A stretch of DNA of 64,000 nucleotides from Mariniblastus fucicola. Its GTDB lineage: Bacteria; Planctomycetota; Planctomycetia; Pirellulales; Pirellulaceae. The notes under the pieces are model-generated. The model saw only the letters and a program-made list of their open reading frames with translations. It was not told the DNA's origin and ran no database searches. The stretch spans positions 5,022,001 to 5,086,000 of the forward strand of contig NZ_CP042912.1 in the NCBI RefSeq assembly GCF_008087665.1, read 5' to 3'. The position numbers and the translations under genes were made by a program. How positions within the stretch are numbered: position 1 is the stretch's first letter; each line of letters starts with the position of its first letter. Shown piece by piece: positions 1 to 64,000 of the stretch.

Positions 1-49
1 CGCTCAACATTGTACCCGTTCCATTCTCCCCACGTTTCACGGTGCTCCA

Positions 50-898
50 ATGTTCGTCAGCGCAAAGACTCTGTCCGCAATCTTCGTACTTGCCTCCACC
101 ACCATCGCCTGGAGCTCGCTTGTACCCGCGACGCCGCAGGAAAAGGCGATTGAATACGATCGTACGATCGCAGCAACGCGTCGCTTCGATGCTCCCGAAG
201 CAGGGCAGGCCGTGGCCGTCGACGATCAGCATTTTTACGCGATTGCCAATTCAATTATCGCGAAATACGACCGGGAGACGGGCGAAAAAGTCGCGGTTTG
301 GAAATCGGATTCCGAAAGGCCGCTGCGACACCTGAACTCCGGGATCGTCCGCGACGGCAAGCTTTACTGTGCGAACTCGAACTTTCCACAGTGGCCGGAA
401 GCCAGTTCGATCGAAGTCTGGGATACCGAAACGATGACTCACATCGATTCGCATAGCCTCGGAATCTGCGCCGAAGGATCATTGACGTGGATCGAACCGA
501 TCAAGGGTGGCTGGTACGCAGTGTTCGCCAACTACTCCAAGAAAGTCAACGACGATCCGCTGGCCAAATCTCATCGCTCGACCCAACTGGTACGGTTCGA
601 CGAACGCTGGCGACGGACCCACGGATGGGTGTTTCCGAAATCCGTGCTCGATCGCTTCGATCCACACAGTTGCTCAGGAGGAGGTTTTGCAGCCGACGGA
701 AAACTCTATTGCACCGGGCATGATTTCGGCGAAGTCTACCAACTCGAGTTCCCGAAAGCTGGCTCCGTTCTGGTTCTGACCGAAACGATTGGCGCACCGA
801 TCACGGGGCAGGGCATCGCGTTCGATGCAGATCTGCTCTGGGGGGTCGATCGCGCCAAACGCCAGGTGGTTGTGTCAAAGTTCGGTTTGGAAAAATAG
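50..898 (+). CDS. Exported beta-propeller-like protein of unknown function
   Basis: A 282-residue protein with a hydrophobic N-terminal segment (about residues 5-25, ending near VPAT) that looks like a signal peptide. The rest alternates short beta-type stretches with repeated patterns of the kind DGKLYC (seen near residues 105 and 215), which suggests a secreted beta-propeller or quinoprotein-like fold. No catalytic motif is recognisable. The ATG at 50 is the only start that keeps the signal segment. The neighbouring gene at 950 is convergent. The family is not identified, so the propeller call is inference from composition. Confidence 0.6.
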   Translation: MFVSAKTLSAIFVLASTTIAWSSLVPATPQEKAIEYDRTIAATRRFDAPEAGQAVAVDDQHFYAIANSIIAKYDRETGEKVAVWKSDSERPLRHLNSGIVRDGKLYCANSNFPQWPEASSIEVWDTETMTHIDSHSLGICAEGSLTWIEPIKGGWYAVFANYSKKVNDDPLAKSHRSTQLVRFDERWRRTHGWVFPKSVLDRFDPHSCSGGGFAADGKLYCTGHDFGEVYQLEFPKAGSVLVLTETIGAPITGQGIAFDADLLWGVDRAKRQVVVSKFGLEK

Positions 899-949
899 TT
901 TCGCCGGGCGCCACCGAAAGGCGACAGCCACAAAACTGCCTGGCGACTC

Positions 950-1318
950 CTACGATCTCACTCGGTCAATCAAATCAAGATACGAATTGATCGACAGCTT
1001 GATCGACTCGCCTTTATCGAGAATCGGAATCTCTACGGTACTCTTGATGATGTCCGTTCCGTTCCGCGGCGTGAACGCGACTTCCAGTTTCCGCGGAGAC
1101 TGACTGCCAAACTGAAGGTCAGCGTTTCCCAGCCCGGTTTGTGTTCCGTCAGAGATGGCTCCAAAAGTGAATTCCGTTTCGCTGTCAGTGACAGAAAAGT
1201 CACCCAGTTCAATCCCGGAATTGTTTTCAATCTGGATGCCATATCCGTCGTCCGAATTCGAGCCGACGATCAAGAGCGGAAGTGCCAAAACGAGAAAGCG
1301 TTTAACAAGATGATTCAT
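950..1318 (-). CDS. Small exported hypothetical protein
   Basis: A 122-residue protein when started at the ATG at 1318. A longer in-frame start at 1378 exists, but only the shorter form puts a hydrophobic leader (MNHLVKRFLVLALPLLIVG) at the N-terminus, so I prefer it. The mature part is polar and rich in short beta-strand-like stretches, with no cysteines. No family is recognised. It is convergent with the gene ending at 898, with about 50 bases between the stops. Confidence 0.5.
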   Translation of the reverse strand: MNHLVKRFLVLALPLLIVGSNSDDGYGIQIENNSGIELGDFSVTDSETEFTFGAISDGTQTGLGNADLQFGSQSPRKLEVAFTPRNGTDIIKSTVEIPILDKGESIKLSINSYLDLIDRVRS

Positions 1319-1617
1319 TGCGTAATGCCTAAATGAATTCTGAAACGACAGGCGAATCATGAACGCCAGTGCGTCCACGATGCTCTTCTGTCAGGTAAAT
1401 GCCTTGATTGAATCCCGTGTTGCGAATTGCGTGCCGAAGCGAAAAAACAGTCAATGCCACCGGTTTCCGCCCTGCTTTTTTCGGGATTTTCAATTCCGGC
1501 CTCGTCGTCAGTTTTGGCTTGTCAGTCCCGTAGCGTTGCCTGACATTAGTGCCGTAACGGCTGGAGTCCAACGATCTGACGGAGGTGTTGCCAGCGCACG
1601 GATGGCGTTCCCGGAAG
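1319..1617. other. Non-coding stretch downstream of the tRNA cluster
   Basis: This lies between the 122-residue gene and the last tRNA of the minus-strand cluster. I see no convincing gene and no clear hairpin-plus-U-tract terminator for the tRNAs. Open frames here lack ribosome sites and protein-like composition. Confidence 0.5.
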
Positions 1618-1703
1618 CGGAAAGCATGGGATTTGAACCCACATGGCCTTGCGACCGCACAGTTTAGCAAACTGGCCCGACGAACCGTATTCGGCTACTT
1701 TCC
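1618..1703 (-). tRNA. tRNA-Ser (anticodon GCU)
   Basis: On the minus strand the sequence folds as a class II tRNA. It has a 7-bp acceptor stem (GGAAAGT with GCTTTCC), a D arm starting GCCGA, and an anticodon loop TTGCTAA giving GCU. A long variable arm and a T loop GTTCAAAT complete it. The discriminator is G and CCA is not encoded. It is the last of five tRNAs in the transcription direction. Confidence 0.93.
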
Positions 1704-1708
1704 GTAAG

Positions 1709-1779
1709 CACGCCCCCAGGGATTCGAACCCCGACCAACTGGTTTGGAATCAGTGATGCTGCCGTTACACCAAGGACGT
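1709..1779 (-). tRNA. tRNA-Trp (anticodon CCA)
   Basis: A 71-nt class I tRNA on the minus strand. The acceptor stem ACGTCCT pairs with GGGGCGT through two G-U pairs, and the discriminator is G, as usual for bacterial Trp tRNA. The loop TTCCAAA gives anticodon CCA. The pair closing the anticodon loop is A-C, a mismatch, while the other four stem pairs are good. The T arm is CGGGG-TTCGAAT-CCCTG. CCA is not encoded. It ends five bases before the Ser-GCU gene. Confidence 0.9.
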
Positions 1780-1860
1780 AGAGAAAAAGAAAGAAGAAGG
1801 TTCAACAAGCGGTGCGCCAGTGTTTGGGATTTCGCGATTGAGCATCTTCGTTTCTATCAG

Positions 1861-1945
1861 CGGAAGCCGTGAGACTCGAACTCACAAGCCGCTTTCGCAG
1901 CCACCTGTTTTCAAGACAGGGTCCTCATCCAGCCGGATGGCTTCC
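1861..1945 (-). tRNA. tRNA-Ser (anticodon UGA)
   Basis: A class II tRNA on the minus strand with a perfect 7-bp acceptor (GGAAGCC with GGCTTCC) and discriminator G. The anticodon stem-loop is CCTGT-CTTGAAA-ACAGG, reading UGA. It has an extended variable arm and a T loop TTCGAGT. CCA is not encoded. Confidence 0.93.
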
Positions 1946-2027
1946 GTTCGAACGCGGATCTTGGAGCACTGAGACTTGGACACCAATTGATTCCCGTTCT
2001 CATGCTCGCTCGTCCGACATATCAAAG

Positions 2028-2102
2028 ATGCGGGGGTCGGAATCGAACCGACGGCCTCCTGATTCAGAGTCAGGTGTTGCTACCAACAGCAACCACCCCG
2101 CA
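2028..2102 (-). tRNA. tRNA-Gln (anticodon CUG)
   Basis: A class I tRNA on the minus strand. The acceptor TGCGGGG pairs with CCCCGCA (U1-A72, a Gln trait), the anticodon arm is CCTGA-CTCTGAA-TCAGG reading CUG, and the T arm is GTCGG-TTCGATT-CCGAC. The base at the discriminator position is U, where G is usual in E. coli. CCA is not encoded. Confidence 0.92.
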
Positions 2103-2119
2103 TTTTTTTATTTTCCAAG

Positions 2120-2191
2120 CTGCCACGGGAGGATTTGAACCTCCAACCATCTCCTTAACAGGGAGCCGCTCTACCGTTGAGCTACATGGCA
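2120..2191 (-). tRNA. tRNA-Asn (anticodon GUU)
   Basis: A 72-nt class I tRNA on the minus strand. The acceptor TGCCATG pairs with CGTGGCA, the discriminator is G, the anticodon loop is CTGTTAA (GUU), and the T arm is GGAGG-TTCAAAT-CCTCC. It is the first tRNA of the cluster in the direction of transcription. CCA is not encoded. Confidence 0.95.
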
Positions 2192-2247
2192 ATGTTTTCT
2201 GTATGAGTTTTGCAATCGTTTGGCTGGAGGTGCTCGCCGAAGCCCAC

Positions 2248-2281
2248 AAAAAAGGCCCGATGCTCGCAAGCTTCGGACCTT
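2248..2281 (-). terminator. Rho-independent terminator of the structured RNA
   Basis: Read on the minus strand, AGGTCCGA pairs with TCGGGCCT. An inner GCTT/GAGC stem tops the hairpin and a run of six T follows. No protein gene lies directly upstream on this strand, so it most likely ends the structured RNA at 2291-2430, before the tRNA cluster begins. Confidence 0.75.
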
Positions 2282-2290
2282 GATGAATCA

Positions 2291-2430
2291 CGGATTCTCA
2301 ATTGGTACAAGCAAGCAGGCGATCCAGTCGCTGGAAATTCGACCACTGACTCCATGAGTCCACATTGCCGAACGCGTTCGCAGCGCGACTGGATGAATTA
2401 ACCTGATTGCCTGAATTGAGAAGGTCCACG
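2291..2430 (-). ncRNA. Candidate structured small RNA (6S-like size and shape)
   Basis: Nested inverted repeats close on each other. TTCTCAATT at 2295-2303 matches AATTGAGAA at 2414-2422 (9 bp). Inside that, ATCCAGTCGC at 2322-2331 matches GCGACTGGAT at 2385-2394 (10 bp). The interior contains a perfect 12-base palindrome at 2369-2380 and a GACTC/GAGTC hairpin near 2345-2362. A terminator oriented on the minus strand follows at 2281-2248, so a transcript of about 175-180 nt is implied. That length and the long closed hairpin with internal bulges fit 6S RNA, but I recognise no diagnostic primary motif. The strand follows from the terminator. Confidence 0.45.
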
Positions 2431-2607
2431 ATTGAGCCTTAATACCAAAGTGCTGTTGATTGAGTTGCCAGTTAGACGCGAAAGCACCCGACAGGTTCAC
2501 AGCGAAGACAACTTTTTTCTCATCCGTACTGACGAGGCCGTCACCGTCGGGTAGGTTTAGTTCTCAGAAACGCACCCAGATTCGCCGCCCTATTGCTTTG
2601 CTGCAGC

Positions 2608-3573
2608 ATGTACTTTTCCAACATCCTTTTCGCAGCAATTCCAGTTTTCCTGACCGTTGGGATTGGCTATTGCACACGGATCTTTTCGGTCGTCGACGAC
2701 GAATCTGAAAAGAGCATCATGCGATTGATCGTCAATGTGCTCTATCCGTGCTTCATTCTGTCCCAAGTCCCAGGCAACGCAGCGTTACAGCAAATCGACG
2801 TCGTCGTTGCCGCCATCGCAGCCGGTTTTTTCCTGACCGTCGTTGGACTGATTCTCGCCAAGAGCATCGGGCATTCGATGAAGATTGATCCCGAGGGCGT
2901 AAACACGTTTTGCGTTTCGACAGCGATTCAAAACTACGGCTTCATTCCGATCCCGCTGATCTACGCATTGTTTCAGGACGGGGCCACGGAAACACTTGGA
3001 GTCCTCTTCGTCCACAACCTCGGCCTGGAACTCGCGATGTGGACGATTGCCATCGTATTGCTCAGCGGCACGATGCAGAACGCGTGGCGACGACTGATCA
3101 ACGGTCCAACGATTGCGATCGTCGTTGGGTTGCTGCTGAATTTTAGCGGGCTGTACAAACTGATCCCCGATTTTGCCATCAAGACGATTGCGGACTTGGG
3201 GCTATGTTCGATTCCGATGGGTTTGATTTTGGCGGGAGCAACCCTGGCGGGAGTTGTCCAACGCGAGAAATGGAAATTGAATCCGAAAGTAATTGTTGGA
3301 TCGCTGTCGGTCCGCTTTCTGATCATGCCGGCAATCATCCTCGTCGTTGCCGGACTGATGACGTTTTCGCCAGAGCTGAGAAATGTTTTGATCGTCGAAG
3401 CCGCGATGCCTGCCGCGATCTTCCCTATCGTCCTGGCCAAGCACTTTGGCGGAAAGCCCGCGATCGCGGTGGAAGTTTGTGTTGCGACGACGCTGGCCAG
3501 CATCGTGATGATGCCACTGATTCTGGGGCTGGCCATGCAGTGGTTTGAGATCACCCTCGGCCAGGCTTCTTGA
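2608..3573 (+). CDS. AEC-family transporter (auxin efflux carrier / malate permease type)
   Basis: A polytopic inner-membrane protein of about 321 residues with the ten-segment pattern of the AEC family. It has alternating hydrophobic segments, an early Y-P-C-F segment after residue 45 and a polar break in the middle. This family moves small organic anions across the membrane, and the substrate here cannot be read. I chose the ATG at 2608. A TTG five codons earlier is also open and neither has a strong ribosome site. It is convergent with the VWA gene, with eight bases between the stops, and stands alone. Confidence 0.85.
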   Translation: MYFSNILFAAIPVFLTVGIGYCTRIFSVVDDESEKSIMRLIVNVLYPCFILSQVPGNAALQQIDVVVAAIAAGFFLTVVGLILAKSIGHSMKIDPEGVNTFCVSTAIQNYGFIPIPLIYALFQDGATETLGVLFVHNLGLELAMWTIAIVLLSGTMQNAWRRLINGPTIAIVVGLLLNFSGLYKLIPDFAIKTIADLGLCSIPMGLILAGATLAGVVQREKWKLNPKVIVGSLSVRFLIMPAIILVVAGLMTFSPELRNVLIVEAAMPAAIFPIVLAKHFGGKPAIAVEVCVATTLASIVMMPLILGLAMQWFEITLGQAS

Positions 3574-3581
3574 GGCGAACG

Positions 3582-5828
3582 CTATTGCAAAAACGGATCG
3601 TCAGGTTCATCGCCTTCACCGTTGATTCCAACGGGAGCATCGACGGCTTGCTCGCGTTGCAGCTCAACTCGAACCCGGCCGGCCTCTTTTGATTCCGGAT
3701 ACTTTTTGACGAGCGACTTGCCAACACGCTCACGAATGTCGAGGCCCTTTTCCGGATCTTTGTACTTTCGATAAAGCTCCTTGGCACGCTTTCGACGATT
3801 CTCAAACAACCGATCAATCGCCACCGTGGCCTGTGCGGGACTCCAGTCGATGCGAGCCAACGTTTCGCGGGACTTCGGTTTCTTGCCACCGAGCCGAGCG
3901 ATCAATTCTCGCAACCACCCGATCGATGCGGGCGACGAACCGAATTCGGAATGTCCGCGTTGAATCCCGCGAACCATTTCTACCATCGTCAGGCTGCTGA
4001 CCAGATCCATGTCGAGGCTGTCGAACATCTGCAGATAGGAATCGTCGTCAAGTTCCAACATCGCAAGCAGAATTCTTTGTTCCAGATCCCGTCCCTGACC
4101 GAGGGCGCTGAGCTGTTGAGTCCGGTAGTAGCCGTCGAGTTCGCGAACGATATCATTCCACTGCGCCACAGAATTTCCACCGTGGCGAAAAATGGAATCG
4201 ACATGTCGCTGGAACAGCCCCATCGTCGCTCGATGAAGCAACGCTTCGGCGCTTGCCCGCTCGATCGCCGAAGACTCATTCAGGATCGGCAACAGTTTCT
4301 CGGTAATGACCTCCCGCCGATCCTCCCAACTGCCGCTCGCTGACGCAATCAACTGCTCCAGTGCCCGCGCACGCATCGGCCCGCGCAGCCCGGCAATCTT
4401 TTTCACATAGTCCCTGATCGTCGTGAATCGAAAAAGGCCGCCAGATCGATCGGCAATTCGCTCCATCGCCGGAATCGTCTCCTCGACGACCAGCGAGATC
4501 GTATTGATTGGAACAATGGAGCCATCGCTGACATGCTGATTGACGATATCCTGAGTCTTCGCCCGACCGTCGTTCCGTTCACTAATGAAGGCGCCATCGC
4601 TAAGCATGAAAATCGCGTCGGGTTGCATCTCGATTGCGATTTCGAGCGCCAATCTTGGATCCGTTCCGGGACCGATCGACACGTCTTCCAGCCACTCCTG
4701 GATCCGGGCCTTGTTTCTGGTCGTCGCCGGAATCATCTTGAAATCCCCTTCGCCGGTGTTTTCGATGCTGCGTTGGTGGAACATCGGGATCGTAGAATCG
4801 GCAAACATCAACACGAAAAATTCCTGGTGTGGATGCAGACTGTCGATCGCGTTGTAGAGTTCGGACTTCGCAACGTCATATCGATTGAACAGTTCCTGGC
4901 TGATGAAATTTCTCGTTCCGTATTCCATGCTGCCCGAGCGATCGACCACGAATACAAACCGTCTGCCCGAAGCCTTGGTCCCAAAGAATGACGCGGACTT
5001 GCCATCGCCCCTTGGGGCCTGAGTGCTGGCTCCGCCGCCAGCGATCGCAGACTCACGTTGCAGCTCTTCCAGCTTCAATACGTCTTTTGTGGAATCTTCT
5101 TTCTCAAGCACGTCTTCGAGAAGTTCATCGAGCGGACTGTCTTCGATCGCGTTGTCATTTTCAAACATGACCGGATTGAGATCGAAGCCTTCGAGCATGT
5201 CCTCGCCGGGATCAGCAGGAGCTTCCGCGACATCAAGGAACAGCGTCGAATCCCCGATACCACTTCGCACAACCAACAGTGACAGGAAAACCAGCAGCAG
5301 AGTGTGCAACAGCAACGAGATCAGAAAGCCGGAGTTCTTCTTCAGGCCCTTGCGGGTAAACAGTTCGCGGAAACGAAACGGCTCACTCGCCCGCTCACGG
5401 ATCAGGATGCGAGGTTCTCGCACGCGCCGCGCCATCCGAACTTTTTTGCGCCGACCAGACACCCGTGATTTTGGCTTTGCCACCGACGGTCCGGGAAGTG
5501 ACTGCTGTAACTTCGATCCAAGGGTCGCAGCAAGGGTCTCGTCCCAAATCTCCTCCTGCGAGGTATCGAGTTCCGCCACGATTTCGGCGGGCTCTTCTGG
5601 AGCCGAATCGACTGCTTCAGGTGGAACAGTCGTTCGAGCGTCGACCTGCACCGACACGGCAGCGGACCGCTGGGGCATGACAATTTGCTCTGTGTCCAGA
5701 GAAGCAAAGAACTCGCTGGCGACCGCCAACTGCTCATTATTGACCAGAGTCTGCTGGACCTTGGCCGGCACTACCGATGGAAGCCTGCTCCCATCCGCTC
5801 CTTTTCGCGTCGAATCCGACTGCGTCAT
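3582..5828 (-). CDS. Membrane-anchored VWA-domain protein
   Basis: A 748-residue protein. Residues 1-165 are polar and basic, with an Arg/Lys-rich patch near 125-160. A single membrane segment runs over 167-187. An acidic linker (about 200-260) is followed by a von Willebrand A domain with an intact metal-ion site D296-x-S298-x-S300 in [14 protein letters not shown]. The C-terminal 250 residues are helical and charged and end in a tetratricopeptide-like region with many Lys and Arg. Such proteins bind partners through the metal site. The topology suggests a cytoplasmic N-terminus and a periplasmic VWA domain. It is transcribed divergently from rpsL. Confidence 0.8.
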
Positions 5829-6033
5829 GCCGACATCCCCTTTTCTTTCCTGCCCGCCTCAATCTTACCCTACAGCCCGAAAATGCTCAAATTCGTTGAG
5901 GAAAGCGGCCAAATGGTCAGTGAACCTCGAACGTTATACGCGAGTCGGTCCAAATCCTCGCCAGAGTTCCAGAATCGCTCAACGCCAACCGCCAAAATGG
6001 CGATAAACCCCGGGTATTCCCTGAAGTTATCTA

Positions 6034-6061
6034 TTGACAGTCCCGTGCAATTCAATAGATT
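6034..6061 (+). promoter_or_regulatory. Probable sigma70 promoter of rpsL-rpsG
   Basis: TTGACA at 6034-6039 and TAGATT at 6056-6061 are separated by 16 bases, close to the housekeeping consensus. It lies about 150 bases before the rpsL ATG, so a leader of roughly 145 nt is expected. The rest of the 387-base gap between the VWA gene and rpsL (5829-6215) shows no gene. Confidence 0.6.
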
Positions 6062-6215
6062 TAGCGATTCTCTGAAGCACGGCAGATGCGTGTTTGTCGG
6101 GGAAGGTGCATCGACTGATCGCAAATTTAACTGCAATCAGCCTCTGGTATGCACAGGCCAGGTCGCCGGACCACGCCCTACTGACTTCAATTCATTAGCA
6201 GAAATCAGCTTTAAG

Positions 6216-6584
6216 ATGCCAACCATCAATCAGCTTGTCCGCAAGCGACGAAAAGCAAAACGCAAATTCACAAAGTCTCCGGTTCTGGAAAAGTGCCCGC
6301 AAAAGCAGGGCGTTTGCCTTCAGGTCCGTACGATGACACCAAAGAAGCCGAACTCGGCTCTGCGGAAGATCACGCGTGTGCGCCTTTCGAATGGTAAAGA
6401 AGTCACGGTTTACATTCCTGGCGAAGGTCACAACCTTCAGGAACACTCCATCGTTCTGGTTCGCGGCGGACGTGTCCGTGACCTTCCGGGTGTTCGCTAC
6501 CAGGTCGTTCGTGGTGCTCAGGATACGCTGGGTGTCGACAAACGTAAGCAATCTCGAAGTCGCTACGGTGCCAAGAAGGCGTAG
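6216..6584 (+). CDS. rpsL: 30S ribosomal protein S12
   Basis: A 122-residue protein of the usual S12 length. It starts [10 protein letters not shown] and carries the conserved decoding-centre loop [11 protein letters not shown] (Lys43-Lys44) and the [10 protein letters not shown] segment. The Lys at 43 is the common streptomycin-sensitive residue. The open frame extends upstream to 5685, but homology fixes the start at the ATG at 6216. It is followed by rpsG after 62 bases, with which it forms an operon. EF-G is not the next gene, unlike the classical str operon. Confidence 0.97.
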
Positions 6585-6646
6585 TCGTCTGGCTCGCACC
6601 GATAAACTTACAGCAGAACCAATTCAAAGAAATATAGCGCGATACC

Positions 6647-7117
6647 ATGGGAAGAATCACAGCAAGCCGCACGCAGATGAAGCCGGATCCAAAGTTCGAT
6701 TCGCTTTTGGCCAGCAAGTTCATCAACTGCCTGATGTGGGACGGAAAGAAAACTGTCGCCCAGAAGGTTTTCTACGATGCGTTGGACGAGATCAAGAAAC
6801 GCGTTCCGGATCAGGAACCAATCGAAGTTTTCACACAGGCTGTTGAAAACGTAAAGCCTTTCATCGAAGTTCGCTCGAAGCGTGTCGGTGGTGCTTCTTA
6901 CCAGGTTCCGATGCAAGTCAATCGTTCGCGTCAACAATCGCTGGCGATCCGCTGGTTGCTGATGGCGATCCGCGAAAAGAAAGGCCGACCAACTCATTTG
7001 CGTTTGGCTGATGAACTCGTAGCAGCCTTCAACCGCGAAGGCGTTGCGATGACTCGCCGCGAAAACACTCACCGCATGGCGGAAGCGAACAAAGCGTTTG
7101 CTCACTTCGCCTGGTAG
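6647..7117 (+). CDS. rpsG: 30S ribosomal protein S7
   Basis: A 156-residue S7 of normal length with the conserved [16 protein letters not shown] segment and a C-terminal [22 protein letters not shown]7 nucleates assembly of the 30S head and contacts the E-site tRNA. It is the second gene of the rpsL-rpsG unit and ends at a clear terminator (7136-7169), so it is not co-transcribed with EF-G further on. Confidence 0.97.
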
Positions 7118-7135
7118 TTTGCTAACAGATCAAAG

Positions 7136-7169
7136 AAGCCGCTTCGAATTTTCGACGCGGCTTTTTTTG
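7136..7169 (+). terminator. Rho-independent terminator after rpsG
   Basis: AAGCCGC at 7136-7142 pairs with GCGGCTT at 7157-7163, with an inner TTCGAA-like stem, followed by a run of T. It closes the rpsL-rpsG operon. Confidence 0.9.
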
Positions 7170-7332
7170 TGCGCCTTCTTCACCGCGGGCGTCATGGTCG
7201 TAGCTCCAACTCCAACCACAGCTTGAGAATCGATACAGGCACGAAGCACTACGGATCAAGCACAAGTCTGCCTCAAGAAGGCGCCAACAAAGCTACCGCA
7301 AACACCATATGGTGGAGAACACCGTTCCGGGC

Positions 7333-8376
7333 TCACAGGATTTTGCACAGTCGGATCAGCGCGAACAAGCGTACGTCGTTTACCCAGCCAGGGCTTGCGA
7401 AATAGGCTTTCTCGTTCTCACCACGAAACCGTTTCTTGAATTCCGCATGGCCGCGCAGATTGAAAAAGTAACGGTTCACCCATCCGGCTCGATAGTAATA
7501 CCGCAACACATACTTCAACAACCAGTTGTACCGAAAACGATCGTCTGAAATCCCCGCAAACGGAGACAACCCCAACCGCACGACAGCTTTCCCCTCACGC
7601 TTGAACGTTTCGATGGCTTCCTTGCAAATCCCCTGTTCAGCCACCGACGGTGCGTCCGGATGGCGACGCTTGAAAGTCGTCACATACCCGATCACTTGGT
7701 CGTTGAGATACATAGGATCGAAAAACACAAACGCTTGAATCTTCCCGGCGGCATCAACCAGAAAGAAACGCCGGACGTCGGGTTGGTTAATGAACTCCAT
7801 CGGTCGATTCAGGAACGCGGTCTCCTTCCGAACCGTTCGTGTACCGATCCACTGCTCGTTCAGATCCCTGATTTCACCCTGCACGTCGTCGGTCAGCTCC
7901 AACTCACGAATTTCAAACCCGCGGCGATTGAGCCAGTTTGATGCGTAGCGAAATCGTTCTTTTTCCTTGCCAGCAAAATCGTAGCTGTCGAGATCCAACC
8001 GGGAATCAAACCCAAGCTCATTGACCCAATACTTTCTACGGTTCAACTTCCCGGCAACGGACTCGCTGATTTGGCAGAACGTTACATTGCGATGCTGCTT
8101 GAGAAACTCATCAATGATCGAATCCATCTCGTGAGGTGCCACGACGGGATCACCAAGCACGAAGGTATGCCCGTACTTTTTTTGAAAAGCGAGATAGCCG
8201 CTCTGGTTGGCGAAATGACACAGCCCCGATTGAATCGCAGAGGCAAACGACAACGTCTCTGAACCATAGCGACGAACGATCTGCAATCGAAACTCAAGCG
8301 GCAGCTGATCCTCGGCGAAAGCAAGATACTTGGTCCCGGACGGAGCAGACGATTCAGATTTCTTAAAATGGTTCAT
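7333..8376 (-). CDS. DUF2156 / phosphatidylglycerol lysyltransferase C-domain-like protein
   Basis: A 347-residue soluble protein resembling the GNAT-fold C-terminal domain of MprF-type aminoacyl-phosphatidylglycerol synthases (DUF2156). The visible traits are two tandem acyltransferase-like halves and the segments YLAFQKKYGHTFVLGDPV and VVRLGLSPFAG, then a basic tail with FKKRFRG. It lacks the N-terminal membrane flippase of full MprF, so it could aminoacylate a lipid or another acceptor. The substrate is unknown. The ATG at 8376 is used. It is convergent with rpsG and stands alone. Confidence 0.75.
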   Translation of the reverse strand: MNHFKKSESSAPSGTKYLAFAEDQLPLEFRLQIVRRYGSETLSFASAIQSGLCHFANQSGYLAFQKKYGHTFVLGDPVVAPHEMDSIIDEFLKQHRNVTFCQISESVAGKLNRRKYWVNELGFDSRLDLDSYDFAGKEKERFRYASNWLNRRGFEIRELELTDDVQGEIRDLNEQWIGTRTVRKETAFLNRPMEFINQPDVRRFFLVDAAGKIQAFVFFDPMYLNDQVIGYVTTFKRRHPDAPSVAEQGICKEAIETFKREGKAVVRLGLSPFAGISDDRFRYNWLLKYVLRYYYRAGWVNRYFFNLRGHAEFKKRFRGENEKAYFASPGWVNDVRLFALIRLCKIL

Positions 8377-8619
8377 CGTCTCGGGCGGCCTGTGGGCAAC
8401 ACGTCAAAGCTGGTTCATCATCATCGAGTTCGATTGATGGCTCGATGCGGATTCAGTTCGAACTGCAATCCCATTAAAATAGCTCAACGCCCATTGTGAA
8501 TCGTCAAGCTTTCCATAATATTTGCCTCAAGCCCGTAATTTAGGGGATTCAATCGTAAGAAAGCCATTGATTCTCTATACTATTGCCCAGTGAAAACTCG
8601 GATCAATGAAGGTTGAAAG

Positions 8620-8844
8620 ATGACATTGCTGTTGGGGAAAAAGGGGATCTTTTGGCTCGTCTATATCTTCTTTCGAGGAATCATGAGGGGAGACCCAACG
8701 TCCATCATCATCGCCGTCGTGCTGGTTCTTGGAATTGTTGGCTGGTCACTGTATAAGTCGCATGCGAAAGCCAACGAATCCAATGTCGCTGAGTACGCGA
8801 AAGAATTCCGACCTCCCGGAGAAGACAGCGGTCACTCACAATAG
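8620..8844 (+). CDS. Small membrane protein
   Basis: A 74-residue protein with two hydrophobic stretches (about residues 9-20 and 27-44, the second IIIAVVLVLGIVGW) and a charged C-terminal tail. A GAAGG ribosome site lies about seven bases before the ATG, which supports translation. A terminator follows 20 bases after the stop, so it is a stand-alone transcript. The function is not recognised. Confidence 0.6.
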   Translation: MTLLLGKKGIFWLVYIFFRGIMRGDPTSIIIAVVLVLGIVGWSLYKSHAKANESNVAEYAKEFRPPGEDSGHSQ

Positions 8845-8864
8845 ATCTGCCTGACAATTTTTTT

Positions 8865-8910
8865 AGCCTGTGTTCGGACCGACAACGCCGGGTTCGTACT
8901 CAGGCTTTTT
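8865..8910 (+). terminator. Rho-independent terminator after the small membrane-protein gene
   Basis: Two 16-base arms (8865-8880 and 8891-8906) beginning AGCCTG and ending CAGGCT pair with only a few mismatches, and a TTTTTG run follows. It separates the small gene from the EF-G gene. Confidence 0.8.
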
Positions 8911-8964
8911 GTTTTATTCTACCCATTCAATTTTCCATCCACGGACGAGAGATTCTGTACGCTC

Positions 8965-11046
8965 ATGGCCCGCAAACTTCAAAATCTGAGAAACATTGGC
9001 ATCATCGCGCACATTGACGCCGGCAAAACAACAGTCACCGAGCGGATGCTGTTTCTTTCTGGTGCCAAGCATCGTGTCGGCAAAGTTGACAGTGGAAACA
9101 CAACGACTGATGACGACCCGGAAGAGCAAAACCGCGGCATCACGATCTATTCAGCCTGTGTGACTTTCGACTGGAAAGACATTCACGTTAACTTGCTCGA
9201 CACGCCTGGACACGTCGACTTCACTGCCGAAGTCGAGCGCAGCTTGCGTGTTCTTGACGGCGCCGTTGTTGTGTTCAGCGCACGAGAAGGCGTCGAGGCG
9301 CAGAGCGAAACGGTATGGCGGCAGGCCGATCGATACGCCGTGCCTCGATTCGCGTTCATCAACAAGCTTGATCGCGAGGGAGCGGACTTTCGCCGTGTGT
9401 TGGACGAAATCAAAAACCGGCTTGGTGCCAACCCGGTTCCGATTCAAATGCCAGTTGGCCAAGGCCCTTCGCATGTTAATGATCCGTTTCGCGGCACGGT
9501 CGATTTGATCAAAATGCGCATGGCGACGTTCTCCGACGAGGGCAAATCGATGAAGGAAACTCCGATTCCCGACGAGCTTCTCGAGGACGCGCAGTTGGCA
9601 AGAGAAGAGATGCTGGAGGCGATCTACGATCTCAGTGACGAAGTCGCAGAACTTGCGATGACGGGTGAGGAAATCCCCAACGACCTGATTCGGAAAGCGC
9701 TACGCGAAGGAACGTTGGCCCGCAAGATCCAGCCTGTCGTTTGCGGTTCCGCACTGCACGGAATTGGCGTGCAAGGCGTGCTCGACGGCGTCAAATATTA
9801 CTTGCCGACGCCGCTGGATCGCCCTCCGGTGGAAGGCGTCAATCCGCGAAAAGAAGACAAAACCGAGGTTCGCAAACCAGATGCAAAAGAGCCGTTTTCC
9901 GCTCTGGTTTTCAAAATCCTTCCAGCCAAAACGGGCGACCTGTATTGGATTCGAATTTACTCGGGCAAGTTGAGTGGAAACTCGCGAGTCTACTGTCCGG
10001 GCAAAGACAAGAAAGAGAACGTGGCTCAGCTTTGGCAGATCCACGCGACGCGAAAGGAACGCGATGGACAACTGGACTCGATCGGTCCGGGTGAAATCGT
10101 GGGCGTGATTGGGCCGCGGTTTGCCGTCACGGGGGATACGCTCTGCGACCAGAAAGCTCCGATTTTGCTTGAGTCAATCGACTTTCCGGAAACGGTCATC
10201 GAGATGGCGATCGAGCCGGATTCGACGGCAGAACGTGACAAGCTTTCGGACACCCTTGAGTTGCTCAAACGACAGGATCCAACGTTTCGCGCGACCGAAA
10301 ATGAGGAAACGGGCCAGACGCTGATTGCCGGCATGGGCGAATTGCATCTGGAGGTGATCAAGAATCGTTTGCTGCGAGATTTCAATCTGAAAGTAAAAGT
10401 TCACAAGCCTCGCGTTTCCTATCGCGAATCGATCAGCGGCGAGAAAACGGTTACCCGCGAATGCAATCGACTGCACGACGGTCAGCAAATATTTGGTCAG
10501 GTCACACTGAAAATGGAGCCCGACGAAAAAGTCGAAGCGGGCGTGAAAGTTCTCAATCGTTTGCCGCCGGATTCGATGCCTCCTGAGTTCGTGCAGACAG
10601 TCAAGGATGAAATCCAGGCTCGTGGCCAGGGCGGCGGCAGCATCGGCAGTTTTCCGCTGGCGAAGATTCGAGTCACACTCATCGGAGCTGAAGCGAATGA
10701 GTTTTCGACTCCGATGGCGTTTGCGATTGCTGCAGGCGAAGCGTTCGAAGAAGCGCTCCGCGATTGCAATCCGATTTTGCTTGAGCCAATCATGAAAGTT
10801 TCGATCACGACGCCCGAAGAGTACTACGGCGACTTTGTTGGCGACCTTGCGATGCGACGTGCCCAGATTGTGAACACGGATACACACATGGGAGTCACGC
10901 AAATCATCGCTAACGCACCGCTTTCAGAATTACTCAGCTACTCCGGCGTGATGCGAAGTCTCAGCCAAGGAAGGGCAGGTTGTTCGATGGAGCCTTTGGA
11001 CTACGAAGAGGCACCACCGGAAATTGCGAAGAGATTCAAGATGTAG
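8965..11046 (+). CDS. fusA: Translation elongation factor G
   Basis: A 693-residue GTPase of normal EF-G length. The G1 loop AHIDAGKT is at about residues 15-22, the DTPGHVDF G3 motif and the NKLD G4 motif are intact, and domains II-V follow, with LLEPIMKVSITTPEEY near the domain V start. EF-G drives translocation on the ribosome. Switch I reads TTTDDDPEEQNRGITI instead of the more common TDWMEQE form, which resembles divergent EF-G paralogues known in planctomycetes and relatives. It may therefore be one of several EF-G copies. It is separated from rpsG by 1.8 kb and an opposed gene. Confidence 0.9.
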   Translation: MARKLQNLRNIGIIAHIDAGKTTVTERMLFLSGAKHRVGKVDSGNTTTDDDPEEQNRGITIYSACVTFDWKDIHVNLLDTPGHVDFTAEVERSLRVLDGAVVVFSAREGVEAQSETVWRQADRYAVPRFAFINKLDREGADFRRVLDEIKNRLGANPVPIQMPVGQGPSHVNDPFRGTVDLIKMRMATFSDEGKSMKETPIPDELLEDAQLAREEMLEAIYDLSDEVAELAMTGEEIPNDLIRKALREGTLARKIQPVVCGSALHGIGVQGVLDGVKYYLPTPLDRPPVEGVNPRKEDKTEVRKPDAKEPFSALVFKILPAKTGDLYWIRIYSGKLSGNSRVYCPGKDKKENVAQLWQIHATRKERDGQLDSIGPGEIVGVIGPRFAVTGDTLCDQKAPILLESIDFPETVIEMAIEPDSTAERDKLSDTLELLKRQDPTFRATENEETGQTLIAGMGELHLEVIKNRLLRDFNLKVKVHKPRVSYRESISGEKTVTRECNRLHDGQQIFGQVTLKMEPDEKVEAGVKVLNRLPPDSMPPEFVQTVKDEIQARGQGGGSIGSFPLAKIRVTLIGAEANEFSTPMAFAIAAGEAFEEALRDCNPILLEPIMKVSITTPEEYYGDFVGDLAMRRAQIVNTDTHMGVTQIIANAPLSELLSYSGVMRSLSQGRAGCSMEPLDYEEAPPEIAKRFKM

Positions 11047-11181
11047 GAACGTGGCGACTGATTTCGTCAACGACTTGCAGCGTCTATGCCTCCGGTCGGG
11101 CTCATCTCGCTGTGAAACAAACGTATTTGACTCGCCGCTCATCTCTTAACAACAATCGACAACCGTCAGCAAACAGGCATC

Positions 11182-11565
11182 ATGTCCGAATTCGAAATCG
11201 CGGCTTACGATCTCAACGAATGCCTTTTGTGTCGTCGAGACGGAAAAGTTGTTGGCCAAGTCAACGTTCGGGACTTGCGAGACGAGTCGTTCGGTGGCTA
11301 TGTCATTTGGAACCTGTTGGTGTTCCCCGGCAACCGCAACGAAGGTGTCGGCGAAGCACTCGTCGAATGCGTGCTGCAGAACTTCGACGACGCACCTGCC
11401 TTCATTACGGCCGATCCGTTTCACGATGACGACGGGATGAACGCCGCTGATCTGACCGCCTGGTATCGCCGGCTGGGTTTCAAGGTTTGGAACGATGAAG
11501 CCAACGTCGGCGACAAGTGGATGATTCGCGAACCATGGCAAAAAAACGAGCCTGCCGAAGAATGA
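11182..11565 (+). CDS. GNAT-family acetyltransferase-like protein
   Basis: A 127-residue protein with the order of a compact GNAT fold. It has a beta-strand pair, then WNLLVFPGNRNEGVGEALVE resembling the acetyl-CoA binding motif A (R/N-x-x-G-x-G), and WYRRLGFKVW as motif B. The acceptor is unknown. The last codons overlap the hairpin that terminates the convergent gene downstream. It follows EF-G by 135 bases and may be transcribed alone. Confidence 0.65.
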   Translation: MSEFEIAAYDLNECLLCRRDGKVVGQVNVRDLRDESFGGYVIWNLLVFPGNRNEGVGEALVECVLQNFDDAPAFITADPFHDDDGMNAADLTAWYRRLGFKVWNDEANVGDKWMIREPWQKNEPAEE

Positions 11566-11581
11566 ATCCTCGACAGGCTCG
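11540..11581 (-). terminator. Terminator of the RTX-FKBP gene, inside the 3' end of the GNAT gene
   Basis: CGAGCCTG at 11547 pairs with CAGGCTCG ending at 11581, with further pairing inward (CGA/TCG). Read on the minus strand, the hairpin is followed by seven T (11546-11540). It therefore terminates the minus-strand gene that stops at 11615, and its stem and T tract lie within the last codons of the convergent GNAT gene. Confidence 0.85.
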
Positions 11582-11614
11582 TTAGCAATGATGGTCTGCT
11601 AGTGAAAACGCGGC

Positions 11615-13006
11615 CTAGCTCACGATCTCAATCAGATCGACCGTGAACAACAGGGTCGAGCCACCAGGAATCCCCGCGTAATAGTTCTCTCCGTAAGCCA
11701 GTTCGGCTGGAATCGCCAACTCGATCGTGGCCCCCACCTGAATCAGCTGAAGTCCTTCAGTCCATCCGCTGATGACCTGATTCAATTGGAATGTGATACC
11801 GTCGTTGGCGTCGAACAGTGTGCCGTCGATAAATGAGCCTTCGTAGTTGACGCGTACCGTATCGGTTGCGACTGGCGTATCTCCGGTTCCCAGAATAACC
11901 GTTCGATACTGCAGCCCGCTGGCTGTCTCCTGCCATCCACCGTTGCCCAGGTTCTGATCGAGGAATCGGACCTGAAGGTTGCGGCGAATGATTTCCGAGT
12001 CTGCAACATTGTCTTCTTCTCCCATCGTCGCCGTATCAGATCCGGGATGGATAATCGCATAGTCAATGTCGGTGTCGTCGCCGGCTTCTACCGTGTCGAA
12101 TCCGCTTGTGTTCCCGTCAGGTGACGGAGTTGCAGCAATCAGCGAGTCGGCGCCAACGCCACCGCGAAGGATATCGTTTCCAAGATTGCCGACCAAACGA
12201 TCGTTGCCTTCATCGCCATCGATGGTGTCGTTGCCGTCGCCACCAAGGGCAACGTCATCGCCAAATCCACCAGAGATCGTATCATTGCCTGCCTGGCCAA
12301 GGATACGATCCCGACCATATTCGCCGAACATTTCGTCGTTGCCGTCGCCGCCGTACATGAAGTCCCGACCTGAACCGCCGAACATCTGATCCAATCCATC
12401 GTGGCCCAAAATTGAGTCGTTCTCGCTTCCGCCGTAAAGCATGTCATTTCCTTCATGCCCGGCAACAAAGTCCGCACCCATGCCGCCTTCGAGAATGTCG
12501 TCGCCAGGGCCGCCGAATAATCGGTCATTACCAGTCGACTCATCCGTTTCGATCACATGGTCATTTCCCTGGCCGCCAGCCACGTAGTCGTTCCCGTTTC
12601 CAGGATAGACGGTGTCATCGCCGTTGGCAGCAATGACCACGTCGTCGCCGCCACCGCTGAAGATCATGTCGTTTCCGGCGTAGCCAACGACACGCGTGGA
12701 AATGTCCGTTTCATTGCTAAAGAAATCGTCGCCCGGGGTTCCTCGATAGCTGATTCGAGTAATGTCGGCTGAATCAAATCGCTGTTCAGCAGCGTCCGGT
12801 TCGGTAACGACCAATTCGTTGGTTTCGGTGTCGATCGAAATGGTCATTTCGTTCGTGTAAGTGGCATCAACGACATCTGTTTCGCCAGCCTGAATGTGTA
12901 GCGTGGAAGTGCCCGTATTGAGAAAGAAAACTGAGTTCGCCAGAAGGCATCGATTTTCGAGCGCTCCGTAGGCGAGTTTGGTTCGATTGTTTCTTGAGCG
13001 TGCCAT
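11615..13006 (-). CDS. RTX-repeat protein with C-terminal FKBP-type peptidyl-prolyl isomerase domain
   Basis: A 463-residue protein. The N-terminus carries LAYGALENRCLLA, the LE-x-R-x-LLA motif typical of planctomycete surface proteins. Residues of about 90-310 contain over a dozen GGxGxDxxx-type nonapeptides (for example GGDGNDEMFG, GGFGDDVALG) that bind calcium in a beta-roll. From about 350 the protein has an FKBP domain, with YRTVILGTGDTP, VRVNYEGSFIDGTLFD, ISGWTEGLQLIQVG and ELAYGENYYAGIPGGSTLLF all present. It is probably an exported calcium-dependent foldase. The ATG at 13006 is used. Its terminator is at 11581-11540. Confidence 0.88.
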   Translation of the reverse strand: MARSRNNRTKLAYGALENRCLLANSVFFLNTGTSTLHIQAGETDVVDATYTNEMTISIDTETNELVVTEPDAAEQRFDSADITRISYRGTPGDDFFSNETDISTRVVGYAGNDMIFSGGGDDVVIAANGDDTVYPGNGNDYVAGGQGNDHVIETDESTGNDRLFGGPGDDILEGGMGADFVAGHEGNDMLYGGSENDSILGHDGLDQMFGGSGRDFMYGGDGNDEMFGEYGRDRILGQAGNDTISGGFGDDVALGGDGNDTIDGDEGNDRLVGNLGNDILRGGVGADSLIAATPSPDGNTSGFDTVEAGDDTDIDYAIIHPGSDTATMGEEDNVADSEIIRRNLQVRFLDQNLGNGGWQETASGLQYRTVILGTGDTPVATDTVRVNYEGSFIDGTLFDANDGITFQLNQVISGWTEGLQLIQVGATIELAIPAELAYGENYYAGIPGGSTLLFTVDLIEIVS

Positions 13007-13391
13007 TGTTCTGTACCTGGATCGGAATTTGGTGCGTCACCCGCGTCCTACCATTTATCGGTCGCCGCCGATTCACGAATCAACATAATCGGAATAACTG
13101 GCAAACTTTACCATTTCGAAAGCTGATAGCTGCAGGCTTCCCAAGCATCCAGAATTGCAAGCAAATGCTGTGTTTTTCGTGGAAAACGGACAAGCCCAGA
13201 GCCAGCTTTGGCTACACAGATACCCCACCGTGCACCCAGGCGCATGCTTCGCGAGCCAAGCCCCCCACGTTGCCGCGACTACCTAACACTCCAAGAAATA
13301 CGCGGCATTCCACTCTCGTCGAACTGCCGGGCTACGTCGAATAGCGACTGCAAAAGCTGAGTGCTGTTACCACACCAACAAGGCAATCGCG
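13007..13391. other. Non-coding gap between the RTX-FKBP gene and the response regulator
   Basis: This 385-base stretch presumably contains the promoter of the RTX-FKBP gene near its left edge. I see no gene, no strong hairpin and no convincing sigma54-type promoter. Confidence 0.45.
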
Positions 13392-14783
13392 CTAGGCGGC
13401 TCGGCTGGAAATGTCGGCGTTAAGTTTGTTGTACAGCGTCTTGAGACTGATTCCAAGCTGCCGTGCGGCTGCGGTTTTGTTGCCGTCATGTTGATCGAGC
13501 GTCGCATAAATCGTTTCCATTTCGATTTCGCGAAGCGACTTGCCAGCCAAAGCATCAGTCGACGCCCCCAATTTCAAATTCGATAGCGTGGGTAAATCAT
13601 CGCACACGATCGGAAGTGCATCATTGATGATTGCGGCTCGTTCGATCACGTTTGCGAGCTCACGAATGTTGCCGCCCCAAGAGTGATTCTTCAGCTGCTT
13701 GATCGCCTGCGGATCAAAAGGGGCCTCGATTCGAGCCGCTTCCGGACGATGACGCACCAAGAGATGTCTTGCGAGTTCCGGAATGTCATCCAGTCGATCT
13801 CGCAGCGCCGGAAGTTTGACTTCGAACGTATTGATTCGATACATCAGGTCTTCGCGAAAGTCTCCTTCGGCCACCATCTTCGGCAAATCACGATGCGTGG
13901 CACAAACGATGCGAACATCAACTGAAAAAGGCTCGCTTTCGCCAACACGTTTTACTTCACCGCTTTCGAGCACGCGAAGCAACGACGCCTGCGTCTGTTT
14001 GGGCAGTTCTCCAATCTCGTCAAGGAACAAAGTGCCGCTGTCGGCCACTTCGAACAGCCCCTGTCGATGCTCGCTGGCTCCCGTGTACGCGCCTTTGCAG
14101 TGCCCGAACAATTCGCTCTCGATCAGATTTTCTGGCAAAGCGCCACAGTTGATTGCCACGAAGGGTTTCTCTGATCGCAAACTGTTTTCGTGAACGCTGC
14201 GAGCGGCCAACTCCTTGCCCGTACCCGTTTCGCCGTGAATCAACACCGTTGAATCGGTTGGAGCCACTTTCGCGATCAGTGCCTTCAATCGCTGCATCGA
14301 ACGGTGTTCCCCGATCATGTTGGCGCTGCCTTCGGCCCGATCCAGTCGTCGTTTCAGTGCAAGAATCTGTCGCTTGAGATCACGTTGTGCGGAAACCCGT
14401 TGGAACAGGGCCTTGAGTTCAACCAGCTTGCAAGGTTTCTGCAGATAGTCGAACGCTCCCAGTCGCAGCGCCGAGATTGCAGTTTCGGTCGAACCTTTGC
14501 CCGTCAGCACAATGGCTTCCGTCTCTGGAGCGATCTTTTTGCAGGTTTCGATGACTTCGATTCCGTGCATGCCCGGCATATCCAGATCGACCAACAGACA
14601 GTCAAAGACTCCTTTTTCAAGCGCCTCAACTGCTTCGGTCCCGTCGCCACAGACAGTAACTTCATGACCCATGCGCGGAAGTTCGGCCGCGATCAATTCC
14701 TGCAAATGGATCTCGTCGTCGGCAAAGAGGATCTTGAGCGGCCGGGTCGCTGATTTCGAGTTGCTCTTTTTACTAGGCTGCAT
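13392..14783 (-). CDS. Sigma54-dependent response regulator (NtrC type)
   Basis: A 463-residue protein with three parts. The receiver domain (about 16-130) has acidic residues in FADDE, phospho-acceptor D66 in VDLDMPG, T94 and K116. An AAA+ domain has Walker A GETGTGKE at 184-191, the sigma54 contact loop as GAYTGA at 231-236 (a common variant of GAFTGA) and Walker B LFLDE. A Fis-type helix-turn-helix (AAARQLGISLKTLYNKL) ends it. It activates sigma54 promoters on phosphorylation. Its start overlaps the kinase stop by 11 bases, so the two are translationally coupled. Confidence 0.95.
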   Translation of the reverse strand: MQPSKKSNSKSATRPLKILFADDEIHLQELIAAELPRMGHEVTVCGDGTEAVEALEKGVFDCLLVDLDMPGMHGIEVIETCKKIAPETEAIVLTGKGSTETAISALRLGAFDYLQKPCKLVELKALFQRVSAQRDLKRQILALKRRLDRAEGSANMIGEHRSMQRLKALIAKVAPTDSTVLIHGETGTGKELAARSVHENSLRSEKPFVAINCGALPENLIESELFGHCKGAYTGASEHRQGLFEVADSGTLFLDEIGELPKQTQASLLRVLESGEVKRVGESEPFSVDVRIVCATHRDLPKMVAEGDFREDLMYRINTFEVKLPALRDRLDDIPELARHLLVRHRPEAARIEAPFDPQAIKQLKNHSWGGNIRELANVIERAAIINDALPIVCDDLPTLSNLKLGASTDALAGKSLREIEMETIYATLDQHDGNKTAAARQLGISLKTLYNKLNADISSRAA

Positions 14784-16389
14784 AGCGCGTCACTTTCTCC
14801 AGTTGATTTACCAGTGGCAACGTAATCGTAAACGTCGAACCCGTTCCCGGACCGTCGCTTTCGGCAGTGATCTTGCCCTGATGGTCTTCTACGATTTGGT
14901 AGGTGATGGATAACCCCAGCCCCGTTCCCTGTCCGTCGCGTCGCCGCGTAAAGAAAGGTTCGAAGAGGTGTTCCTTTACGTCATCTGTCAGCCCGCAGCC
15001 ATTGTCCACGACTCGCATCACGGCATTTTCATTTTCAGATTCCACCGAAATTGAAACCGTCCCGCCAGCTTCGACGCTGCCGAGTGCGTTGGTGATCAGA
15101 TTCAAAGCGACCTGTTTGATTTCCTGCGCATTGACGGTGGCGCAGACTGACGGATCGGTATCGAGATGAATATTTCGATCGCGATATCTGCTTAGTGGCT
15201 TTACAATGTCGACGACCGAAGCGATGACCTCGGAAAGGTTTGTAGGAACTTTTTGCACGTCGCCCATGCGGGAAAAATCAAGCAATCCCGACGTGATTTC
15301 CTTGCAGCGGAACGCTTCTTCCTGGATGCGAGCGAGATAGTTCTTCATCTCTTCGATGTCGGTATTTCGCGTCTCTTCATCGGTGTCTGGATCCGGATTG
15401 AGGATCTCTTGCAGCCGCATTTCGAGTGATTCTGCAGACCATGCGATCGATGCAAGCGGATTGTTAATCTCGTGTGCCACGCCGGCGGCAAGGAATCCAA
15501 CACTCGCCATTTTTTCGCTACGGACAACCTCTTTGGTGCGAAGCTGAACCTGATTGTTCAGGTCCGCTTTGATCTCCTGAAAGTTGTTAGTCATCGCATT
15601 GAGCGCATTGCCGAGCTCAGCGACTTCGTCATCAGAATCCAGTTGAATCCGAAAATCATGATTTCCTGCGGCAACATGCCGCGAGCCTTCGATCAGTTTA
15701 TCCATCGGTAGCAGCAGACCGTTGCGGAATCGGTTGGCCAGCATCACGATCATGCCGAATGCAGCCACTGAAAAAAGGACACTGAGCGTGATCCATGTGC
15801 GGTATTCGGCTTTCGCGTTTTCGGCAAAGTTGTGCGTTCGTACCTGCATGAAAACTGGCAGCTGAGCCGTGTGTGACTGGAGTTGTTCCAGGTTTTCTTT
15901 CATGCCGTTGAGCATTGTGAAAGGCTCGGAAGATTGCGACCAACAGTCTTCTTCCACGAGGCACCGAATTTCGTTCAATGAGTTCTGGAACTCGGCCACA
16001 AACTGAAACTCACGGGATTTGTCGGCAAAACGGGGGTCCTCGATCTCATTGTTTTCCAACTGATTGCGGTATCGGTCGAGCGAATCCTGAAGTTGTTCGA
16101 GCCGTCGATGCATTCCGCTGACGTTGATATCGAAGTCGACAGAGTTCAGGCCGAACAGGCTTACCTTCTCGCGATCGATTTTCCACACATAGGATCGCAG
16201 CTCGGAAACGTGTTCGCTGAGGTCGGCAGCAAGCGGCAACTCAACCGAGCGCGCACGAATGTTCTTGGTGAGCTTTCGAAACTTCATCACGCCCTGAAGA
16301 CTGACTGCTGACAGGATCAGAACGATCACAGAAAGCACACCAACCCCAAAGTAAACTTGTGATCTGATTGTTCGAAAATTGAGCAACAC
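14773..16389 (-). CDS. Membrane sensor histidine kinase
   Basis: A 538-residue kinase with TM1 at about 11-33, a helical periplasmic sensor region (34-198) and TM2 at about 199-219. A HAMP linker (220-273) and a HisKA box with phospho-His H306 in AAGVAHEINNPLASI follow. The C-terminal ATPase domain has VVDNGCGL and GTGLGLSI. An AGGAGG sequence lies three bases before the GTG at 16389 and six before the next codon, TTG at 16386, so the true start may be the TTG. It is the partner of the overlapping sigma54 activator. The signal is unknown. Confidence 0.93.
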   Translation of the reverse strand: MLLNFRTIRSQVYFGVGVLSVIVLILSAVSLQGVMKFRKLTKNIRARSVELPLAADLSEHVSELRSYVWKIDREKVSLFGLNSVDFDINVSGMHRRLEQLQDSLDRYRNQLENNEIEDPRFADKSREFQFVAEFQNSLNEIRCLVEEDCWSQSSEPFTMLNGMKENLEQLQSHTAQLPVFMQVRTHNFAENAKAEYRTWITLSVLFSVAAFGMIVMLANRFRNGLLLPMDKLIEGSRHVAAGNHDFRIQLDSDDEVAELGNALNAMTNNFQEIKADLNNQVQLRTKEVVRSEKMASVGFLAAGVAHEINNPLASIAWSAESLEMRLQEILNPDPDTDEETRNTDIEEMKNYLARIQEEAFRCKEITSGLLDFSRMGDVQKVPTNLSEVIASVVDIVKPLSRYRDRNIHLDTDPSVCATVNAQEIKQVALNLITNALGSVEAGGTVSISVESENENAVMRVVDNGCGLTDDVKEHLFEPFFTRRRDGQGTGLGLSITYQIVEDHQGKITAESDGPGTGSTFTITLPLVNQLEKVTRYAA

Positions 16390-16608
16390 CGACCTCCTTG
16401 TCGACGATTCATTGATCGCAGCTGATACGTAGAGGAATCGAATCGGTTCGCCAACGCGCCGATTTCTTTTCCATGTCAGGCCGTGAAATAATTACACGGT
16501 TCAAGGAGGACTCGCAATACGGGTTTTGCCAGCGTTTCGAATCTCTGTCGATCCGTTTTGACAACACAGCCAATTCGCTGCAAGCTGGGCAAACCACCGA
16601 ATGTGGCG

Positions 16609-17664
16609 TTAGCCGGGCTCGCGGCTGAGTTTACCTTCAAGTTCATCAACCCACTTGAGGCGATCTTCGTGCGTCTTGCATTCTCTTGATCGCTTTGAAA
16701 TGGCTTCTTCCGTTTCGTCGGCAAGCCGGGCGAGAATCCGAATTGAGAACAATGCGTGGCCTCCGCTGCTCCATCGAGCCATCTCAAGCAGGTCAGAAAG
16801 GTGGCTTTCGCGCAGTTGGCTCATCAATTGTTCGGACCGATTGCGTGTCAATGCATCGACCACCGCGGCGCCTTTGTTGCGGTCGGTCCACACAACTGAA
16901 TTCAATAGTTTCAGAAAGGGAGAGTGATCGATGACAAGGTCGAGTTTGGGGTTGTCGTCCGCATATTTCGCAATTACCGACAACGCGCGGACTCCGTTGT
17001 TGCGGACGAGCGAGTTGGGGTCGTCGCAAGCCGATTTCAGAATCTCAATCACAGCTTTCTTGTCTTTGGCATAGGCGACAATGCTGGCAGCGGCAGCGCG
17101 AGAGTCCTTGTTTGAAGAGTTTCGAATGACGTCAGCGAGATGATCGAATTTCTCGTCGGCAATGGGAAGAAGCTCGAGTTGCTTCTCCTTCATCGGTTCG
17201 TATTCCGAAATCGAATGACCAGCCGATCCATCTTCGCGGGCTTTGCCGGACTTGATCGCCGGCAAGAGCTGCTCCATGATTTCGTTATACCGATTCTGCA
17301 GGTCGTCTTCGAGTTGGACATCGCCCGTCGGCGCGTCACGGAACTCTCGGGCTGGCTGACCAGATTCGCGAATGCCAATGAAGACAACGGTGGTGCCAGG
17401 GTACTGCACTGGCGAAACGGTGACTTCTTCAACACCTGGAATCGCGGCGACTCGCTCTTTGATCTGTTGCTTCTCGATGCCTGAAGAAGGAATTCCATCT
17501 GTCATTCCGATGGCTTTTTCAATCTGTTCTCGAGTGATTTTCTTCAGCCCGAAACAGTCCAGCAGGGTTTCGTTGGATTGGGCATTTGCTTCAACAACGA
17601 GAAGAGAATAAAGGAGAATTGCAACGAAAGCGGGCCGGACTAGCATGTTTGGATCTCTGGACAT
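16609..17664 (-). CDS. Exported protein with POTRA-like and HEAT-like regions
   Basis: A 351-residue protein with a signal peptide (to about residue 28, ANAQ). Residues 40-105 read like a POTRA-type alpha/beta module, with I-x-x-I-P-G-V-E-E-V-T-V in the middle. The C-terminal half (about 180-330) is helical, with repeats such as NSLVRNNGVRALSVIAKYA that look like HEAT repeats. This suggests a periplasmic protein-binding scaffold. A start at the ATG at 17646 would give a cleaner leader. No family name is assigned. Confidence 0.6.
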   Translation of the reverse strand: MSRDPNMLVRPAFVAILLYSLLVVEANAQSNETLLDCFGLKKITREQIEKAIGMTDGIPSSGIEKQQIKERVAAIPGVEEVTVSPVQYPGTTVVFIGIRESGQPAREFRDAPTGDVQLEDDLQNRYNEIMEQLLPAIKSGKAREDGSAGHSISEYEPMKEKQLELLPIADEKFDHLADVIRNSSNKDSRAAAASIVAYAKDKKAVIEILKSACDDPNSLVRNNGVRALSVIAKYADDNPKLDLVIDHSPFLKLLNSVVWTDRNKGAAVVDALTRNRSEQLMSQLRESHLSDLLEMARWSSGGHALFSIRILARLADETEEAISKRSRECKTHEDRLKWVDELEGKLSREPG

Positions 17665-17902
17665 TAACGGAATAGTTCAGCGAATAGCGTTTCTGGTTCA
17701 ACGTGCCAGAATTAGTTTCCTAACACGCATGAGCGCAGGAAAGTTTCAAAAAACCAGATTCGGACGCTTCAGCCATCAGTCTGTTTGGCCTGAAATCTGA
17801 TTGAGATTAAACTCCTCAGGCTCCAAACCACCGAGGAACCATGTCCACTCCGCTTCCAACATTTGATCCTGCCGAATCCAGTTCAGAGAATTACGGTAAA
17901 CA

Positions 17903-18319
17903 ATGAAGACACTCGCACCCAAGACTGGCAATTCCTGTTTCGGCTGTGGAGCCGACAATCCGCTGGGGCTGAAATTGACGTTTCATGGCGACCCGGAAAA
18001 GGGCACTGCCTGGACCGAGTTTCTGCCGCCGCATTTTCTGGCCGGCGGTGCGAACATGATGCACGGCGGGTTTATCGCGTTGTTGTTGGATGAAGTTTCC
18101 AGCAAGGTACTTTCGATGCAGGGCAAACGCGGCGTGACTCGGAACTTGGAGATCTCCTACCAAAAACCGGTCAACTTGAGCGGCCCTGTTCGGCTGGAAG
18201 GTTCGCTGATCCGACACGAAGGTCGCAAGCATTTTATCAAAGCCCGGATCCTGAATCCCGGTGGCGATGTGCTGGCAGAAAGCGAAGCTCTTTTCCTCGT
18301 GTTCAACACGTCTTCCTGA
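17903..18319 (+). CDS. PaaI-family hotdog thioesterase
   Basis: A 138-residue single-hotdog protein. It has the N-terminal CFGCGADNPLGL segment common in this PaaI-like subgroup and the MMHGGFIALLLDEV motif, where HGG and the Asp/Glu form the thioesterase site. Such enzymes hydrolyse acyl-CoA or related thioesters, with substrate unknown here. The ATG at 17903 is used. It stands alone and is convergent with the PP2C gene. Confidence 0.85.
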   Translation: MKTLAPKTGNSCFGCGADNPLGLKLTFHGDPEKGTAWTEFLPPHFLAGGANMMHGGFIALLLDEVSSKVLSMQGKRGVTRNLEISYQKPVNLSGPVRLEGSLIRHEGRKHFIKARILNPGGDVLAESEALFLVFNTSS

Positions 18320-18440
18320 AACGACTAGTTGTCCGCTTGGCATCTCTCCTGCAAAATTCATGGATTGGGCGCGAGCCTCCCCGCGTTGTCATCGGCTGAA
18401 CGGGATTCCGCGAGCAGCACAGATCGCAAGACCGCAGATG

Positions 18441-19739
18441 CTACAGATCGACCGACGAACTGCTTTCGCCGTGTTGATTTCGCAGCTGGTCCATCAGAAA
18501 ACTAATGCTTCCGCCATAGACGCGGACGGCACGGGACGCGTTGCCCTGTTTGAGTGCGAGTTCGGCATCGGCAACCATTGCTTTAAGTTGCTTCCAGTCG
18601 ACTTTCCAGTCCTGTTCGACAGCGCCTATCTGCAGCTGTTTCAAAATCGACGCCAATTGTTTCGCGACGTCGGCTCCTGAACCACAGGTTGTTCGCGTGT
18701 AGGGGCCTTTACCGAACGCTTTTCCCTGAGCGACGGTTTCGCCGCTAGTCGCGCCCATCAGCAGACGAATCAGAGCGAACAGCCCGGTTCCCGCCGCGAT
18801 GACGCCTGGAAAAATGGCTGTCATCCACTGCCCGGTCACCAGGAAGAAGAGGGTCAACAAAAGTGAAACACCGAAGAACGCCCACACCAAAGGATGCACA
18901 GCGTAATCTGTTTTCCTGGAGTTGACCCGGATGGCTTTGGCAGACCCCGACGTCGCGATTTCGGGCCCCGCGGCTTTGGCGATAATGACCGTGATGTTGT
19001 CCGGACCGCCGCGCAGGTTCGCCAAATCGACAAGGACTTTGACGGCTTCCGATGGCGGCATGTTGGAAAGGAAAGCTGCGATTTCCGCGTCGGACACGAC
19101 CCCGGTAAGACCATCGCTGCAGAGCAAAAATGAATCGCCAACGGCTATTGGAAACGGCCCTTCAAGGTCGACTTTGCATTCCGGGTAAGGACCAAGCGAC
19201 CGAGTGATCACGTTTTTCGGAATCTTCCCCTGAGCTTCTTCGGCCTCGGTCAGTTGTCCGGCGGCTTTCATTTCCCAGACAAGGCTGTGATCAAAAGTCA
19301 GTTGCTCGAGCTTGTTCTGACGCAGCCGATAAACGCGGCTGTCGCCAATATGAGCCGCAACGGCGCCCTGAGGCAGCAGCAACAACGAGCTGAGCGTGGT
19401 GCCCATGTTGTGGAAGTCCTCGTTCATCTGCCCGCGACGATTGATGTCCGCGTTGGCATCGACGACGGCTTTCTTGAGCGCTTCCGGAGCAGATCCTTCC
19501 GAGGATCGAGCGTAAAGATGGGGAATCTGATCCACGGCAAGCTTACTGGCAAGTTCGCCTGCGGCGTGGGCTCCCATGCCATCGGCAACCACGAAAAGAT
19601 GGCCTTTGGTTTGCCAAGATTCTGGCGAATTGGACAGCGAGATCGCCAAATTGTCCTGATTGTTGGTCCGCCGCATACCGACGTCGCTCAATGAGGCGAC
19701 TTCGATTGATGCGTCCCAGGATGGATTACCACTATTCAT
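18441..19739 (-). CDS. PP2C-family protein phosphatase with membrane anchor
   Basis: A 432-residue protein. Residues 1-245 form a PP2C domain with RTNNQDN, VVADGMGAHAAGE (metal-binding Asp), HIGDSRVYRL, LLCSDGLTGVV and GGPDNITVI. Two adjacent hydrophobic segments follow (about 280-325), then a soluble helical tail. The family dephosphorylates Ser/Thr and usually opposes Hanks-type kinases. No kinase gene is next to it. Confidence 0.92.
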   Translation of the reverse strand: MNSGNPSWDASIEVASLSDVGMRRTNNQDNLAISLSNSPESWQTKGHLFVVADGMGAHAAGELASKLAVDQIPHLYARSSEGSAPEALKKAVVDANADINRRGQMNEDFHNMGTTLSSLLLLPQGAVAAHIGDSRVYRLRQNKLEQLTFDHSLVWEMKAAGQLTEAEEAQGKIPKNVITRSLGPYPECKVDLEGPFPIAVGDSFLLCSDGLTGVVSDAEIAAFLSNMPPSEAVKVLVDLANLRGGPDNITVIIAKAAGPEIATSGSAKAIRVNSRKTDYAVHPLVWAFFGVSLLLTLFFLVTGQWMTAIFPGVIAAGTGLFALIRLLMGATSGETVAQGKAFGKGPYTRTTCGSGADVAKQLASILKQLQIGAVEQDWKVDWKQLKAMVADAELALKQGNASRAVRVYGGSISFLMDQLRNQHGESSSSVDL

Positions 19740-19965
19740 GCGCGGTGAAATCGAAATGAAAAAGTAACCAGTGTTTCGACTGGCGAATCGTGGTTAAAAG
19801 AACCCATCTTAGCCTGAAACCAGACGAAAGTTAACTTGGGCACTGCCACCAAATAAAAATTGGACTTTTGTAGATTCTCAGGTTTCGCTAAACGGTTCTC
19901 TGAGGAATTTGCCGCTTGTTCGCTTGCGGCAACGACCATAAATCGTCCAAGCCAAATCTCACACT

Positions 19966-20421
19966 GTGAACTACCCCATCTACCAAATCCCCGCGAACTC
20001 CCAATCTGTGGCTTGGCTGCTGCTGATTCTATGGGTCGTTGGAGCCACTGGGTGTTCCAGCCGACGCCTGATAGTGCGTACGGAACCCGAAGGGGCGTTT
20101 GTGTCCGTCGATGACTATCCGATTGGGTACTCTCCAGTTGCAACCGGTTACACTTACGGCGGGACTCGTGAAATCCAGATCGAAAAAGACGGCTATGAGA
20201 CCGTGAAGGTGAAACAGAACCTTTCGGATCCTTGGTATCTGAGACCGCCATTGAGTTTCGTGACAGAAAATTTTTCTCCTGTCGAAATTCGCCACCAACC
20301 GGTGGTGGACATTCAGCTTGAGCCGAAAAAACGAGTCAACGGCGAGGTGTTGCTGCAACGAGCCAACACGTTACGAAGCAACGTGCAGCGTGGAACCGTG
20401 ACAGCGCCGGTAAGAAACTAG
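19966..20421 (+). CDS. PEGA-domain lipoprotein
   Basis: A 151-residue protein starting at GTG 19966, the only start that includes the hydrophobic leader. The leader ends in the lipobox VGATGC (Cys near residue 30). A PEGA module follows, with TEPEGAFVSVDDYPIGYSP then EIQIEKDGYETV. PEGA domains are small surface-exposed beta folds, and the molecular role is unknown. Its stop overlaps the stop of the convergent gene at 20418 by four bases. Confidence 0.8.
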   Translation: MNYPIYQIPANSQSVAWLLLILWVVGATGCSSRRLIVRTEPEGAFVSVDDYPIGYSPVATGYTYGGTREIQIEKDGYETVKVKQNLSDPWYLRPPLSFVTENFSPVEIRHQPVVDIQLEPKKRVNGEVLLQRANTLRSNVQRGTVTAPVRN

Positions 20422-21968
20422 GACATCGAAACGGAATCGGATGTCGCCCGACTAAGCTCCTGAATCAGGCTTTCAGGAAAGAGCGTGAAACTGAATTCGC
20501 GCGAGCCAAGAATTTTGCTTGTCGGCAACGAACGTTTTGCGTTTTCCAGTTTCGCCTCCAGATCTTTCCTTTTGCTTGCCAGCCGATCAAAGAGTCGCAG
20601 GTTGATCGCGTCAATTTCGTCATGCCAGGTTTTGCGGCTTCCCGAGCTTGGTGGATTTCGCACGAGAGTATACTTGCGTGCGGAAAGTTCATGCTCCGGC
20701 AGATGGACCTCTGGATGAAAACGAAGTCGCCGCAGTTGGACTTCGATTTCCCTGACATTCTGCGGCGTGACGGCATCGAATTCGAAAGGCAACTTCATCG
20801 TGGCCGTGACCGTCAGGAATCCTGGTGGTTCGACATTGAAAAACCGTTTGATGATTTCATCGTTGAGTTGGTCGTATTTCGCGCCGCCGATTCCGTGCAG
20901 AAAAAGATCGCTGCAGAACAGGCGACTGAACATCGTCGTCGCCAGGGCTCGAGGCCGAATAAAGACTTTGGATTCGAGCTGATTAAGTTCCTGAAACGAC
21001 GCGACAAAGTTGGAACGTTCAAACGCGATGGTCCAGCCTTCACGATCCGACAACTGAACTTGCGTCTGATTGCATTTGCAGAACAGGCGGCGGCGATTGG
21101 GAGCGTCGGCAGTCCAAATCCAAAACGGAATTTCACTCCACGAGCCGTCTGTTTCCAGTTCCGGAACCGGATGTGAACGACTGCGGATTCGATTGGCAAC
21201 GCGATACGAATGCAATGAGTCGTTGTAGATCGAGACCAATCGCTCCGCGTCGCAGACAAGACGTTCGACGAACATCGCAAACGCAGCACCAGACGAAAAA
21301 ACGCTGACCGGAAGCTCCAACGTATTCAGCCCATGTTGCTGCTCCAACCGGTGTCGCCCGGCGGCAAGACTGGCTGGAGCGTTGAGTTCTTGAGCAACAG
21401 CACGCACTTCAGGCCAGAGCGATTTTACGATCGGCACGTCCACTGTTTCACGAATCGAGTCGGCCAAACGCTGATCAAATGTTGAAAACATCTGATCGTC
21501 ACGGACCTGACACATTTCAAATGGCTTTTCGACATCACCCGTATCGAATGCAATTCGCTTCAGCCGAGCTTGCCTTTCGTCATCGAGAAAAGGGCTCATC
21601 ACGGCAACCGAGTTGCAGAGATCGTTATCGACGACCAGATTGATCGCGGTCGCGTTGGCAGATTTCGCGACAGCATCAAGTGCAAAGTTCTTGAACCAGA
21701 CGCCCGGATGGAACAACGTCGGCTGATGCCCGGACATCACAATCGAATCGGAAACTGGAGGTTCAACGTTGAGGTACGCTTGCGAATATTGCAGCGCGAG
21801 AGCTCTCAGTTCGGGTCGTCCGACATCGCGAATGTCCTGAAGTTCAGCCGGCAAATCGGCCAGCCGTCCCCGATTCGAATCAAGAATGTGCGGGCCGTCC
21901 GCAAGCGGTGGGAGCTGTAAGGTCTGGCCGTGATGCTGCGGCGCTCGCAATCGAACGTGACTAGCCAA
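20418..21968 (-). CDS. Conserved protein, weakly BshC-like
   Basis: About 516 residues if started at the TTG at 21968, which overlaps the stop of the upstream glycosyltransferase by eight bases. Longer in-frame extension to 22118 would lie inside that gene and is unlikely. The segment SGHQPTLFHPGVWFKNF and the later DLFLHGIGGAKYDQL resemble in position and wording the GQQ-x-G-L-x-x-G-P-L and GGPAE-x-x-Y motifs of BshC, the putative cysteine-adding enzyme of bacillithiol synthesis. The similarity is weak, so this is a suggestion only. It is coupled to the glycosyltransferase. Confidence 0.5.
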   Translation of the reverse strand: MASHVRLRAPQHHGQTLQLPPLADGPHILDSNRGRLADLPAELQDIRDVGRPELRALALQYSQAYLNVEPPVSDSIVMSGHQPTLFHPGVWFKNFALDAVAKSANATAINLVVDNDLCNSVAVMSPFLDDERQARLKRIAFDTGDVEKPFEMCQVRDDQMFSTFDQRLADSIRETVDVPIVKSLWPEVRAVAQELNAPASLAAGRHRLEQQHGLNTLELPVSVFSSGAAFAMFVERLVCDAERLVSIYNDSLHSYRVANRIRSRSHPVPELETDGSWSEIPFWIWTADAPNRRRLFCKCNQTQVQLSDREGWTIAFERSNFVASFQELNQLESKVFIRPRALATTMFSRLFCSDLFLHGIGGAKYDQLNDEIIKRFFNVEPPGFLTVTATMKLPFEFDAVTPQNVREIEVQLRRLRFHPEVHLPEHELSARKYTLVRNPPSSGSRKTWHDEIDAINLRLFDRLASKRKDLEAKLENAKRSLPTSKILGSREFSFTLFPESLIQELSRATSDSVSMS

Positions 21969-22707
21969 CGCGTTGTTCCCTGAGCTTGTCGCAACCGCCG
22001 GGCAACCGTTTGAGCGCGGCGTTAATGACGCTGCGGTAGTACTCAAGACGAGAGTCGGCGTTGTCCAGCTCTTCGCCGAACGAACGATTCTCATCGAGGT
22101 AAATTCTGGGCACGGCAACCTCGACGACTTTCAGTTCCTGACACGCCGCTTGCACCCAAAGCTCCAGAGGCATCGCGTATCCCGTTTCAGTCAGCTCCAA
22201 TTTCTTTAGCGACTCGACGCGATAGGCTTTGAATCCACAGAAAGCATCGGTCAGCTCGATGTCCATACAATCACCAATCGTCTTGGTGATGATCTGATTG
22301 ATCTTCTGTCGTTCAGCCGGCGCGGAAGTATCGGCACCGAATTCTTCAAGGTATCGGCTGCCGGAAACAATGTCGGCGTCTGAGCTTTCGATCCGCGCTA
22401 CGAAGTCCCGGATCCGCTGCGGTTCGTGCTGGCCATCGCAATCGATCGTGACCACGAACTCGTAACCGTTGTCTGCCGCAAACTGAAAACCGGTGATTAG
22501 TGCCGCGCCATAACCTTTGTTGACACCGTGAGGCAGCAGCTTGACATCTTGCCGCTTGGCGAGCAAATCCGATGTCCCATCGGTCGATCCGTCGTCAACG
22601 ACCAGCACGTCATCGGCGTACTTGACGACCAGATCGAGGACTTCGTCAACTGTCGCAACTTCGTTGAAAACCGGAAGCACCGTGAGGAAACTGGATTGCT
22701 GCGACAT
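21961..22707 (-). CDS. Family 2 glycosyltransferase
   Basis: A 248-residue GT-A protein with LPVFNE at the N-terminus, VVDDGSTDGT for nucleotide-sugar binding and the metal motif TIDCDGQHEP (D-x-D). It resembles dolichyl-phosphate mannose synthase-type enzymes that transfer sugar to a polyprenyl phosphate, but it has no membrane segment. The ATG at 22707 is used. Its stop overlaps the next gene's likely start, indicating coupling. Confidence 0.88.
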   Translation of the reverse strand: MSQQSSFLTVLPVFNEVATVDEVLDLVVKYADDVLVVDDGSTDGTSDLLAKRQDVKLLPHGVNKGYGAALITGFQFAADNGYEFVVTIDCDGQHEPQRIRDFVARIESSDADIVSGSRYLEEFGADTSAPAERQKINQIITKTIGDCMDIELTDAFCGFKAYRVESLKKLELTETGYAMPLELWVQAACQELKVVEVAVPRIYLDENRSFGEELDNADSRLEYYRSVINAALKRLPGGCDKLREQRVG

Positions 22708-22827
22708 AGGATCAAATCTTGAAAAGGGTTAGGTGACATTCGTCAGACGCACCGTGAAAACGCGATTATACGTCGAACCGTCAAAAAAGATGACCGCAAC
22801 ACGGACTCACTGAAAAATACATGCCAA

Positions 22828-23619
22828 TTAGAGCGATTCAATGGGATCGCATTCTTGCTCACTCGCCCAGACTGTCGCTTCCGGAAACGCTTCGGAAAGT
22901 TTGTCAGAGAGAACTTCGATCGCAAATCGCTCGCTGAAATAGTGGCCCATCAGGATCAAACCGACCTTACGGGCTCTGGCCTCGAGAACCGAATGAAAAG
23001 TCGCCTCGCCAGTAACAAGACACTCTGCTCCACGACTCGCGGCCCCGGATAAAAACGAGCCGCCGCTGCCGCAAGCCGACGCGACTCTTTGGATGCTGGC
23101 ATCAAGATCGCCGACGACCTGAATCCGAGGAAGAGCAAACAGCTCCTTGACCGTCAACGCGAACTCTCGCAGCGACGTTGACGCCGGAAGCTTTCCGATC
23201 CGTCCGGCGCCGGGCATTTCGGGATCGTTGCGGTTGGGAACGATCGGCCTGGTCGCCGCGATGGAAAGTCGATCACAAAGCATCTGGTTGATGCCTTCGT
23301 TGGCGGAATCAAATCCGGTGTGCGGACTGTGAATCGAAACGCCGGCTCCGGCCAGTTCCCAAATCAATCGCGTCGCCGTTTGGTCCGTCGTGATTCGCTT
23401 CGTCGGTGAGAAGGGCAGGGGATGATGCGAAACGATCAGGTCCGCTTTTTTCTCAATGGCTTCCGTGGCGCTTTCAGGCGTCACCGTCAAACAGGTCATC
23501 ACTCGTGCAGCTTCGCGGTTTGGATCGCCAAGGATCAAGCCGACGTTGTCCCAGTCTTCCGCCAGCGACGTTGGCGCGAATTGATCCAGAAAGTCACAGA
23601 TGGATGCGATGGTGTTCAT
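22828..23619 (-). CDS. NIF3 / DUF34 family metal-binding protein
   Basis: About 263 residues from the ATG at 23619, since the family starts at MNTIASICDFLD. An upstream start at 23649 would add ten residues. The family signatures are LAEDWDNVGLILGD, the metal-ligand motif DLIVSHHPLPF, IHSPHTGFDSA and the C-terminal GHYFSE. The fold forms a toroidal hexamer with a dinuclear metal site. Its cellular role is not settled in the literature I can recall. Confidence 0.9.
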   Translation of the reverse strand: MNTIASICDFLDQFAPTSLAEDWDNVGLILGDPNREAARVMTCLTVTPESATEAIEKKADLIVSHHPLPFSPTKRITTDQTATRLIWELAGAGVSIHSPHTGFDSANEGINQMLCDRLSIAATRPIVPNRNDPEMPGAGRIGKLPASTSLREFALTVKELFALPRIQVVGDLDASIQRVASACGSGGSFLSGAASRGAECLVTGEATFHSVLEARARKVGLILMGHYFSERFAIEVLSDKLSEAFPEATVWASEQECDPIESL

Positions 23620-23740
23620 ATCATTCGGCCTCAGTTTCGTAGTCGCCAACTTGCAAGCTCGAGAGCGCTCTTATGCGACGACAGCAGCAGACAGGTTCCG
23701 CGTTGATTGTCACCGATGATTCGACGAATGAAAACCAGCG

Positions 23741-24304
23741 TTACATTTGTCCGCGAGACTGCAGCAGCATTTCGAGGTAGCTGGTCGTGATCGAATCGCT
23801 AAGCCCAAATTTTTCGGCGAGCGATTCCAGTTTCTCTTTCGCAGCCGGAATTTCCGATTCGCCATCAGCGACGATTTCAAGTTCCACAAAATAGCCGACC
23901 TCATCGACCCCATCGAGGCAGACTTCGACATTGGCTCCTTGCCAACGGATCAGCGTCGTGGCCCGGTTCTTGACGACTTTGGCCACCGAGTGCATGCCCA
24001 TGCCAAGAAACATTTGCGTCATCTTTTCCGCGTCCTCAGCCGACAACTCGACTTCGACCTCGGTTCGGATCTTTGTCGTCGCGTCGCGGTTTGGACCTTT
24101 GAAAGTTAAAATGTGTTTGTTGTCGACTTCACGAATCCGCAACGCGATATCCTGCAGTTCGAATCGCAGTTGCCGATGATTGAAGTACTCGTCAGACTGG
24201 ACCCTGGGCGGAAATTCCTCCATCACGTCGAAGCTTTCGTCAGCCAGCTGTTTACGGATGGCGTCAAAGCTGACGACCTGAAACTTTTTTTCAATTTCAA
24301 TCAT
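23741..24304 (-). CDS. CYTH-domain protein (CyaB / class IV adenylyl cyclase type)
   Basis: A 187-residue protein with the hallmark E3-x-E5-x-K7 at the N-terminus and regularly spaced charged strands (RFELQDIALRIRE, KHILTFKGP, RTEVEVEL, VEVCLDGV, YFVELEIV) that line the CYTH tunnel. Members bind triphosphates with divalent metal. Substrate could be ATP, thiamine triphosphate or inorganic triphosphate, and the sequence does not decide. Confidence 0.88.
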   Translation of the reverse strand: MIEIEKKFQVVSFDAIRKQLADESFDVMEEFPPRVQSDEYFNHRQLRFELQDIALRIREVDNKHILTFKGPNRDATTKIRTEVEVELSAEDAEKMTQMFLGMGMHSVAKVVKNRATTLIRWQGANVEVCLDGVDEVGYFVELEIVADGESEIPAAKEKLESLAEKFGLSDSITTSYLEMLLQSRGQM

Positions 24305-24447
24305 GCTAGTCGTGATGTCACAATAGGTTTCAGTTCATCAAATCACAGAACGACGTACGGGACCGAACGCAGATTGCTTTTTTCGGACCCGTTCCGCTAT
24401 TAAGTTCGTAACAGCTACATCACAAACCGACAATTACCCTCACCGAA

Positions 24448-25293
24448 ATGACACACCGGAATCGACCAATGACGACCCACAAACTCTGCCAATTTTTAGG
24501 CGCTGCCATGATGGCCATCGTGACGTTTTCCGCCGTCAACGCCGACGAATTCGCGGGCAAGCAATGGCCAGCCGCCAAGCAAGTTGCGATCGATGACGTG
24601 AAACATGACTCCTGGGATTCGTTGCTGCAAAAGTACGTCGACGAGGACGGGATGGTGAACTATCAGGATTGGCAAAACAACGAAACCGACCGCGCGTTGT
24701 TGCAGACGTACTTGGAGAGCCTCAGCCAGGCGAATCCAAACGCGAAATCGGACGAAAAGGCAAAGCTGGCTTACTGGATCAACGCCTACAACGCCTTGAC
24801 GGTCGAAGGCATTCTTCGCGTTTACCCGACGACCAGCATTCGCAACCATACGGCCCGATTGATCGGCTACAACATCTGGAAGAATCTCTATCTCTATTCG
24901 GGCAGTTCGAAGATCAATCTGGACAGCATCGAGCATCAGGTGCTGCGGAAAATGAATGAGCCACGAATTCACTTTGCGATTGTGTGTGCTTCGATCGGCT
25001 GTCCCCGTTTGTTGAATCGGGCTTACACGGCCGACGACCTGGAAGATCAACTAACAGCCAACGCGACCGATTTCTTTTCGCGATCGCAGAACCTGAAAAT
25101 CGACACGAAGGATTCGATTCTCTATCTGAGTTCGATCATGAGCTGGTTTGGTTCGGACTTCGGTGACTCGACGACCAAACAGGTTCAGACGATTGCTCCG
25201 TACATGTCGAAAGAGGCGAAGGCTTTTGTCGCCAAAGGCAATTTCTCAGTTCGCTATCTGGATTACGATTGGGACTTGAACAAACAGAAGTAA
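24448..25293 (+). CDS. Exported DUF547 protein
   Basis: A 281-residue protein with a signal peptide ending near VNADE. It carries the DUF547 core motifs KLAYWINAYNALTVEGIL and HFAIVCASIGCPRLLNRAY (conserved His and Cys), then SSIMSWFGSDF. The biochemical function of the family is unknown to me, and the conserved Cys and His suggest a hydrolase-like site. Starts at 24448 and 24469 are both possible. Confidence 0.85.
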   Translation: MTHRNRPMTTHKLCQFLGAAMMAIVTFSAVNADEFAGKQWPAAKQVAIDDVKHDSWDSLLQKYVDEDGMVNYQDWQNNETDRALLQTYLESLSQANPNAKSDEKAKLAYWINAYNALTVEGILRVYPTTSIRNHTARLIGYNIWKNLYLYSGSSKINLDSIEHQVLRKMNEPRIHFAIVCASIGCPRLLNRAYTADDLEDQLTANATDFFSRSQNLKIDTKDSILYLSSIMSWFGSDFGDSTTKQVQTIAPYMSKEAKAFVAKGNFSVRYLDYDWDLNKQK

Positions 25294-25441
25294 GCAACGC
25301 AAAAGGTGACGCCTCCGACATCCTGTTCTTTGCGACACCTCACAATTAAGCAGCTAGATCATTTCTCCGAGCGGAAAACGTGCGGCTCCAGGAATCCCGC
25401 GATGTCATGCTGTCGTAGTTCTCAACACATACGATTTGCCG

Positions 25442-26406
25442 CTATTCCTGGTCGAACTTGAGTCCCTTGATGCTTCGCAATATTGCTTTTCCTTCAGAGC
25501 CTTTCTTGTTCTCAAGGCACATGCCAGTGACCAGATAAAAACGGTCCTCGTTCGCAAACAGCCAAGTTGTCCCCCAGAGTTTGTCAGAACCAGCAGACTG
25601 AAAGTAAGATTTAAACCTTGCCTCCTGGCCGTCGATTTTCGCATTGCCTTCATCATCAGCACCGGCATTGGGCGAAATGGCCATTTTCTGCATCATCGCC
25701 CATGCCTTGTCGATATCGAATTCATCCTTGATGGCCATTGTCCGAACGAAAATGTAGGCACCACCTGGAGACTGAAGCCTCATCGAAGACGCGTCGCTGA
25801 CAACAAGTGCCATGTCGAGCGGAGGTGGCTCGATGGAAAAACCCAGCTGCCGAGCATCTATACGGCGGAACCTGTCCAACGCCGATTTGAATTCTTCTCC
25901 ATCCCTGTTTTTATTTGCAGTGTTGATCACCTTCGATAGCTCGGATGCGCGTTCGGGCGAATCACCAAAAGCCACAATGACCAACGACGTATCACCAAAT
26001 TTGAATCGCATATCCATGTGGAGTTTGACACCATTTTGAATTTCACCCGTGGCTCTGTAGATGAATTGATTCTTCCGTTTTCCATCTCGCTCCGGTCCAG
26101 ACATTCGAACGTTTTTCATCCCGTCCGCTTGCAGCCCTTCAACGATTCCATCGATAACGTCTTTCGAAAATGCATTTCGCTCGTCCTCGTCAGTGATTTC
26201 CCGCGCGCCAAGTATCAATTGAAGGAATTCCCCAGAGTCCGCATGGACGCATTCCGCGCTGACCATCGTCCCACCCGAGTTTGCCAAGCTCTCGATCTTG
26301 CTCCACGCAAATCCATCTTCAGGAATTCCAATCCGGAGCACACCGAGAACGTTGAACTTCGAGGCCTCCAGTTTCTCCGCTTCGAGTTTCGCCTGCTCTT
26401 CTTCAT
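25442..26406 (-). pseudogene. Hypothetical protein gene truncated at its 5' end by the IS21-type element
   Basis: The open frame runs from the stop at 25442 through a GTG at 26341. It continues in frame with good coding character (EEQAKLEAEKLEASKFNVLG) right up to the terminal inverted repeat of the insertion sequence at 26407, so the original start has been lost. At least 320 residues remain. The remaining protein is polar, with no membrane segment and no recognised domain. The other side of the element does not hold the missing 5' end. Confidence 0.65.
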
Positions 26407-26441
26407 TGTTAACGGCGGTCGAAAAGAGCGGCGCCCGGCGG
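26407..26441 (+). repeat. IS21-type left terminal inverted repeat
   Basis: Begins TGTTAACGGCGGTCG. Its partner is the reverse complement at 28954-28988. Confidence 0.9.
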
Positions 26442-26557
26442 ATTTGAGGGGCGTTCCAAAATGGCGGCGCGCCGAGACGTATTTCGTTGACTTTTGAGGC
26501 TATCGAACTTTAGTTCGATATCTTTACCGTCATCGGAGTGCCAGATTGCACGTAGAT

Positions 26558-28048
26558 ATGGAGTTTTGGACGGAAGTCCGCCGTCAGGTTCTTGTAGAAG
26601 GCCTGAGCAAACGCGGTGCTGTAAAGAAGTACAAGATTGGGTGGCACACCCTCGACAAGATTCTCTCTCTTGAAGAGCCGCCGGGCTACCAGCAGAAACA
26701 GGCTCGTCCCAAGCCGAAGATCGAAGCCTTCCTGCCAATCATCGCCGAGATCCTTACAGCCGATCAGAAAGCGCCTCGCAAGCAACGCCACTCGGCCAAG
26801 CGAATCTTTGAGCGTCTGCGCGACGAGCACGAATTCACTGGCGGCTACACGATCGTTAAAGACGCGGTTCGCGAGTGGAAGCATTCTCAGAAAGAAGTCT
26901 TTCTGCCACTAACTCATCGTCCCGGCGAAGCCCAGATGGATTGGGGCTTTGCGAAAGTTTCCATTCGTGGCCACACCGAACCAGTTAAAGTCGCGATCTT
27001 TGTGCTCACGCTGCCGTACAGCGGAGCGGTCTTCTGCCAAGTCTTTCATCGCGAATGCACTGAGTCATTTCAAGAGGGCCACGCCCGTGCGTTTGAATTC
27101 TTCGGTGGCGTGCCGTGGCGAATCTCGTACGACAACAGCAAGGTCGCGATCGCCAAGATTCTCGGGAGCCGAGATCGCAAGTTGACTCGCGAATTCCTGC
27201 GTCTACAAAGCCATTACCTGTTCGCCGAACACTTTTGTCTGGTGCGGCGTCCCAATGAAAAAGGCCACGTTGAGAGACTTGTTGAGTACGCACGTGGCAA
27301 CTTTCTGGTTCCTGTTCCAGTCGTCGATTCTCTCGAAGAACTCAATGAGAAGTTACTTGCTCAGTGCCACGCTGACCTTGAGAAGCAAAGCCGCGGCAAG
27401 TCAACCAACAAGCGTTTACTTCTGGAAGAAGAACGCAGTGCGTTTCTCGGTTTGCCGGCCCGTGCGTTTGAAGCTCGCCGCATCACACAGGCCGCCGTCA
27501 GCTCACAGTCGTTGGTTCGCTTCGATCGCAACTCGTATTCGGTTCCTACGAAGTACGCGCATCGCAAGGTGACCGTCGTGGCCGCGGTCGACGAAGTTCG
27601 ATTTGTGTTTGGCGACAGGCTCATCGCGAGGCACCGCCGCTGTTGGGAGAAGGAACAGTTCTTCTACCAACCGATCCATTATCTCCGCCTTTTAGAACGA
27701 AAGCCGGGTGGTTTGGACTTCGCCAAGCCCGTTGATCAATGGCAACTGCCGAAGTGCTTTGGGATTCTGCGCAGGCGACTCGAAGCATCCGACGAGAAGC
27801 ATGGAACACGATTCTACATCCGAGTCTTGAGACTACTGGAACGTCGCTCGCTTTCTCAATTGACCGATGCCGTTGAGTACGCGTTGGATATCGATGTGAT
27901 CGATCCCAGCAGCATTCGCGTCATCCTTGAGCACCGGCAAGAGAGACCGGCCGAGCTGTTCTCACTCGATGGCCGGCCTCAACTAAAAACGTTCAACGTC
28001 GAAACGACAGACGTTTCGGCTTACGCGGCGCTGCTGAGTGCTCGCTGA
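26558..28048 (+). CDS. istA: IS21-family transposase IstA
   Basis: About 496 residues from the ATG at 26558, with a TTG four codons earlier also open. An N-terminal helix-turn-helix region (SKRGAVKKYKIGWHTLDKIL) precedes an rve-type DDE integrase core beginning at GEAQMDWGFAKV. The core continues through WRISYDNSK and FCLVRRPNEKGHVE, which supply the three acidic catalytic residues. A beta-barrel-like C-terminal part follows. The gene appears intact and lies 48 bases before istB. Confidence 0.93.
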   Translation: MEFWTEVRRQVLVEGLSKRGAVKKYKIGWHTLDKILSLEEPPGYQQKQARPKPKIEAFLPIIAEILTADQKAPRKQRHSAKRIFERLRDEHEFTGGYTIVKDAVREWKHSQKEVFLPLTHRPGEAQMDWGFAKVSIRGHTEPVKVAIFVLTLPYSGAVFCQVFHRECTESFQEGHARAFEFFGGVPWRISYDNSKVAIAKILGSRDRKLTREFLRLQSHYLFAEHFCLVRRPNEKGHVERLVEYARGNFLVPVPVVDSLEELNEKLLAQCHADLEKQSRGKSTNKRLLLEEERSAFLGLPARAFEARRITQAAVSSQSLVRFDRNSYSVPTKYAHRKVTVVAAVDEVRFVFGDRLIARHRRCWEKEQFFYQPIHYLRLLERKPGGLDFAKPVDQWQLPKCFGILRRRLEASDEKHGTRFYIRVLRLLERRSLSQLTDAVEYALDIDVIDPSSIRVILEHRQERPAELFSLDGRPQLKTFNVETTDVSAYAALLSAR

Positions 28049-28096
28049 TGTCATGCCCACTAGATTACTTTTATAACCTTCAAGGAGTTACTTACG

Positions 28097-28891
28097 ATGA
28101 CCAATAAACGAGAAACCAAAGCCACCGTACTGGTAAAGCATCACCTCAAACAGCTGCGGCTGCCGACGATGGCCAGCGAGTGCGATTCGCTTGCTGAGCA
28201 AGCCGCCAGAGACAATCAGGATCACCTGGCTTATCTGCTGAAGTTAACCGAACGTGAACTGATCGAAAGGGAACGTAAGTCGGCCGAGCGACGACTCAAA
28301 GCGGCTCGCTTTCCGGCGCATAAAACGCTTGACCAATTCGACTTCTCCGCCCAGCCCACGGTCAACAAGCCGCTCGTTGCACAGCTTGCTGCCGGTGACT
28401 ATCTGGGTTCGCGGGAGAATATCCTGCTCGTTGGCCCCAGCGGAACCGGAAAATCTCACTTGGCGATTTCGCTGGCGATCAATGCGTGTTCCCAAGGCAA
28501 ACGCGTTCGTTTCTGGCGCGTGACGGAGCTGATCACTTGCTTGCTTGAGGCCAAAGAGGAACGACAGCTCTTGCGAATCCGAAATCAGCTCGCCAAACTG
28601 GACTTGCTGGTGCTCGACGAACTGGGCTACGTGCCGGCAAGCAAAGCTGGAGCCGAGCTGTTGTTCGACGTCATCGCAACGGCTTACGAGCGAAATAGCA
28701 TCATCGTGACGACCAATTTACCGTTTGAGAATTGGCCTGAAGTTCTTGGCAACCAACGGCTCACCGGAGCGGCCCTTGATCGCCTGACGCATCGCTGCCA
28801 CATCATCGAAACCAAAGGCGAAAGTTACCGACTCAAGGACGCAAAGCGACGATCTGGAAAGGCTCAAAAGGCCAAAAAGAAGACCGCTTAA
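28097..28891 (+). CDS. istB: IS21-family helper ATPase IstB
   Basis: A 264-residue DnaC-like AAA+ ATPase with Walker A LLVGPSGTGKSHLA near residue 115 and Walker B LLVLDELGY. Sensor segment SIIVTTNLPFENW and the usual Arg/Lys-rich C-terminus follow. IstB assembles on target DNA and stimulates IstA. A CAAGGAG ribosome site lies about ten bases before the ATG. Intact. Confidence 0.95.
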   Translation: MTNKRETKATVLVKHHLKQLRLPTMASECDSLAEQAARDNQDHLAYLLKLTERELIERERKSAERRLKAARFPAHKTLDQFDFSAQPTVNKPLVAQLAAGDYLGSRENILLVGPSGTGKSHLAISLAINACSQGKRVRFWRVTELITCLLEAKEERQLLRIRNQLAKLDLLVLDELGYVPASKAGAELLFDVIATAYERNSIIVTTNLPFENWPEVLGNQRLTGAALDRLTHRCHIIETKGESYRLKDAKRRSGKAQKAKKKTA

Positions 28892-28953
28892 TATCAACAA
28901 CACGGGCTGACACTACCCTCATCTTTTTTTACAACTAGCGCCGCCATTTTCGA

Positions 28954-28988
28954 CCGCCGGGCGCCGCCCTTTTCAACCGCCGTTAACA
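28954..28988 (-). repeat. IS21-type right terminal inverted repeat
   Basis: Reads TGTTAACGGCGGTTG on the minus strand. It abuts the truncated ISL3 transposase directly. Confidence 0.9.
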
Positions 28989-29754
28989 GCCATACATTGG
29001 AATTGACGAAAAGTCATTCAAGAAAGGCCAGAACTACATCACGTTGATCTACGATCTGGACAACAGCACCGTCGAAGCAATCTCCGAAGGCCACAATGAA
29101 GCCGCGGCCAATGAGTGTTTCTCCCAGCTTTTACCGGGTCAAATTGAAACAGTCGAAGCCATTGCGATGGATATGAGTTCAGCGTTTGTGAAGTCGGCGA
29201 AGTCCAACATTCCTTTGGCCGAAGAAAAGATTGTTCACGACCGTTTCCATGTCATGAAACTCGTCAACGAGGCAGTCGATAAGACTCGCAAGGAGGAGCA
29301 CAAGCGACTTCGAGCCGTAGGGGATGACACACTCAAAGGCACTCGTTACTTGTTTCTGAAGAACTACGACAACCTGAAAGAGTCGAAGCAGCAGGAGCTT
29401 GATTCGTTGTTCATTTCCAGGTTGGAAACGGGCAAAGCATGGACTTACAAGGAGATGCTTCGTGACCTTTGGCACCACGATACTGCAAGCGAGGCCACAG
29501 AGTTTTTCAACTGGTGGTATCGCAAAGTCATTCACACCAAACTTGAACCGCTGAAGAAGGTTGCCCGGACCATCAAAGAGCGACTTGCCAACGTGGTCAG
29601 CTATTGCACCTTTGGCGGAATATCAAACGGCGTTGCTGAAGGCATCAACAGCAAGATCCAATCGATCAAGAGACGAGTCGGTGGCTACAGAAACAGAGAA
29701 AACTACAAAACTGCCATCTTTTTTTACTGCGGCGGACTAGACCTAGACCCATAG
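28989..29754 (+). pseudogene. ISL3-family transposase, N-terminus lost
   Basis: The readable frame starts right at the IS21-type end with YIGIDEKSFKKGQNYITL, the beginning of the ISL3 DDE core, and continues to the stop at 29754. It includes VEAIAMDMSSAF and ISNGVAEGINSKIQSIKRR, which carry later catalytic residues. The zinc-finger and helix-turn-helix N-terminal part is missing, so the element cannot make a full transposase. It appears to have been cut by the IS21-type event. Confidence 0.9.
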
Positions 29755-29778
29755 AGATCCGCGATGGACCTTTCTTTG
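29747..29778 (+). repeat. ISL3-type right end, copy 1
   Basis: A 32-base sequence containing GATCCGCGATGGACC followed by TTTCTTTG. It overlaps the last codons of the ISL3 transposase remnant and matches 29914-29945 at 30 of 32 positions, in the same orientation. Confidence 0.75.
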
Positions 29779-29913
29779 GGGCCTTCGCGGTTTCTTGTGG
29801 GTCGTCAAACCTTGATCTTCCGGGGCCAAACTTAAGAAGCTTCAATTTCCCCGGGAAAAAGCAGTCCCAGCGAGCTGTCAGCAAACGCCCGTATTCTCCG
29901 GGAAAACCGAGCT

Positions 29914-29945
29914 ACCCACAAAGATCCGCGATGGACCTTTCTTTG
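29914..29945 (+). repeat. ISL3-type right end, copy 2
   Basis: The second copy of the repeat in direct orientation, 136 bases after copy 1. It sits exactly where the IS66 TnpA reading frame loses its similarity, so it marks an insertion junction. Confidence 0.75.
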
Positions 29946-30130
29946 CCAGTTGTAAAACGTGGCAACAGAGACTTCGATCAGTTCGCAGAACTGTTTAACC
30001 GAAAGCCCGCTTTGACGATATTCCTCAAGCCAGACTTGCCAATCAGCTCTCGTGTAACGTGTTGACATAATGATGCTCCAAAATCTGAAGCATACAATTC
30101 ACATCAACATGCACTTCGTCGGACGCTTAC
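29940..30130 (-). pseudogene. IS66 left-end remnant with truncated tnpA
   Basis: Read on the minus strand, the element end is GTAAGCGTCC (30130-30121), a typical IS66 terminus. An ATG at 30068 opens a frame giving MSTRYTRADWQVWLEEYRQ and the helix-turn-helix LSVKQFCELIEVSVATFYNW. Similarity stops after about 43 residues, at the ISL3-type repeat. Only this left end remains, as no tnpB or tnpC of the same element is nearby in the right order. Confidence 0.8.
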
Positions 30131-30339
30131 GCAATTCGAGCCACGTGACGTTTCGTTGCATTGGCCTTTAGGCCTCGTGAACACAGTCGGCAATTGAAGA
30201 ACAGAAACAGTTGACTTGACAGCGGATCAAGCTCGACCACTCTCACGATTTGACCTTGTATGGAAGATATCCCGTTGGTGAAATCAAATTTGGAGATTTA
30301 CAAAACATGTCAACGTGTGGTTCTACGAATGCTCACCTC

Positions 30340-31158
30340 TTAATAACCTGAGAGACCGGTACTGACAGACGTCACTTTTCCAGCTCGCAACGACACGACA
30401 CATGGAGCTTCGAAAAACCAGTCATAGTCGTCGGTCAGTTTGCAATACCGATAGCTATTGGCGGGGGTTTCAAGAGCGTCCAGTTCACTAACTGAAGAAC
30501 CTTCTATGAAAACTACTGGTATTGGATTGTGGTTTTCCAACACACCAGAAATCAGTTTTTTACAAGTTTCACAATCTTCGTAGTAGAAAACAAGCTCGCA
30601 ATCCTCATCAATTGGAAGCGTTGATGGACCACAATTCAGAAAGCGTAGTATTTCCGGCGCACTCCCAACCCAGCTATCGAACTCAACAACTACGCTATCG
30701 CTCCCTACAATTGTCCCTATTCCATCAAGTGGATTCGTCATGAATTTTGAGACAGGAAGGAATATAAACATGCAGGCGGCAACTCCAAAAATGAAGCCCA
30801 CGAGAGAATACTTGTTTTTGTAGTTGGGACGAATGCGCCAAAGAAGTATGCAGAATAGCAAGTCAACAACCAGCATAATTTCGGGGCTAGTGGAGAGATT
30901 ACCGAAACAGTTGCATAGTGGCACTCGCTTGACTATCAAAAGAAAAGAGTAACAACTAAAGAGCAAGAAAAGTAACGATGCAATTTTCGTCGACAATCCA
31001 ATTTTCCAACAGGACAAGACCCATAGCGCGAGCAATGCTTCTGTTAGCAGAAGCAATACTGTTTGTAACCAAGACATGTTAACTTGTGTCAGATTTCCGC
31101 TTTTGGAAAAAGCGGCAAATAACAGTACGCAAGCAGCAACTCTCGAAATCCAAATCAT
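30340..31158 (-). CDS. MauE-like membrane protein with thioredoxin-like C-terminal domain
   Basis: About 272 residues from the ATG at 31158, 19 bases after the previous stop. Earlier in-frame starts lie inside the upstream gene and would add a very basic leader. Four hydrophobic segments fill residues 1-105 in the MauE/DoxX pattern, with a Cys pair in LCNCFG as in MauE proteins, and a further membrane segment lies near 118-138. The C-terminal part has VFYYEDCETCKK (a CxxC site) and WFFEAPCVV, which fits the cis-Pro region of a thioredoxin fold. It probably moves electrons or makes disulfides outside the cytoplasm. Last gene of the cysteine-rich-protein operon. Confidence 0.7.
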   Translation of the reverse strand: MIWISRVAACVLLFAAFSKSGNLTQVNMSWLQTVLLLLTEALLALWVLSCWKIGLSTKIASLLFLLFSCYSFLLIVKRVPLCNCFGNLSTSPEIMLVVDLLFCILLWRIRPNYKNKYSLVGFIFGVAACMFIFLPVSKFMTNPLDGIGTIVGSDSVVVEFDSWVGSAPEILRFLNCGPSTLPIDEDCELVFYYEDCETCKKLISGVLENHNPIPVVFIEGSSVSELDALETPANSYRYCKLTDDYDWFFEAPCVVSLRAGKVTSVSTGLSGY

Positions 31159-31177
31159 CGTGTAATTCACCAATTGC

Positions 31178-32578
31178 CTACTGCTTGCGATTTCTCCCCG
31201 TCCGCCTTTTCGTCGTCTTTTCATTCGAAATAGAAAACATCGAAAAGTTGGGAACGGAATGTTGCATTCTTTCGCCAACCGACTTCCTAAATGCCTTTTT
31301 ATTCTTCACTGTCATCACTCCCTCAACAAGTTCGAATGACCTTTGCTCAAACTCCATCAATTCATCGACAAGCTCTTCACGAACCTTTTTGAATGCCAAG
31401 CGAAGTTTTTCTTTCTGGTCTTCGTCGATGCGGAATTTATCTGAAAGAGGATTCAAGACTAGACAGCCTGGCAAGCCGTACCTAACTGCCAATAGGTCAC
31501 CAACAACAAATTGCTCTACAATTACATGCCGATCTCCGCTCAAAAATTGATCGTAAAATTCGGAGATACGACGTTCGCGCGATTCAATTTTCGCTTTTAG
31601 ATTTCGCTTGGCTTCTTCTCGGTCAGAATTTCGTTCCAACGAATAAACTTCGGTCTCCCTCGCACGAGATTCAAAAAAAGCAGCGACTTCGTGCTCTATT
31701 TCTTCACGTTCCGAATCCGAAATATCCCAATCTATTTCTTGGAATGAGATTAATGCTTGAAGCACTGCGAGCTTCGCATTGGCGTTGCTGTGAAATGTCC
31801 GTTCAGCAGTCCATGTTCCGTTGCTATCTAGCCGAAACCATGGTGATGCAACAAACAGATCTAGATACCCTGATTCATTTTGTTCGCTATCCATGCTTGC
31901 GATCTCTAGTTGGCACATAAATGCGTCGACCGATCCATGAGGAACAGCTGTAGGAAACGACTTCTTGATACTCACAACCTGTTCCATTTCCAATATTTCT
32001 TCAAGTGAACTAAAGAATTTGGAATTGCAGATTTCAGCAGCCTCCGATGCGATAGTTTTAATTTTCTTCAGCTGACCTGCGATTTTGGAATTCTCAAGTT
32101 CGGACAGCTCCTGCTTTTCAAGAAATTGCAAGAAACCTCTACGTCTTATCTGCATACGGCAAGCCAATTCCCCAAGCCGCTCTAATTGATGCGGCAAAAG
32201 AATTCCGTGAAGTTTCTCTTTGTAGCCACGTTTCATTGATTCGTATTCAGAAAGATTTAGCTCCTTATTAAAAAACTTGCCTGTGATCAGGCGTTCATCT
32301 CTCTCCAGTTCGCGGAGGAGTGAATCTAAGTCGTTTTCTTGCTCGTCCGTTGTAACTAATTCCAGCCTAATATCCTCACCATTTAGCAGGGAAGAAGAAT
32401 GCAGCAACGGGAACTTGTTTTTGTAGCGTGGCTTTAATTCAGCACGATCTTTTTGCAAAATCAAAGCAAGATGATCTAGTTCTTTTTGAAGCACTAGCCG
32501 TTGTCGCTCTTGTTGAAAAAAGAACGCTATAATCAATGACAAAGCAGAAATGGCTAAGAATTTAATGAGTTTCACCAT
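31178..32578 (-). CDS. Membrane-anchored coiled-coil protein of unknown function
   Basis: A 466-residue protein with an N-terminal signal anchor (about residues 6-22). Long charged helical stretches rich in Glu, Lys, Arg and Leu follow, likely coiled coils near 25-50, 90-190 and 300-340. The C-terminus is strongly basic (TTKRRTGRNRKQ). It has only three cysteines. No domain is recognised. Its ATG overlaps the stop of the DUF1573-like gene by seven bases, so it is co-translated. AT-rich codon use like the rest of the operon suggests acquisition from elsewhere. Confidence 0.65.
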   Translation of the reverse strand: MVKLIKFLAISALSLIIAFFFQQERQRLVLQKELDHLALILQKDRAELKPRYKNKFPLLHSSSLLNGEDIRLELVTTDEQENDLDSLLRELERDERLITGKFFNKELNLSEYESMKRGYKEKLHGILLPHQLERLGELACRMQIRRRGFLQFLEKQELSELENSKIAGQLKKIKTIASEAAEICNSKFFSSLEEILEMEQVVSIKKSFPTAVPHGSVDAFMCQLEIASMDSEQNESGYLDLFVASPWFRLDSNGTWTAERTFHSNANAKLAVLQALISFQEIDWDISDSEREEIEHEVAAFFESRARETEVYSLERNSDREEAKRNLKAKIESRERRISEFYDQFLSGDRHVIVEQFVVGDLLAVRYGLPGCLVLNPLSDKFRIDEDQKEKLRLAFKKVREELVDELMEFEQRSFELVEGVMTVKNKKAFRKSVGERMQHSVPNFSMFSISNEKTTKRRTGRNRKQ

Positions 32579-33654
32579 TGCGCATATACCTCAACATCTA
32601 AATTAGTTTCTGATTCGTCGTCTACAACTAATTCAATTTGACATTTTTCAATTTGGGAATTAGCTTGATTTTTTTCGGTTTTAATGGCCATGAATTCAAC
32701 CGAAAACGTCTGAACAAGGCTGTCGGAAAGATTTTCCTCGCGTTCGATTCTCAAAAATTTGGCGTCGGAAGCTATCCGCTTCACTTTGAACGGTTTCGAA
32801 CCCACAATTCGAAACCGTCTTTTTGTGTTACCAAGTTTTGCACTTACAAAAAGGCGCTCTGGGTTTACTCGAAATGAACTTCGTGCTGCCGACAGCTCCA
32901 ATGGAATTTTCAAGGACTGCCCATCGAGATCTAAGACTAAAACCGTCTCAAAAGGCTCATCTCGTGAGAGCAGTTCGTCGGTTTTTCCACTTAACACCAA
33001 CGAGAGGTCCATGACTGGAATTCCACCGTAGCGAGCCTTCGACTGGGAATGAATATCAACCCTAAATCGCGGATCGGAACACTTACAGTCAACTTCATCG
33101 AAGTTCCCAAGAAGTAACAATCCCGGCAAGTCGACGTCCGTGGTTTGTTTCGAAACGCGAAAACTGTCGTTATGCAAATCAATCCAACAATAAGGTCGGA
33201 CGATTTTGCCCTTGAGTACTACAACGAAGTCAGACGCTCCATTGCCATTTATGGTTCTGCTGAACTTAAGATAGTGCTTGAATACCTGTACAGACTTTCC
33301 GTTGCTTTTGAACTCCAAATCAATGAAATTGACACTTCCAGCTTTAATCTTGATTTCATCAAGACCCTTTGCAACACAGCTACAGGATTTGCTTTTCAAA
33401 ATCAACTTAGCATCGTTTTGGTTGCTCGCCGCGAATGGGAGCTTAATTACAAATGGCTCTCCGAGTTGGGAAATTTCACGGACTAGCGAACCAATATCAA
33501 TTTCCACACTATCCGTCGAAACAACATCTATCTCTTGGGCGGTCACAACTGAATTTAGTTTCTCAAAATCTGGGCCGTATATTGATTGCCCTAAACCAGC
33601 CACTGAACAAAACCCAACAGCCACCAATAACAAAATCAGACTGACAACTCTCAT
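32572..33654 (-). CDS. Exported DUF1573-like protein
   Basis: A 360-residue protein with a signal peptide (residues 1-22). The segment LILKSKSCSCVAKGLDEIKI followed by a G-x-x-x-F-I-D-L-E-F strand matches the layout of DUF1573 Ig-like domains, where a Cys-x-Cys lies after the first strand pair. A second weaker beta domain with another Cys-x-Cys (VDCKCSDPRF) follows. Its start ATG overlaps the preceding stop as ATGA, the classic coupled arrangement. It is probably periplasmic and acts with the other operon products. Confidence 0.7.
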   Translation of the reverse strand: MRVVSLILLLVAVGFCSVAGLGQSIYGPDFEKLNSVVTAQEIDVVSTDSVEIDIGSLVREISQLGEPFVIKLPFAASNQNDAKLILKSKSCSCVAKGLDEIKIKAGSVNFIDLEFKSNGKSVQVFKHYLKFSRTINGNGASDFVVVLKGKIVRPYCWIDLHNDSFRVSKQTTDVDLPGLLLLGNFDEVDCKCSDPRFRVDIHSQSKARYGGIPVMDLSLVLSGKTDELLSRDEPFETVLVLDLDGQSLKIPLELSAARSSFRVNPERLFVSAKLGNTKRRFRIVGSKPFKVKRIASDAKFLRIEREENLSDSLVQTFSVEFMAIKTEKNQANSQIEKCQIELVVDDESETNLDVEVYAQW

Positions 33655-34116
33655 TTTTTCCTAAACAAAAAAACAGCAATAGAAATCAAAAATATCGCAA
33701 AAGCATACTTCCAGCATTTCGAATACGGGGAGTTTTCGGTCGAAGCAATCTCGACTAAAAACGTTTCAGTCGAATCGAAATTCTTTTCAACGATCGACGT
33801 TTCATCTTGCATAAGGCGATCTGAAATCTCTGCAACAGAGGTCGTACCGTTCGAAAGAACAGGTGCCAAGCCAGGCGCAACAATCTCGAAAGAAACTGGG
33901 ATGGAGAATTTTTCCATTGCTGGATTACTAGATGCCTCCCCAAACATTTCCCATTTTTGCAAGAGAACTTTATCGACTCCAAAACTTGTAAGGGAAATTA
34001 ACTTCCTCGGAAAGACTGTACCTAGGATCTCCTCAAAACCCTCAACCTTTGTAATCACTACAACGTTTGGGATATTGTTTTTCTCGCCAGAGTTCCATTG
34101 AGAATACGACTCCTTA

Positions 34117-34995
34117 GAAGGTGTTTTGAAACTGCTCTGAGTTGAAAAAATCGCTACAGCCCCGTTTGCATTTAAACCGTAAACGGAAGGAGCCGTAGCG
34201 ATGAGTATTGAGTATCCCAGCAGTCTCAGTGATGATCAATGGCGATTGCTTCGTCGTCTGATTCCGCCAGCAAAACTTCGCGGCCGCAAACGAATCGATC
34301 GGCGTCAAATTGTCGATGCGATATTGTATTGGTGTCGAACGGGCTGCCAGTGGCGGTTGCTTCCGGACTGCTTTCCGAATTGGAACACGGTTTATGGAGT
34401 TTATCGAGCTTGGCGTATTGATGGGACATGGCAACGCATTCACGATCGTCTTCGCGAAAAGGTACGCCGCAAAGAAGGCAGGAAGCCAACGCCAACAGCA
34501 GCCATCATTGATTCGCAAAGCATTCGCAGTGCTGAAGGAGGAGAATTACGCGGGTATGACGCGGCGAAACGAATTACCGGACGAAAGCGTCACATCCTGG
34601 TGGATACGTTGGGGCTTGTGATGGTCGTTGTTGTCCACTCGGCCGATCTACAAGACTACGAAGGTGCACATCTTGTTCTTGAAAACATCAGACAGAAGTT
34701 TCGTCGGCTTCGAGTCATCTTCGCGGACTCGATTTACGGGCGGGCTGATTTGCCGGAGTTCCTGAAGCAATGGTATCGTGTCATCTTGCAAACCGTTAAG
34801 CGTCCGGTCGAAGCCGAAGGGTTCGTTGTCTTACCCAAGCGATGGATCGTTGAACGGACTTTCGCATGGCTTGGAAAATTCAGAAGGCTCTCAAAGGACT
34901 ATGAAAGACTGACTCAAAACAGCGAAACTGTCATACGAATCGCAATGATTCAATTCATGCTAAACAGGCTGGAAAAATAATTTTAAAACACCCTC
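34117..34995 (+). mobile_element. IS5-family insertion sequence, copy 1 (879 bp)
   Basis: Terminal inverted repeats GAAGGTGTTTTGAAA (left) and, reverse-complemented, GAGGGTGTTTTAAAA (right). The target duplication is TTA on both sides (34114-34116 and 34996-34998), fitting the T-N-A duplications of the IS1031/IS427-type groups. It carries one transposase gene. It is nearly identical to copy 2 at 38229-39107, with about six base differences counted by eye. Confidence 0.92.
34201..34980 (+). CDS. IS5-family transposase (copy 1)
   Basis: A 259-residue DDE transposase with DUF4096-like N-terminus (LSDDQWRLLRRLIPP), first catalytic Asp in AIIDSQSIRS, second in VIFADSIYGR and the terminal Glu in KRWIVERTFAW. 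A GGAGCC ribosome site precedes the ATG. It appears intact. It differs from copy 2 at two residues (Glu versus Lys in VEAEGF, Asn versus Ser in LTQNSE). Confidence 0.95.
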   Translation: MSIEYPSSLSDDQWRLLRRLIPPAKLRGRKRIDRRQIVDAILYWCRTGCQWRLLPDCFPNWNTVYGVYRAWRIDGTWQRIHDRLREKVRRKEGRKPTPTAAIIDSQSIRSAEGGELRGYDAAKRITGRKRHILVDTLGLVMVVVVHSADLQDYEGAHLVLENIRQKFRRLRVIFADSIYGRADLPEFLKQWYRVILQTVKRPVEAEGFVVLPKRWIVERTFAWLGKFRRLSKDYERLTQNSETVIRIAMIQFMLNRLEK

Positions 34996-35955
34996 TTAGT
35001 CTTCAGCAGCAATCCACCAAAATTCGAAAATGCAATTTCCCGCATGACACGAGAATCATCATTCTGAACGTAATCAATTGCAATAATCAATTCATCACAG
35101 TCTTTTGTAAACTCAACCCCTACTTCGAAATCACGAAGCTTGGTTTCGAGCCCCTTTAAAGCATTGGATATTTCTCTTGCTGTATGTTCGCTCAGAAGAA
35201 ACCCGCCGACAGTCACACCGTTACTCCACCCTCCACAAAAACCTAAAGGGTTGGGAATTTGTGAGACTGGATTCTTTCTGCCAAAAGGTTTTGCACCAGA
35301 CAATTCAAACCAATCAACTTGGCGCGAAAGTGAGGCAACTCGGCGCTCGCCACTGCGTCCCTGTGATAAAACTTGACTTCGCGGTGTGAAATGAACACCA
35401 AAATTTTCGTCGGCAATGAACTCGAATGGCCTTTTGAACGAAATCTCTTTGCCTTCAAATTCGACAGACTCCCAATTCGCACTAAGCTTAAAAGCATCTT
35501 GAGCAACTAAAAGACTTCCGATACAGGAGGCGTGCACCGCCTCAAATTCCCCAGCTAGTCCGCCGTCAATTGATTCCGCTTTACCGATCTTGAGATTGTA
35601 TTCACAGGCAAAGTTAAGATCTGAAACCCAAGATTCTGATGATGATTCAATCGCATTGATAAGATCAAAGCTAATTTGACTTTCGGCTACTCTCAGCTGA
35701 ACAGTCTGACAAAGGATTAGGACCACTAAACCATAGCGGAAGTTAACTAAATTCATTCCGTATGTCCGTAAATAGAAAACTGTGAGCTATGAGTCAGGAC
35801 CGCCAGAGTGAGAATCCGGCGTAAGCATTGTGCAATCACCACGACACATTGGAAGAAAATGCCGTTCTGGCCCGCACACAGGCCAAAACGTTTGAAACGG
35901 CATTCATAGGCTTTTCAGAGACAAACACTCTGATTCTCGAAAGTGTCTGGGAGGT

Positions 35956-36411
35956 CTACAACGGTGGAGGTCCGCCTCCAGGACATCCATTTGGGTCAGT
36001 CGAGCAATCATTATCGACGTACACATCAAATTGCGTTGGATTAACGATTACGCCAGTGCAATTGAAACCACTGTAATAGTTGAAAGTGGCACAAACTTGG
36101 TCTGTGTCGTACTTGATACAATCGACTCCATTCGTGGTATTGTCGGAAATACAAGTTCGAACTGTTCCAGCTACAGTCTTGATAGACTTGTATTCAACAA
36201 GTACGCCTCCACCCGTATCAAAGTAAGTCGGAGGTTCGGTCGAATGAAATGAATCACAATCATCCCAACAACCGAAATCCGAATAGTCGTTTGAATCAAT
36301 TGTTCTGCATTCTGCGCAGACCAGAATTAAATCTGCAAACGATGTTGAGGCCAAGAACAGTGAACCTACCACCAATAGACAACATCTAATGCAATGCATT
36401 GAGTTTTGCAT
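35956..36411 (-). CDS. Exported cysteine-rich protein (10 Cys in the mature part)
   Basis: A 151-residue protein from the ATG at 36411, which has the ribosome site AGGTGAAGAG directly before it. The signal peptide ends at TSFA (about residue 26). The mature chain has ten cysteines, including VCAEC, GCWDDC and a later DNDC and NGC, with an Asp/Asn/Thr-rich body and a Gly/Pro-rich end (CPGGGPPPL). It looks like a disulfide-stabilised secreted protein. First gene of the operon and about 200 bases before the split anchored protein. No family recognised. Confidence 0.7.
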   Translation of the reverse strand: MQNSMHCIRCCLLVVGSLFLASTSFADLILVCAECRTIDSNDYSDFGCWDDCDSFHSTEPPTYFDTGGGVLVEYKSIKTVAGTVRTCISDNTTNGVDCIKYDTDQVCATFNYYSGFNCTGVIVNPTQFDVYVDNDCSTDPNGCPGGGPPPL

Positions 36412-36830
36412 CTCTTCACCTTTCAAAATGTAAATTGAATGTGTGACCAACCGATCTGCTGGGCCGACACAAGTCACATCCTACAGCTTCTTCAATCCAA
36501 TACAATCAAATTGTCATATTGAAACCGCTTGCAATAACATTATTTACGCTAGCCCAGCACTGGCGGACACAGGCGGAAAATTTTGAAAACCAGTTGAACT
36601 AGATGCTCGGCCCGACTCCTTGCGATCGATGTAAGCGGTCAAGAAAAAAACTTGCCGCTCCACTGTGCGTGTCCAACGATCGCACTGACTTGCCTCGCAC
36701 AATGAATGCAGAACGCCATGCACGAGCCATTTTAAAGACCGCTCGATTCATCGACATCTGAGATGAGAAGCTGAGAACAACTCTCGAAGCAAAGCAATTT
36801 TCGAGCGAGCATTCATCCTATTTGATTTTG
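36412..36830. other. AT-rich non-coding stretch upstream of the cysteine-rich operon
   Basis: This 419-base stretch lies between the first operon gene and the left end of the IS66 element. It should contain the operon promoter, but I cannot choose a convincing one. No gene is seen. Confidence 0.4.
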
Positions 36831-38228
36831 GTAACCATTCAGCGTTTTGAAATGCTCTTGGCGTGAGAGATCAGATTTCGTAATTGTAGCGGACCATGCC
36901 AACCGCCGCACAACCAACTATTGACACTGATTTTCTCAGCAAGTTTCTTTCAGGCCAAGCGACTCCAGATGAGATCTCTGGTTTGCTCCGAGGAGATCCC
37001 GAAGTAGCCGCTTTCACGCTGCTTGCGATTCAACAACAGCTCCCGCAACGCAACTCCGCTGGTCCCAATACGCCACCTGCGACGATTCCCGCTTACGCCA
37101 AGCCGGTCAATAAAAAGAAGAAACGCAAACGCGGAGCCCAACCAGGTCACAAAGGCTCGCGCCGACCGCCGCCCCCAGAACCCGATCGCACTCGACATCA
37201 GAAGCTCGACGACTGCCCCAGCTGCGGCGGTCAACTCAAAGACACCGGTGATACACGAACGCGACTCAGCGAAGACATCCCCGAAGACCTTAAGCCAATC
37301 GTCACCCAAGACATCATTCACCGCGACTGGTGCCCGAAGTGTAAAAAACGCTTCGAGCCCAAACCGCCGGATCTCTTGCCGCACTGTCAGCTCGGCAACC
37401 GCACGTTGGTGCTCTCGGCATTGCTGCACTATCTGCAAGGCCTGACGCTCAGCCAGATCGTTGACACGTTCAACTTTCACCTGCGGCTCAAAGTCACGCA
37501 TGGCGGTTTGGTTCAGATGTGGCACCGCTTGGCAAAGATACTTTACAGCTGGTACGAAGAGATTCACCACCAGAGTTTGGAGGGAAGCAAGCTTCACGCC
37601 GATGAAACGGGCTGGCGAGTCGAAGGACAGACTCACTGGCTGTGGTGTTTTACTTCCGATAGCACGGTTTACTTTATGGTCGATAAGTCTCGTGGCTCAC
37701 CGGCACTGCAGAAGTTTTTCACTCGCTATTTTGACGGCACGTTGATTACTGATTTCTGGTCACCGTACGATGCTGTCGATTGCGCTGACAAGCAGAAATG
37801 TTGGCCGCACCTACTGCGCGACATGTCGGCGGTGGACGAGAAGCATGCTGATGACAAGGAGTGGGCTTCGTTCTCGCGACGCGTTTCGAGCGTGTATCGT
37901 GACGCGAAAAAACTGCAGGCTGAGAGATCTTCGATGGCGGAGGCGGCTTACGATGAGTCCGTTGTTCGTCTCGAGGGCCGCTTGCACAAGGTGGCCACCG
38001 AGTCGTGGCAGCATGCCGACGCCAATCGTTTGGCAAAGCGGATGGCGAAGTACGGCAACGAGATGCTGACGTTTCTGTGGTACGACGATGTTGCTTCGGA
38101 CAACAACGCGGCCGAGCGAGCGATTCGTCCAGCGGTGATGATTCGCAAGAACAGTTATGCGAACCAGAGCGAGCAAGGTGCAACAACGATGGCGGTGATG
38201 ATGAGTGTCTTTCGAACGCTGAAGCTAA

Positions 38229-39107
38229 GAAGGTGTTTTGAAATTGCTCTGAGTTGAAAAAATCGCTACAGCCCCGTTTGCATTTAAACCGTAAACGGAA
38301 GGAGCCGTAGCGATGAGTATTGAGTATCCCAGCAGTCTCAGTGATGATCAATGGCGATTGCTTCGTCGTCTGATTCCGCCAGCAAAACTTCGCGGCCGCA
38401 AACGAATCGATCGGCGTCAAATTGTCGATGCGATATTGTATTGGTGTCGAACGGGCTGCCAGTGGCGGTTGCTTCCGGACTGCTTTCCGAATTGGAACAC
38501 GGTTTATGGAGTTTATCGAGCTTGGCGTATTGATGGGACATGGCAACGCATTCACGATCGTCTTCGCGAAAAGGTACGCCGCAAAGAAGGCAGGAAGCCA
38601 ACGCCAACAGCAGCCATCATTGATTCGCAAAGCATTCGCAGTGCTGAAGGAGGAGAATTACGCGGGTATGACGCGGCGAAACGAATTACCGGACGAAAGC
38701 GTCACATCCTGGTGGATACGTTGGGGCTTGTGATGGTCGTTGTTGTCCACTCGGCCGATTTACAAGACTACGAAGGTGCACATCTTGTTCTTGAAAACAT
38801 CAGACAGAAGTTTCGTCGGCTTCGAGTCATCTTCGCGGACTCGATTTACGGGCGGGCTGATTTGCCGGAGTTCCTGAAGCAATGGTATCGCGTCATCTTG
38901 CAAACCGTTAAGCGTCCGGTCGAAGCCAAAGGGTTCGTTGTCTTACCCAAGCGATGGATCGTTGAACGGACTTTCGCATGGCTTGGAAAATTCAGAAGGC
39001 TCTCAAAGGACTATGAAAGACTGACTCAAAGCAGCGAAACTGTCATACGAATCGCAATGATTCAATTCATGCTAAACAGGCTGGAAAAATAGTTTTAAAA
39101 CACCCTC
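38229..39107 (+). mobile_element. IS5-family insertion sequence, copy 2 (879 bp)
   Basis: Same length and termini as copy 1, with a TAA target duplication at 38226-38228 and 39108-39110. It sits inside tnpC of the IS66 element in the same orientation. The near-identity of the two copies indicates recent transposition. Confidence 0.93.
38313..39092 (+). CDS. IS5-family transposase (copy 2)
   Basis: A 259-residue DDE transposase, identical to copy 1 except for two residues (Lys in VEAKGF, Ser in LTQSSE). All catalytic residues are present, so it is probably functional. Confidence 0.95.
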   Translation: MSIEYPSSLSDDQWRLLRRLIPPAKLRGRKRIDRRQIVDAILYWCRTGCQWRLLPDCFPNWNTVYGVYRAWRIDGTWQRIHDRLREKVRRKEGRKPTPTAAIIDSQSIRSAEGGELRGYDAAKRITGRKRHILVDTLGLVMVVVVHSADLQDYEGAHLVLENIRQKFRRLRVIFADSIYGRADLPEFLKQWYRVILQTVKRPVEAKGFVVLPKRWIVERTFAWLGKFRRLSKDYERLTQSSETVIRIAMIQFMLNRLEK

Positions 39108-39256
39108 TAAGAAAAGTTCAGCCCATTGAAGCAATCCTCAACGCCCTAGCAGACTACAATCGAAACGGCGAATTGCCAAAACTGCCGAAAACCAATTCAG
39201 ATCCCTGAACGGTTACCTTTTTTCAAGAATCCTTGCTTTTGTCACAGGTGGTAGTA

Positions 39257-40785
39257 CTACAGCGCTAGGTTGAATCCCAGTAGCATCGTTTGATTTTGCT
39301 TACTTTGATGCCAATTCTCCGGAGTTTTTTGCGAGTTCTCTTGGCGTGTGATCGTGTTGCTTTTGCGTTTCGTTGTTGGTGGTACTGAATCGTAGCGGCA
39401 ACCCGGTCCAGTAGCGCCGACGATGCCCGCCCCTTAAGCCACCAAGTCTGGACCAGTGCCGATACGGCGTCGTGAACCTGATAGACGGTGAACCCTGATT
39501 TTTTTTCCCCCGAGCTTTTCTCGCATCTTCGTCAAGAACAGGTAGCTTACGCACGACAGAATCATGTGTCGTTTGAGCCCGAGATACTTCCGGCCCTCCC
39601 AGGCGTCGAGTCCAATGTCCTGCTTTTGATCCTGGAAGCAACGTTCGACATGCCAGCGGCTGAAGGCAACGAGCAACAACTTTTGAACGCTTGTTGCAGC
39701 CGGCGCGTTGCTGAGAAAGTACTTGATTTCATCCGGCTTGAGTGGGTTACGAGCCACCAACAAGTGCCAACGCTTGCTCGAAACACACTTGCCGTCAGGA
39801 CGATAGATCATCGCATGCTTGACTTCCCAGACCATGGGACCTTTATCTCCATCTTTGACGCGATAACGCTCCCATGACTGATTCGTGAACCGCGTGGATT
39901 CTTCCAGCAGTTTGCGAAACGGCTGAGCTTTGGGATTGTCTTTGGCAACTCGCGCACCTTTTTGCGGCCGACCACGACACGGATCTTTGGGAGGATGTTG
40001 GAGCCCGGGTTTCTTGATCCAGCCGGTCATTGAAACTGGAACCTCGCCGATGAATAACTGTGCTTTGGCATCAAGAGCTCGTAAAAACGGGCCTTTGGAG
40101 CCGTAGCCTTCGTCAAAGGTGATCCACTCAAACTCCAGACCGTTGGACAGCGCGCGATCGTAAAGCTCCAGTGCGATCTTCCACTTTGGCTGATACACCA
40201 TTTCGTCGGGGATCCCGGCAACGCGACAACGCTCGCGATCTTCAGACCAGCTCTCAGGAAGGAACAACTCACCATCAAGCAAGCAGTGAAAGTCATCCTG
40301 AGCAAAAGCAAGATGAACCGTCACCATGCAGTTATCGGTCTTGCCAACCTTGCCACACCACTGACGCTGAACGCCAGGCGTCTTGGTGCCTTTCTTGACA
40401 TCGCTCGTTTCGTCAAACACGCCGATGGCACGCTTGCTACCGCGCTCCGTTGCCACCATCTGTTGCAGACGATCTCGCACGGCGTCTTCATTCCATGCGT
40501 ATTGAGCAAGAAACTCCTGAAGCGTGCGAACGGGAACTCCGGCAGCCAGTGCAATGGGCTCAACACTCTTGCGAGCAAGGTTTGATAGCTGACCCTGAAC
40601 ATACGTTGGCATATGAGCACGGGTATCTTTTCGACTAAAACAATCGGAGAACCGATTCAGAAAACGTGTCAAAGCTGGTTTCATCTGACGAATCCAAGTA
40701 CCATCCATCAAAGCACCTCCTTGTGCATGAACGATATAGAATCCCAAATTTCAACTAATTCTCAAATATCAACCTAGCGCTGTAG
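39257..40785 (-). mobile_element. IS701-family insertion sequence (1529 bp)
   Basis: Perfect 17-base terminal inverted repeats starting CTACAGCGCTAGGTTGA at 39257 and on the opposite strand from 40785. The flanks carry TAGTA at 39252-39256 and 40786-40790, which I read as the target duplication. Removing the element restores GGTGGTAGTAGTTGG in the interrupted sequence. One transposase gene is on the minus strand. Confidence 0.88.
39434..40708 (-). CDS. IS701-family transposase
   Basis: About 424 residues from the ATG at 40708, chosen because AAGGAGGTG lies five bases before it. An open frame reaches 40747. DDE-type core with AIGVFDETSDVKKGTKTPGV (first Asp), WITFDEGYGSKGPFL (second) and SRWHVERCFQDQKQDIGLD (Glu), as in IS701/DUF772-like nucleases. 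It appears intact. Confidence 0.9.
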   Translation of the reverse strand: MDGTWIRQMKPALTRFLNRFSDCFSRKDTRAHMPTYVQGQLSNLARKSVEPIALAAGVPVRTLQEFLAQYAWNEDAVRDRLQQMVATERGSKRAIGVFDETSDVKKGTKTPGVQRQWCGKVGKTDNCMVTVHLAFAQDDFHCLLDGELFLPESWSEDRERCRVAGIPDEMVYQPKWKIALELYDRALSNGLEFEWITFDEGYGSKGPFLRALDAKAQLFIGEVPVSMTGWIKKPGLQHPPKDPCRGRPQKGARVAKDNPKAQPFRKLLEESTRFTNQSWERYRVKDGDKGPMVWEVKHAMIYRPDGKCVSSKRWHLLVARNPLKPDEIKYFLSNAPAATSVQKLLLVAFSRWHVERCFQDQKQDIGLDAWEGRKYLGLKRHMILSCVSYLFLTKMREKLGGKKIRVHRLSGSRRRIGTGPDLVA

Positions 40786-40790
40786 TAGTA

Positions 40791-41255
40791 GTTGGGGGTG
40801 TTGATGAAGATGGCGAAGTCAGTGCGCTCTGTATAGTACTTGAAAAGAAACGGTGTGATGAAACTTGGACAGCGCCTACGACAAATACTTGTGGGGATTG
40901 TTTGCCCGATGGAGACGGTGGCTTTAGTTGCGGTCTATCTCAGGACAGAATGATGGAAGATGACAAGTATGAGTATTTCACATCAGCACATCTTTCCGAC
41001 GACGACGGTCCTCCAGTAGGTTATCGGGATGTGTTCGCGGAAACATACAACTGCCTTTTAATCGAATCATGTACATGCAAGGCAACTTTTGAAGGTAGCG
41101 GAATTTACATTTGTGAAATCAATCCTGACCCGGATGACGAAGATGATGTGTCCAGCTACAACCATGGTGGGGTTGAGTGCAGCATCGGCGAGGAAGTTCC
41201 GTCTGATATCGAAGAGATATCACCGGCTTGGGGACCTGGAACTTTTGCTCCGTAG
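40791..41255 (+). pseudogene. Second cysteine-rich protein gene, 5' end lost to insertions
   Basis: The frame reads in from the IS701-type right flank as VGGVDEDGEVSALC and continues to the stop at 41255, about 155 residues with ten cysteines (including NTCGDC and ESCTC). Across the IS701 site it joins in frame to 39218-39256 (FFQESLLLSQVVVV), but then meets the IS66 end, so no start or signal peptide remains. Acidic, Asp/Glu-rich C-terminus. An internal ATG at 40902 exists but would drop four of the cysteines. It parallels the 10-Cys protein at 35956-36411. Confidence 0.6.
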
Positions 41256-41280
41256 GTCGGGCGTCTGAAGGGAGAATAAA

Positions 41281-42357
41281 ATGCGATCAGCTTTTGCCTT
41301 TTTTGTCTTTTGCCTTTTCACTTTCACAGAAGTGCGGGGCCAAGATGTGACGTTGGACAACGCCGAGAAGCCTGCAAAGCCACTGCTCGTCACTGATGAA
41401 CTAGCGAGCATTCTTTCGTTTGGGCATCTGAACGCGGGTTTAGTGAAGTGCTACGACGGAATTTTGCTTCGAGTTGACACGGCTGATACGACTACACACG
41501 GAGCGAATTCGATCAGTGGCTTAATGGGGCAACGAAAGGAAGTCTACCGGTTCATCTTCGATTTTGAAAGAAATCTCTTTGCCGGAGTTCGGCTAACGAA
41601 AATTTCAGGCACGGACTTCAGAACGGTAGAGGACGGAGAAGAAGTCCACCGCAGACGACTTTCTGCTTTTCTAATTGGTGAGGATCAGATCGCACACCTT
41701 TACCGTAATGGGGCAAAGAAATCACTGAATGTGGAAGGATTGTCCATCCCTCAATTGGTCACAAAATTGGGAAGGATCGACATGGCTGATTTTCGCAGAT
41801 ACTCCGTAAACGACGGAAGTACATTTGCCGAGGTTTTGGATCTGAGGGCCGGCGCCGAGGATATTGAGCGGCATGCGGAAAATATCGAGCGTTCAATATG
41901 GCTCAATGCGAAGGATGTAAAGTTTTGGACGTTTCCGCGAAAGTACCAAAACGGGATTGAGATACGTCAGTTCGCGACTTACGACACAAACCTTGTAATG
42001 CCGATTCGATCCTATTCGATGGTACGAAGTCCTGGTAGAGAATGGAAAGTTGCAGTAAGTCCAAACAGAAAAATGGGCTGGGAGCAGAAGTCGGATGTTG
42101 TTGTTCCTATGACGGGAACCCAGTCGAGCCGCGATACGTTCAACCTGACCGGAAAACCTCACGATTACGTTGTTTGCATGGTCGACCGCGTCGACAAGTT
42201 TCACTGGTATTCGGTAAACGACAGAAAGAGCTTCGACAAGAACTTTTTCTCGAAGGATCTGCTTGGAAGTCGAGAGCAGTTGCTAAAGCTTCTTGATGAA
42301 GCCGTTTTCGAAAAACAATCTGGCACTGCGCCTTCAGCGGCTGGTTCGAAAGAATAA
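41281..42357 (+). CDS. Exported protein paired with the second cysteine-rich gene
   Basis: A 358-residue protein with a clear signal peptide (about 1-21, ending VRGQ) and a strong GGGAGA ribosome site before the ATG. The mature part is beta-rich and charged, with only two cysteines and no C-terminal anchor. It ends in a Ser/Ala/Gly-rich tail. It follows the cysteine-rich gene by 25 bases and is probably co-transcribed with it. I see no clear homology to the anchored protein of the first locus, only a similar position. No family recognised. Confidence 0.65.
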   Translation: MRSAFAFFVFCLFTFTEVRGQDVTLDNAEKPAKPLLVTDELASILSFGHLNAGLVKCYDGILLRVDTADTTTHGANSISGLMGQRKEVYRFIFDFERNLFAGVRLTKISGTDFRTVEDGEEVHRRRLSAFLIGEDQIAHLYRNGAKKSLNVEGLSIPQLVTKLGRIDMADFRRYSVNDGSTFAEVLDLRAGAEDIERHAENIERSIWLNAKDVKFWTFPRKYQNGIEIRQFATYDTNLVMPIRSYSMVRSPGREWKVAVSPNRKMGWEQKSDVVVPMTGTQSSRDTFNLTGKPHDYVVCMVDRVDKFHWYSVNDRKSFDKNFFSKDLLGSREQLLKLLDEAVFEKQSGTAPSAAGSKE

Positions 42358-42478
42358 GGATTCGAATCCCAAGACTTGAAGCAAATAGAATAGGTGTCAG
42401 TGATCCACTTGTTGTACGGCCGGAACGCCAAGACTGCTCTGCGATCAACAGTTCAGCAATCGCATTGCATTCACGCAA

Positions 42479-43591
42479 CTACTCTGGCGAAAGCCTGTTC
42501 ATCAGGTTGATGGCCGCGTTGCCGGGTTCGTTCGCTTTACAAACGGCAGAGCTTACTGCGATTCTCTGACAGCCGACTGCCGTTACCTGTTCGACGTTGT
42601 TGCTGTCGATGCCGCCGATGGCGAAAGCGGGAAGCGAAATCTCGCTCACGACACTGGATACCAACTCGACGCCGACATGCGAATCAAAGGACTTGGTCTG
42701 CGACTCAAAGACCGGTCCCACGCCGATGTAGTCGGCTCCATCGATGACAGCCTGACGAGCCTGTTCGATCGAATGTGTCGAGACGCCAATGAACTGGTTT
42801 GGCCGCAAGATCATTCGAGCGTCATGGACGGAAAGTTCATCCTGGCCGAAGTGGACTCCGTCTGCATTTGCGGCGACACAAAGGTCGGCGCGATCGTTCA
42901 TTACCCAAAGCGTTTTGGTTTCTTGAGTCAGCGAAGCGATGAGTTTTCCGGCGGCGACCAGTTCACGATCGGTCAGCGACTTGTCACGCAACTGAATTAG
43001 ATCAACACCCGCAGCAACCAAGTCGCCAACAAGCGAACTCAATTGCTCAAACCCGCTGCGCTGACCACAAGCATCGATTAAAACGTAAAGATGCGATTCT
43101 TCGAATCGGGAACGGTTGATAGCCGTATTAAAAATCGCTTTCTCGAGCGTATACGCACGGTAGCGAATCTGCTCGACATCGGTAGCGACCGATCCGAAAT
43201 TCAGCTTTGAAAATTCCTCGATCGTGCGAGTCGCCTGTTGGACTCGGGCCATGTTGGAGCGAATCAAGCTTTCGAAATCAGATCGCTGATACTCAGATTC
43301 CGTTTTAACATCCCGGCCAACGTCAGATTCGCTGTCCCGCGACTGAAGGCGACATTGAGCATCGATTGGCCCACAGCTTTCCGCCAAATCGTGCCGCAGC
43401 TGTTTGAGCTGAGCGGACAAAAATCCGTCTTCGAGAACCATTCTGGCGAACGATTCCACCACGCGAAGTCCCTCAGAAGCCCGATTGATCGAAGCGTCCA
43501 GGACTCGCAAAATTGCGGCATTCAATGGCTGTTTCGGCGTCGAGTAGGACTGTCGAGCGTCGATTTTCCTGGTTTTTTCGTTTTCGCCCAT
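42479..43591 (-). CDS. thiE: Thiamine-phosphate synthase with N-terminal ThiD2 domain
   Basis: About 370 residues from the ATG at 43591. A longer open frame to 43876 lacks homology-like sequence. Residues 20-160 form a ThiD2-type helical domain with ILRVLDASINRASEGLRVVE and LKQLRHDL. Residues 165-370 form the ThiE TIM barrel with DLIQLRDKSLTDREL, VMNDRADLCVAANADGVHFGQ, GVSTHS and GVGPVFESQTK (pyrophosphate loop). The enzyme joins the pyrimidine and thiazole phosphates of thiamine. No TPP riboswitch is visible upstream. Confidence 0.93.
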   Translation of the reverse strand: MGENEKTRKIDARQSYSTPKQPLNAAILRVLDASINRASEGLRVVESFARMVLEDGFLSAQLKQLRHDLAESCGPIDAQCRLQSRDSESDVGRDVKTESEYQRSDFESLIRSNMARVQQATRTIEEFSKLNFGSVATDVEQIRYRAYTLEKAIFNTAINRSRFEESHLYVLIDACGQRSGFEQLSSLVGDLVAAGVDLIQLRDKSLTDRELVAAGKLIASLTQETKTLWVMNDRADLCVAANADGVHFGQDELSVHDARMILRPNQFIGVSTHSIEQARQAVIDGADYIGVGPVFESQTKSFDSHVGVELVSSVVSEISLPAFAIGGIDSNNVEQVTAVGCQRIAVSSAVCKANEPGNAAINLMNRLSPE

Positions 43592-43857
43592 CGTGTCAGT
43601 TTGACATGTTTTTTCGGGATATTGGAAGTGGCCCGATTCCAACGATAGCCGGAAACCCTGATATTGGCAGGCCGTGACACCTAATTTCCGGGCCGTAGGG
43701 TTTGCGATTGACGTAATTTCGGGACAGCCGGATACTCGGGGATATTCAGTTCTCTCTTGGCCGGCGCATTGGAAGCCGCGGCTTGCAAAATGGGATAGGA
43801 ATTCCCGGGCTTGAGCTGAATCAGGTGTTATTTTTTGGAATGGATTCGGAGCACGCC

Positions 43858-44526
43858 ATGAATTGGGGGCCTGCAATATTGTGTTGTTGGCCAGGACTGC
43901 CGGGACTTTGGTACCGTGGTCGCTGGTCGTCCCTGATGCTCGCGATCACATTTGCCATCCTGTTGAATTTGACGATTGTCGCCAGTTTTATCTGGACGGG
44001 AATTTTTAACGACGATTCGTTCCCGGCGATTGCCTGGCCTGTTTTGTTGTTGATTTGGTTTTCCTCTGTCGTAATCGCAAGGCGAAATTTGCCTGACGTG
44101 ATGTCACTGACAAAGGATGACCGGTTTCCGGCAAATGACTCCGAACCCGAAGGTGCTATCGACGCCTTGTTTATTGAGGCCCGAAGGGAATACTTAAAGG
44201 GTCACTGGAATGAGGCACAGAGTTTGCTCCAGAGACAACTTAAACATTACCCGCGAGACATTGAATCACGTTTAATGCTCGCAACCCTGTTTCGTCATAC
44301 GCGTCAGTTCGATGAAGCGACCAAACAGTTGAACCAGGTTGAAAAGTACGATCCGGCCATCAACTGGAAAAACGAAATCGCAAGAGAACGCGAATTGCTG
44401 CGGCTGGTTCATGAATTTGAACTGACTCAGCATGACCCTGCCGCGGATCTTGCAGACAACAACGACGGTTTCATCCGTGACGACGGCCTCAGCCCTGGAG
44501 CCGACATCGTGAATGACGCCGCGTAA
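43858..44526 (+). CDS. Membrane protein with cytoplasmic TPR-like tail
   Basis: About 222 residues from the ATG at 43858, which has GGAG eight bases upstream. Another ATG lies at 43840. Three hydrophobic segments (about 5-18, 24-46 and 57-73) precede a helical region with a TPR-like pair (EARREYLKGHWNEAQSLLQR, then LMLATLFRHTRQFDEATKQL). The acidic tail ends in an Asp-rich stretch. Function unknown. It lies directly before clpC and may be co-transcribed, as no terminator separates them. Confidence 0.65.
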   Translation: MNWGPAILCCWPGLPGLWYRGRWSSLMLAITFAILLNLTIVASFIWTGIFNDDSFPAIAWPVLLLIWFSSVVIARRNLPDVMSLTKDDRFPANDSEPEGAIDALFIEARREYLKGHWNEAQSLLQRQLKHYPRDIESRLMLATLFRHTRQFDEATKQLNQVEKYDPAINWKNEIARERELLRLVHEFELTQHDPAADLADNNDGFIRDDGLSPGADIVNDAA

Positions 44527-44590
44527 CCTACGAACCAGAAATCCATTTCCGGGTCATACACTTTGACCTGTTCAACTAAAGAGGACATCC

Positions 44591-47203
<2,613 letters not shown>

Positions 47204-47245
47204 TCGATTAGTCGACGGTTCTTCGGAAACGCTATGACATTCAAG

Positions 47246-47278
47246 CCGCAGCGGTCATGATCGCTGCGGCTTTTTTCG
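47246..47278 (+). terminator. Rho-independent terminator after clpC
   Basis: AGCCGCAGCG (47246-47255) pairs perfectly with CGCTGCGGCT (47264-47273), followed by TTTTTT. Confidence 0.93.
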
Positions 47279-47412
47279 TGGTGAAACGGGATTTGGGATG
47301 ACGAAAGCTGGTTTGTGACGCACAGTTTTAAACACTCCAGGCAAACTGCTGGTGTGCGCTGCCGCTCAGGATTGCTTCCGATTGCTTTCTCAACCCAGCC
47401 TCCTTCCATGCC

Positions 47413-48717
47413 ATGGCCTCCGTCGAAACAACTCAGCCACTGTCGGCTTCGCTGCCAAGTCCCACACGCAAACAGATTGGACTGATCAGGCTGTTCGCCA
47501 TTTGTTTGCTCATTCCCTGCGCGCTCGTCAGCCTCGTCCTGAACCTGTCTCCGAACTTTAGCGATTCTCCAAACCAGCCATCGCTGCGCGAGCACCCGGT
47601 CGGCGGCGACATCCTGCAAGAATACGTCGGCGGTCACATCTGGAACGCCGATCGCACTCGGCTTTATGACTGGAAGCACTCCGCGGCGCTGCAACACGAT
47701 GTTGAACTGGTCGGATTCGAATGGGAAGCATCGGGCTATTTCCCAATGGTCTATCCGCCATTCCACTATCAGTTTGCCAGCTTCGGTTCTGGCTTGAACT
47801 ATCGCAGTTTTGTCGTCGCCTGGATGTTCGCCGGAGCAATTTCCTTATCGATCGCATCTTTTGTTTTCCTTAGCGGCTATCGCGAAATCCGATCGGGCAC
47901 CGGCGGTTGGTTCATCGTCGCGATCCTGTTCACACCGTTGTTGCTGAGCCTGAACATGGGACAAAAGTCGGCGATCCTGTTGGCGATCCTGACGATCTCG
48001 TTTGTCCTGCTGCACCGTGAGCGTCCGTTTACCGCCGGGCTGGTTTTTGGTCTGATCGCGTTCAAGCCCTACCTCGCAGTTCCGATCGGAGTCGCGATGC
48101 TGTGCAAAAAGCAGTTTCGCTTCGTGGCGGGATCATTGTTGACGTTGTCGGTGTTGATCGTGGGCTCTCTGTTTTTGGCCCCGGACGTCTGGGGCGACTA
48201 TGTACAAATGTGCTTCGGCATGAGCAACTACATCTCCAACAGTGGCTACCAGCTTGAGCATTCCCACAGCCTGTGGGGCGCCATGCAGTTGTTGCTCGGC
48301 GATTTTAATCCGGCCCTGGTCAAGCCGATGGCGATCGTGGCAGCAATTGGTTTGGTGACGTTGCTGGGACGAATTCTGTCGGGTCCAATCGAACTGTCTT
48401 CACCTCGTTTTGCGTTCCAGTTTGCAGCCCTGGTCATCGCAACGGTATTGATCAGCCCGCACTTCTACACCTACGACCTGACGATCCTTCTGTTGCCGCT
48501 GGCGATCTGCGGCCTGAGCGAAGAAGTTTCCAAACACATCAACCTTCGATTGTTGTATTGGATCTGCATTGCCGTGCTGTTCGGAGCCAGCATCTATGTT
48601 CCGCTGGCGTTGAAACTGGGCGTACAGATTTCGACAGTCGTCTTTTTCGCTTGGCTGATCGTGATCGCTGGGGGCTGGAACGCCGCGAAAAAACAAGCAC
48701 TGCATCGATTTGAATAA
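47413..48717 (+). CDS. GT87-like membrane glycosyltransferase (DUF2029)
   Basis: A 434-residue polytopic protein with about ten membrane segments. It has an N-terminal Asp in the first outside loop (GGDILQEYVGG), the expected catalytic position of GT-C enzymes. The segment NMGQKSAILLAILTISF followed by GLVFGLIAFKPYLA is typical of the GT87/DUF2029 family, which transfers sugars from polyprenyl phosphates. The acceptor is unknown. It stands alone. Confidence 0.8.
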   Translation: MASVETTQPLSASLPSPTRKQIGLIRLFAICLLIPCALVSLVLNLSPNFSDSPNQPSLREHPVGGDILQEYVGGHIWNADRTRLYDWKHSAALQHDVELVGFEWEASGYFPMVYPPFHYQFASFGSGLNYRSFVVAWMFAGAISLSIASFVFLSGYREIRSGTGGWFIVAILFTPLLLSLNMGQKSAILLAILTISFVLLHRERPFTAGLVFGLIAFKPYLAVPIGVAMLCKKQFRFVAGSLLTLSVLIVGSLFLAPDVWGDYVQMCFGMSNYISNSGYQLEHSHSLWGAMQLLLGDFNPALVKPMAIVAAIGLVTLLGRILSGPIELSSPRFAFQFAALVIATVLISPHFYTYDLTILLLPLAICGLSEEVSKHINLRLLYWICIAVLFGASIYVPLALKLGVQISTVVFFAWLIVIAGGWNAAKKQALHRFE

Positions 48718-48766
48718 CGACTGAGCTTCGTTTTCTACCAGCACTGAGTCGAAATTCAGCCCATCG

Positions 48767-48829
48767 TTTAACGGCAAGCCGAAGGCGACTGCGCCTGCAT
48801 GCTAACGCGCAGTCGCCGTCGGCTTGCCG
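48767..48829 (+). repeat. REP-like palindromic repeat
   Basis: Two 22-base arms (48772-48793 and 48808-48829, starting CGGCAAGCCG) are reverse complements with one mismatch, around a short loop. A related half copy lies inverted at 49209-49242. It follows the GT87 gene and could act as a transcript end or a dispersed repeat. Confidence 0.8.
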
Positions 48830-49078
48830 CTAAGCACATTTTGCCGCCGCGCTACCGCGTTGGAATCTGAAGCCAACCAAGCGGAGCATCAGGACAGGAA
48901 TCAGAGACAGAACAAGGTAGGCTACAGCACTAACAGCCATAGCCTTAACAAAATACAAGACCTCACCAATCTCTTGAATGGACTCATTGATGTACGTAAG
49001 TGCATACAAGAATCCTGGTTGGCCGAGCATAACCACCAGTCCAGCTAAAAAAGAACAGACATGAAGCGGCCATGGCAA
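48830..49078 (-). CDS. Small membrane protein between two repeat copies
   Basis: An 82-residue protein with two convincing hydrophobic segments (about 8-25 and 45-66, the latter AMAVSAVAYLVLSLIPVLML) joined by a loop with YINESIQEIGEVLYF. The last few codons run into the repeat at 48829. No strong ribosome site is visible, so the start (49078, or the internal ATG at residue 17) is uncertain. Hydrophobic pattern rather than homology supports the call. Confidence 0.45.
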   Translation of the reverse strand: MPWPLHVCSFLAGLVVMLGQPGFLYALTYINESIQEIGEVLYFVKAMAVSAVAYLVLSLIPVLMLRLVGFRFQRGSAAAKCA

Positions 49079-49208
49079 GACGCCACTTGGCTACGCCAGG
49101 AAACAGGAACCCCTCATCAAAATTTTCCGACAAGAAATTACCTTCCAACGAACATGCTACAACTCTGGTGTACGATTTTTCGCTTGGCAGTTGGACAACT
49201 ACGTAAAT

Positions 49209-49242
49209 GCAGGCGTAGGCGCCTCCGGCTTGCCGTTAAACG
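49209..49242 (-). repeat. Inverted half copy of the REP-like repeat
   Basis: On the minus strand it begins TTTAACGGCAAGCCG and matches 48767-48801 with about three mismatches in 34 positions. It lies between the small gene and the ptsI stop. Confidence 0.75.
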
Positions 49243-49261
49243 AAATCTCTCACGCCAGGGG

Positions 49262-51016
49262 CTAATTCGAATCCAGAATTGCCAGGTTCGGCGCCACCTG
49301 TTCGATTTGCCGGGTCATGTACTTCTTGACCTGAGCCGTCGTCTTGAACTTCATCACCGTTGCGACAATGCTCTCGGCTTCCTCAATCGAGATCTGACTG
49401 GCCAACTGTTTGATCGAGGGTACAAACGCAGGGCTCATACTGAACCGACGCAAACCCATCCCCAGCAACAACAGAAACGCTTTCGGCTTACCCGCCATCT
49501 CACCGCAAACGGTCACCGGAGTACGACTCTCGTTGCACGCCGTGATAACGTGCTTGAGCACGCGAAGAACCGGCGGAGCCAGCGGCTGACAAAGGTGACT
49601 GACTTTCGGATTGTCGCGATCGGCCGCCATCAGGTATTGAACCAGATCGTTTGAGCCAATCGAAACGAAATCGACCAGATCCAGCATCGTGTCGATTGAA
49701 ATTGCCGCCGCGGGAACTTCCAGCATCATCCCGAACAGCAATTCCTTGACCTTGATATCTCGCGCTGTCAAAGTTTTATAGGCTTTGCGAATCATCGAGC
49801 GAAGTTTCCGCAACTCTTCGACCGTCGTCACCATCGGGAACATAATTCGGGCCGTCCCTTGAGGGAACTCACTGGCGGCACGAACGATCGCCCGAATCTG
49901 GGTATTGAAAAACTCGGGATGCTCGAAAGACAAACGAATGCTCCGCCAGCCCATGAACGGATTGGCTTCTTTATGGTCGTGCCCCAAATAGGCGACCGTT
50001 TTGTCACCGCCGATGTCCAGAGTCCGGATTGTCACATTGTGGTTCGGACTGGCCGCAATGATGTCGCGGTAAACTTCGTACTGCTCATCTTCGTCTGGCA
50101 AATCGCTATGAGTCAGATACAGATACTCCGTTCGATACAGGCCAATACCAGACGCTCCCATCGCGGCAGCAGCCTTCGCATCGGATACGCCATTGATGTT
50201 GGCTTCGAGGCGAAGCTCGGTGCCACATTTTGTTTGAGCTTTCTCATCGCGGTTGGTCGCGAGTTGGTCGCGCAGGTCAAAGAACTCCCGTTCCAGCTTT
50301 CGAAATGCCGCTAACGATTCCGCGTTCGGATTGACTTCCACGCATCCAGCGCGGCCATCGACAACGATCGTGTCGCCCGTCTTGACCTTGCGGAGCATGT
50401 TCTTGACGCCAGAGACCGCCGGAATTCCGCGCGACCTGGCGATAATCGCGGCGTGGCTGGTCTGGCTGCCGGCCTGAGTCACGATGCCATGGACATCAAA
50501 ATCGCCAAGAGCCACTGCTTGCGAAGGTAGCAGCTCGTCCGCGACAAGAATCAGAGGCCCTTCGACCATCTTGTCAGCCGATTTCGAGTGTTTCAGATGG
50601 CTGCTGACGCGGATAATCACGTCGCGGATGTCATCCAGCTTCTCCCGCAGATAAGCGTCCTTGGTCTTGCTAAAGATCGCGGTGTACTCGCCAAGCAACC
50701 GGTGGAGAGCTGCTCCCGCGTTCATTTTCTCTTCTACGATCCAGTTGCGAATCTTGTTGGTGAACGCAGGATCACGCAAAATTTGTTGGTGAACGGCAAA
50801 GATCGTTGCCTCGTCATGGCCAACCTGGGCATCGACTTTTTTCTCCAGAGCGCGCAGGTCAGCGGTCGCCTTGTCCCGAGCCGTTTCATAACTCGCCAGT
50901 TCGGCGGTAATCTCGGTGTCTTCGAGGCGTTTCGTGTCGGGATTAACGAAGATCTCGTGGATGACGTAGGCGGTCCCGATCGCCACGCCAGGTGAAACTG
51001 CGATTCCTCTGCGCAT
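49262..51016 (-). CDS. ptsI: Phosphoenolpyruvate-protein phosphotransferase (PTS enzyme I)
   Basis: About 584 residues from the ATG at 51016, where family similarity starts (MRRGIAVSPGVAIG). Further upstream open frame is unlike enzyme I. Phospho-His H188 in QAGSQTSHAAIIARSRGIPA, the PEP-binding signature DIGGDK, and the C-terminal barrel with VSIGSNDLVQYLMAADR and TVCGEMAG are all present. It passes phosphate from PEP to HPr. No HPr or EII gene is adjacent, which hints at a regulatory PTS. Confidence 0.95.
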   Translation of the reverse strand: MRRGIAVSPGVAIGTAYVIHEIFVNPDTKRLEDTEITAELASYETARDKATADLRALEKKVDAQVGHDEATIFAVHQQILRDPAFTNKIRNWIVEEKMNAGAALHRLLGEYTAIFSKTKDAYLREKLDDIRDVIIRVSSHLKHSKSADKMVEGPLILVADELLPSQAVALGDFDVHGIVTQAGSQTSHAAIIARSRGIPAVSGVKNMLRKVKTGDTIVVDGRAGCVEVNPNAESLAAFRKLEREFFDLRDQLATNRDEKAQTKCGTELRLEANINGVSDAKAAAAMGASGIGLYRTEYLYLTHSDLPDEDEQYEVYRDIIAASPNHNVTIRTLDIGGDKTVAYLGHDHKEANPFMGWRSIRLSFEHPEFFNTQIRAIVRAASEFPQGTARIMFPMVTTVEELRKLRSMIRKAYKTLTARDIKVKELLFGMMLEVPAAAISIDTMLDLVDFVSIGSNDLVQYLMAADRDNPKVSHLCQPLAPPVLRVLKHVITACNESRTPVTVCGEMAGKPKAFLLLLGMGLRRFSMSPAFVPSIKQLASQISIEEAESIVATVMKFKTTAQVKKYMTRQIEQVAPNLAILDSN

Positions 51017-51300
51017 GGCATGATCGTAGCATTCGGCTCGATAACCGGGAAGTCGCCTGAACACGACCGATCGATTCCGTGAAGAACGCCACCGCAAACG
51101 GCAATCGAGGGCTTGGTAATAGACGTATTGACTCGATTTCGAAAGCTGCGAAAAAGCCTATTGAAACCGGCGTGCAACGTCAAATTCCGTGTTGTTTGCC
51201 CAGATTCGCTTTGCTATAGTTACGCCATTCTGCAATGGCCGAAAAGACGACCTTGCAATCCAAAACACTTGAGTGCAGCTGAAAGGCAACTGGACACAAC

Positions 51301-51780
51301 ATGCGGTTCTCCCAACTCGACCGAATCCTCGAACTCGACAAGGGAGCGTCGATTAAAGCAGTCAAGTGCCTTTCGCTTTCGGAAGAGTATCTCAACGATC
51401 ACTTTCCGCGGTTCCCGGTCATGCCGGGCGTCTTGATGCTTGAGGCCATGTTTCAGGCAAGCATGTGGCTGGTTCGAGAGAGCAATGACTTCGAACATTC
51501 CACGGTGGTTTTGCGCGAAGCCAAAAGCATGAAGTTCCAGGGCTTTGTTCAGCCTGGAAGCTCTCTGGTTGTCGATGCGGAAATCAAGAAAGTTGAAGAT
51601 TCAATTACAAAACTCAAAGTCGTCGGTACGATCGACGGCAAGGCTTCCGTCTCAGGCAGATTGACTCTTGAGTCCTACAATCTGGCCGACCGCGAAGGTC
51701 GCGATGAAGCGGTCGACAAATACATGATCCACCAGTTCCGCAAATTTTATCGCCGCTTGTGGGCACCCATCCCTGCGTAA
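51301..51780 (+). CDS. FabZ-like 3-hydroxyacyl-ACP dehydratase
   Basis: A 159-residue hotdog protein. The segment NDHFPRFPVMPGVLMLEAM has catalytic His34 and Glu48 in the FabZ arrangement. It removes water from 3-hydroxyacyl-ACP. First gene of a cluster with an ACP, a second hotdog protein and a ketosynthase, all in the same direction. It ends in a basic aromatic tail (RKFYRRLWAPIPA). Confidence 0.85.
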   Translation: MRFSQLDRILELDKGASIKAVKCLSLSEEYLNDHFPRFPVMPGVLMLEAMFQASMWLVRESNDFEHSTVVLREAKSMKFQGFVQPGSSLVVDAEIKKVEDSITKLKVVGTIDGKASVSGRLTLESYNLADREGRDEAVDKYMIHQFRKFYRRLWAPIPA

Positions 51781-51871
51781 TGAACCAGTTTCGCGAACCG
51801 CGACGATCAGCACGCACGGATCAATCCAAATCATTTTCAAATCACCAATTTAGACTGTCACAGGAGTAAAC

Positions 51872-52255
51872 ATGTCGGTCAAAGAAGAAACGTACAAAAA
51901 GGTTTCCGAAGTCCTTATCGATGCACTTGGCGTTGATGATGATGAAGTTACGCCTGAGGCCACCATGATCGGTGACCTTGGTGCAGAGTCGATCGACTTT
52001 CTGGACATCGTTTTCAAGCTGGAGCAAACGTTCGGTATCTCGATCGATCGCGAAGAACTTTTCCCCGACGACATCCTCACCAGCAGTGAGTATCTGCAAG
52101 ACGGCAAGGTCACGCCTGAAGGTGTTGCCAAACTGAAAGAGCGGATGCCGTTCGCCGATCTGGAAAAGTTCGAAGCGAATCCTGTCGTTCAGGATTTTGC
52201 CAATTTGCTGACGGTTCAGGATCTGTGCCGTTTCGTTGAGCACAAACAGGCTTAG
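51872..52255 (+). CDS. Acyl carrier protein (extended)
   Basis: A 127-residue protein whose first 90 residues match an ACP, with the phosphopantetheine Ser40 in IGDLGAESIDFLDIVFKLE. It is longer than the usual 75-80 residue ACP, with an additional helical tail (KERMPFADLEKFEANPVVQD). The AGGAG ribosome site before the ATG is strong. It serves the surrounding FabZ/FabF-like genes. A terminator follows. Confidence 0.9.
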   Translation: MSVKEETYKKVSEVLIDALGVDDDEVTPEATMIGDLGAESIDFLDIVFKLEQTFGISIDREELFPDDILTSSEYLQDGKVTPEGVAKLKERMPFADLEKFEANPVVQDFANLLTVQDLCRFVEHKQA

Positions 52256-52280
52256 GCCAATTTTGACATCGTCGTGATTG

Positions 52281-52312
52281 CCCTTCGTTGAGACATCACT
52301 CGAAGGGTTTTT
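52281..52312 (+). terminator. Rho-independent terminator or attenuator after the ACP gene
   Basis: CCCTTCG (52281-52287) pairs with CGAAGGG (52301-52307), followed by TTTTT. It lies inside the gene cluster, before the second hotdog gene, so it may set a higher ACP level by partial termination. Confidence 0.8.
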
Positions 52313-52342
52313 CACTGCGAGTAACGGAAAGCTGACAAAGCA

Positions 52343-52885
52343 ATGCGCTGGTTTTGGATTGATCGCTTCACTGAATTCGTAGCTGGCGAAACTGCCGAAG
52401 CGATCAAGTGCATTAGCCTCAGCGAAGAGGTCGTCGACGAGTATTCGCCATGTCGGACTTTCTTGCCGGCGTCGGTGATTATCGAAGGCATCGCTCAGAC
52501 CGGTGGCTTGTTGTTGGGACAAATGAGCGATTTCAATGATCGTATCGTTTTGGCCAAAGTCACCAGCAGCGAATTTCATTTCGAGGCTGAACCCGGCACC
52601 AAATTGACTTACCGTGTCCGCATCACGAACAATGATGAGATGGGAGCGATGGTCGAAGGGACCTCGCACGCAGGCGACCGGCTTCAGGCCAAAATTGACC
52701 TGATGTTTGCGCGGCTCGATGACGAAAGATTCAAGGGAGTCGAGCTTTTCGAACCCGCAGAGTTTTGCCGGATGCTCAGGCTGTTGCGTCTGTTCGAAGT
52801 CGGAGTCTATCCGGACGGATCAAAAGTTCAGATCCCTGACCACATGATTGAAGCCGAACAGGCATTTCTTAAAATCGGCGTTTGA
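52343..52885 (+). CDS. FabZ-like hotdog protein with altered active site
   Basis: A 180-residue protein with clear relation to the FabZ-like protein at 51301: same IKCISLSEE lead-in and position of the central helix. The catalytic His is replaced by Tyr34 (DEYSPCRTFLPASVIIEGI), while Glu48 stays. The PGV turn is also lost. It may be a non-catalytic partner or use another chemistry. It is followed after 22 bases by the ketosynthase gene, pointing to co-transcription. Confidence 0.8.
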   Translation: MRWFWIDRFTEFVAGETAEAIKCISLSEEVVDEYSPCRTFLPASVIIEGIAQTGGLLLGQMSDFNDRIVLAKVTSSEFHFEAEPGTKLTYRVRITNNDEMGAMVEGTSHAGDRLQAKIDLMFARLDDERFKGVELFEPAEFCRMLRLLRLFEVGVYPDGSKVQIPDHMIEAEQAFLKIGV

Positions 52886-52907
52886 AAAGAACACCACGGA
52901 CTACGTC

Positions 52908-54209
52908 ATGATTGCTCCTACCCAACGCCGCCGTGTGGTTGTCACCGGTGTCGGCGTCATCAACCCGCTTGGCAACGACATCGAAACCGTTTGGTCTGCT
53001 CTTAAAGAAGGCAAATCGGGCGTCGGCTATACGACGATTTTTGATGCCAGCAAATTCCCCACTCGAATCTCTGCAGAGATTAAAAACTGGGATGTCTCTC
53101 AAGCCGGTGAAGATCCTGAAAAGTGGAAATTCCGCGGGCGACATACCTGCTTCGCCGCCGGTGCTGCACGTCAGGCTTTCGATGCCTCGGGCGTCGGCGA
53201 TTCCATCAAAGACCGCCGAAGGTTCGGTGTGTACATGGGCAGCGGTGAAGGCAACCAGGACTTCTACTCGTTCGCCAACATGATGGCCAAGTCGCTGGAC
53301 GCGGAAGGTAAGCTCGATCTGGTCAAATTCACGCGAGCCGGACTCGACATCCTCAACCCGGTCGTGGAACTTGAACAGGAGCCCAACATGCCGCCGGGAC
53401 ATGTCGCGGCTATGTTTGATGCTCAGGGGCCCAACGCAAACTGCCTTACGGCTTGTGCGGCCAGCAGCCAGGCAATCGGAGAGGCCACAGAGATCATTCG
53501 CCGCGGCGAAGCAGATGTGATGCTTTCTGGTGGAACGCACAGCATGATCCACCCGTTTGGAGTAACCGGCTTCAATCTGCTGACAGCGCTTTCGACGAAC
53601 AACGACGATCCGACCGGCGCGTCACGTCCTTTCGATCGACTTCGCGACGGGTTTGTCCTGGGAGAAGGCGCGGCCATGGTCGTGCTGGAAGAACTGGAAC
53701 ACGCTAAAGCCCGCGGCGCGAACATCATCGGCGAAATTCGGGGCTATGGCTCAACCGCTGACGCCTATCGTGTCACCGACATTCATCCAGAAGGCCGCGG
53801 TGCGATTGGCTGCATGCGAATGGCACTGAACGATGCCGGGATGACGCCAGAGCAAATCGACTATGTCAATGCTCACGGCACCAGCACAACGGTAAACGAC
53901 AAAGTCGAATCGAAGGCCTGCCGCGAAGTGTTCGGCGAAAGGGCAGGGCAGGTTCCAGTTTCAAGCACCAAGAGCATGATGGGGCACTTGATCGCTGCCG
54001 CCGGCGCGACAGAATTGATTGTGTGCATGATGGCGATTCGCGACAACATTTTGCCACCGACCATCAACTACGAAAACCCGGATCCGCTTTGCGATTTGGA
54101 CTACGTTCCCAATACCGCTCGCGAAGCGAACTGCAACATCGCGCTGACCAACAGCTTTGGTTTCGGCGGCCAGAACATTTCGGTTGTGGTTTCCGGCTTC
54201 GAAGACTGA
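52908..54209 (+). CDS. fabF: Beta-ketoacyl-ACP synthase II (FabF type)
   Basis: A 433-residue ketosynthase from the ATG at 52908. An in-frame start at 52848 would overlap the previous gene. Catalytic Cys183 in NANCLTACAASSQAIGEA, His323 in VNAHGTSTTVND and His360 in KSMMGHLIAAAGATE form the Cys-His-His triad. It extends acyl chains with malonyl-ACP. Last gene of the ACP cluster. Confidence 0.93.
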   Translation: MIAPTQRRRVVVTGVGVINPLGNDIETVWSALKEGKSGVGYTTIFDASKFPTRISAEIKNWDVSQAGEDPEKWKFRGRHTCFAAGAARQAFDASGVGDSIKDRRRFGVYMGSGEGNQDFYSFANMMAKSLDAEGKLDLVKFTRAGLDILNPVVELEQEPNMPPGHVAAMFDAQGPNANCLTACAASSQAIGEATEIIRRGEADVMLSGGTHSMIHPFGVTGFNLLTALSTNNDDPTGASRPFDRLRDGFVLGEGAAMVVLEELEHAKARGANIIGEIRGYGSTADAYRVTDIHPEGRGAIGCMRMALNDAGMTPEQIDYVNAHGTSTTVNDKVESKACREVFGERAGQVPVSSTKSMMGHLIAAAGATELIVCMMAIRDNILPPTINYENPDPLCDLDYVPNTAREANCNIALTNSFGFGGQNISVVVSGFED

Positions 54210-54398
54210 AGCCCGTCAGTTTCTTCCAGCGGCCAAGCGTGCTCCTCAAACGACCAGCCCCGCGACCTTCTGCCAAGGTTGTTGGATGTAACGGTTACTC
54301 CGAGCCGCTAGCGGGATCGCTACGATTCCGATGAACTGCGACCGATAACTGCGAGTAAGACTTCTTCGCTTTCGCAGTTCCCGCAGTTTCGGATTTCC

Positions 54399-55292
54399 AT
54401 GCCCTCGGTTGTTCTGATCAACGATACCAGCCTCTACGCGCCGCATTTCGGCTGCCAATTGGTGGGGCAAACGATCAGGGAACAGCTTGCCAGAACCGGC
54501 ACGGCACTGATCGCTGCATTTCCGCGAAAGTTGAACATGTCCATCGCACGTCCGTATTTGGACCGTGCCGATTTGGTCATCATCAACGCTGAAGGTACGT
54601 TTCATCACGGCAGACACACCGAACTGCTGGATCTGGCGCGACGCTGGCCCTGTGCGTTAATCAACGGCGTGTTTCAGGACAATGGAGACCTGCCGATCCT
54701 GGAGCAATTCGAATACATCTCGATGCGGGAAAGCCTCAGTGCGGCAGAGGTTCGGTCTCAGGGGGTGCTTTGTAAACGGATCCCGGACTTGCTGTTCGCG
54801 TCCTCAATGCTCCGATCGGTTCCGAATCTTGATCGTGACATGGAGCTTGGTATCACCGACAATGTGCTCAACAAGATGTCGGGCTTTTCGCCCAACGGCG
54901 AACTTGCGTATGAGTCGCTGAAAAAGATCGCTCGCTGCCAAAAACTGTGCGCCGGCCGATTCCATGCCGCCATCGCTGCAGCGGTGCTCCGCGTGCCGTT
55001 TTCAACATGGGACTCAAACACCTGGAAAACTCGTGGCTTAATGCAGGACATTGGCTTGCCACAGCTTCACTTCCAGTCGCAAACGGAAGCGATCCGAAAC
55101 GTGCCAGAAATTTTCGATCAAAAGATCGATCGCTTTGTAGAATCCGCTCAATCGAAGATTGAGACCATGTTCGATACGCTATCGAACATCGCGAAACGGA
55201 ACTCGGTCGCTCGGCGATGCAAAATCGCTGGTTCCGGATTGAAAATTTTCCGAGCCGACGACCAAACTGATTCGTATCGCGACGCAGCCTAA
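54399..55292 (+). CDS. Polysaccharide pyruvyltransferase-like protein
   Basis: A 297-residue protein resembling the polysaccharide pyruvyl transferase family. It has DLVIINAEGTFHHG in the first half, ISMRESLSAAEV and CAGRFHAAIAAAVLRVPFST in the second, where the R-F-H motif is characteristic. Such enzymes add ketal-linked pyruvate to exopolysaccharide or lipid-linked sugars. It stands alone between the ACP cluster and the GH10 gene. Confidence 0.7.
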   Translation: MPSVVLINDTSLYAPHFGCQLVGQTIREQLARTGTALIAAFPRKLNMSIARPYLDRADLVIINAEGTFHHGRHTELLDLARRWPCALINGVFQDNGDLPILEQFEYISMRESLSAAEVRSQGVLCKRIPDLLFASSMLRSVPNLDRDMELGITDNVLNKMSGFSPNGELAYESLKKIARCQKLCAGRFHAAIAAAVLRVPFSTWDSNTWKTRGLMQDIGLPQLHFQSQTEAIRNVPEIFDQKIDRFVESAQSKIETMFDTLSNIAKRNSVARRCKIAGSGLKIFRADDQTDSYRDAA

Positions 55293-55353
55293 CCGCCTGC
55301 TTTGATCGGCATTTTTGAGCGAGAATTCGCGAGGCCGAAGCGAATTGCGCGGC

Positions 55354-55455
55354 CTAGCAAAGCCCACAGAGCGAGCCGATCACGATCAAGATGGTTCCGA
55401 CAAGGATGCTATTGCTGATTCGTTGAGCGGTCGAAATGTTCTGTTGCGATTCCAT
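55354..55455 (-). CDS. Very small membrane protein (33 residues)
   Basis: An ATG at 55455 with AGAGGA six bases upstream opens 33 codons ending at 55354. The peptide has a polar start (MESQQNISTAQR) and one hydrophobic segment (SILVGTILIVIGSLCGLC). The strong ribosome site and clean single membrane segment argue for a real small protein. It could be a regulator of a membrane enzyme. No homologue is recognised. Confidence 0.5.
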   Translation of the reverse strand: MESQQNISTAQRISNSILVGTILIVIGSLCGLC

Positions 55456-55678
55456 CTGATTTCCTCTTGAGTTGGCGGTCTCATGGTTCCAATGCAACCT
55501 GCGTTCCAAGTGAAAACGCATTGAAATTTGCAGAGGAAGACCGAAAGATGAGGCAAATCCGAAACAGCAAAGGTTTGCTTGCTGCTTAAACGCAACATCG
55601 CCGCCATTCACAAGCAGCCTGCTAACCCTAAACGCTGGCGACCACAGATCCCAGCTGATCCGGCCGCTGTAACTCATG

Positions 55679-58426
55679 CTACTCAGGCTGATGCCAGTCG
55701 CCGACCAATCGCACCGAGGCGTTCGGATTATCGATCGTCGCAGTGTCCGTTCCGCCGGCTCGACTGAAAGCACTAACTTCATCGAGGAACTGAAACGAAT
55801 GTGTCAACGGTCCGTCTGAGATTGTTGTCGAATCACCGCTGACGGAAAGGACGTTGTTCGCCACAGAATCGCGAAACACCAATCGGTCGTTTCCAGCTGA
55901 GTCGACCAGTCCTTCAAACGCAAAGTATGGCTCAAAGCTGTAACGAAAGCCGGGTCCATAGTAAAGACTCTCTTCGGAAGTAATCCGAAGCGTCTCGTCG
56001 GTATCTGTCCCAACAACATGAACCGCAGTTGCGCTTCCCTCTTGGGCGAGCAGACTTGCGCGTCGAAATCCATTGAAATGAAATCGACTATCCGTTTGGT
56101 CCAAATTAGCCACAATCGCATCCGATGAAATATCAATCGAATCCGCGACTTCCGAATTTCGAATCTCGATGGTGTCGTAGCCAATCGACGATTCAACCAA
56201 GTTTTCTGCAAACCCACTAACCTGCCGTGTACGGCCACCGAGTTTGACGTTGACGGATTCCAGATCAGTTGTGAATTGATCGACCGCAGCGCTATCGAAA
56301 ACTCGGGCTGTATCCTGCCCACGAACGGAATAGGCAGCCACAGTGCCGAACCCAACAACGCTCAAAGCGACTTGAGAATTGGTCAATGTCGTGATGTTCT
56401 CAAACGAGTTCAGAGTGTCATCATCGGGTGAGTCGCCGAGCACCACGCGACTGTCCAACGACGCCGCTTTGACTTCGACATTTTCCAAATCATGAAACCG
56501 AATGACAGATCCTATCCCACGAACGATCATTCGGGATGGAGTAACAAGTAGATTCTGCAATTCCGGTGACGCCTGAATGACGAGCCGATCATCTCCCGAC
56601 AGTCCGACAACACGGACGCCAGATGCCTCGACCGGAAGCTCGAAATTAACCGGCGAACCGTTGACGTAGATCAATTCGGATTGGGCTAAATCGAGCTCAA
56701 AAAGGTCGTTCTCGTCGGTTCCATAAATACTCAACGAGTTGTGAGCCGCATTGGTAGCAAGATTCGCCAACAATGAACCTTCGCCTTTGCTGACTGGAAC
56801 CAGGTGATAATTAACGATGCCAGCATCATCGGTCGTCGTCACAAGGTAACTGCCGAGAAAGCCGCGGAACTCGAAATCGCCTGAGCCATCAGTACTGCCT
56901 TCCGATTCCGTCGTCCACTCGTCCATCAACGCAAAGTAACGTTGCCCGGCAGCATTGATGGTCCAGTCAAGATCGACGAGGGAGGCATCTGCACCGCGCC
57001 AGTGCGAACCGGCCCAGAAACCCCACATAATGATTCCTTCGGTTTCCGGACAACTAAAGACAAACCGGTAGAAATCCTCCAGCGATTGGGCTCGTTTTTC
57101 TGGGTCCGGGTGCACGGTATCGTATTCCGTGAACCAAATCCCCAAACCGGAATCCTGAAATTGCTCCATCGCGATTTCAATACCCATGGGAGACGCCAGA
57201 CCATCGAAGTGAGACTGAAAACCGACGCCGTCCACATTCGACCCCAACGACTCGACCAATTCCCGATAGCGAATCGTCTTGGCTTCCGAATTTTCCAAAC
57301 CGTACTCGTTGACCAGCAACTTCGCAGCGGGATCAACTTCGCGAGCACGCTGAAACATCCACGAACGAATGGACTCGCCCAGTCGATCCTGGAAAAATGT
57401 ATGGTTCAGCATCTCGTTGTTGACGTCCCACGCATACAGCCGTGCCTGGAAGCGGGATACCACATCGGTGATCCGCCGATCCATCGCCTGCATCAATTGA
57501 CTGTCGGAAAGCGCCTCCAGCCACGGAGGGCGAAACTGCTCTGCCGGCCAAAAAAGTGCGTGGCCTTTGACGCGAATTCCATTTTGCTCGCAAAAGTCGA
57601 TCGACGCGTCGGCAATTGAATAGTCTTCCTGCCCCTGGGTGAACTCGACAGCTCTCCACTGAGCGTGCCACTCGATCGTGGCCCAGTCGAAATGTTCACG
57701 AAAGAAATCACGGTAGACTTCGTCCTGCTCGAATCGCCAGTTCAATGTTGAACCGAAAGGAAAATCATGCGACACCTGCTCGACGCCGACCGACAATCCG
57801 GCAACCGGTTTGCCGTTGCTGCGTGAAAAATTCAGCACGACATCGCGTTTGCGGATCTGTTCGATACGATCATCGGCTTCCTGACGCCATTCGTTCTCAG
57901 TTACCGTGACAGAATCGACCAAAAAATCGAAGGTGTGCCGATCGTCCTCGGAGCCATCGATCGCGAGAATCAAGTGCTGGATTTCTCCGTAAGGATCAAA
58001 TGTAAATCCGCCCCGCATCTTCACCCACTGACCGGGCTCAGCCACCCCTTCGCCGACTTTCAGCCCACGCTCTCCGCGGTCGTCGACCTGGAACAGAAGG
58101 AATCGCATCGTCCCCGAAACGTCACCTACAGGTTTGACCCAAGCTTCAACGTAATAGTCCTTGCCAGGTTCGAGGCTGGCTTGGTCGATCGGTTGAGAGA
58201 CTCCGTGCCAGAAATCTGTTCGATTCGTGACCAAACATGCCCCAGCAGTTTGGTGACTGTCCTCGGAAACGGCCAGCGTCGTGCCACCGCGGCTCAACCA
58301 CCAACTGAGGCCTTCGTCGAATTCTCCGTTTCGAATCGCCTGAGCCGACCCGCCATTGGCCCACATGCAAACGATCGCGATCGCCCACGCCAGCAGATGC
58401 CTGTTTTGTTTTGTCTGATCCATCAT
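55679..58426 (-). CDS. Exported family 10 glycoside hydrolase (xylanase type)
   Basis: A 915-residue protein. Signal peptide (1-29, GSAQA), then a carbohydrate-binding-like beta-sandwich (about 31-180, starting IRNGEFDEGLSWW). The GH10 barrel (about 190-520) follows, with acid/base E338 in WDVNNEML and nucleophile E434 in WFTEYDTV. The last 390 residues are beta-rich and resemble a surface-display or repeat region without a known domain. GH10 enzymes cut beta-1,4-xylan. It stands alone. Confidence 0.93.
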   Translation of the reverse strand: MMDQTKQNRHLLAWAIAIVCMWANGGSAQAIRNGEFDEGLSWWLSRGGTTLAVSEDSHQTAGACLVTNRTDFWHGVSQPIDQASLEPGKDYYVEAWVKPVGDVSGTMRFLLFQVDDRGERGLKVGEGVAEPGQWVKMRGGFTFDPYGEIQHLILAIDGSEDDRHTFDFLVDSVTVTENEWRQEADDRIEQIRKRDVVLNFSRSNGKPVAGLSVGVEQVSHDFPFGSTLNWRFEQDEVYRDFFREHFDWATIEWHAQWRAVEFTQGQEDYSIADASIDFCEQNGIRVKGHALFWPAEQFRPPWLEALSDSQLMQAMDRRITDVVSRFQARLYAWDVNNEMLNHTFFQDRLGESIRSWMFQRAREVDPAAKLLVNEYGLENSEAKTIRYRELVESLGSNVDGVGFQSHFDGLASPMGIEIAMEQFQDSGLGIWFTEYDTVHPDPEKRAQSLEDFYRFVFSCPETEGIIMWGFWAGSHWRGADASLVDLDWTINAAGQRYFALMDEWTTESEGSTDGSGDFEFRGFLGSYLVTTTDDAGIVNYHLVPVSKGEGSLLANLATNAAHNSLSIYGTDENDLFELDLAQSELIYVNGSPVNFELPVEASGVRVVGLSGDDRLVIQASPELQNLLVTPSRMIVRGIGSVIRFHDLENVEVKAASLDSRVVLGDSPDDDTLNSFENITTLTNSQVALSVVGFGTVAAYSVRGQDTARVFDSAAVDQFTTDLESVNVKLGGRTRQVSGFAENLVESSIGYDTIEIRNSEVADSIDISSDAIVANLDQTDSRFHFNGFRRASLLAQEGSATAVHVVGTDTDETLRITSEESLYYGPGFRYSFEPYFAFEGLVDSAGNDRLVFRDSVANNVLSVSGDSTTISDGPLTHSFQFLDEVSAFSRAGGTDTATIDNPNASVRLVGDWHQPE

Positions 58427-58642
58427 GGTCGCCTATCTCTGAGATTGCTCCAGTTTCGCAAAACTACTCGTCGCGTCAAACACAATCTTGAACCTGAACC
58501 ATCTTTTGGCTGACCTGTCCGGGATGATATCCGCAGGGCATATGCGCGACGGAATGTCCACAATACAATCGCCCCATACTATCGTGCATCCGACGGCACC
58601 AATCTGGTCGGACCCCGATCACCAACGTTTTGGCATAGCTGA

Positions 58643-60715
58643 ATGAACCCTCGCAAAATCCTTGTTACCGCAGCGCTTCCGTACGCGAACGGCCCGATCC
58701 ACCTCGGACATCTGGTGGAATATATTCAGACAGACATTTGGGCGAGGTTCCAGCGTTTGCGTGGCCACGAAGTCCTGTTCGTCTGCGCGGACGACACGCA
58801 CGGAACTGCGATCATGTTGCGGGCTCAGAAGGAAGGTCGCAGCGAAGAGGAAGTCATCGCCGAATCGAGCGAAGCTCATCAACGCGATTTTGCCGGGTTT
58901 GGAGTCAGCTTTGACAACTACGGCAGCACCCACAGTGATGAGAACCGAAGGCTGTGCGGTGAGATCTGGCAGAAGATTCGAGACGCCGGCCTGGTGAAAG
59001 AGAAACAGGTCGAGCAGCTTTTCGACACCGAAAAGGAAACCTTTCTGGCGGACCGGTTCGTTACGGGCACGTGCCCAAAGTGTGGCACGCCTGACCAACC
59101 GGGCGACAATTGCAGCAAATGCGGCGAGACTTATTCGCCAGTGGAGCTTATCGATCCGCTTAGCACCATTTCCGGAACCAAGCCGGAAGTGCGGATCGCG
59201 AACCACCTGTTCATTGAACTTGAACAGCTTCACGGATTTCTGAACGAGTGGACTCAGGACAGCGACAGCCTGCAGTCTGAGGTCGCCAATTACCTCAAGG
59301 GACAATTTCTCGGTGACGAACTTCGCGATTGGGATATATCCCGACCGGCCCAGTATTTCGGATTCGAGATCCCAGACAGCCCCGGCGACTACTGGTACGT
59401 CTGGTTCGATGCACCAATCGGTTATATGGCTTCGACGCAGCAATGGTGCGATGCAAACGGCTCGCAGATTGATGACTGGTGGAAGAATCCAGAGTGCGAA
59501 ATCCATCACTTCATCGGCAAAGACATTATTTATTTTCACACGCTGTTCTGGCCGGGAATGCTTAAGACTGCGGGTTACAGCCTGCCGACGAAAGTTCGTA
59601 TTCACGGTTTCTTGACCGTTGATGGCGAAAAGATGTCCAAGAGCAAGGGCACGTTTATCAAAGCGGAAACATATTTGAAGCATCTCGACCCGTCGGCGCT
59701 GCGATACTTCTACGCGTCGAAACTGGGGCCGAACCTCGATGACATTGACTTGAGTCTGGATGAGTTTCAGGCGAAAGTCGACACGGACCTGGTGAACAAA
59801 GTCGTTAATTTGGCATCACGTTGTGCCAAGTTTCTTCAGCCAACCGGTCTTTCAACTGAGTGGCCGGACGATGGCGGCCTGTTCGAACAAGCCGCAAATT
59901 CGGCTGACGAGATTGCTCAGGCTTACGAAGACTGCGACTACAACAAAGCCATGCGTCTGATTCTGGCGGCCGCTGATCGCGCCAACCCCTTCATTGAAAA
60001 CGCCGCACCATGGGTACTGAAGAAAGACGAGAGCAAAGCTCAGGAACTGCAGGACGTTTGCACAATCGCAATCAACCTGTTCCGGCAACTGGCAATCTTC
60101 CTGGCGCCGGTTTTACCGGACCTTGCGGAAAAGACGGGCGATCTGCTCGGTGATCCGATCACTTCATGGGATCAGGCACAAACGCCGTTGTTGGGGACTC
60201 CGATCAACAAATTTAAACACATGATGAAACGAATCGATCCAAAGGATATCGCAAAGATGACTGACGAGACCAAAGCCGAACACGAAGCCGAACACGAAGC
60301 CGAAGCTGCTTCCGGAGCACTTTCCGAACTGGCTGCCAAGTACAACGATAGCCCGCAGCACCTGATCGACAAGCCGCTGTCGGAAGAGTGCACGTTTGAG
60401 GACTTCATCAAGGTCGACCTTCGCGTCGCCCGTGTCTTGCAAGCTTCTCATGTCGAAGGAGCTGACAAGCTGCTGCAACTAACGTTGGGGCTCGGCGGTG
60501 ATGAACAGCGCAACGTTTTTGCCGGGATCAAATCCGCCTACGATCCCGCAGACCTGGAAGGGCGTCTGGTTGTGATGGTGGCCAACCTGAAGCCACGCAA
60601 GATGCGTTTTGGCATGAGCGAAGGCATGGTTTGCGCTGCCGGTGGACCGGAAGCGACTGAAATCTATCTTCTCGATCCCGATGACGGCGCTCAGCCTGGC
60701 CAGCGGGTGACCTAG
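58643..60715 (+). CDS. metG: Methionyl-tRNA synthetase
   Basis: A 690-residue class I synthetase with the HIGH motif as PIHLGHL (18-24). A zinc knuckle ([18 protein letters not shown]) and KMSKS in [10 protein letters not shown] near residue 331 follow. It has a C-terminal OB-fold tRNA-binding domain ([20 protein letters not shown]). An acidic insert with repeated EAEHEAEAA lies before that domain. The ATG at 58643 is used. Monocistronic. Confidence 0.97.
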
Positions 60716-61094
60716 CGCAGCTGGGAGGTTCGCAATTCACGAGTATCGCAGCCCGCATTTGCGGGAATGCAACTGAAAGCTTGCGATCTTTCGCGTCGAA
60801 CTCGCAAAAGAGAGCCTGTGAAAGCTGAATGCGACTCAGGCCCTAACGTCCACAATAATGCCAAATGAGTTGTGGCAGCCAAACTATCCTTGCGTTTCAA
60901 GCGTTCGCCGCACGAACTGAAATTTCGATGCATTCAGGTGTTACACCCAAACCAACTGTGACTAACTCTACTGTCGCAAATAGCCATACATCCTGAGATT
61001 TGACATTCGAATTGAAAGACGCGTCGAAATGTGTCGAGCTTCAAAGCAGGTTGAGGGACCTAAACTTTTGAATCTCTACCCGAAGGCATCAGAT
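60716..61094. other. Non-coding stretch between metG and the PEP-CTERM gene
   Basis: A 379-base gap. I see no gene with a ribosome site, and no hairpin with a T tract to end metG. The right part should contain the promoter of the PEP-CTERM gene. Confidence 0.45.
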
Positions 61095-61670
61095 ATGATT
61101 ATCCGATTTTTGGCGACTGTTTCGATTCTTTTGGCCATCAGCTCCAGCGTTCACGCTGATATCGTCATTTTCACGGATCAGAGTGCCTGGCTTGCTGCGA
61201 CGCAGAGCCTGATAACTGAAAACTTTGACGACACGACGCTGGTTTCAGGTTTGAGCTCCACCTCGGATAACGGTGGAATCGCCGGTGGGACGTGGAACGA
61301 CACAGTTACCGACCCGCTTATTGGATCTGCCTCCACAACGGAATGGTCTTACACCAACGCCCCGACGGCTTGGGGAGCTTTCTTTGACTTAACGCCAGGC
61401 GGTGAGGGAAGCGGAATTGATATTGATGTCCAGCTTGACGATCTGTCGAGTGAGAGCCTTGGCACGATCGACAGCGATGGATTCTGGGGATTCATCTCCG
61501 ACGACCAAGGCATCAACTCGATTGAATTCTCGACAAGCACGTTTTTGGGATTGTCACAGGAAGAGTATGCGATGGACAACATGTCGACCGGATTCGCAGC
61601 AGTCCCGGAACCAAGTGCCGCAACAGTCCTAGTGTTGGCCAGCATGGCCTTGCTAAGAAGGCGTCGATAG
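61095..61670 (+). CDS. PEP-CTERM sorting-signal protein
   Basis: A 191-residue exported protein from the ATG at 61095, which gives a clean signal peptide (MIIRFLATVSILLAISSSVHA). The mature domain is acidic and rich in Ser, Thr, Asp and Gly. It ends with the PEP-CTERM sorting tail VPEPSAATVLVLASMALLRRRR. The tail directs processing by an exosortase, and no exosortase gene is in this window. The upstream in-frame start at 61029 would add a non-leader extension. Confidence 0.85.
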   Translation: MIIRFLATVSILLAISSSVHADIVIFTDQSAWLAATQSLITENFDDTTLVSGLSSTSDNGGIAGGTWNDTVTDPLIGSASTTEWSYTNAPTAWGAFFDLTPGGEGSGIDIDVQLDDLSSESLGTIDSDGFWGFISDDQGINSIEFSTSTFLGLSQEEYAMDNMSTGFAAVPEPSAATVLVLASMALLRRRR

Positions 61671-61769
61671 ATCTACCTTTCGGGCGGCGATAGACGACGG
61701 CGAGCCTCAGTGGAACATTTTGTCCGAAATGATGAACAGGAAGTTTGTTGCCACCAACCGGTAAGCCAA

Positions 61770-61946
61770 TCAGTCTTCGGTATCGTCGCTACGAAATCTC
61801 TCGATCAGTCTTTGGATCCCGGCGTCAGCCATCCCAATGGTGGCGCCGACGGCTACGCCCAGCATCAATCCAAAACCACTGCCCGAGGCGTCCAACGCGA
61901 CGCTCAGGAAGACCGCAATTCGGATTAGATAGTGACTTCGTCGCAA
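61770..61946 (-). CDS. Small two-segment membrane protein (58 residues)
   Basis: A TTG at 61946 opens 58 codons to the stop at 61770. The peptide has hydrophobic stretches YLIRIAVFLSVAL and GFGLMLGVAVGATIGMADAG and a charged end (IERFRSDDTED), a composition unlike a chance frame. No ATG is available and the ribosome site is weak, so the start is uncertain. The family is not recognised. Confidence 0.42.
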   Translation of the reverse strand: MRRSHYLIRIAVFLSVALDASGSGFGLMLGVAVGATIGMADAGIQRLIERFRSDDTED

Positions 61947-62125
61947 TTCGCAATCTCATCGCAGGACAATCTGGCTGGAAGAATACAGCATTGGGTAGTT
62001 GTGGAGCGATCTGCTTCAACCACAACACCCGTTCGTGCCCATGAACGATCCTGAAACAAAGCGAATTCAAGCGGCCGGCTTAATCGCGGGGATCTGCGAC
62101 GGTCGACCAGTTCCTCCGGCTACCG

Positions 62126-62557
62126 TCATCGCAGGAATTGGACCGTTCCAATCAAACCATCTTTCTCGGTATAGCGGACAAGCACTTCGCCACGTTTGCC
62201 ACTCTCACGCCACCAATGCTCCAGATCGACGCAGTGCTTCCCAAGGGAGACGCGGGTTGGCACGCTCGCACCGAAGCCACCCTTGGAAAACATCTTGGCG
62301 TAACGCGCCCGAAACGCCTCAATACCAGGCGGCTTTTCTTCCTCACCGTCGAATACTCGAACGTCCGCATGGTAACACGCACAAAACCCGTCCAGATCGG
62401 CGCGGTTGTACGCGTCCAGCTGTTTGATGGCAAGCGTTGTGATCACTGATTGTTCTGCTTCATCTGCAACAGGCTTATCGACGGGAGGCGCAGGCTTGCC
62501 ACACGACGTGAACCCAAAGATGAGGCAACCGACGAGAGCCAAAAGTACTTTGTTCAT
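62126..62557 (-). CDS. SnoaL/NTF2-like lipoprotein
   Basis: A 143-residue protein with a lipoprotein leader (lipobox FTSC, Cys19) and an NTF2-like fold signature (LDAYNRADLDGFCACYHADVR, then PPGIEAFRARYAKMF). Members of this superfamily are small alpha+beta barrels that bind ligands or act as enzymes. A specific role cannot be read. The ATG at 62557 is used. Confidence 0.78.
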   Translation of the reverse strand: MNKVLLALVGCLIFGFTSCGKPAPPVDKPVADEAEQSVITTLAIKQLDAYNRADLDGFCACYHADVRVFDGEEEKPPGIEAFRARYAKMFSKGGFGASVPTRVSLGKHCVDLEHWWRESGKRGEVLVRYTEKDGLIGTVQFLR

Positions 62558-62754
62558 ATGCTAAAAATCACTCTCAGGTTCATGTTGTTTGCCGCACTAC
62601 GTGATTCCGACGAACGCCACGCGTTGTGGTTCCAATTTGAAACCGCATGTTTTAAAGACTGTCTCCAACGGAAAGCCATGCCACTTTCTCTCAAAGGCGG
62701 TACCTCGAAAGGATCGCCTCAGTTTTCCAAAAAGAGCAAATCGTTTGGGTTGGA

Positions 62755-63147
62755 TTAGCCCATCGGCACGAAAGCGGTTGCCAGTATCATCAGCACCACG
62801 ATTACAAAAATCGATGAACCGACGGCCAGACCGACGATCAATTTCCACTGTGCTGATTTAAAGTCCGCTGACAGTGATCCTGGAATCGGAGAATCCGGGA
62901 CCAAATCCGGATACTTTTTCGCAAGCGAGTTCCACTGCAGCAATCGAACAAAGTACCAGATGGGAATGATCAACGCACCCAACGCACTGCAAAGGATACA
63001 AAGGAAAATGGCAAGCCAGAATTGGCTCGCGTCTTTAATAATTGCGTCTGCCTTTTTGCGATCTTTGGGCTGCATATCGATTTCAGCCGGAATCGCCTGA
63101 GCCGCATTTGCAACAACAGGTGCTTTGTAAGGATTTTGACCAGCCAT
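62755..63147 (-). CDS. Small membrane protein, two segments
   Basis: About 130 residues from the ATG at 63147. A longer frame to 63276 is less likely because it adds a Cys-rich, non-protein-like stretch. Two membrane segments (about 43-67 and 103-126) flank a basic loop with KKYPDLVP. The N-terminus (MAGQNPYKAP) resembles many planctomycete small membrane proteins starting with an NPYKAP-type motif. Function unknown. Confidence 0.6.
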   Translation of the reverse strand: MAGQNPYKAPVVANAAQAIPAEIDMQPKDRKKADAIIKDASQFWLAIFLCILCSALGALIIPIWYFVRLLQWNSLAKKYPDLVPDSPIPGSLSADFKSAQWKLIVGLAVGSSIFVIVVLMILATAFVPMG

Positions 63148-63256
63148 AGTTGAAAAGCATATACCTAGGACGAGGACGCGGACTACAGAAACGAAATGAG
63201 CATCGCAACAAAATTGCTCGTCGCATTCCATTTTGAAACGCGATGCGTGAAACACA

Positions 63257-64000
63257 TTAGTCGTCGGACCGCTCACCCAGTGCTTCGCTCACAAATCCGA
63301 CGATCTGATTTTCGTACTTCGCAGCGTCGTAAACAAGCAGGTCAGTATGTTCCGCACCTTCAAATATAACCAGTTCCTTTGGAGACGAGGCGACATCAAA
63401 CATACATCGCGTTTCCTGAATCGTCGTGTGTTCATCGCGATCTCCCGACGCGATTAGTACCGGACAATCGAGGGAAGCGACTCGATCAATCGGACAAAGT
63501 TGTTTTGGTGACACCCCTAAGCGAGGATTCAGCTGAACCAGCAGGAGTGGTGCCACGACGTGATGCAGGAATCCCAACCGCATCTGAATCCGATTGTGAA
63601 TGGCCTCTGTGACCGTCGGATAAACGGATTCCAAAACGATTGCATCCACATCAGGATTGGCAAGCAAAGTGGACGCTCCGCCCAGCGACCAACCAACGAT
63701 CGCGACTTTTTCATCCGGGCTGTCGTCACGAACAAAGTCAACTGCCGCGAGTACATCGTGCTGTTCAAGAAACCCGCAGGTAATGTTTCGGCCTTCTGAT
63801 TCTCCGTGCGCCTGCAAGTCAATCAGCAGCGTTGAGTATCCATGCTTGCGAAACAGCCTTGCGCGCGAAAGCATCGAGCGCCGGTCACCACGTATCGGGT
63901 GCAACAGAATGACGGTCGCGTTTGACTCAGACAACGGCAGGTGCCAACCAGACAATGTTGTTCCTGAATCAGAATCGAACTGAACTGACGACGCCGGAAA
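63257..64000 (-). CDS. Alpha/beta hydrolase, partial (runs off the right edge)
   Basis: The frame is open to base 64000, so the start lies outside. Inside the window the protein has VILLHPIRGDRRS (oxyanion region), the nucleophile elbow VGWSLGGAS (Ser), and a late Asp and His (SGDRDEHT, GAEHTDLL). This is the layout of serine alpha/beta hydrolases that lack a strong substrate signature. An internal TTG at 63955 exists, but sequence before it (ASSVQFDSDSGTTLSGW) is protein-like. Confidence 0.85.
   Translation of the reverse strand, partial: FPASSVQFDSDSGTTLSGWHLPLSESNATVILLHPIRGDRRSMLSRARLFRKHGYSTLLIDLQAHGESEGRNITCGFLEQHDVLAAVDFVRDDSPDEKVAIVGWSLGGASTLLANPDVDAIVLESVYPTVTEAIHNRIQMRLGFLHHVVAPLLLVQLNPRLGVSPKQLCPIDRVASLDCPVLIASGDRDEHTTIQETRCMFDVASSPKELVIFEGAEHTDLLVYDAAKYENQIVGFVSEALGERSDD

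What the first reader, a model, noticed from the sequence alone, without database searches (positions are those of the whole stretch)
30340..36411. Candidate new system: secreted 10-Cys protein, anchored partner, DUF1573, coiled-coil anchor and MauE-thioredoxin operon
Five minus-strand genes run in one direction, and the last four are coupled by overlaps or a 19-base gap. All five products are exported or membrane-bound. The first is a small secreted protein with ten cysteines, and the last is a MauE-like membrane protein with a CxxC thioredoxin-like tail. The logical reading is a dedicated disulfide or redox machine serving the cysteine-rich product, with two anchored proteins and a DUF1573 protein for display or assembly. 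AT-rich composition and flanking insertion sequences suggest horizontal origin. I know of no named system with this set.
Basis: partly seen in the sequence, partly recalled or inferred. Interest (0 to 1): 0.8.

Follow-up and report, generated by a model that had tools for sequence, protein, structure and literature searches.

The report
Planctomycete disulfide-maturation cassette for Cys-rich proteins
This operon is one copy, damaged by a jumping gene, of a recurrent and apparently undescribed planctomycete gene set that seems built to fold and finish small, exported, disulfide-rich proteins in the cell envelope.

Summary
The operon lies in an AT-rich, IS-laden island; in six of 20 congeners its flanking genes are nearly adjacent.

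The set recurs. A same-family genome has five matching genes, intact and adjacent. The MauE profile matches in 72 of 396 genomes of the order (tails not checked there). Of 76 such loci, 42 have a Cys-rich exported protein (1 of 80 control strands), 53 a partner-like anchored protein (8 of 80), 54 DUF1573, fused or separate (0 of 80). MauE also occurs fused to DUF1573, C39 peptidase and the partner.

Best reading: an envelope maturation station forming disulfides in hypervariable Cys-rich exported proteins, with C39 cutting a GG-type leader in some loci (not here). Nearest in print: methylamine dehydrogenase maturation and three Streptomyces MauE/Cys-rich RiPP candidates. No description of the set was found. 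The product's role is unknown.

The parts
35956..36411 (-). Cys-rich exported protein, 151 aa, 10 Cys after the predicted Sec signal peptide; no GG-type leader seen; likely substrate/product of the cassette
   Evidence: no Pfam match at E<=0.1; best PDB sequence match E 0.13
35863..35890 (-). terminator-like hairpin between the Cys-rich gene and the next gene (12 pairs, T-rich tail); possible attenuator
   Evidence: 9 terminator-like sites found, 7.4 expected, so weak; folding of the spacer z -2.16, 4 of 200 shuffles as good
34983..35756 (-). 5' half of the split partner gene (signal peptide + exported domain); the last codons of this ORF lie in the IS element
   Evidence: blastp E 2.5e-5 over 41 residues to the partner gene of L126, in a 7-protein database
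34117..34995 (.). IS5-family element (transposase 34201-34980, + strand), TTA target duplication, inserted in the partner gene
   Evidence: (NF033580 223 bits)
33651..34116 (-).
32572..33654 (-). DUF1573-like exported protein, 360 aa, CSC motif
   Evidence: PF07610 E 0.0075, below cut-off; weak blastp match to the DUF1573 protein of L126 (E 7.5e-4 in a 7-protein database)
31178..32578 (-). coiled-coil protein with N-terminal TM, 466 aa; lineage-specific accessory
   Evidence: relative directly beside MauE in L126, phmmer E 1e-6
30340..31158 (-). MauE-like membrane protein (CNCFG motif) with thioredoxin-like CxxC tail
25294..42478 (.). AT-rich, IS-laden island that contains the operon; its two flanking genes lie 0.06-3.9 kb apart in six of 20 congeners

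Best explanation
The operon is a horizontally acquired and now damaged copy of a planctomycete cassette that matures small disulfide-rich exported proteins. Proposed working: (1) the Cys-rich protein is exported by Sec. In other loci the precursor has an N-terminal hydrophobic helix followed by a GG-type leader, which an envelope C39 peptidase cuts (inferred from motif and co-occurrence; not the case in this window). (2) The MauE-like membrane protein carries a CxC motif by its membrane helices and a thioredoxin-like CxxC tail, taken to be on the export side; the tail exchanges disulfides with the product and passes electrons through MauE into the membrane (inferred). (3) DUF1573, an Ig-like domain with a CxC motif, works with or in place of that tail, as isomerase or docking domain (the replacement is shown by fusions; the chemistry is inferred). 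(4) The anchored partner, of LolA/LolB-like fold in relatives, holds or carries the product (inferred). (5) The coiled-coil protein is a local accessory. Shown: gene content, conservation, fusions, folds by model, and the IS disruption.
For: Context against controls, 76 MauE loci v 80 control strands: Cys-rich 42 v 1; partner-like 53 v 8; Cys-rich directly followed by partner-like 30 v 0; DUF1573 54 v 0 (41 of the 76 have one not fused to MauE); C39 13 v 0. By genome: 35, 43, 24, 41 and 11 of 57. Matching five-gene set in L126. Fusions: MauE-Trx; MauE-DUF1573; MauE-C39 (L125: PF03412 7.9e-14, MauE by my profile 7.9e-42); C39-DUF1573 (L134: PF03412 2.3e-15, PF07610 3.2e-20); MauE-partner (L178: partner profile E 1.3e-6 along nearly its whole length). 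MauE with a DUF1573 tail seldom has a separate DUF1573 neighbour (2/15 v 35/52 for CxxC tails). Tail of the window protein: CxxC before a helix and a nearly invariant cis-Pro position, Trx-like model. CxC in 59 of 70 DUF1573 domains. Cys number even in 30 of 45 Cys-rich proteins, p 0.036. GG-type leader in 6/9 loci with C39 v 3/33 without, p 0.001. Partner fold in L164: the 13 PDB matches at E<=0.001 are LolA, LolB or VioE.
Against: No biochemistry: nothing shows that disulfides are formed rather than reduced or shuffled. Window proteins score below the Pfam cut-offs, and so do both halves of the MauE-DUF1573 fusion L081 (21.7 and 18.5 bits). 34 of 76 MauE loci have no Cys-rich neighbour by my rule, through contig ends, my ORF picker or real absence; 10 of 76 have none of Cys-rich, partner-like and DUF1573. 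Invariance of CxxC in A1 and of CxC and CxxC in A3 is partly by choice of rows; unselected, CxCFG is in 22 of 30 and a CxxC tail in 52 of 76. Foldseek E-values for the tail are weak (best 0.03), partner TM-scores low (<=0.46). The partners of the window and of L126 match none of the partner-family profiles, so the LolA-like fold is not shown for them; their link to each other is 41 residues. Leader pattern and gene rules were written after seeing sequences. The host also has two VKOR-like proteins.
Confidence: 0.66

Rival explanations
1. The cassette makes a secreted antibacterial or signalling polypeptide (bacteriocin/RiPP-like): the hypervariable Cys-rich protein is the active agent, C39 or signal peptidase releases it, and the partner or coiled-coil protein gives self-protection. 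This specifies the product's role and is compatible with the best explanation.
For: GG-type leaders with C39; the leader region of one precursor (L134) weakly matches a bacteriocin-like peptide model (E 0.03, 14.3 bits, cut-off 40) and the C39 protein of that locus matches bacteriocin export peptidases far below cut-off; sequence diversity of the products; patchy, often multi-copy distribution and island location here; Streptomyces MauE/Cys-rich RiPP candidates.
Against: No ABC transporter part in the three C39 proteins scanned; precursors are long for bacteriocins (67-214 aa in the list, which holds a few false entries); the partner has a LolA-like fold in a relative, not a known immunity fold; the window copy has no leader and no C39.
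Confidence: 0.35
2. The Cys-rich protein is a structural cell-envelope or matrix protein, disulfide-bonded into the wall or a surface fibre, and the anchored partner and DUF1573 hold it at the surface.
For: Cys-rich wall proteins with YTV domains are known in planctomycetes (passages of PMC8567305); a prepilin-like gene is nearby in 13/76 loci v 2/80; the C39 domain of L134 also matches the FapD model far below cut-off (25.5 bits, cut-off 330).
Against: No Pfam domain (YTV or other) in 10 of 10 Cys-rich proteins tested; patchy, with 10 congeners listed without the MauE gene, unlike a main wall component.
Confidence: 0.3
3. MauE/Trx/DUF1573 here is general envelope redox housekeeping and the Cys-rich neighbour is incidental.
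For: 34 of 76 loci lack a detected Cys-rich gene; such domains occur in many contexts (recalled).
Against: Cys-rich then partner-like adjacency 30/76 v 0/80 and domain fusions; one MauE of this kind in the genome, in the operon of the Cys-rich gene; 10 listed congeners lack it and one (G134) has only a partial match.
Confidence: 0.1
4. A methylamine-dehydrogenase-type (mau) maturation operon.
For: MauE resemblance (below cut-off) and a Cys-rich small product.
Against: No methylamine dehydrogenase light chain over the Pfam cut-off in any of 146 genomes of the order, own genome included; one (G279) has a sub-cut-off match with an internal stop. The heavy chain was not searched for.
Confidence: 0.02

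Closest known systems
Methylamine dehydrogenase maturation (MauE + MauD)
   Same: MauE, speculated to help form disulfides of the beta subunit (so stated in PMC7794033, passages read); that MauD is thioredoxin-like and the subunit has six disulfides is recalled
   Different: Here MauE and a thioredoxin-like domain are one protein; no MADH light chain over cut-off; DUF1573, C39 and an anchored partner are added; the product is hypervariable
MauE-containing candidate RiPP families of Streptomyces (decRiPPter, PMC7794033)
   Same: three candidate families with MauE homologues (one also with MauD) and precursors with at least 8 cysteines (passages read)
   Different: Actinobacteria; in the passages read no DUF1573, C39 or anchored partner is named; function untested there too
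BT_3928 family (NF045576)
   Same: the MauE part of a cassette relative (L134) matches this model weakly (E 0.0013, 17.9 bits, cut-off 250)
   Different: far below cut-off; not a member
DUF1573 (PF07610) and the OS_HP2 (seleno)protein model (NF041425)
   Same: CxC-bearing domain; DUF1573 is tabulated as a selenoprotein family with a UGC motif (table rows of PMC9312934 and PMC13188914), which suggests a redox site; L134 and L136 pass PF07610, L134 and L126 match NF041425 below its cut-off (46.4 and 22.8 bits, cut-off 100)
   Different: no earlier link to MauE or Cys-rich products found; the window protein is below the Pfam cut-off
FapD and other C39 peptidases
   Same: a C39 domain without an ABC part (for FapD recalled; papers seen only as a search listing; NF058616 25.5 bits, cut-off 330)
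   Different: fused to DUF1573 or MauE; absent from the window copy
YTV-domain Cys-rich cell-wall proteins of planctomycetes
   Same: Cys-rich planctomycete envelope proteins (PMC8567305, passages)
   Different: no YTV or other Pfam domain in 10 of 10 products tested

Membership tests
MauE (PF07291) | Pfam gathering score of 27 bits | tested here: not met
   window 15.3 bits; relative L164 passes with 34.0 bits
MauE (PF07291) | bundle of membrane helices with a CxC motif (the motif as a family mark is recalled) | tested here: met
   window has CNCFG; CxCFG in 22 of 30 family members before selection; helices 2-23, 33-52, 56-79, 95-111, 122-143 in the model
thioredoxin-like domain | CxxC at the start of a helix plus cis-Pro position | tested here: met
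   window C199/C202 just before and at the start of helix 200-211; P255 and W166 conserved in at least 90% of 27 sequences, not selected for; CxxC itself was a criterion for the rows
thioredoxin-like domain | fold match to solved thioredoxins | tested here: inconclusive
   most of the top 50 PDB matches are thioredoxins or relatives, probability up to 1.0, but best E 0.03 and none at E<=0.001
DUF1573 (PF07610) | Pfam gathering score of 26.1 bits | tested here: not met
   window 16.7 bits; L134 72.4 and L136 30.1 bits
methylamine dehydrogenase (mau) operon | MADH light chain (PF02975) present | tested here: not met
   0 of 146 genomes of the order over cut-off, own genome none
double-glycine (C39) peptide system | GG-type leader on the precursor and a C39 peptidase | tested here: not met
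   no leader seen in the window's Cys-rich protein and no C39 match in the operon's proteins; 6 of 42 relatives' loci with a Cys-rich protein have both
LolA/LolB superfamily | LolA-type fold of the anchored partner | tested here: inconclusive
   relative L164: the 13 PDB matches at E<=0.001 are LolA/LolB/VioE, TM<=0.46; the window partner is split, was not folded, and matches no partner-family profile
MauE-linked Cys-rich RiPP candidates (decRiPPter) | MauE homologue beside a precursor with >=8 Cys | tested here: met
   10 Cys after the signal peptide, MauE-like in the same operon; homology to the Streptomyces clusters not tested
YTV cell-wall proteins | YTV domain | tested here: not met
   no Pfam match at E<=0.1 in 10 of 10 Cys-rich proteins, window included
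IS5 family | IS5 transposase model, inverted ends, short target duplication | tested here: met
   NF033580 223 bits against 110; ends inverted by inspection, TTA duplication, second copy identical at 859 of 864 bases compared

The most novel reading that the evidence does not exclude
Planctomycetota carry a private, modular envelope station in which one membrane oxidoreductase (MauE) takes interchangeable tails (thioredoxin, a CxC-type DUF1573 oxidoreductase, a C39 leader peptidase, or the LolA-like carrier itself) to turn a fast-evolving repertoire of Cys-rich precursors into disulfide-rich secreted effectors. DUF1573 would then be a new type of thiol-disulfide enzyme and the products a new class of disulfide-rich ribosomal peptides/proteins.
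Probability: 0.33. Interest if true: 0.87.

Novelty: new variant of a known kind. Interest (0 to 1): 0.72.

Why it matters
It assigns a testable task to several orphan parts at once (MauE-thioredoxin fusions, DUF1573, C39-DUF1573 fusions, anchored LolA-like proteins) and points to a large, unexplored pool of disulfide-rich exported proteins in a phylum known for unusual cell envelopes. The fusions make the MauE-DUF1573-C39 link directly testable: express one cassette and map the disulfides of its product. It also bears on the open question of what DUF1573 does.

Tried and rejected
Rejected: five intact genes as listed (one is split by IS5). Rejected: mau operon. Rejected as a core part: the coiled-coil protein; matches were found in 13 of 297 genomes (own included), most of them weak, and among the ORFs compared only L126 shows it beside MauE (the other three hits, L074, L090 and L091, were fetched for that protein). 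No use: PF07610 search of the own genome (three other DUF1573 places, not the window gene); the DUF1573-like protein in 149 family genomes (one general DUF1573 protein besides the window's); single-protein scan of genome contigs (36 stretches, none a relative); plasmid search with the DUF1573-like protein (no match); PDB sequence search with the Cys-rich protein (best E 0.13). My own DUF1573 profile did not reach the window protein at 1e-3. The window's read-through partner matches three partner clusters hardly at all (hhalign 14%, 0.3%, 0.1%), and neither it nor the L126 partner matches any of four cluster profiles at E<=10. Of the four largest partner clusters, 0-1 (96.9%) and 0-3 (98.5%) link, 1-3 is weak (26.6%), and cluster 2 links to none.

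Rows dropped before counts: of 80 loci fetched (L054-L133), L074, L090 and L091 were fetched for the coiled-coil protein; L096 gave no MauE ORF in my ORF picker; 76 were counted, from 57 genomes. Controls: 40 regions from 21 of those genomes, chosen on long contigs, both strands, 80 rows; the two strands of a region are not independent, nor are several loci of one genome. Rows of A1 were chosen to have a CxxC tail, rows of A3 to have CxCFG and CxxC.

Full report
What is in the window. The window lies at 5022001-5086000 of a 6.57-Mb single-contig genome. Its order is Pirellulales by inference: two 'same order' genomes (G510, G519) carry proteins identical to those of named Pirellulales and Thermoguttaceae records. 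On the minus strand stand, in order: an exported Cys-rich protein (35956-36411), a gene split by an insertion sequence, a DUF1573-like protein (32572-33654), a coiled-coil protein (31178-32578) and a MauE-like protein with a CxxC tail (30340-31158).

The insertion. Comparison with a second copy at about 38229-39107 (859 of 864 bases identical in the compared block) and inspection of the ends give 34117-34995 with TTA on both sides. The open frames on either side, 34983-35756 and 33651-34058, become one 407-aa frame when the element is left out: one exported protein with a C-terminal membrane helix. So the cassette in this genome is damaged; whether the genes downstream are still expressed is unknown.

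Island. GC falls to 42-47% over about 29-37 kb against 49-57% elsewhere in the window. The DUF547-like gene on the left and the thiamine-phosphate-synthase-like gene on the right (names recalled from sequence) lie 17.2 kb apart here but only 0.06 to 3.9 kb apart, on one contig and in the same orientation, in six of 20 congeners examined (G134, G639, G668, G669, G671, G676). In the other 14 one gene had no match at 1e-20, or the best matches lie on different contigs. The operon therefore probably arrived with, or among, mobile elements. One MauE-like gene of this kind was found in the genome.

Conservation. With the window's MauE-like protein alone, 46 of 297 genomes of the class match at E<=0.01 (own included). 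With an alignment of 14 (A1), 72 of 396 genomes of the order match at 1e-10 (own included), many with several matches, some of them partial and with tails not checked. A scan of a collection of 84,980 species gave 49 loci, 48 of them from planctomycete records (among them Pirellulales, Thermoguttaceae, Gemmataceae, Phycisphaerae and Sedimentisphaerales) and one from a 4.2-kb contig labelled Bacteroidales, possibly mis-binned. The search patterns came from planctomycete sequences, so absence elsewhere is not shown.

Neighbourhoods. I fetched 80 loci and 40 control regions from 21 of the same genomes. With one set of rules for both, 76 MauE loci against 80 control strands gave: Cys-rich exported protein 42 v 1; anchored protein of 290-480 aa with a C-terminal TM ('partner-like') 53 v 8; Cys-rich directly followed by partner-like 30 v 0; DUF1573 54 v 0; C39 13 v 0. 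Of the 54, 41 have a DUF1573 not fused to MauE; by genome the counts are 35, 43, 24, 41 and 11 of 57. 32 of 76 have Cys-rich, partner-like and DUF1573 together, and 10 of 76 have none of the three. The rules were set after a first look, which may inflate the numbers but cannot explain 54 v 0.

The closest gene set. A same-family genome (L126) has Cys-rich (13 Cys in all), partner, DUF1573, MauE and coiled-coil genes, intact and adjacent, the last two in the opposite order to the window. The coiled coil matches at 1e-6 among all ORFs held, MauE at 3.4e-35 by profile and DUF1573 at 3.4e-12 by profile. Direct blastp against only the seven ORFs of that locus gives 7e-5 (MauE), 7e-4 (DUF1573) and 2.5e-5 over 41 residues (5' half of the partner), and nothing significant for the Cys-rich protein (0.28). 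Neither partner matches the profiles of the main partner family, so for these two the partner is the same by position and architecture, not by shown homology to that family.

Fusions. Of the 76 loci, the best MauE has a CxxC tail in 52, a DUF1573 tail in 15, a C39 tail in 1 and another tail in 8. The C39 fusion (L125) passes Pfam (PF03412 7.9e-14). The DUF1573 fusion L081 is below both Pfam cut-offs but clear by my profiles. In L178 MauE is fused to a partner domain (partner profile E 1.3e-6 along positions 31-375). C39 and DUF1573 are fused in others (L134: 2.3e-15 and 3.2e-20). MauE with a DUF1573 tail has a separate DUF1573 neighbour in 2 of 15 loci, MauE with CxxC in 35 of 52. These swaps argue that the domains act on one process at one place.

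Chemistry. The model of the window MauE protein (mean pLDDT 82) has five membrane helices and a thioredoxin-like tail with the CxxC at the start of a helix; its PDB matches are mostly thioredoxins but with weak E-values (0.03 at best). The cis-Pro position and a tryptophan are conserved in at least 90% of rows; the cysteine motifs were partly criteria for choosing rows. DUF1573 domains keep CxC in 59 of 70 proteins, and two reviews tabulate selenoprotein forms with UGC (table rows). Cys numbers are even in 30 of 45 products. In loci with C39, 6 of 9 have a GG-type leader after the hydrophobic N-terminus; in loci without it, 3 of 33 (p 0.001; pattern written after seeing the sequences). The partner of L164 folds like LolA/LolB/VioE (the 13 matches at E<=0.001; pLDDT 71, TM up to 0.46).

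Reading. The simplest account is an envelope station that oxidises, and perhaps proof-reads, disulfides in a dedicated and very variable exported protein. The direction (oxidation), the electron route and the partner's job are inferred. The host also has two VKOR-like proteins, so this would be a private addition to a general pathway. What the product does (antibacterial, signalling or envelope) cannot be decided from sequence.

Literature. Searches for MauE with DUF1573 and planctomycetes, DUF1573 (three papers), MauE with MauD and disulfide (one), planctomycete bacteriocin/RiPP/C39 combinations, BT_3928/MauE/thioredoxin (10 of 273 listed) and planctomycete Cys-rich/LolA/prepilin showed no description of this set in the open-access library; most subscription papers are not covered. 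The closest is the decRiPPter study (PMC7794033, passages read): three Streptomyces candidate RiPP families with MauE and precursors of at least 8 cysteines.

Noticed in passing
window 38229-39107: Second, nearly identical copy of the IS5-family element, 4.1 kb from the first, just after an IS66-like transposase gene (label recalled).
   Followed up: partly
L081 from 7794 on, and L072 from 2078 on: The same three-gene module (MauE-DUF1573, Cys-rich protein, anchored partner), with the same gene lengths, stands twice in tandem near a contig end and again near the start of another contig of the same genome: a possible tandem array.
   Followed up: partly
L116 8966-10447 and L117: DUF1573 proteins whose N-terminal region looks by eye like a degenerate C39 domain, in loci whose Cys-rich protein shows no GG-type leader.
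   Followed up: no
L143: A 4.2-kb contig labelled Bacteroidales carries MauE and a partner-like gene: mis-binned planctomycete DNA or transfer to another phylum.
   Followed up: no
MauE loci: Prepilin-like (13/76 v 2/80), GT2-type glycosyltransferase (6/76 v 0/80) and mannosyltransferase-like (8/76 v 1/80) genes, by simple patterns, recur beside the cassette, hinting at a pilus link or glycosylation.
   Followed up: partly
MauE matches: Several MauE-like genes in other genomes carry internal stops or are split into two frames, as if the cassette often decays; assembly errors not excluded.
   Followed up: no
window 26546-28891 and 39434-40747: Further transposase-like genes (an IS21-type pair and an IS4/IS701-type gene, labels recalled) in the same island.
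   Followed up: no
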